Shown here: in pieces, positions 1-21,265 of the stretch
Position numbering within the stretch: position 1 is the first letter of the stretch
How the letters are laid out: each line of letters begins with the position of its first letter
Virus record (IMG/VR): IMGVR_UViG_3300018424_000306
Span: 1 to 21,265 of that record
Length of the DNA stretch: 21,265 nucleotides
Strand: one strand, 5' to 3'
Origin: a virus
Notes under the pieces: generated by a model
The model's input: only the letters and a program-made list of their open reading frames with translations
Told to the model about the DNA's origin: nothing
Database searches by the model: none
Translations under genes and position numbers: made by a program

Positions 1-1
1 C

Positions 2-1045
2 AATGGCACAGCAACTAATGGAGCGTCCCAGTTCACTTTTGCTGGCAATCTGGTGGACGATAGCAATCAAACCTACCCAGTCACTATCTCAAACGTAGAG
101 ACCGTTTCTAGCGCCTCTGGGGGTGCTGCTATCGAGTCCATTGATAAGATTCGATTCAATGCTCCTAAACTGTATGCAACACAGAACAGAGCGGTGACTG
201 CTGCTGACTATGCGGCTCTTGTTAGAAAAATCTATCCAGCAGTATCTGATATCATCGTATATGGTGGTGAAGAGGAGAGATACCCAGAATATGGTAAGGT
301 AAAGATTATCATCAAACCAAATAGTGGATCCACTCTTTCTACCTTCACCAAGCAGCAGATTATTGACGAACTGCGCGATTATTCTGTCGCATCAGTCACG
401 CCAGAGATTTTGGATGCATCTGTTGTATACATCGAGATTGATAGTAAGGTCTACTACAATACCAAGAGAACTACCCAGTTCCCAGAAGAAATTCGTTCAA
501 AAGTAATTTCTGCAGTTGATGAGTATACCAAACTGTCTGGAACCGAGAAGTTCAATGGTAAGTTCAGATATAGTAAGTATGTTGGTGTAATTGACGAGAC
601 AGATGCTTCTATCAACTCAAATACTACTACAATTACTTTAAGAAAAGACTTTTACCCATCAATCAACTCAACATTCTATTATGAGTTGTGCTTCCAAAAC
701 GAATTTAAAAATTCTTGTGATGGTCCTGTAATTCAAAGCACAGGTTTTAAGGTTTCCGAATATCCAAACTATGTCGTCTATTTTGAAGATAGGGACGGCA
801 AAATTGTCCTATATAGACTGGACCCTGCTACTGGGGAAAAGATTGTCTTGAATGACAATCTTGGAACAGTTGATTATGTAGAAGGCGAAATTAAACTGTA
901 TGATGTAACTATCATTTCTGGTAGTTTCTTTGATAATCGTATTCAGGTTAGAGTTCAACCTGCAAAAAATGATATCAATGCAGAAAGAAGTCTATATTTA
1001 GATGTAGACATCACCAACAGTAAGTTCACGGTATACCCAGAGTAA
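2..1045 (+). CDS. 6: Baseplate wedge protein gp6, 3' part (5' end outside window)
   Basis: The reading frame is open from base 2 to the TAA at 1043-1045, giving 347 residues of the C-terminal part. T4 gp6 is about 660 residues, so roughly the second half is present. The sequence shows the gp6 / baseplate J-like signature IRFNAPKLYATQNRAVTAAD followed by YAALVRK, IIVYGGEE and GKVKIIIKP, and then a beta-rich tail (GTVDYVEGEIKL, IQVRVQP) ending in VYPE like other gp6 proteins. In T4, gp6 dimers clamp the wedge and link neighbouring wedges into the ring around the hub. The GTG at base 53 could be read as a start, but the frame is open upstream with sensible sequence (QFTFAGNL), so it is internal. 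The gp7-type gene begins four bases after the stop, which suggests translational coupling. Identification rests on motifs recalled from the family and on gene order. Confidence 0.93.
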   Translation, partial: NGTATNGASQFTFAGNLVDDSNQTYPVTISNVETVSSASGGAAIESIDKIRFNAPKLYATQNRAVTAADYAALVRKIYPAVSDIIVYGGEEERYPEYGKVKIIIKPNSGSTLSTFTKQQIIDELRDYSVASVTPEILDASVVYIEIDSKVYYNTKRTTQFPEEIRSKVISAVDEYTKLSGTEKFNGKFRYSKYVGVIDETDASINSNTTTITLRKDFYPSINSTFYYELCFQNEFKNSCDGPVIQSTGFKVSEYPNYVVYFEDRDGKIVLYRLDPATGEKIVLNDNLGTVDYVEGEIKLYDVTIISGSFFDNRIQVRVQPAKNDINAERSLYLDVDITNSKFTVYPE

Positions 1046-1049
1046 TTAG

Positions 1050-4000
1050 ATGAATACACAGATCTCTTCGCTGATTGAAGATCAACTGCCAGGTTTTATC
1101 GTAGCTCAATACGAGAACTTCCAGAAAGTTCTCGAAAATTATTATGAGCACTTGGAGTCTCCTGGTAATCCTCTAGACATTATTACCAATCTAACTTCGT
1201 ATCATGATATTGACAACTACGAGAAGAACCTCCTTCAGGAGAGGACTTCGTTGTCAACATATTTGAACTCTTCCGCTACAACTATTATTGTAGATGATGC
1301 ATCTTCTTTCCCAGAAAGAAATGGATATATTAAAATTGGCGATGAGATTTGTTTCTATAAAGAGAGAACACAGACCGAGTTTTTAGAAGTTTCTAGAGGC
1401 GTCAGTGGAACCACTGAATTGGGTAGTTTGTATTCATCATCCAAATTTGTATCTACACAAGCCAAAACACATCAGGCAGGTGTTAATGTTGACAATTTGA
1501 GCAACCTGTTTCTATATGCAATAGTAAAATCCTTCGAGAAGCAGTATCTAGAGTCTTTTCCACAGGATTATCTGAAAGAAAATGTAGACAAGAGAACACT
1601 GATTAAGAATATCAGCAACTTCTACAAAGTAAAGGGAACTGACAAGTCTATTCGCTTTATCTTTAATACTATTGTATCAAAGAGTGCTGATGATGTTCCC
1701 ACAACATACTACCCAAAAAATCAAACTTTAAAAGCTTCAACATCTGATTGGGATTCTACATACGTTGTTCAAGCAACAGTTTTATCTGGCGATCCTTTGT
1801 GGTTGATTGGTCAAACTATTGTACAACAATCCGACAACAACTCATCAGTAGACTATGCTTCGGCAGTAGTTGAAAATGTATATTCTGTTGATTCTGATGA
1901 CGGTAATGTTTTATACAATTTAGTTATTAACCCACAGTCATTAAATTCAGACTTTGAAATTCCCCAAAAAACTGTTTTAACCAGAACTGTAGTACCTGCT
2001 TTAACTGTAGGAGACACTATTACCGTAGATTCAACTTTTGGATGGAAGTCTTCTTCTGGGGTTGTTGTAATTAATGGTGAAGTCATTGCATATGAAGGAA
2101 AAAATGCAAGGCAATTTACTATTAAAAAAAGAGGAACTATCACCAGAACTCATGGTGTTGGGGATATAGTAACAAGTTATTCAGCAGTCAAAGCCGTCAC
2201 CCCAGAAGGTGTAGTTTCTTTGTTGGTTTACGGCATTCTAACTGAACTTAATATCGAGACTTCAAATCCATATGCTTCTATTGGAGACAGAGTTGAAGTA
2301 TCTAAACCTGGATTTGAGACTTCGGATCCTATCTTGTATGATGAATCATCCAGAAATTATCGTTGGAAGGTAAACACAACTGGATCATATCCATCAATTC
2401 CTTTAAATCCCTCGGTAGGTCTTTCTCTTCAATCAGTATTAGCGGATATTGGAGCAATTTACGAAGATAATGATTTTTATTATATTGCAACATCTTCATA
2501 TCCATCTACCCAAATTTTAACAGGAAGCATTAGCGAAGATCTATCAGATCCAGAACTTCTTAAAATTGTTCCTAAACAAACGTCAACCACTTCTGAAATT
2601 TACAAAACATCCAGAAGAGATGTTGGTATTTTTGTTGATGGATCGATTGCTTTTGGATATAAAGATGAAGACTTAATTCAATATGGTCCTATTACCAGAT
2701 TTGTAGTTACAAAAAAAGGATCTGGTTATCAAAACCCCCCATTTATTTTAGTAAATGGTCAGTCAGAAAAAGCATACGCTGTTTTGACTGGAGATACTGT
2801 TTCAGAAATTGTTTCTACTTCTACAGACAATTATATCAGCCCACCGACTGTAGAAATTGTTAGTGGTAGAAATGCTGTTCTTGATGCAGTGGTAACTTCT
2901 GGCGAAGTTACCAGTATCAAAATTGTTAACCCTGGTGAATACTACTCTTCACCTCCATCTATTATTATCAGCGATCTTGCTGGAAGAGGTAGATTTGCTG
3001 AATATCGTGCAGAAGTTTCTCCATTTGGTCAAATTACAGAATTAGTGAAAGTTGATGGTGGTAAGTTTTTCACACAAGAAAATGTCAGAGTTACTGTAAT
3101 TCCAGATGCTAATGCTAATTCAGGAACAGCAAGAGCAGAAATTCGTGAATGGGTAAAGAATAGACATTTTGGTGCATCGTTAGATGATAATGGTGGACTT
3201 GTTATTCCTAGTATTGATAGAAATAAAAACTATTATGGTGTAGTTTCTAATCCTCGTCGTTTAAGATTAAGACTTTCTGATAACATTACTACTAGTACAT
3301 TACAAGAATCCATCGGAATTAAGTCACACTCTCCTATTTTAGGATATGCTTATGATGGCAATCCAATTTACGGTCCATATGGATTCTCCGATCCGTTAGA
3401 TGACAATTCTGGCGTTGTTAGAATGCAAAGTGGTTATTCTCTTAAGACGACAAGAGTTGATGGTCCTGTAGATGCTCCTTATGCATTAGGAACTTTTGTT
3501 GATGATTATCAGTGGACACCTACCGTAGATACTGGAAAAACAAGACTTGATGTTAATAACGGAAGATTTTGCGTAACTCCAGAATTTCCTAATGGCGTAT
3601 ATGCATACTTCTTAACCATTGATGCTGTGGGCAATCCTGTTTTCCCATACATTGTTGGAGAAAATTATTATTCACTCCCTGTACAGTCTAATTATGAGTC
3701 TGATGTTTCGCAAAAATCTTTACCAAGATCTGTTAGAAAATTATTCATTCCAGGCACAGAGAAAAATGGAAAGTCTGAAATTGCAATAATTGACGCTGTT
3801 TCAAAAGGTTCTGTATCTTCCGTAATAGTTGAAGACTCACAACCAAACTTCGGTGTTGGTTCAAGAATTTATGTTGATAACTCTGGTACTGGGGGATCTG
3901 GTGCTTCGGGTACAGTGTCGTCAACTTTTGGCAAGAAAGTGCTATCTTTAGAGTCAAAGGACACTAAAGCCACAAAATTAAACACATCCCAATCGTTCTA

Positions 4001-7000
4001 TTCATTCGTTGGAGATATTATCACTCAACCTTCCACTGGTGCTCAAGGAGAATTAATTCGAGATACTATTGAAGAAACCACTTTTGTTCTTCGTGCAGTA
4101 ACAGGAACCTTTGAAGCAGGAAGTGCAATCGAATCTTCTTCAACTGTATTGAACTTGCTTTTATCTCAAAATAGCACATATACTCAAAATGCTACTTTAG
4201 AGCTAGTTTTATTTGAAGATCCTACTAATGTAATAGCAAGTGGTACAGTTTTAAGTGGAACAACAGAACAGAATTCTGTTCGTATTAAAGTTAATAGTGG
4301 CAGTTTTTCTGATTATTTAAATTATGCTGATGGAGAAACCATTTTAAAAAGCAGTGATCTCACTAACACTCCTGGTTCCGAAATTGTTGTAATTAACGAT
4401 TTGAGCTCAAATATTCAAATTAGCAGTGTTGAAGAAAATATTGCTATTCTCGAAACGGACGAGAATCATGATTTTGCTGAAGGTGATACTATTGATATCA
4501 CTATTGATCCCGATGAGGCTTTAACCGAAACCACATATTATGTTTCTAAAAAGAGATATCAAGAAGTTGACCTTATTCCATCTTTCTTTAACGGCAAGGT
4601 AGATGATACTGGTATTGGATCATCTACAATGGTTGGTCTTGGAAGAGACTATGCTGGCGGAGTATATCCAGATGTTGAGTTAATTTTTAGTGATTTTACT
4701 AATGTTAGAGATGGTGTTGGTTCTGCTGGAGATGTTGGTAATGCAAAAGCAACTGTAACAGTAAACGATAATAATTTTGATGGTAGTGGTCAAATTGAAT
4801 CTATTGTGATTACTTCTGGCGGATCTGGATATAATACTGATGACATTTTAACGATCAATCCAGATGCAATTGCAAAGGCAGATCCCACTCAATTTGATAC
4901 AGACGTTGATGCTACTATGGTTCAATTGAATCAAGACATTATTGATTCATATGAACAATTTTACTTTGTAGTCGATCCTGCTGATTATCAAGCTACTTTG
5001 ACGTTCCTTGGTGATTCTGGTGATATCTTTTTAGATGATGATGGAATTGAGTACATATACGTTGAAGCAGACGAAGATAATTCAAGATTTAGATACATTC
5101 AAACTGTTCCATCAGAACAATTGACAGATCAAGATACACTTAATGGTGGTGCTATAGTTATTACTCAAATTGTATCAGATTACCCCATTGGTACTCCATA
5201 TCCTCAATTTAGATTCGATGTGAATGGATCAGAAAATCCAGATTATACTTTGCGAGTGGGATCTACATTCACATTCACTCCCATTTTAGGACACCCCGTC
5301 TATATTGTTTCTGATTACAGAACCAGTGTTTTGGAGGATGGTGTTGCTCTTGATATGGAAGAATATACTGAAGCAGGTGGAGTTACTAACAACGGATCTA
5401 CTGACAATACACAAACTATCACTTTTATTCCGCAAGTTGCTGGTACATATTATTATGTTTGTGTTTCTCACCCAGAAGCAGTTGGAACTCTTACTGTATA
5501 TCCTGCTCCAAGCACAGCAATTCCTTTGGTTTCTGTAAATGCTGTTGGATTGGGCGACCAACGAACAGAAATTGTTTTAGATAGAGTATTTTCGTTGTCT
5601 GTTGGAGATACTTTATCTGTAGGTAGTGAAGTTGTAAAAATTACATCTATTGACAGACTCAATAAAAAACTTGGACTGGAGCGTGGCGTAGAAGGCACCA
5701 GAGCTGTTAATCATCTTCCGAATGCATCAGTAACATCTTATAAACCAAAATATAGATTTACACCTGGAACTCAAATTTTTGGTACAGATGTAAATGATCC
5801 TTATGTGGTTTCTTATGACGAAAAAACACATAAATTGGTTGTAAATTATGGTTACAATGCAGTAAATCCAAGAGAACTCACCACAGTGTCTTCTTTTGCC
5901 GATCATAGCACCCCAGAAAAAATTGTTGCTGTATCTAAAGTAGAGGATCCAATTGATAGACTTCAATTCTCTTTGGATAATCTAAACTTCTTGACTAATC
6001 CTATTGTTGATATTCAGAAATACTATTTTTATAGATTTGATACCAGTCATCCATCAATGCTTGGTTCATATCTTGATGTTTCTACGAGTGCAAACTTTAA
6101 TGTATTCACGGAAGAAAAAGAAGTAGGATTGGCAGAACCAGGAAATCCTGGATCTTACGTTAGAATTAGATTAGGGTATGGTGCAAACATTGGTGATGTT
6201 AAGAGACAGGAAGTAAACTTTACCACTTACTACTATTTCTTAACCAGTTCCGAAACTGATACTGGAGGATCTTTCTTGAGAGTTAAAGATGATCCTTTGG
6301 CTGGAAGAAAAACTGTTGTATACACTACCGATAAAAAACTTGTCTATAATTTATCCGACGTTCCTCAATATGATGGTACAGGAGATATAAGATATACAGG
6401 AAGGTCTATTGGGAAAATTGCTTCGGTTGTATTAGATAATTTGGGAAACAACTATGGATCTCTACCAGTAATAGAAGGTGTTGTTCCTGCAGTTGGATAT
6501 AGAGCTGAAATAGATGCTGTTAGAGATGCTTCATCAAATACAGTAAATGAACTTACGATTACATATGCTGGTAAAGATTATTCAAAACCAAAAGCGGTTG
6601 TTTCTGGAGATGGAGAGGGTTTAAAAATTGATCTTACTGTTGACGCTGGAAAAATTACTTCCGCAAAAGTTGTAAATCCAGGATCTGGATATACTTTCAC
6701 ACCAACCGTAGAAATTATAGAAACTGATAACAAACTATTTTTTGATTCGTCAACTATTGGAATTCCTCAAAGTGTTAAATTTATCAACTATGGTACTTTT
6801 TACTATGATGACGATTCTATTATTTCTTCGTATGAAACTCCACAAGTATTATTACTAACGCAATTTGACTTAAATGCATTTGGTCAAGGTGAATTTATTG
6901 AGCAAAGAGTGAATGGTGTAGTTATTGCTTCTGGTAGAGTTGCTAAAAATGGTTGGACTGTAGGATCTAATGTTTTGAGATTAGTTGATGTCAATGGAGT

Positions 7001-10000
7001 GTTTAGAGAAGGATATACTATTTTTGGATCATCCAAAGGAAAAACTGCCGTTGTCTCTTCTATTGTTAGAACAACATTTGTTCCGACTCTAAAGACTTTA
7101 ACAAGAACTCTTGGTAAATATAATTCTGATAGAGGAAAAGTTAGTTCTTCAAATCAAAAAATTACTGACTCGTTCTTCTATCAAGATTATTCATACGTGG
7201 TTAAAAGCAGAACTCCTATTAAAGAGTGGAGAAATGCTATTAAAGAGACAACTCATCCAGCTGGATTTAAAATGTTTGGCGAGGTTTATCTTGAGTCGGA
7301 AACTGATGTAAGAATGATTGAGAATCAACCAACTTCTCAAAAACTTACATCTTATGTAATTCTTCCTACAACAGCAGTATCTTCATACACAACCAAAAGA
7401 AATATCACCACTTCGGTTGTAAAAGTTGAAGATTCTAGAGTTGTTAGAGGTAGAGGATCTGTTGCTGTGGATTCTTTTGATGAATCTTTAACAAGAGTCA
7501 GAGATATCAAACTCTCACCAGAATTTAATGGTTCATATGATCCTTCTACTGGATTAAAAATTGGTAACAGAACTTTTACCATCACTGATGCTAAAACTGG
7601 GACTGCATTTTCTCCATATAATAATCAAGCATTGATGGTTACCCTTGATGGTGTAGCTCAACACCCAGGATATTCATATAAAATTAATGGTAATCAAATT
7701 ACTTTCTACGAAGCACCATTAGGAAAGAGACAAGAGAATGTTGATGGCGAAATTGTTGATGTTCCTGCACAAAAATATTACATTAGATCGTTTGAGTTTA
7801 GGGATGCATCTGACAACAATAGATATCTCAAAAAATTAAAAGATATTTCTAAAAACTTTGATGGTAGAACTAGAATCTTTGATTTGTTCTATGAAGATGG
7901 ATCTATCGTAAAGACAGATCCTAATGAAAATTTATTGATTTACCTTAATGCTGTACTGCAGCAGGATTCTTATGAAATTAGAAGATTCAGTAGCTCAACA
8001 AAAACTGATAGAATTGTGTTTTCAAAGGCACCTAAAAATTATGATGATTTGTATGAAGGTGGTGTAGCAAAACAATTAGACAATTATGAATATTTCTTTG
8101 GATATAGTGTAGGATCGTATGAGAGACTTTCAATTAATGAGAAGTTAATTCCATTCAATACTAAATCAAATCAATATCAAATTCTCGATAAAGATCGTAG
8201 AGTCAAAAACTTTGATACACCTTTGTATGCATATGTTTTTGTTGATGGAGTTTTACAGAAAGGAGATGGAATTTCTTATAGAGTAAATGGTCCATCAATT
8301 ACTTTCAGAAATCCTTTAAATTATGCAAAACAATCTGATGGGGAATACACTACGGCAAAAGTTGACATTCTCTATTTTTATGGCAAAGATTATGCTCCAA
8401 CTTTAACTGCATTTGATTTTGAAGATGATACTTTCTTCAATAGACCAGAAATTACTTTTACTGGAAATAGAGATTCTTTTGATTCTTGGTATAAGCAAAA
8501 TACCACAAATAAAACTATTGTATATCAAATTGTCAATGGTACACAAAGGGTTTGGGGCGAAGTTGTTGACATTGGACTATCCACTGGCGATGATTGGATC
8601 TTATACTTAAGATCTCAAAATTTAGATATTGTTGATGGTGAAGATGTTTACTTCTCAAGAAGATCTCCTTCTGGAACTCAAGATACTATTAGTTTGTCTT
8701 TTACTAATTTTACATACACATATCCAACATCATCTGTTACTGGCGAGAGAATTATTAACAGAGTAGAATCTAATTATGTTCCTTTCCAGTTTAGCAATCT
8801 TACTGATAATTATGAGTATAGCGGATTTGTTATTAGAGAACATCCCAACTTAAGAGTTGGTGACATGATTCAGATCGATGGCGAAAGTGAAATGCGTCAA
8901 GTTTATAGCATTCCTTTGTACGCCAATCCAAAAGAATATCGCGACGGACAACAAGTTTCTAACTCATATTATAGTAAATTATCTGTCGGATCTTACCAAA
9001 AGGATACTTTTGGTGAAGGACTGGCTGTCACTGCAAACACAGAAAATGGTGTTGTTACCAGTTTAAATTGGAACAAGAGAGATCTGCAAAGATATTTTGA
9101 TTATGGTATCCTACTGAATCCCACAGCATATCAGTATTACACACCACCAACTCTCAACTTTATCCCTGTAGAAAATTCTGGGGGAGGAGCAAAAGCAGAA
9201 GTAGTGGTTTATGGAGGTCAGGTTATTGACCTTGTATTAGTTGATGGTGGATCTGGTTACACCAAACCACCAAGAGTAGTTGTTGGTAGAGGATACAATA
9301 TTCTACGTAACAATAATTACGCCGAATCTTCTCTTAAAATAAAGAGAACTGCAGATACTGGAGTAGTTGGTGGCGTTAAGATGGTATCGATTGTTTCTGA
9401 TATCCCACTATGGTATCGTGAGCTGATTGAACACACCACTACAATGATTTCTCCAAATCCACTGGACTTCAAAGAAATTTTGGTATGTATTGTAACTCCT
9501 GATCCTATATCGGCAGAAATGTCAGGTACTACATATCATGAGCGCAAGACAACGGTACAACTTGAAGCGGAAAACAACAATATTACACATAATGAAACCC
9601 TGATCGAGAGAGATAATCAAATTATCAACAATCTCACATATAGCTCATATGAACATCCTATTACAAAATACTACCAAACAGGAGCATTAGATTTATACAA
9701 CACACCATTGGGCGATACTGATTACCTTTATAGTCACTACCTACCAGGAACATCTGTTAGGGACTTTATTGGATCATTGTATACTGATGTTGGATATTCT
9801 AATGTTTCTGGTATTACAATTGAACAGTTGGGATATTACTTTAATGATGAGTTCGAAACAATTACAGAATGGATAAATGAATATCAAATTACAGATTCTA
9901 ACATCACTACTGGAGGACGAGTATTGAATTTCGGACTTCCATCAATGCAAGAATTGGCATCTTACTTGGACGCCGATTTCTTGATTGGAGATACTGTTTT

Positions 10001-10187
10001 GTATATTCCAGACACTACTAATTTCCCATCATCTGGTAAATTACTTGTAGGGAAAGAAATCATTTCATATACAAGTAAACTTTCCGATCGTTTTATTGGC
10101 ATTACTAGAGGAAATAATGGAACAACAGAAGTTGACCATTCCGCTGGTGATATTTTGAGAACTATCGGTATTGCCACTACTGCTTAA
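1050..10187 (+). CDS. 7: Giant gp7-type baseplate wedge initiator (3045 aa) with very long insertion
   Basis: This protein is about three times the length of T4 gp7 (1032 residues). Residues 1-260 resemble the C-terminal block of T4 gp7: a helical start, then KRTLIKNISNFYKVKGTDKS, IRFIFNTIV and LIGQTI. The next part of that block appears only at residues 2048-2080, where W2060 and H2069-P-A-G-F keep the spacing of T4 RW...HPVGF. Between them lie GxGY beta-repeats (548-642, 1248-1273, 1790-1890), a YHYH-like domain (718-875) and a cupredoxin-like domain (about 1381-1488). After residue 2150 come three NGVxQ-type modules and another GxGY unit (2711-2749). Four RGxxGT modules occur, the last at the C-terminus. 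In T4, gp7 starts wedge assembly by binding gp10 and gp8. By eye only four cysteines occur in the whole protein. The ATG at 1050 follows the gp6 stop by four bases and has no clear Shine-Dalgarno. Virion role is near certain; the gp7 name is likely. Confidence 0.85.
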   Translation: MNTQISSLIEDQLPGFIVAQYENFQKVLENYYEHLESPGNPLDIITNLTSYHDIDNYEKNLLQERTSLSTYLNSSATTIIVDDASSFPERNGYIKIGDEICFYKERTQTEFLEVSRGVSGTTELGSLYSSSKFVSTQAKTHQAGVNVDNLSNLFLYAIVKSFEKQYLESFPQDYLKENVDKRTLIKNISNFYKVKGTDKSIRFIFNTIVSKSADDVPTTYYPKNQTLKASTSDWDSTYVVQATVLSGDPLWLIGQTIVQQSDNNSSVDYASAVVENVYSVDSDDGNVLYNLVINPQSLNSDFEIPQKTVLTRTVVPALTVGDTITVDSTFGWKSSSGVVVINGEVIAYEGKNARQFTIKKRGTITRTHGVGDIVTSYSAVKAVTPEGVVSLLVYGILTELNIETSNPYASIGDRVEVSKPGFETSDPILYDESSRNYRWKVNTTGSYPSIPLNPSVGLSLQSVLADIGAIYEDNDFYYIATSSYPSTQILTGSISEDLSDPELLKIVPKQTSTTSEIYKTSRRDVGIFVDGSIAFGYKDEDLIQYGPITRFVVTKKGSGYQNPPFILVNGQSEKAYAVLTGDTVSEIVSTSTDNYISPPTVEIVSGRNAVLDAVVTSGEVTSIKIVNPGEYYSSPPSIIISDLAGRGRFAEYRAEVSPFGQITELVKVDGGKFFTQENVRVTVIPDANANSGTARAEIREWVKNRHFGASLDDNGGLVIPSIDRNKNYYGVVSNPRRLRLRLSDNITTSTLQESIGIKSHSPILGYAYDGNPIYGPYGFSDPLDDNSGVVRMQSGYSLKTTRVDGPVDAPYALGTFVDDYQWTPTVDTGKTRLDVNNGRFCVTPEFPNGVYAYFLTIDAVGNPVFPYIVGENYYSLPVQSNYESDVSQKSLPRSVRKLFIPGTEKNGKSEIAIIDAVSKGSVSSVIVEDSQPNFGVGSRIYVDNSGTGGSGASGTVSSTFGKKVLSLESKDTKATKLNTSQSFYSFVGDIITQPSTGAQGELIRDTIEETTFVLRAVTGTFEAGSAIESSSTVLNLLLSQNSTYTQNATLELVLFEDPTNVIASGTVLSGTTEQNSVRIKVNSGSFSDYLNYADGETILKSSDLTNTPGSEIVVINDLSSNIQISSVEENIAILETDENHDFAEGDTIDITIDPDEALTETTYYVSKKRYQEVDLIPSFFNGKVDDTGIGSSTMVGLGRDYAGGVYPDVELIFSDFTNVRDGVGSAGDVGNAKATVTVNDNNFDGSGQIESIVITSGGSGYNTDDILTINPDAIAKADPTQFDTDVDATMVQLNQDIIDSYEQFYFVVDPADYQATLTFLGDSGDIFLDDDGIEYIYVEADEDNSRFRYIQTVPSEQLTDQDTLNGGAIVITQIVSDYPIGTPYPQFRFDVNGSENPDYTLRVGSTFTFTPILGHPVYIVSDYRTSVLEDGVALDMEEYTEAGGVTNNGSTDNTQTITFIPQVAGTYYYVCVSHPEAVGTLTVYPAPSTAIPLVSVNAVGLGDQRTEIVLDRVFSLSVGDTLSVGSEVVKITSIDRLNKKLGLERGVEGTRAVNHLPNASVTSYKPKYRFTPGTQIFGTDVNDPYVVSYDEKTHKLVVNYGYNAVNPRELTTVSSFADHSTPEKIVAVSKVEDPIDRLQFSLDNLNFLTNPIVDIQKYYFYRFDTSHPSMLGSYLDVSTSANFNVFTEEKEVGLAEPGNPGSYVRIRLGYGANIGDVKRQEVNFTTYYYFLTSSETDTGGSFLRVKDDPLAGRKTVVYTTDKKLVYNLSDVPQYDGTGDIRYTGRSIGKIASVVLDNLGNNYGSLPVIEGVVPAVGYRAEIDAVRDASSNTVNELTITYAGKDYSKPKAVVSGDGEGLKIDLTVDAGKITSAKVVNPGSGYTFTPTVEIIETDNKLFFDSSTIGIPQSVKFINYGTFYYDDDSIISSYETPQVLLLTQFDLNAFGQGEFIEQRVNGVVIASGRVAKNGWTVGSNVLRLVDVNGVFREGYTIFGSSKGKTAVVSSIVRTTFVPTLKTLTRTLGKYNSDRGKVSSSNQKITDSFFYQDYSYVVKSRTPIKEWRNAIKETTHPAGFKMFGEVYLESETDVRMIENQPTSQKLTSYVILPTTAVSSYTTKRNITTSVVKVEDSRVVRGRGSVAVDSFDESLTRVRDIKLSPEFNGSYDPSTGLKIGNRTFTITDAKTGTAFSPYNNQALMVTLDGVAQHPGYSYKINGNQITFYEAPLGKRQENVDGEIVDVPAQKYYIRSFEFRDASDNNRYLKKLKDISKNFDGRTRIFDLFYEDGSIVKTDPNENLLIYLNAVLQQDSYEIRRFSSSTKTDRIVFSKAPKNYDDLYEGGVAKQLDNYEYFFGYSVGSYERLSINEKLIPFNTKSNQYQILDKDRRVKNFDTPLYAYVFVDGVLQKGDGISYRVNGPSITFRNPLNYAKQSDGEYTTAKVDILYFYGKDYAPTLTAFDFEDDTFFNRPEITFTGNRDSFDSWYKQNTTNKTIVYQIVNGTQRVWGEVVDIGLSTGDDWILYLRSQNLDIVDGEDVYFSRRSPSGTQDTISLSFTNFTYTYPTSSVTGERIINRVESNYVPFQFSNLTDNYEYSGFVIREHPNLRVGDMIQIDGESEMRQVYSIPLYANPKEYRDGQQVSNSYYSKLSVGSYQKDTFGEGLAVTANTENGVVTSLNWNKRDLQRYFDYGILLNPTAYQYYTPPTLNFIPVENSGGGAKAEVVVYGGQVIDLVLVDGGSGYTKPPRVVVGRGYNILRNNNYAESSLKIKRTADTGVVGGVKMVSIVSDIPLWYRELIEHTTTMISPNPLDFKEILVCIVTPDPISAEMSGTTYHERKTTVQLEAENNNITHNETLIERDNQIINNLTYSSYEHPITKYYQTGALDLYNTPLGDTDYLYSHYLPGTSVRDFIGSLYTDVGYSNVSGITIEQLGYYFNDEFETITEWINEYQITDSNITTGGRVLNFGLPSMQELASYLDADFLIGDTVLYIPDTTNFPSSGKLLVGKEIISYTSKLSDRFIGITRGNNGTTEVDHSAGDILRTIGIATTA
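1290..1484 (+). repeat. RGxxGT beta-module, copy 1 of 4 (gp7 residues 81-145)
   Basis: The encoded unit reads as a hydrophobic strand, YIKIGDEICFYKE, then FLEVSRGVSGTTE, and ends at a THQAG motif. The pattern is hxIGxExIxY, then RGxxGT, then HxxG. Related units follow at 2007-2180, 5565-5741 and 9984-10184 in the same gene. Copies are diverged at DNA level, so this is a protein-domain repeat rather than a recent duplication. Confidence 0.7.
2007..2180 (+). repeat. RGxxGT beta-module, copy 2 of 4 (gp7 residues 320-377)
   Basis: The unit starts VGDTITVDSTF, continues GVVVINGEVIAYEG and FTIKKRGTITRTHGVGD. The RGxxGT core is altered to RGTITRT, but the preceding NGEVIAY and following HGVGD keep the order seen in copies 1 and 4. 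Confidence 0.65.
2691..2975 (+). repeat. GxGY beta-repeat cluster in gp7 (residues 548-642)
   Basis: Three consecutive units of about 30 residues share the form strand - G-S-G-Y - P-P - strand: FVVTKKGSGYQNPPFILVNG, then SEIVSTSTDNYISPPTVEIV, then SIKIVNPGEYYSSPPSIIIS. The short linkers contain the preceding GEVTSI-type strand. The same family recurs elsewhere in gp7, once in gp8 and in the 2704-residue protein. It is a beta-rich module common in structural proteins of marine T4-like phages; its precise role is unknown. Confidence 0.75.
3201..3674 (+). other. YHYH-like domain encoded within gp7 (residues 718-875)
   Basis: The region contains SHSPILGYAYDGNPIYGPYG (H760, D769-G-N-P-I-Y-G775), then GRFCVTPEFPNG (C841), YAYF (851-854) and FPYIVGENYY. 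This is the order of conserved elements in the YHYH domain family, whose members have a Y-D-G-x-P-I-Y-G loop followed by a YHYH strand. Here the naming motif reads Y-A-Y-F, so its histidines are lost. The family is of poorly understood function. It sits in the long insertion of gp7 and is likely displayed on the outside of the baseplate, which is an inference. Confidence 0.7.
4791..4868 (+). repeat. Single GxGY beta-repeat in gp7 (residues 1248-1273)
   Basis: The unit reads QIESIVITSGGSGYNTDDIL followed by TINPDA. It has the strand - GGSGY - strand form of the cluster at 2691-2975 but lacks the P-P pair. It lies between the YHYH-like and cupredoxin-like domains. Confidence 0.65.
5190..5512 (+). 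other. Cupredoxin-like domain encoded within gp7 (residues about 1381-1488)
   Basis: The segment has the beta-sandwich pattern of blue-copper proteins: an FRFDVNG strand, LRVGSTFTFTP, then GHPVYIVS with H1415 in the place of the first copper-binding histidine, a variable loop, ITFIPQVAGTYYYVCVSHPE with C1471 and H1474, and a closing GTLTVYPAP strand. Cupredoxins bind copper through His, Cys, His and usually Met. The Met expected three or four residues after H1474 is replaced by A1477-V1478. A three-ligand site could still bind metal, or the fold may be purely structural. C1471 is one of only about four cysteines in 3045 residues. Confidence 0.72.
5565..5741 (+). repeat. RGxxGT beta-module, copy 3 of 4 (gp7 residues 1506-1564)
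   Basis: The unit follows the cupredoxin-like domain directly and reads TEIVLDRVFSLSVGDTLSVG, then SEVVKITSI and LGLERGVEGTRAVNHLPNAS. RGVEGT and the later H match the RGxxGT...H pattern of copies 1 and 4. Confidence 0.68.
6417..6719 (+). repeat. Second GxGY beta-repeat cluster in gp7 (residues 1790-1890)
   Basis: Three units are visible: SVVLDNLGNNYGSLPVIEGV, then ELTITYAGKDYSKPKAVVSG, then SAKVVNPGSGYTFTPTVEII. The third unit is preceded by DLTVDAGKIT, matching the AVVTSGEVT linker before the third unit of the first cluster. The clusters therefore resemble each other over about 95-100 residues, consistent with an ancient three-unit duplication. Confidence 0.72.
7191..7310 (+). other. Second half of the T4 gp7-like C-terminal block (gp7 residues 2048-2087)
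   Basis: The segment reads SYVVKSRTPIKEWRNAIKET followed by THPAGFKMFGEVYL. T4 gp7 has near its C-terminus a segment of the form YYVMKIKS...RWKSDVIRFVHPVGF. W2060 and H2069 keep the nine-residue spacing and HPAGF replaces HPVGF. The T4 sequence is recalled from memory, so a profile alignment is the decisive test. If correct, this marks the end of the large insertion. Confidence 0.7.
7500..8318 (+). repeat. Three NGVxQ-type beta modules in gp7 (residues 2151-2423)
   Basis: Each module has a strand ending in a D/N-G/A-V-x-Q turn, then S-Y and a terminal strand. The three cores are LMVTLDGVAQHPGYSYKING with ITFYEAP, LIYLNAVLQQDSYEIRRF with IVFSKAP, and AYVFVDGVLQKGDGISYRVN with ITFRNPL. The first two begin with FNG or FDGRTRIFDL. 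Such modules (LxVxLNGVxQxPGxxYxVxGxxIxFxxAP) are widespread in phage tail and fibre proteins. They lie after the gp7-like block and probably form extended beta domains. Confidence 0.7.
9180..9296 (+). repeat. GxGY beta-repeat near the gp7 C-terminus (residues 2711-2749)
   Basis: The unit reads AKAEVVVYGGQVIDLVLVDG then GSGYTKPPRVVVGRGY. It is the best match to the family consensus in this protein: glycine-rich lead-in, GGxVxxLxLVxxGSGY, P-P and a valine strand. Confidence 0.75.
9984..10184 (+). repeat. RGxxGT beta-module, copy 4 of 4 (gp7 C-terminus, residues 2979-3045)
   Basis: The last 67 residues form this unit: IGDTVLYIPDTTNFPSSGKL, then LVGKEIISYTS, FIGITRGNNGTTEVDHSAGD. It is the clearest copy and closely parallels copy 1, which has the same SFP/NFP...G lead. 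The protein is thus flanked near both ends by the same module. Confidence 0.72.
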
Positions 10188-10195
10188 AAAGGCAG

Positions 10196-10209
10196 TATAA
10201 ATATAAATA
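10196..10209 (+). promoter_or_regulatory. Two overlapping T4-type late promoters upstream of gp8
   Basis: The 14 bases read TATAAATATAAATA, which is two perfect TATAAATA octamers (10196-10203 and 10202-10209) sharing two bases. TATAAATA is the T4 late-promoter consensus, read by RNA polymerase with the phage gp55 sigma factor and gp33 co-activator; T4-like cyanophages use the same type of motif. The octamers lie in the only sizeable gap before gp8, 33 bases or more upstream of its ATG. Transcription would be expected to start a few bases after each octamer, giving a leader of roughly 25-35 bases. Confidence 0.82.
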
Positions 10210-10241
10210 ACACAGAAATAAACCCGTATCCTTTTTTCTCA

Positions 10242-12119
10242 ATGGCTGCTATCATCTCGGAAAAGTTTAGAATTTTTAATGCGAAGCAGTTCCTAGAATC
10301 TCTGTCAGAGGGTTCTAGCGATACTGGCAGTGACAGAAGTAGAATGTACTTCTTTGTGGGGAGACCACAATCATGGGACTCCTTTTTAGAAATTTCATCT
10401 GTAGACGGAGCTGACAGTTTTGCTGTTGGTGACGGCGTATATGTTGGCGCTTCTTGGGCGGCAGCAACATTCAAGGCAACAGTAACCAAAGTTTTAGAGA
10501 ATTCTTTACTTCTCTCAAGCGTTGGTCCTTTGGTTACCGATTCTCCTGCACTTGGGTCTACGTTGACGGGTTATAATCAGACTACAAATGCAGATAAATT
10601 GGTAACAGCCACTACAGGTGTATATCGATTCTCAACAGAAAACATTCCTCCTGTACCTCTGGACAACCAAACCGAGAAATTTAGTGTCTATGATGACATT
10701 ATTGCAGCAAAGAGAATTACAAGTTCTTATGCAAGACACGTTGTAAGACGTTACAACTGGGATCTAATTAACAATCCCAAGTTTGACATGTATAAGTCCG
10801 ACTACTTTGCTACTCCTGCAGGTGGTGGTCAAATTGGTAAGTCAACTGCTACGGGCGCTACTTCTCTTGCCAATGCAAAATTCTACATCATGAACCAGCA
10901 GTATGAGGTGTTCAAGTGCCTCTACAATGGTGAAGATGAAGCAAATCCATCTGGTGTAAATATTGCTCACGAACCAAAAACTAATCCTCAACCTGGATTG
11001 GGTTCGTATTCTGGTGGAATTTTCACCGCTCCTGATAATTCATATATCTGGAAGTACATGTACACCATCCCAACCGATGATGTGCTGGCTTTCCTCTCCA
11101 CAGATTTCATGCCTATCAATGCTGCTGGAGAAACAACAAGAACTAACACCGAAGCGGCTGCCGTAGATGGCGCTGTACACGTCTCTCTTGTACCAAATAA
11201 AGGAACCCTCGCAGCACCTGTCGCAGGCACCTTCTATGCCCCTGTAGTGGGTGATGGTACGGGTGCTGTTGCCCAGATTACTATTGCTGGTGGAGAGGTT
11301 ACTGCCGTATCTATGACTCAAGTTGGTGCTGGTTATACATATGGATCTATTCCGTTCGTAACTGGTGTTCCTCTTGGAACAAATGGTAGCACCGAAGCAA
11401 TTGGTCTTTTCTCCGATGCTAATCTTACTGTTTCCGAAACTGTAACCGCTACAGACACCCCTGCGGTCGAACCTGTTATGTCACCCCAAGGTGGACATGG
11501 TTCTGATTTTGAGATGGAACTAAACTCCAAGAGAGTTATGACAAATATCCGCCTCACCTTTATCGAAAACGCTGGTGACTTCCCTGTGGATAACGACTTC
11601 CGTCGTATTGGAATTATCAAGGACCCATATGAATTTGGAAGCACTACGTTTGCTACATCAGATACTCTTAACGGTTTGAGAGCAATTAAAATTGATGGCG
11701 CTACTGGAGACTACATTCCTGATGAAATGATTAGTCAAACCGTTACTGGCGGAACAGCATATGGTCAAGTAGTTTCATGGACTCTTGATGCTGGATCTCC
11801 TGTTCCAACACCAAGCACCCCTGGAAGTGGTGTTCTGAAATATATTCAGACTCCATATCTCCATAAAGATACTGGGGTTGTTAGATTGTTTGTCAGCGAT
11901 GCTGCTAACGCTATTGTTGGCGATCAGTCTGGTTCTTCTGGCAATGTGGAAACTGGTTTAGCAGATGGAACCGAATTGATTGGTTCTATTTTTGTTGATG
12001 GTTTGGCAAATCCAGAAATCGAAAATAACTCTGGAGATCTTATATACATAGAGAACAGAAGACTAATTACAAGAGCTGCTGACCAAATTGAGGATATTAA
12101 ATTAGTCATCGAGTTCTGA
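10242..12119 (+). CDS. 8: Baseplate wedge protein gp8, expanded form (625 aa)
   Basis: The protein starts MAAIISEKFRIFNAKQFLES, parallel to the SKFRTEKMLNF start of T4 gp8, followed by FFVGRPQSW (T4 FGRSEPW). It continues with VVRRYNWD (T4 PRRDW), NSYIWKYMYTIP (T4 GYVWEYLFEIP), DFRRIGIIKDPYEFG (T4 GFRQISIITNP) and the C-terminus GDLIYIENRRLITRAADQIE (T4 GEMIYMENR...MDQTEE). The whole gp8 scaffold is therefore present. T4 gp8 has 334 residues; the extra length sits at about 48-130, 305-420 (with one GxGY repeat at 344-375) and 460-597. In T4, a gp8 dimer binds the gp7-gp10 complex before gp6 joins the wedge. The ATG at 10242 is preceded by a pyrimidine-rich stretch, not a Shine-Dalgarno. Only one cysteine is visible. 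Confidence 0.93.
   Translation: MAAIISEKFRIFNAKQFLESLSEGSSDTGSDRSRMYFFVGRPQSWDSFLEISSVDGADSFAVGDGVYVGASWAAATFKATVTKVLENSLLLSSVGPLVTDSPALGSTLTGYNQTTNADKLVTATTGVYRFSTENIPPVPLDNQTEKFSVYDDIIAAKRITSSYARHVVRRYNWDLINNPKFDMYKSDYFATPAGGGQIGKSTATGATSLANAKFYIMNQQYEVFKCLYNGEDEANPSGVNIAHEPKTNPQPGLGSYSGGIFTAPDNSYIWKYMYTIPTDDVLAFLSTDFMPINAAGETTRTNTEAAAVDGAVHVSLVPNKGTLAAPVAGTFYAPVVGDGTGAVAQITIAGGEVTAVSMTQVGAGYTYGSIPFVTGVPLGTNGSTEAIGLFSDANLTVSETVTATDTPAVEPVMSPQGGHGSDFEMELNSKRVMTNIRLTFIENAGDFPVDNDFRRIGIIKDPYEFGSTTFATSDTLNGLRAIKIDGATGDYIPDEMISQTVTGGTAYGQVVSWTLDAGSPVPTPSTPGSGVLKYIQTPYLHKDTGVVRLFVSDAANAIVGDQSGSSGNVETGLADGTELIGSIFVDGLANPEIENNSGDLIYIENRRLITRAADQIEDIKLVIEF
11271..11366 (+). repeat. GxGY beta-repeat in gp8 insertion (residues 344-375)
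   Basis: The unit reads AQITIAGGEVTAVSMTQVGA then GYTYGSIPFVTG, matching the glycine lead-in, GGxVxxVxxxxxGxGY and terminal strand of the gp7 copies. T4 gp8 has no counterpart as far as recalled. A short module shared by two wedge proteins that touch in the T4 baseplate is notable. Confidence 0.72.
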
Positions 12120-12160
12120 TTTATTAATTAACTTCAAAAACCAGACGGTAGTATATTACA

Positions 12161-15100
12161 ATGCCACAGAAGACTAATCTTAACGCTATCCCATATTTTG
12201 ACGACTACGATTCCAGAAAAGACTTCTATAAGGTACTATTCAGACCTTCTTACCCCATCCAGGGTAGGGAGCTGAATAGTATTCAGTCTATTCTACAGAA
12301 TCAGATTGAAAACTATGGTAAGCATCAATTTAAGCAAGGGGACTTGGTTGTTCCTGGAGAAGTTGGTCTTAACACCAAGTTAGATTTTGTAAAGCTATCG
12401 TCTGTTTCCGAAGTTGCTGTTAATATTGATGGCGAAATCGTTTATCAAAAATACGACATTTCTGGTGTTGTAGGTCAGAAAGTTTCTGGTTTATCTTCTG
12501 GCGTAGTTGCTCTTGTTCTTGCTGTAGAAAAAGCAGGAACAAATAATGCAGACACCTTGTACGTTAAATATCTAACAGCTGGTGATAGTGGAGATGAAGA
12601 AACTTTCCGCCAAGGAGAGACTCTGGAGATTGTCGATGGCGTTAATAGTCCTCTTCTCGTTGTCGGCACTGACGGGTCTGTTCTACCTACGAGTATTTCT
12701 GTAATTAATCCTGACACTGGGGTATCTTCTTTTGAAGAAAGCCCTGCAATGGGATATGGATCTGCCGTGAAGGTAGAAGAAGGAATTTATTTTGTTAATG
12801 GATTTTTTGTACGCAATGATGCTGGTCTGATTCTTGTTTCTGGATATAGTCAGACTCCATCCACAAAAGTTGGATTTAATGTATCAGAGTCTATTGTAAC
12901 TCCAGAGCAAGATAGTAGTCTTTATGATAATGCTATTGGATCTTCAAACTTTGCTTCTCCTGGAGCACATCGATTGCAGATCAAGTTGTCTTTGGTCAAA
13001 TACGATTATACAGAGACTCCTGATAAAAACTTTATTCAACTCCTTTCTATTAAAGATGGTGTAGTTGAGCGTCAGGTACAGACTGCCGACTATAGCTTAT
13101 TAGAAGAGACTTTAGCAAGAAGAACCTACGACGAATCTGGTGACTATGTTGTAGATAATTTTGATTCTGAAGTTAGAGAATATTATCAAAGAGAAGGAAA
13201 TTTAGGTGTATATCCACTTGGATCTGATGGAACTGTTAATGGACTAGATCCAACCGAGGCAAGAGATAAATTAGCGTTTTCTATTGGTCCTGGAAAAGCA
13301 TATGTCCGTGGATATGAAATCGTAAACAAAGAGACGAAATATATTGCGTTTGACAAAGCAAGAGAAACTCTATTAAGAGACAACATCACCATCAAAACAA
13401 AAGGTCTCACATCTTTTAATATTACTAACGTATACAACACGTTACCTTTAAATGCTGAAGGTGCAGATTTAACTGCATATCCAACAATTTTCCTCAACGC
13501 TGTTCATAATGATGGAACTATCGCTTCCAATGATTTAGAAGACTCTACAAATTACTTACAGACAGTAAGTAGAAGAGGACAGTTTTTTGATAAAGACACC
13601 GCGATCAAAACAATTTATCTTACTGGTTCTATTGATTTTGGTCTTATTGATGAATCCAGCATCGAGGCAAATACTCCTTCGGACAGAGCAGACTTAAAGA
13701 ACATTTATTTCGTAAACACAAGAACTTCTAGTGGAGCTGTATCAACTGTTGAGAAAGTAGATACTATTTCTTTTGCTAAAGTTACAAGACCCGAAATAGG
13801 AGATACAAATGCACAATTCTTGCAGTTGACTGTTGCAGGAAGAAAAGATTACTTGGATAATCTTTTTATTGAATATGATGATAACGTTAGTATCAGAAGA
13901 AGACTTTTATACAATTCAGAATCTGATGCTCAACAAGAAATTAATGAGATTGGATTTATCAGTGACTACGATCAATCTATCACACCATTAATTGGTGTAG
14001 CAAAACCTAAAGATTTTTCATTATTAAAACGACCCTTTGGATTTAATCAAGATAAGGATATTGTAATTTCAAAAGGCAGACTTGCTTCTGGTGAAGAAAC
14101 TTATAATGGTCTTTTCAACTTATCATATTTTAATCCAATCTTCTTTACAAGGTTGTTAGTTGACTCCACTATTTCTAATGACTTTGCTCCTGGTAAGTAT
14201 ATTACTGGATCTCAAAGTGGAGCATATGGTGTCATTGAAGGAAATAGTAATGGATTCCTCTCTTCTGGCAGAAGTCTTTATGTAAAAACTCTATATGGAA
14301 ACTTCTTACCTGGAGAAACTATTACCAGTGAAGAAGGCGGCATTTTAAGAATTGCCAGAGAAAATACTATTTCTCACTTCGTTGTATCAAGACAAGGTAC
14401 TGGATATCAAACCACCAGCAAAATTTCTCTAAATGGTGTTCAGTTTGAACCTACTGATATTGCTGTGGGGGTAAATGGCGGAACTTTGTATAAGGTAGAA
14501 ATTCAGAACAGAGATGCAATATCTACTGAATATACTACACCTCCATCTGTAACATTCTCTGGCACTAGCACTATCAATGCAACTGTATTGCCAGTATTGT
14601 TCAAAAATACCGTTCTTACATTCTCTGCTCAAAATGTTAAGTCCTTGCATTCTACATACGGCAATGGAAATATTTTCACATCAGATGTAGAAACTGTTGA
14701 CAGTGCTTATGCCGAAATTAAATCAGTAACAGATTTTACTTTTGGTGGTACAAAGGGATACAAATATCTGGAATGTACTGGATTTAGTGCAGATGCTTCT
14801 CGCTATTTGGTTCAAGGAGATATAGTACAGTTTAATGATGATGTGGGAACTATTCACAAATTTGTAGTTGATTATGCCACATCCGCAGAAGGAACTACAA
14901 AATCAAGAATTTATTTGAATGGTTCTCTGCCAGAAAACATTACAGCTTCTTCAGTTGTTAGATTGCGTCCTCGGGTTGAAAACGGGGCATCATCTTCCTT
15001 GGTATTTCCAACTGGCAGTAAAGAAGTTAGTAGTTTAATCAGGACTACAGAAGACACAAAAATTAAGTATTACACAAGAAGAGACTTTGTTGCTACTGGA

Positions 15101-18100
15101 ACTAGCAGTGGTGGTAATGTCACTTTTGCTGCTCAATTAGATTTCGGTACGCAAAGATTCGTTGAGTTTAATGAGAAAGATTTTATCATTAGTATTTTAG
15201 ATAAAGGTGATTCTGATAAGGTAGAAACTGGAGATGTCATTTATATACAAGATGATTTTGTCACTATTTTAAATACGACTGACGAAACTTCTGGTCTTTC
15301 TTCTGGTAGTATTACATTGACTTTCCCAAGCAATTACTTTGGAAGTAATGTAACTAATTTCCCCAAACTGAAGTTGACTGCTACTATTGAGATCTCCAAG
15401 GGTAGACCAAAATTAAAAACAGCTGTTAGAGATAGAAGAATTATTATTAGAGCTGCTGGTGATAGAGTTATTCCTTTAAGAGGTATCAACTACGATGACG
15501 AAAGCACCGAATCATTTAGCTATTCCGATGCTTTTGCAATTAAATATATCTACGAGGGATCTGCTTCTTCTCCCCCAACTGTAGATGTAAATGGTAATTT
15601 GGTTGTAGGAACGGATATTACCGACAGATTTACTTTTGATAATGGACAAAGAGAAACTTTCTATGATGTTTCAAGAATTGTATTAAAACCAGGATTCTCC
15701 CCACCAACAGGTCAGATTGTTGTTGCTTTTGATTACTTCCAACATTCTCAAGGAGACTTCTGTACTGTAGATTCTTACATTCATGAGGCAGGCGTAGTTG
15801 CTGATGAAATTCCATCATTCAACAGCACCGTTTATGGTATCGTAAATCTCAAGAACGTTATTGATTTTAGACCAAAAGTAGATAGCAAGGCTATCATTAC
15901 TGGTTTCCAAGATACTTCTTTACTTTCACAAGCAGATTATATTAGTTTTACTGGTGATGGTGGAGCGGTATCAAGCACGCCTTCTTCTAGTAGAAGATTA
16001 CCTTACACTATGTCATTTAGTGAATCCCAGTATCTTGACAGAATTGATGGTGTGTTTCTTAATAAGAAGGGTGAGTTTGTAATTAAATCTGGAAACTCTT
16101 CTTTAAATCCAACAAAACCAGAAATTATTGAGGATGGTATTCCTCTATACTACATGTATATCCCTGCTTTCACAAAGTCAAGCAAGGACGTAAGGACTAT
16201 TCCTGTCGATAATCGTAGATATACGATGAAAGACATTGGCAAATTGGAGAAGCGTATTGAACGTTTGGAATACTACACCACATTAAGTATTCTTGAACAG
16301 CAAGCTCTCAACATGCAAGTCAAGGACGTTCTTGGAATTGACAAAACGAAGAGCGGTTTTGTTGTAGATAATTTTGAAACTCATCAAGTCGGAAACGTTA
16401 AGTCTTTGGATTATAAGTGTTCCGTTGATCCCCAGCAATCAGTTCTTCGCCCACAATCAAAAGAAGATAGTTTTAATTTAATTGAAGTGAATACAAGGGA
16501 TGATCAAAGAACTATTTCTGGTTACAAGAACTCGAAGGATGTAATTACTCTCCCCTATGAGAGTGTTGCCTACGCAAACAATTCTTTTGCAACAAAGACT
16601 ATCAATCCCAATCCTTTTGTTATTATTCAATATGTTGGCGATGCATCTTTGATTCCTAATATTGATCAGTGGTATAACACTACTGTAGCTCCTTTGGTAA
16701 CAGAGAACAACACAAATCTGTTCTCAATTTTCTTGGGCAAGAGCGACGTAAGAGCAGCGTTTGCAAGCATCTACAATTCTTTTGTAATCAACTGGGTAGG
16801 AATTAATAAATCTTTCTACAATATTAATAGTTTTGGAGATAGCAATAGTAATGTTTCCGATTCTAGCGTAAGTTCTGCGAGTATTTCTAGTTCTTCTAAT
16901 GTAAGCCCACAAAACAATGAGATTGCAAAGGGTGTTGGATATAAGACTATAAATGGAACCAACGTTGCAAATGCGTTGAGATTCTTCGCAAGATCAATTC
17001 CTGTTAAGTTTACTCTCAAGAGATTGAAGCCAAAGACTCAATTGTTTGTCTTCATGGATCAAAGAGATGTTAATCGTTGGGTCAATCCAGACTCCAGATT
17101 TACTGGTGTTGCTGGCAACTCCCTAACCACATTTAACACTCCTCTTACTACAGATGAGTATGGCAACGCAAGTGGTATTATTCTAATTCCAGCAGGTCAT
17201 GCTCCTAGAATGAACACTTCTTGGACTGGAGATATCAATACGTTACAATATGATGAAACGTCAGAGGAACTATATTTCTCTACAGGAATTAAGAATATCA
17301 GATTCACTTCAAGCTCTTCTGATTCTGATAGAAATAATGTTGATACCTACGCAGAAGTTAAATTCTATGCTACTGGTATTTTACCTCAAAATCCAGCATC
17401 TATCATTTCTACAGCACCAGCAATTTTCAAAGCAAATGAGGGTGTACAGTTAATTGATAGCAATACAGAAAATACCGCAAGACCAAATCCCCTTGCACAA
17501 ACTTTCAAGGTGGAAAATTTTGAAGGAGGTATGTTTGCTACTGGCGTAGATCTGTTCTTTGCCAAGAAGAGTTCTACTATTCCTTTGAGAGTATATTTGA
17601 CAAATATTGAGAGTCAAAAACCAAGTAAGTATATTATTCCAGGAACACAAATTACTTTATATCCCGATACTTTCTTGAGAGTATATTCTTCTGGGAATAT
17701 TACCATTAAGCAAGGTGAATACGTGACTGGTCAAAGATCTTTAGCATCTGGACCGATTAGTAAAGTTCTGGATAAAAACAATTTTGAAGTAGTTCCTTCT
17801 AGTAATGGTGAGATTTCTATCACTAATGAGCAAGTGTACACGTTTATCTTGAGTAACCATAATGGTTCTTCTTTTACTGCAAATGAAGATCTTTCACTTA
17901 CTTCAGTAACTCAATTCAACAATTCAAACAATGCTACCGTAGGACTTAAAATTGCTAAAGATTCTGGTAGGGTCACTTCTTTGGATGTAACTAATTTGGG
18001 ATCTGGATATGAAGGTGCAACTATCACTATTGAAAGTCCCCAACTCCCTGGTGGAAGTAATGCCACTGGATCTGCGAAGGTATATAATGGTCAACTTTAT

Positions 18101-20275
18101 TTTGCACAAGTGGCTCTTGGTGGTAGAGGATATACAGAGGCACCTTCAGTAGTAATTAGAGGTTCTGGTAATGGCGCTACTGGTGCTGTTATTCAATCTA
18201 AAATTACTATCGATGAACCCGCTGTAAGAATGGGTATTGCTTCTGATGATGGTTCTTCGGTAGATTCCACAACTCCCACCAGATTCAATTTCGATTATCC
18301 AGTATATTTACAAGATAATACAGAATATGCATTGAACATCGAATGTGATGATACCGAATACGAAATTTGGTCTTCACGATTAGGTGAGACAGATATTTCT
18401 TCTGGATTGGTTGTAAATGCCCAACCTCTCTTGGGTTCAGTATTTAAATCTCAAAATACAAATGCTTGGACGGAAGATTTATTCGAAGACATTAAATTTA
18501 CTCTTTATAGAGCAAAGTTTGATATTTCAAGAACAGCAGAATTGCTAATCAAAAATAATGATCTTGGATATGAAAAACTTGACTCCAATGCTTTTGAAAC
18601 ATATGCATTAGCAAATAGCACTGCTACTTCCAGTCTGTTTAAGAATAATAGTTCTATCGTCAAAGTTTATCACAGAGATCATGGTTTTGAAGGAAAAGGA
18701 AAATCAAAAGTATTTTTCCGTGGTGTAGAAGACTTTGCTGGATATGATGAGATCGATATTGAGTCATCTCTGTTTACAGTCGCTAATTCTGGTATTGATT
18801 CTTATACTATTGTGGGACCAAGTAGAGCATCTGCAACAGGATTTGGAGGTGGCGATACTATTCTCGCTACTTATAATAGAAAATATGAAAAGCTCTATGC
18901 TCAAATTCCATATCTTCAAGTTTCAAACACGAAGATTAACAGCTTCGTCCAAACCACAAATGTAGTCCCTGTTGATTCTAACACGACTAACTATAAGTCA
19001 TATGATGTTTCTGAAATGGAAACTACTTTCCTCAACGAAGAGCATTATTTCTTGAATCAAAAAATTATTTCTTCAAGAATTAATGAAGTTATCAACGGTA
19101 CTAATAACTCTTTATTATATAAGATCAATCTATCTTCAGAGTCTTCTCACTTGTCCCCATTGATTGATTTGAGAACGGCTTCAGTAAAAACTATTTCTAA
19201 CAGAGTAGAGAATAGCACAGGATCTGAAGATAGATTTGGCAAGAGATATCAGAGTATTCAGTTCTATCCTGTTTACAAATTTACCATCACAGGAAATAAC
19301 GAAGGTCTGGGTGGAAATGATATTCTTGCAACCATCGATCAAAATGTCACTGGTTTGACTTCTGGTGCTCAATCCGAAGTTCTTCGCGTAATCAACAATG
19401 ACGTTTATGTAAAAATTAAAAATTCCTTACAGTTTACTGTTGGTGAAGAACTATACTTCAGCACTCAATCTGATGTGGGTGGTGATTATGAGAATCTAAC
19501 TATTGTCGTTTCTGATGATGGAATCTACGATCAAATTCCAACGTTTGTTGTCGGTGCAACAGTAACTGCTTTTAATCCTTCGGTAAGAAGTGAGAAGTAT
19601 GATAATAAGATCAGTGGAAAGGTTATCATCTGGGATTCAAAATCCAGAATGTTGACATTAGAAAATGATAAGCAACCAATTAATAATGATTTCACCAGTG
19701 CCATTACTTTGGGTAGTGACTATGCAAGAGAAAGTCAAACATCTGATCAGATTGCTGACATTTTCCGAGTAGGAGAATTGGTTGATTTTGATGGATCATC
19801 GTTCGAGACCAGTAAATTCTATGAAATCAAATCTATGGAGTTTACTCAAGGTGTTGATTATGTACCAGAAAACGGTTCCTTGAATACTTCTGGGGTTGCA
19901 AAATATGTTACTAAAGAGATCTTTATCAACAATCCAGCAAGTTCTATTAATGTCTATTTGACATTGAACATTAGAGATGTCGATAACATCAAAGTGTTCT
20001 ATAAGATTAAACCAGCAGCATCACAGCAAAACTTTGATGATGTTAATTGGGAATACTTTAATGGAACAGGATCTCCAGATCAGGAGGATGAAATTGCAAC
20101 TGCAGAGAACAGTATCTCTGGTCAGTTTGAGAAGCAGTCTTCTTATCAAGAGTTAAGATACACGGCAGAAGAACTTACCGAGTTCTCTTCATTTGCCATC
20201 AAGATTGTAATGAAGACCGATGATCCAGCATATGTACCCAAGATTCAAGATCTACGAGCAGTAGCTTCATTCTGA
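12161..20275 (+). CDS. Giant virion structural protein (2704 aa), DUF4815-like, at the gp9/gp10 position
   Basis: This is a very long, beta-rich, low-cysteine protein. Residues 22-58 carry FYKVLFRPSYPIQGRELNSI and QSILQNQIENYG, a start seen in DUF4815-type phage tail proteins. Residues about 374-403 have IGPGKAYVRGYEI. A helical coiled coil follows at 1355-1389 (LEKRIERLEYYTTLSILEQQ), then FVVDNFETHQVG (1401-1412) and SVDPQQSVLRP. A serine-rich linker lies at 1557-1584. Further elements typical of these proteins are FTLKRLKPKTQLFVFMDQRD, TTDEYGNASGIILIPAG, NPLAQTFKVEN (about 1776) and YLQDNTEYAL...WSSRLGE. The C-terminus is SSFAIKIVMKT...VPKIQDLRAVASF. GxGY repeats occur at 739-801 and 1931-2003. 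Its position after gp8 and before a fibre gene suggests a baseplate-periphery or fibre-attachment protein that may stand in for T4 gp9/gp10. The DUF assignment is from memory and the role is inferred. Confidence 0.78.
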   Translation: MPQKTNLNAIPYFDDYDSRKDFYKVLFRPSYPIQGRELNSIQSILQNQIENYGKHQFKQGDLVVPGEVGLNTKLDFVKLSSVSEVAVNIDGEIVYQKYDISGVVGQKVSGLSSGVVALVLAVEKAGTNNADTLYVKYLTAGDSGDEETFRQGETLEIVDGVNSPLLVVGTDGSVLPTSISVINPDTGVSSFEESPAMGYGSAVKVEEGIYFVNGFFVRNDAGLILVSGYSQTPSTKVGFNVSESIVTPEQDSSLYDNAIGSSNFASPGAHRLQIKLSLVKYDYTETPDKNFIQLLSIKDGVVERQVQTADYSLLEETLARRTYDESGDYVVDNFDSEVREYYQREGNLGVYPLGSDGTVNGLDPTEARDKLAFSIGPGKAYVRGYEIVNKETKYIAFDKARETLLRDNITIKTKGLTSFNITNVYNTLPLNAEGADLTAYPTIFLNAVHNDGTIASNDLEDSTNYLQTVSRRGQFFDKDTAIKTIYLTGSIDFGLIDESSIEANTPSDRADLKNIYFVNTRTSSGAVSTVEKVDTISFAKVTRPEIGDTNAQFLQLTVAGRKDYLDNLFIEYDDNVSIRRRLLYNSESDAQQEINEIGFISDYDQSITPLIGVAKPKDFSLLKRPFGFNQDKDIVISKGRLASGEETYNGLFNLSYFNPIFFTRLLVDSTISNDFAPGKYITGSQSGAYGVIEGNSNGFLSSGRSLYVKTLYGNFLPGETITSEEGGILRIARENTISHFVVSRQGTGYQTTSKISLNGVQFEPTDIAVGVNGGTLYKVEIQNRDAISTEYTTPPSVTFSGTSTINATVLPVLFKNTVLTFSAQNVKSLHSTYGNGNIFTSDVETVDSAYAEIKSVTDFTFGGTKGYKYLECTGFSADASRYLVQGDIVQFNDDVGTIHKFVVDYATSAEGTTKSRIYLNGSLPENITASSVVRLRPRVENGASSSLVFPTGSKEVSSLIRTTEDTKIKYYTRRDFVATGTSSGGNVTFAAQLDFGTQRFVEFNEKDFIISILDKGDSDKVETGDVIYIQDDFVTILNTTDETSGLSSGSITLTFPSNYFGSNVTNFPKLKLTATIEISKGRPKLKTAVRDRRIIIRAAGDRVIPLRGINYDDESTESFSYSDAFAIKYIYEGSASSPPTVDVNGNLVVGTDITDRFTFDNGQRETFYDVSRIVLKPGFSPPTGQIVVAFDYFQHSQGDFCTVDSYIHEAGVVADEIPSFNSTVYGIVNLKNVIDFRPKVDSKAIITGFQDTSLLSQADYISFTGDGGAVSSTPSSSRRLPYTMSFSESQYLDRIDGVFLNKKGEFVIKSGNSSLNPTKPEIIEDGIPLYYMYIPAFTKSSKDVRTIPVDNRRYTMKDIGKLEKRIERLEYYTTLSILEQQALNMQVKDVLGIDKTKSGFVVDNFETHQVGNVKSLDYKCSVDPQQSVLRPQSKEDSFNLIEVNTRDDQRTISGYKNSKDVITLPYESVAYANNSFATKTINPNPFVIIQYVGDASLIPNIDQWYNTTVAPLVTENNTNLFSIFLGKSDVRAAFASIYNSFVINWVGINKSFYNINSFGDSNSNVSDSSVSSASISSSSNVSPQNNEIAKGVGYKTINGTNVANALRFFARSIPVKFTLKRLKPKTQLFVFMDQRDVNRWVNPDSRFTGVAGNSLTTFNTPLTTDEYGNASGIILIPAGHAPRMNTSWTGDINTLQYDETSEELYFSTGIKNIRFTSSSSDSDRNNVDTYAEVKFYATGILPQNPASIISTAPAIFKANEGVQLIDSNTENTARPNPLAQTFKVENFEGGMFATGVDLFFAKKSSTIPLRVYLTNIESQKPSKYIIPGTQITLYPDTFLRVYSSGNITIKQGEYVTGQRSLASGPISKVLDKNNFEVVPSSNGEISITNEQVYTFILSNHNGSSFTANEDLSLTSVTQFNNSNNATVGLKIAKDSGRVTSLDVTNLGSGYEGATITIESPQLPGGSNATGSAKVYNGQLYFAQVALGGRGYTEAPSVVIRGSGNGATGAVIQSKITIDEPAVRMGIASDDGSSVDSTTPTRFNFDYPVYLQDNTEYALNIECDDTEYEIWSSRLGETDISSGLVVNAQPLLGSVFKSQNTNAWTEDLFEDIKFTLYRAKFDISRTAELLIKNNDLGYEKLDSNAFETYALANSTATSSLFKNNSSIVKVYHRDHGFEGKGKSKVFFRGVEDFAGYDEIDIESSLFTVANSGIDSYTIVGPSRASATGFGGGDTILATYNRKYEKLYAQIPYLQVSNTKINSFVQTTNVVPVDSNTTNYKSYDVSEMETTFLNEEHYFLNQKIISSRINEVINGTNNSLLYKINLSSESSHLSPLIDLRTASVKTISNRVENSTGSEDRFGKRYQSIQFYPVYKFTITGNNEGLGGNDILATIDQNVTGLTSGAQSEVLRVINNDVYVKIKNSLQFTVGEELYFSTQSDVGGDYENLTIVVSDDGIYDQIPTFVVGATVTAFNPSVRSEKYDNKISGKVIIWDSKSRMLTLENDKQPINNDFTSAITLGSDYARESQTSDQIADIFRVGELVDFDGSSFETSKFYEIKSMEFTQGVDYVPENGSLNTSGVAKYVTKEIFINNPASSINVYLTLNIRDVDNIKVFYKIKPAASQQNFDDVNWEYFNGTGSPDQEDEIATAENSISGQFEKQSSYQELRYTAEELTEFSSFAIKIVMKTDDPAYVPKIQDLRAVASF
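14375..14563 (+). repeat. GxGY beta-repeat pair in the 2704-aa protein (residues 739-801)
   Basis: The first unit reads HFVVSRQGTGYQTTSKISLN, close to FVVTKKGSGYQNPPFILVNG in gp7. The second has YKVEIQNRDAISTEYTTPPS followed by VTFSG and lacks the GxGY core but keeps the P-P-S strand. Confidence 0.68.
16222..16326 (+). other. Predicted coiled coil in the 2704-aa protein (residues 1355-1389)
   Basis: The segment MKDIGKLEKRIERLEYYTTL then SILEQQALNMQVKD shows heptad spacing of L and I (KLEKRIERLEYYTTLSILEQ). It is the only clearly helical stretch in an otherwise beta-rich protein, lies about mid-protein, and precedes the VVDNFETHQVG motif. A trimeric or dimeric assembly point is plausible. Confidence 0.6.
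17951..18169 (+). repeat. GxGY beta-repeat pair in the 2704-aa protein (residues 1931-2003)
   Basis: Two good copies are present: DSGRVTSLDVTNLGSGYEGA with TITIESP, and KVYNGQLYFAQVALGGRGYT with EAPSVVIRGSG. Both keep the G-x-V/L strand, G-x-G-Y and terminal strand of the gp7 and gp8 repeats. Confidence 0.73.
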
Positions 20276-20276
20276 T

Positions 20277-20471
20277 ATGCAAAGATACGTCAAGGTCGAA
20301 GGACAAGAAGGATTTGTAAGAGACATGACTACAGGGGCAATTATCAACACTGCCCCCAAGTCTTCTCGCAAATCCTTTTCTAATGAGTTCCGAAATGTAG
20401 TCAGTGAAATAAATACTTTGAAGGAAGAAATGTCCGAAATTAAATCCCTACTCAAGCAGTTAATCAAATGA
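20277..20471 (+). CDS. Small conserved phage protein with C-terminal coiled coil (64 aa)
   Basis: The ATG follows the TGA of the upstream gene by one base and the TGA overlaps the next ATG, so all three genes are likely translationally coupled. The N-terminus reads YVKVEGQEGFVRDMTTGAII then NTAPKSS, a pattern recalled from small conserved proteins of T4-like cyanophages (YVKVEG...LVRD...GAIINT). The C-terminal 25 residues, EINTLKEEMSEIKSLLKQLI, have heptad-spaced I and L and should form a coiled coil. There is no signal peptide or membrane segment. Function is unknown; a small virion or assembly cofactor linked to the flanking baseplate and fibre genes is a guess from context. The gene is probably real because of its motif conservation and tight spacing. 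Confidence 0.78.
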   Translation: MQRYVKVEGQEGFVRDMTTGAIINTAPKSSRKSFSNEFRNVVSEINTLKEEMSEIKSLLKQLIK

Positions 20472-21265
20472 CATTACGCAACGTACCAAATAGCTATACG
20501 CTGGAACAGCAGCGTCAAGAGATTAACTTGATGGCAGTGGATCTAGATAATGCAGTGGATGGCATTCAAACATTTACTGGAGAAAAAACATTCTCTAACA
20601 ATACAATATTTTCAAGTGATGTAACTTTTGAAACACAGGCTTTCTGGGGAGACGGAGATCAGGCAGTCTTTGGTGCAGACAGTGATATGTTGCTATATCA
20701 TACAGGACTTGTTGGATTGTTAGAGAATACTACTGGAGATTTTTATTTAAGGTCTGGTGTAGGAACTGCAATTCATATCGAACCTGCTGCTGGTGCGGAC
20801 AGTATTATTGCAAATGCTGGTGGTTCTGTAGAACTCTATTACAATGCTTCCAAAACATTTGAAACTAGTTCTACAGGTGTAACAGTTACAGGAGATCTTG
20901 ATTTAAATGGAGATTTAGACGTACAAGATTTTGTAACTTTATGTTCAACTTCTGGAAATGTTGTTCTTGGTAGTTTGGCGAACCCTAATGCCAACATAAG
21001 TATTTACGCTGGTACATCTCCTGGAACTACAAATTATTTTCAGTTACGTGCAAGTGGTAATGAAGCTTATATCACCAATACTGGCGGATCTGGTAGTGGC
21101 GGTGGTATGAACATTTCTGCTCGCACTACTCTCGGATTATATTCTGGTGGTACTGGAGGACAGTATATTACTTTCGTTAGTGATTCGAACGGTGCTGCAA
21201 ATCTATATTACCAATCTTTAAAGAAACTAGAAACCACTACCTCTGGTGTATCTATCTCTGGCACA
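20468..21265 (+). CDS. Tail-fibre-like structural protein, 5' part (3' end outside window)
   Basis: The frame opens at the ATG overlapping the previous stop (ATGA at 20468-20471) and stays open for 266 codons to the window edge. The N-terminus MTLRNVPNSYTLEQQRQEIN and LMAVDLDNAV is helical and may anchor to the baseplate. It is followed by FTGEKTFSNNTIFSSDVTFE and then repeats typical of cyanophage fibres: FGADSDMLLYHTG, ENTTGDFYLRS, VELYYNASKTFETSSTGVTV (from residue 121) and NLYYQSLKKLETTTSGVSIS (from residue 245). Such repeats form trimeric beta-fibres in known phage tails. Glycine- and serine-rich stretches such as NTGGSGSGGGM occur between them. It could be a side fibre or a baseplate spike; which host molecule it meets cannot be told from sequence. 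Confidence 0.83.
   Translation, partial: MTLRNVPNSYTLEQQRQEINLMAVDLDNAVDGIQTFTGEKTFSNNTIFSSDVTFETQAFWGDGDQAVFGADSDMLLYHTGLVGLLENTTGDFYLRSGVGTAIHIEPAAGADSIIANAGGSVELYYNASKTFETSSTGVTVTGDLDLNGDLDVQDFVTLCSTSGNVVLGSLANPNANISIYAGTSPGTTNYFQLRASGNEAYITNTGGSGSGGGMNISARTTLGLYSGGTGGQYITFVSDSNGAANLYYQSLKKLETTTSGVSISGT
20828..20893 (+). repeat. LYYxxxKxxETTSTGV fibre repeat, copy 1 (residues 121-142)
   Basis: The unit VELYYNASKTFETSSTGVTV followed by TG matches the copy at the window end in 22 aligned positions with the pattern xxLYYxxxKxxETxxxGVxxxG. The intervening spacing is about 124 residues. Confidence 0.7.
21200..21265 (+). repeat. LYYxxxKxxETTSTGV fibre repeat, copy 2 (residues 245-266, reaching window edge)
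   Basis: The unit NLYYQSLKKLETTTSGVSIS followed by GT aligns with the copy at 20828-20893. Finding two copies shows that the fibre is modular and that more copies may lie beyond the window. Confidence 0.68.

What the first reader, a model, noticed from the sequence alone, without database searches (positions are those of the whole stretch)
10196..10209. Tandem overlapping late promoter TATAAATATAAATA
Two perfect T4 late octamers overlap by two bases, offset by six bases. The two possible start sites would be six bases apart and on nearly opposite helix faces from the viewpoint of a bound polymerase. This may raise late output of gp8 and downstream genes or give two leader lengths. It is the only exact TATAAATA match that I noticed in the window.
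Basis: partly seen in the sequence, partly recalled or inferred. Interest (0 to 1): 0.55.

Follow-up and report, generated by a model that had tools for sequence, protein, structure and literature searches.

The report
Conserved doubled late promoter at gp8
A marine virus that infects photosynthetic bacteria carries two overlapping copies of its late-gene start signal before one tail-baseplate gene, and many of its relatives keep the same pair at the same gene, which suggests that the doubling is useful rather than accidental.

Summary
TATAAATATAAATA lies at 10196-10209 in the 54-bp gap between a gp7-like gene and baseplate gene gp8 of a cyanomyovirus close to Synechococcus phage S-CAM3. The two octamers are the only exact TATAAATA in the window, but that number alone is not unusual; comparison decides it. 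The doublet precedes gp8 in 75 of 77 usable relatives of one search and in 77 of 89 cluster representatives of one gp8 clade. In the complete genomes of S-CAM3, S-CAM1, S-CAM4 and S-RSM4 the 13-base core occurs once each, always at gp8, against 0.004-0.025 expected. Flanking DNA has drifted. The distal core is perfect in 77 of 89 and never off by just one base, so it looks kept as an octamer. Best reading: two overlapping gp55-type late promoters, the proximal one primary and the distal one a maintained second entry site, raising or securing transcription of gp8 and the giant gene behind it. No transcript ends were available. New variant of a known kind.

The parts
10196..10203 (+). distal late-promoter octamer TATAAATA
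   Evidence: exact match; core perfect in 77 of 89 gp8-clade representatives, no one-mismatch forms
10202..10209 (+). proximal late-promoter octamer TATAAATA
   Evidence: exact match; 89 of 89 clade representatives have at least one octamer within 80 nt of gp8
10209..10209 (+). predicted +1 of the distal octamer (A), inferred from the T4 -13 to -6 placement
   Evidence: position rule from a passage of PMC1524935; not measured
10215..10215 (+). predicted +1 of the proximal octamer (G of CAG), inferred
   Evidence: G in 81 of 87 aligned relatives; 155 putative late-octamer sites without the doublet have a purine here in 78% and C in 3%
10196..10222 (+). conserved block: doublet plus initially transcribed sequence
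   Evidence: column conservation in 87 leaders aligned on the proximal octamer
1050..10187 (+). upstream giant baseplate/virion gene, 3045 aa, gp7-like by position and PHROG 2885
   Evidence: ORF; PHROGs 4406 and 2885
10242..12119 (+). gp8, baseplate wedge subunit, 625 aa
   Evidence: ORF; PHROG 438, E 1.6e-166
12161..20275 (+). giant structural gene (2704 aa), possibly co-transcribed from the doublet (inference)
   Evidence: ORF; PHROG 358; S-CAM3 counterpart annotated 'virulence-associated structural protein'; no octamer between it and the doublet
20408..20415 (+). next late octamer, AATAAATA

Best explanation
It is a pair of overlapping T4-type (gp55-dependent) late promoters. Host RNA polymerase carrying phage gp55, coactivator gp33 and the sliding clamp gp45 scans the DNA and can open it in either of two registers six bases apart. 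The proximal octamer is probably the main promoter (start near G10215, 27-nt leader); the distal one is a maintained second entry site (start near A10209, 33-nt leader). Two sites raise the chance that a passing polymerase initiates, securing supply of gp8 and the 8-kb gene behind it, in a window with no other octamer for about 10 kb on either side. Shown: the sequence, its conservation, its restriction to gp8 in four relatives, and annotated gp55-, gp33- and gp45-type genes in S-CAM3. Inferred: use of both octamers, the start sites, and higher output.
For: Doublet before gp8 in 75 of 77 usable loci and in 77 of 89 clade representatives, with a minimum of 4 state changes on the gp8 tree; median gp8 identity among doublet carriers 63%, minimum 51%; 14 of 20 further loci found with the L340 gp8 have it, down to 39% identity to that query. 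Once per genome, at gp8, in S-CAM3, S-CAM1, S-CAM4 and S-RSM4. Conservation falls off on both sides of the block. Distal 7-base core nearly all-or-none: 0 mismatches in 77, 1 in 0, 2 in 2, 3 or more in 10 of 89. Octamer number is kept even where spacing changes: 84 of 89 clade leaders have 2 or 3 octamers against 0 of 49 representatives outside the clade in the same set. Purine at both predicted starts, as at most putative late sites. gp55, gp45 and gp33-type genes annotated in S-CAM3. No sigma-70-type promoter found nearby.
Against: No 5'-end or expression data. 12 of 89 clade representatives lack the six-base doublet (the 8 of the Syn1/S-PM2 subclade and 4 others), five of them with a single octamer, and 4 of the 20 further loci that are about 65% identical to L340 have one octamer, so the doublet is dispensable. 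Outgroup cyanophages such as syn9 and S-RIM12 have one octamer. In pelagiphage gp8 leaders the doublet is sporadic, 7 of 79. Relatives share descent, so the counts are not independent; the 12 exceptions come from about three lineages.
Confidence: 0.6

Rival explanations
1. Only the proximal octamer is a promoter; the distal repeat merely lengthens the easily melted DNA or contacts the polymerase just upstream, without its own start.
For: All 89 clade representatives keep at least one octamer while the distal copy is gone in 12; the conserved CAG start region is in register with the proximal one.
Against: The distal core is either perfect or clearly gone; no single-base variants among 89 (one or two of its seven bases are shared with the proximal octamer). 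Its first base varies (T 68, C 9 of 77) as the first base of NATAAATA may. In the three representatives that lost the middle octamer (L312, L329, L333) another octamer stands 12 bases upstream.
Confidence: 0.25
2. The conserved 27-bp block is mainly something else: a binding site for a phage or host DNA-binding protein, or a leader RNA element, of which the octamers are a part.
For: Partial conservation continues about 13 bases past the proximal octamer, more than at other putative late sites, where mainly a purine bias at +1/+2 and A-richness show.
Against: Single-octamer relatives keep much of the same start region, and the perfect octamer cores are its most constant feature.
Confidence: 0.1
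3. The doublet is a passive slippage duplication of the hexamer TAAATA with no function.
For: Doublets are sporadic in pelagiphage gp8 leaders (7 of 79), and longer TAAATA runs exist in other viral contigs (L003, L061).
Against: Near-fixation in a clade whose flanking DNA has diverged; no one-mismatch decay forms in 89.
Confidence: 0.04

Closest known systems
T4 late promoter (TATAAATA, -13 to -6; gp55/gp33/gp45)
   Same: Same octamer, before a late structural gene, no -35-type element found, purine at the predicted start.
   Different: Two octamers overlapping at a six-base offset. The T4 genome has no such doublet; its only same-strand NATAAATA pairs within 30 bases are 9 and 13 apart, and no octamer lies in the 110 bases before T4 gene 8.
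Cyanomyovirus late promoter NATAAATA (described for S-PM2 and Syn9; passage of PMC2984593)
   Same: Same motif and same class of phages; the distal first base varies T/C as N allows.
   Different: Same-strand pairs within 30 bases are few, 1 to 3 per genome, in the seven cyanophage genomes examined; syn9 has a single octamer at gp8 and S-PM2 two that do not overlap.

Membership tests
T4-type (gp55-dependent) late promoter | octamer TATAAATA / NATAAATA | tested here: met
   two exact copies
T4-type (gp55-dependent) late promoter | lies a short distance upstream of a late virion gene on the same strand | tested here: met
   46 and 40 nt before gp8; that gp8 is expressed late is taken from T4, not measured
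T4-type (gp55-dependent) late promoter | no -35 element needed; no sigma-70-type promoter at the site | tested here: met
   0 sigma-70-type sites in 9900-10400, mean 1.5 in shuffles
T4-type (gp55-dependent) late promoter | phage encodes gp55, gp33 and gp45 | tested here: inconclusive
   annotated in the relative S-CAM3; the window is a 21-kb record whose long ORFs matched tail and virion families instead
T4-type (gp55-dependent) late promoter | transcript start 13 bases downstream of the octamer's first base | not testable with these tools
   needs 5'-end mapping; only the purine at the predicted position was seen

The most novel reading that the evidence does not exclude
The six-base doublet is a dedicated regulatory device of gp8: two mutually exclusive open complexes on opposite helix faces, kept over large divergence, that let a clamp-tethered polymerase switch start register and so tune gp8 supply (or leader length) to replication. 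That would make promoter multiplicity a selected trait of individual T4-type late genes.
Probability: 0.15. Interest if true: 0.65.

Novelty: new variant of a known kind. Interest (0 to 1): 0.45.

Why it matters
T4-type late promoters are usually treated as minimal single octamers. A doubled octamer kept at one gene across a large phage clade, with natural relatives that have one, two overlapping, two spaced or three octamers, offers a ready-made series for testing how promoter number and spacing set late gene output, and why this baseplate gene needs it.

Tried and rejected
Chance: rejected by the 13-mer expectation and the gp8-specific conservation (order-3 simulation gave 1 occurrence in 140 cyanophage genomes and 2 in 20 for AT-rich T4). 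Host sigma-70 promoter or terminator in 9900-10400: none found. Coding constraint from the gp7 stop codon: the stop lies wholly before the doublet in 59 of 77 doublet representatives and overlaps the distal octamer in 15; 3 could not be tested. The ORF filter left gp8 itself off its list (probably because a minus-strand ORF covers the gap, as), so one search used a same-strand filter; its 155 comparison sites are putative, include the non-doublet gp8 sites of Syn1, S-PM2 and syn9, and count one S-CAM1 pair twice because it lies at both record ends.

Rows dropped before counts: 3 of 80 loci (L144, L151, L160) lack the gp8 start; of 46 new loci, L317; of 80, L394 and L401; L381 as a short gp8; 2 of 89 leaders too close to a contig end for the column table; of 80, L563; of 23 new loci, L620, L641 and L642.

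Papers: passages only were seen of PMC2984593, PMC3037559, PMC2988020, PMC1524935 and PMC7892883; others were seen as search listings. The searches showed no description of a doubled late promoter at gp8 in titles, listed abstract openings or the passages read. Promoter predictions in the supplements of PMC3037559 were not seen, and the syn9 transcriptome paper tried by a recalled DOI is not held, so prior mention there cannot be excluded.

Full report
Observation. The window holds TATAAATATAAATA at 10196-10209 on the + strand: two perfect octamers, offset six, sharing two bases. They are the only exact TATAAATA in 21,265 bases on either strand. Shuffled sequence gives 1.88 on average, so single octamers prove nothing. 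In the looser cyanophage form NATAAATA the window has three sites against 7.8 expected, the third being AATAAATA at 20408; within the window no other octamer lies in the roughly 10 kb on either side of the doublet.

Setting. The gap of 54 bases lies between a 3045-aa ORF (1050-10187; PHROGs 4406 and 2885, gp7-like by position) and a 625-aa ORF (10242-12119) that is gp8, baseplate wedge (PHROG 438, E 1.6e-166). A 2704-aa ORF and a 64-aa ORF follow. The nearest named relative found is Synechococcus phage S-CAM3, 84% identical over a 3-kb query. S-CAM3 is annotated with a late sigma factor (gp55 type), a late-promoter accessory protein (gp33 type) and the sliding clamp (gp45 type). The window record is a 21-kb virus record, so its own copies were not seen.

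Conservation at gp8. I asked for gp8 relatives without regard to the doublet. Of the 80 best viral-contig loci, 77 include the gp8 start; 75 of these have NATAAATATAAATA, its octamers starting 38-57 bases before the start codon, and 2 have a single octamer. With a Syn1 gp8 query, 45 of 46 further loci were usable: 28 with the doublet, 10 with two octamers at other spacing (10-16), 7 with one. With an S-RIM12 gp8 query, 78 of 80 were usable: none has the doublet, 70 have one octamer, 8 none. With the pelagiphage HTVC008M gp8, 79 of 80 were usable: 7 with the doublet, 63 with one octamer, 2 with none, 7 with two or three at other spacings (12-44). With the L340 gp8, 20 of 23 new loci were used: 14 with the doublet, some at 39-50% identity to L340, and 6 with one octamer, of which four are at 65% identity.

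Tree. 213 full-length gp8 proteins from the window, and the isolates clustered at 95% into 138 representatives. The doublet is in 77, all within one 89-member group (SH-aLRT 99 in a quick tree, rooted at the midpoint, with a long-branch warning for S-CRM01); doublet carriers have a median pairwise gp8 identity of 63% and a minimum of 51%. At least four changes of state are needed on the tree. The exceptions inside the group are the Syn1/S-PM2 subclade (8 representatives), a three-member subclade, and L179.

Uniqueness. The 13-mer ATAAATATAAATA occurs once in each of S-CAM3, S-CAM1, S-CAM4 and S-RSM4 (about 195 kb each), every time at gp8. Of the 16 phage records searched, these four have it at gp8, Syn1 and S-PM2 have it once elsewhere, and ten, including syn9 and T4, lack it. 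The order-2 expectation is 0.004-0.025 per genome for the four; order-3 simulation gave 0 occurrences in 80 genomes for the four, 1 in 140 for the seven cyanophages and 2 in 20 for T4. In S-PM2 the one 13-mer overlaps the first bases of head-closure gene gp4 on the other strand and lies just before a gene that precedes baseplate hub gene gp26; in Syn1 it lies at the same locus, inside the annotated start of that gene. Doubling can therefore occur at other late loci, though use as a promoter there is unproved. Sporadic doublets also precede other ORFs in viral contigs (for example L007, L101, L010, L076).

Anatomy. Eighty-seven clade leaders were aligned on the proximal octamer, which makes its constancy in that table a matter of construction; the independent fact is that 89 of 89 representatives have at least one octamer within 80 nt. 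The six bases upstream are 84-93% conserved. The next 13 bases are unevenly conserved, with A at 89% and G at 93% in the CAG. Outside this block the commonest base holds 31-67%. T4 late promoters lie at -13 to -6 (passage of PMC1524935), which puts the proximal start at G10215 and the distal at A10209. In 155 putative late-octamer sites without the doublet, from seven cyanophage genomes, the +1 position is a purine in 78% and C in 3%, which agrees with that rule.

Why the distal copy looks functional. Among 89 representatives its 7-base core has zero mismatches in 77, one in none, two in 2 and three or more in 10; the last two bases of the core are shared with the proximal octamer. Mere AT-richness would be expected to tolerate single changes. 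The exceptions come from few lineages, so this is suggestive rather than a strict test. The first base varies, T in 68 and C in 9 of 77, as the N of NATAAATA allows. Octamer number is kept more strictly than spacing: 73 leaders have two, 11 have three and 5 have one, while the 49 representatives outside the group have one (43) or none (6); pelagiphage leaders, not in that tree, have more than one in 14 of 79. The gp7 stop codon does not explain it: in 59 of 77 doublet representatives the stop lies wholly upstream.

Mechanism. Passages of PMC2988020 and PMC7892883 describe a polymerase that binds first without sequence preference, is proposed to scan while tethered to the clamp, and becomes specific on opening. 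On that model a second overlapping octamer gives a second register for opening, more chance of initiation per pass, and two leaders of 33 and 27 nt. This last part is inference; no transcript ends were available to me.

Limits. The doublet is dispensable in evolution, since a subclade does without it. The finding is a well-supported new variant of a known promoter type, not a new kind of system.

Noticed in passing
10179-10183 and 10192-10196: Five-base inverted repeat ACTGC/GCAGT around the gp7 stop codon, its second arm sharing the first T of the distal octamer; seen by eye also in S-CAM3, L125, L126 and L127, not in S-CAM1.
   Followed up: no
Syn1 NC_015288 at 4453 and S-PM2 NC_006820 at 149641: These two phages, which lack the six-base gp8 doublet, carry their only ATAAATATAAATA at the same other locus, between gp4 and gp26.
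   Followed up: partly
whole genomes of S-CAM3 and S-CAM1: NATAAATA is strongly one-stranded (53 against 3, and 2 against 49), as expected if most copies are promoters of one transcription direction; strand composition was not ruled out.
   Followed up: no
L182, L189, L191, L322, L323, L325-L328, L336 and S-CAM4 (L205): Some gp8 leaders carry three octamers with offsets 12 and 6.
   Followed up: partly
L007 and L101; L010; L076: Six-base doublets before other ORFs of viral contigs; gene identities not determined.
   Followed up: no

Follow-up and report, generated by a model that had tools for sequence, protein, structure and literature searches.

The 2704-residue protein encoded at 12161-20275 (+) of the 21,265-base IMG/VR fragment analyzed here (the window) appears, on strong evidence from sequence comparison, to be an enlarged cyanophage member of the VrlC/DUF4815 family of baseplate tripod proteins. 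It fills the slot occupied in T4 by gp9-gp12 but is not a fused version of those proteins. In the virion it is very probably the tripod or pyramid protein, most likely a trimer that would sit on an arm made of gp8 and a gp7-like protein and contact the cell at adsorption. Earlier papers have described the VrlC family, its occurrence in cyanophages and its connection with double-layered baseplates (PMC7029224; PMC11406892; PMC11721090). The present analysis adds the explicit test for gp9, gp10 and gp11, the correction that VrlC does not occupy the gp7 slot, and the recognition that the small partner and the inserted repeats are shared.

The open reading frame starts with ATG, has no internal stops and begins 41 nt after the gp8 stop. 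All genes of the window are on the + strand. They encode the C-terminal part of gp6, truncated by the window start (2..1045; Pfam Gp6_C-III and Baseplate_J); a gp7-like wedge protein of 3045 residues (1050..10187); the baseplate wedge protein gp8, 625 residues (10242..12119; Pfam Phage-Gp8, E 7e-10); the VrlC/tripod-family protein; a helix-rich 64-residue protein with the motif RDxxTGAI (20277..20471; phrog_473, E 4.9e-19); and an incomplete fibre-like protein that runs past the window end (20468..21265), in the slot of RBP1 of phage phi812. Two exact, overlapping T4-type late-promoter boxes, TATAAATA, lie upstream of gp8 (10196..10209, +) and are the sole exact matches within the window. Synechococcus phage S-CAM3 (Kyanoviridae, Charybdisvirus), whose genome is complete, has the identical gene order with a large protein that is 88.7% identical, and S-PM2 has a matching arrangement with near-equal lengths plus one additional gene before gp8. 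Since the same order and similar lengths are annotated in these two phages, the frame and its length are neither a chance reading nor an assembly join. Relatives of the protein were found by tblastn in 1466 phage records, and thus the arrangement is not peculiar to this contig. The initial annotation had placed one 2704-residue protein in the gp9/gp10 position directly after gp8, followed by a 64-residue protein and a fibre gene, and this order holds in the window as in S-CAM3 and S-PM2.

The protein as a whole matches DUF4815 with an E-value of 1e-45 (156.6 bits against a Pfam curated cut-off of 30) and phrog_358 of PHROGs with 1936 bits. A DUF4815-like start had been proposed; the domain is real and its N-terminal stretch is present, but it extends over three stretches rather than the start alone. 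These are residues 11-92 (12191..12436; model 2-79), 202-403 (12764..13369; model 66-238) and 1290-1508 (16028..16684; model 376-567). The sole sequence match in the PDB is ORF65 of Staphylococcus phage phi812 (9euf chain 0, E 2.9e-29), collinear with residues 6-100, 203-336, 1261-1518 and 2027-2128, and labeled "tripod protein, structural component of the baseplate" in the phi812 GenBank record KJ206563.

Homology beyond DUF4815 reaches the C-terminal half. Profiles built from IMG/VR relatives only retrieved the phi812 tripod and no other PDB chain, both with residues 1505-2704 (E 1.7e-42) and with residues 404-1560 (E 9.1e-15). A conserved block of the C-terminal half (18239..18544) matches tripod residues 848-951, both by sequence and with the 1505-2704 profile. 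When phi812 was excluded from the profile, hhalign still matched the C-terminal half to the tripod at 99.9% (E 3e-32). Six family members, drawn from Kyanoviridae, Ackermannviridae and Herelleviridae, align over their whole length, the cyanophage excess being internal insertions; conservation through to the C-terminal end, as first claimed, is borne out. Two AlphaFold2 models with mean pLDDT of 78 and 80 cover residues 404-2704, residues 1-403 being assessed by sequence only. Both models rank phi812 baseplate chains first (E 1.5e-9 and 9.6e-7), with low whole-model TM-scores of 0.09-0.18. The low scores reflect a differing domain arrangement and the modeling of monomers, so the fold evidence backs the family and leaves the domain geometry unfixed. 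A proposed central coiled coil shrinks to a short heptad-like helix at residues 1356-1383 (16226..16309), where the structure model has helices at 1356-1373 and 1378-1383 only; its motif, RRYTMxDIGKLExRIExLEYYTxLSxLEQ, is conserved.

The phi812 tripod (ORF65, gp119; PDB 9euf and related) has the same construction, DUF4815 followed by a conserved C-terminal half, and is collinear with the window protein nearly to the C-terminus. The order in phi812 (KJ206563) is wedge, arm scaffold, arm segment, tripod, 52-residue ORF and receptor-binding protein 1, paralleled in the window by gp6, gp7-like, gp8, VrlC, 64-residue ORF and fibre. The tripod differs in its length of 1152 residues, less than half that of the window protein, in lacking the cyanophage insertions and in its Gram-positive host. 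In Listeria phage A511 the VrlC homologue is Gp106 (PMC11406892), followed by the small Gp107. Each arm bears two Gp106 trimers, the pyramids, which make the baseplate double-layered and turn to the cell wall once the receptor-binding proteins attach (PMC9863714). The adsorption data are from Listeria, and LMTA-34, a Listeria phage, stood in for A511 in the comparisons here; the baseplate facts for phi812 and A511 are drawn from later reviews and record annotation. VriC (VrlC) of the Ackermannviridae, such as Det7 and AV101, likewise belongs to phrog_358, has a related small partner, resembles the A511 and phi812 baseplate proteins (review, PMC11721090) and has been suggested to form baseplate prongs. 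It is shorter, about 1640 residues, and lies between the tailspike cluster and gp13/gp14 rather than behind gp8. Pelagiphage HTVC008M shares the order gp25, gp6, gp7-like, gp8, VrlC (2001 residues) and a 72-residue protein; its VrlC is without the GSGY repeats described below and without the insertion at residues 2350-2555.

Together these relationships suggest that VrlC is likely a trimer at the baseplate periphery that touches the cell and has been enlarged by inserted beta-rich modules. Trimerization would depend on its DUF4815 part together with the short central helix, and the trimer would dock on an arm made of gp8 and the gp7-like wedge protein, with the beta-rich C-terminal half pointing outward to contact the cell. 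At adsorption the trimers would turn to the cell and touch its surface, and they may help to relay the signal to the wedges ahead of sheath contraction. The trimers, pyramids and reorientation come from the A511 papers, and by analogy we infer the geometry and receptor contact of cyanophage VrlC; no baseplate structure of a marine T4-like cyanophage was found. Two facts fit such a role. The S-CREM2 orthologue is a major virion protein: mass spectrometry gave 450 unique peptides, the top count among the rows listed, with 46% coverage (PMC10665884). Peptide density in that proteome is 16.9 per 100 residues for VrlC, compared with 18.1, 4.7 and 11.0 for the gp6-like, gp7-like and gp8-like proteins, which suits a multi-copy part and is too crude for a copy number. 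The S-PM2d orthologue (S-PM2d084, assigned by offset from the 3048-residue S-PM2d081) acquired an early non-synonymous change during chemostat coevolution with the host, alongside other virion proteins (PMC9910659).

That early mutation could also be expected if VrlC were the main receptor-binding fibre, itself binding the receptor, rather than a supporting or sensing element. The protein is long and beta-rich with fast-changing insertions, one insertion has weak fold similarity to Ig-like bacterial adhesin domains (E 0.01-0.09), and a Bacillus phage homologue bears carbohydrate-binding folds (PMC11406892). However, the VrlC core is strongly conserved among phages that infect unrelated hosts, S-CAM3 has separate fibres and Mtd- or CBM-bearing proteins after VrlC, and receptor binding in phi812 and A511 is assigned to proteins encoded by other genes. 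A main-fibre function is thus unlikely, although it is the best placed of the alternatives.

A second proposal, made for pelagimyophages and cyanomyophages, is that VrlC replaces T4 gp7, since gp7 was reported absent and VrlC universal in these phages (PMC7029224). The slot between gp6 and gp8 is however taken by the 3045-residue protein, which matches phrog families of baseplate wedge proteins that also touch T4 gp7. In addition, two of its motifs, at residues 142-212 and 2048-2075, match T4 gp7 collinearly, though each only weakly (E about 0.03); they are about 1840 residues apart, compared with about 110 in T4 gp7. VrlC itself scored just 0.04% against T4 gp7 by hhalign. On the gene order and the two motif matches the substitution was dismissed as very unlikely. 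The 3045-residue protein also has a YHYH domain at residues 749-859, and it showed no detectable similarity to the arm scaffold of phi812 or LMTA-34. The gp7-like protein of HTVC008M (L008:7505-10555) is annotated as "head closure Hc2", a label at odds with a gene that lies between gp6 and gp8 and perhaps derived from cross-matches to phrog_460 and phrog_3465.

T4 gp9, gp10 and gp11 share with VrlC the slot after gp8 and a peripheral baseplate location, the latter assigned to the window protein by homology, as first proposed. No sequence or fold relationship between them was detected. In T4, gp9 and gp10 both contain T4_gp9_10_N and _C, gp10 has in addition Gp10_D3 and Gp10_C, and gp11 has the GP11 domain. 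None of these domains was found by Pfam in the 2704-residue protein, the T4_gp9_10 domains being absent at E-values up to 1. The family profile scored 0.35, 0.10 and 1.93% against T4 gp10, gp9 and gp11 by hhalign, none of them meaningful, and deeper profiles reached only 0.7 and 0.3% with gp10. Neither model (residues 404-2704) had a T4 gp9, gp10 or gp11 structure in its best 50 fold matches, even though gp10 structures are among those deposited.

The window is a 21-kb fragment; genes elsewhere in the genome were searched in complete relatives, chiefly S-CAM3. Of the two findings that the initial annotation named as refuting its reading, recognizable gp9, gp10 and gp11 genes elsewhere did not turn up in S-CAM3, S-PM2 or HTVC008M; the other, assignment of the protein to a different virion part, did come about with the tripod. 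Pfam found no gp10-like domains in the downstream proteins of S-CAM3, and no match to PF07880 rose above the cut-off in S-CAM3 and 16 further VrlC-bearing records; weak matches in IMG/VR records and S-CREM2 stayed below it. A weak match of phrog_677, a gp9-type connector family, in the S-CAM3 gp7-like protein (E 0.003) was treated as chance. Across 22 records DUF4815 and T4_gp9_10_N are mutually exclusive. All 17 records chosen from Kyanoviridae, Ackermannviridae, Herelleviridae and Menderavirus have DUF4815, and five T4-type phages (T4, KVP40, RB49, Aeh1 and RB43) lack it; T4_gp9_10_N is present in each of these five and, above the cut-off, in none of the 17. As a match to VrlC was the basis for selecting the VrlC-bearing records, what informs here is that gp9/gp10 are missing from them and DUF4815 from the T4-type phages. 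The Ackermannviridae also are without Gp9-Gp12, and their gp10-like XD domains belong to the tailspikes TSP2 and TSP4 (review, PMC11721090). Since these are chains separate from VrlC, a single virion contains both VrlC and gp10-like domains as distinct entities.

The suggestion that the large protein unites by descent the wedge-periphery and fibre-connector roles of T4 gp9 and gp10 in a single chain, for which its peripheral location directly after gp8 and the want of separate gp9, gp10 and gp11 genes in the three relatives would speak, is contradicted by the full-length VrlC relationship, the same profile giving at most 0.7% with gp9 and gp10 and 99.9% with the phi812 tripod, and on the domain, profile and fold evidence it was dismissed as highly improbable.

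BW3TFN, the arm segment family of the Herelleviridae, matches the gp8 C-terminus of HTVC008M (E 1.8e-5), S-CREM2 (1.6e-4), T4 (0.002) and S-CAM3 (0.02). None of these matches reaches the Pfam cut-off; the weak gp8 matches include those at W05:C1:37750-37905, at W13:C1:84829-84936 and in the gp8 of locus L004. An N-terminal motif of gp8 also agrees with the arm segment (hhalign E 0.001). The C-terminal matches and the N-terminal motif suggest, through a weak link, that gp8 and the arm segment may be the same part. In the genome of Synechococcus elongatus, included as a cellular control, both DUF4815 and BW3TFN matched above the cut-off, perhaps in a prophage or a phage-tail-like system.

A small partner gene follows VrlC in 78 of the 81 loci with downstream sequence. 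The partners of cyanophages, pelagiphages and Ackermannviridae are related by profile (phrog_473 and phrog_4322), and the small Herelleviridae ORFs after the tripod share only a short start of the RDxxSGAI type (LMTA-34 and SPO1L5). In the literature the partner is Gp107 in A511 or a "chaperone" in Bacillus phages (63-64 residues; PMC11406892). The 64-residue protein is probably an assembly partner or chaperone of VrlC.

The excess length over phi812 is made up of lineage-specific beta-rich insertions. The largest, inside DUF4815 (residues 404-1150; 13370..15610), is beta-rich and confidently modeled. Close, middle and far relatives share 75, 47 and 23% identity with the window protein here (35% gaps in the far ones), compared with 84, 63 and 40% for the VrlC core, and distant relatives carry just part of the insertion. 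A C-terminal insertion (residues 2350-2555; 19208..19825) has 77% gaps in far relatives. Among middle relatives the insertions at 404-1150, 1850-2029 and 2350-2555 are 47, 54 and 37% identical against the 63% of the core, and are thus faster-changing. The approximately 1100 residues inserted relative to distant members could carry other functions. One inserted module (17945..18181) consists of GSGY-type repeats, recognized with an HMM built here (E 1.2e-6 and 1.4e-16). The repeat, with a consensus of about 48 residues (...GKITSITITNGGSGYTSAPVVVITGTGSGAT), occurs five times in the gp7-like protein, once in gp8 and twice in VrlC, the three being neighboring baseplate proteins. It is found also in S-PM2 and partly in HTVC008M; the same HMM found none in the analyzed regions of T4, phi812, Det7 and AV101.

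A tentative generalization, rated a little short of an even chance, is that contractile phages swap whole non-homologous peripheral modules on a conserved anchor, gp8 as a relative of the Herelleviridae arm segment, and that the marine tripod has been enlarged by modules common to the gp7-like protein and gp8. If so, gp8 would be followed either by gp9-gp12 or by a tripod with its small partner, two sets that do not occur together in any of the phages sampled, and marine phages would have an outsized baseplate periphery as yet unseen in any structure. VrlC-bearing cyanophages and pelagiphages are abundant. T4 often serves as the reference for their baseplates; for the periphery, phi812 and A511 would be the better one. 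The tripod assignment would correct the labels "virulence-associated protein" and "baseplate wedge initiator", resolve the puzzle of the missing gp9-gp12 and supply a structural model consisting of a tripod trimer, an arm segment equivalent to gp8 and a small partner.

VrlC is divided into two consecutive ORFs at L093:9992-16449, L096:413-6688 and L139:2782-6172, and SPO1L5 also encodes it in two. L093 and L096 split at the same site, near residue 1778, with the second ORF beginning at a QTF motif and with a TAATG overlap in L093. Residue 1778 or thereabouts is a natural seam of the protein.
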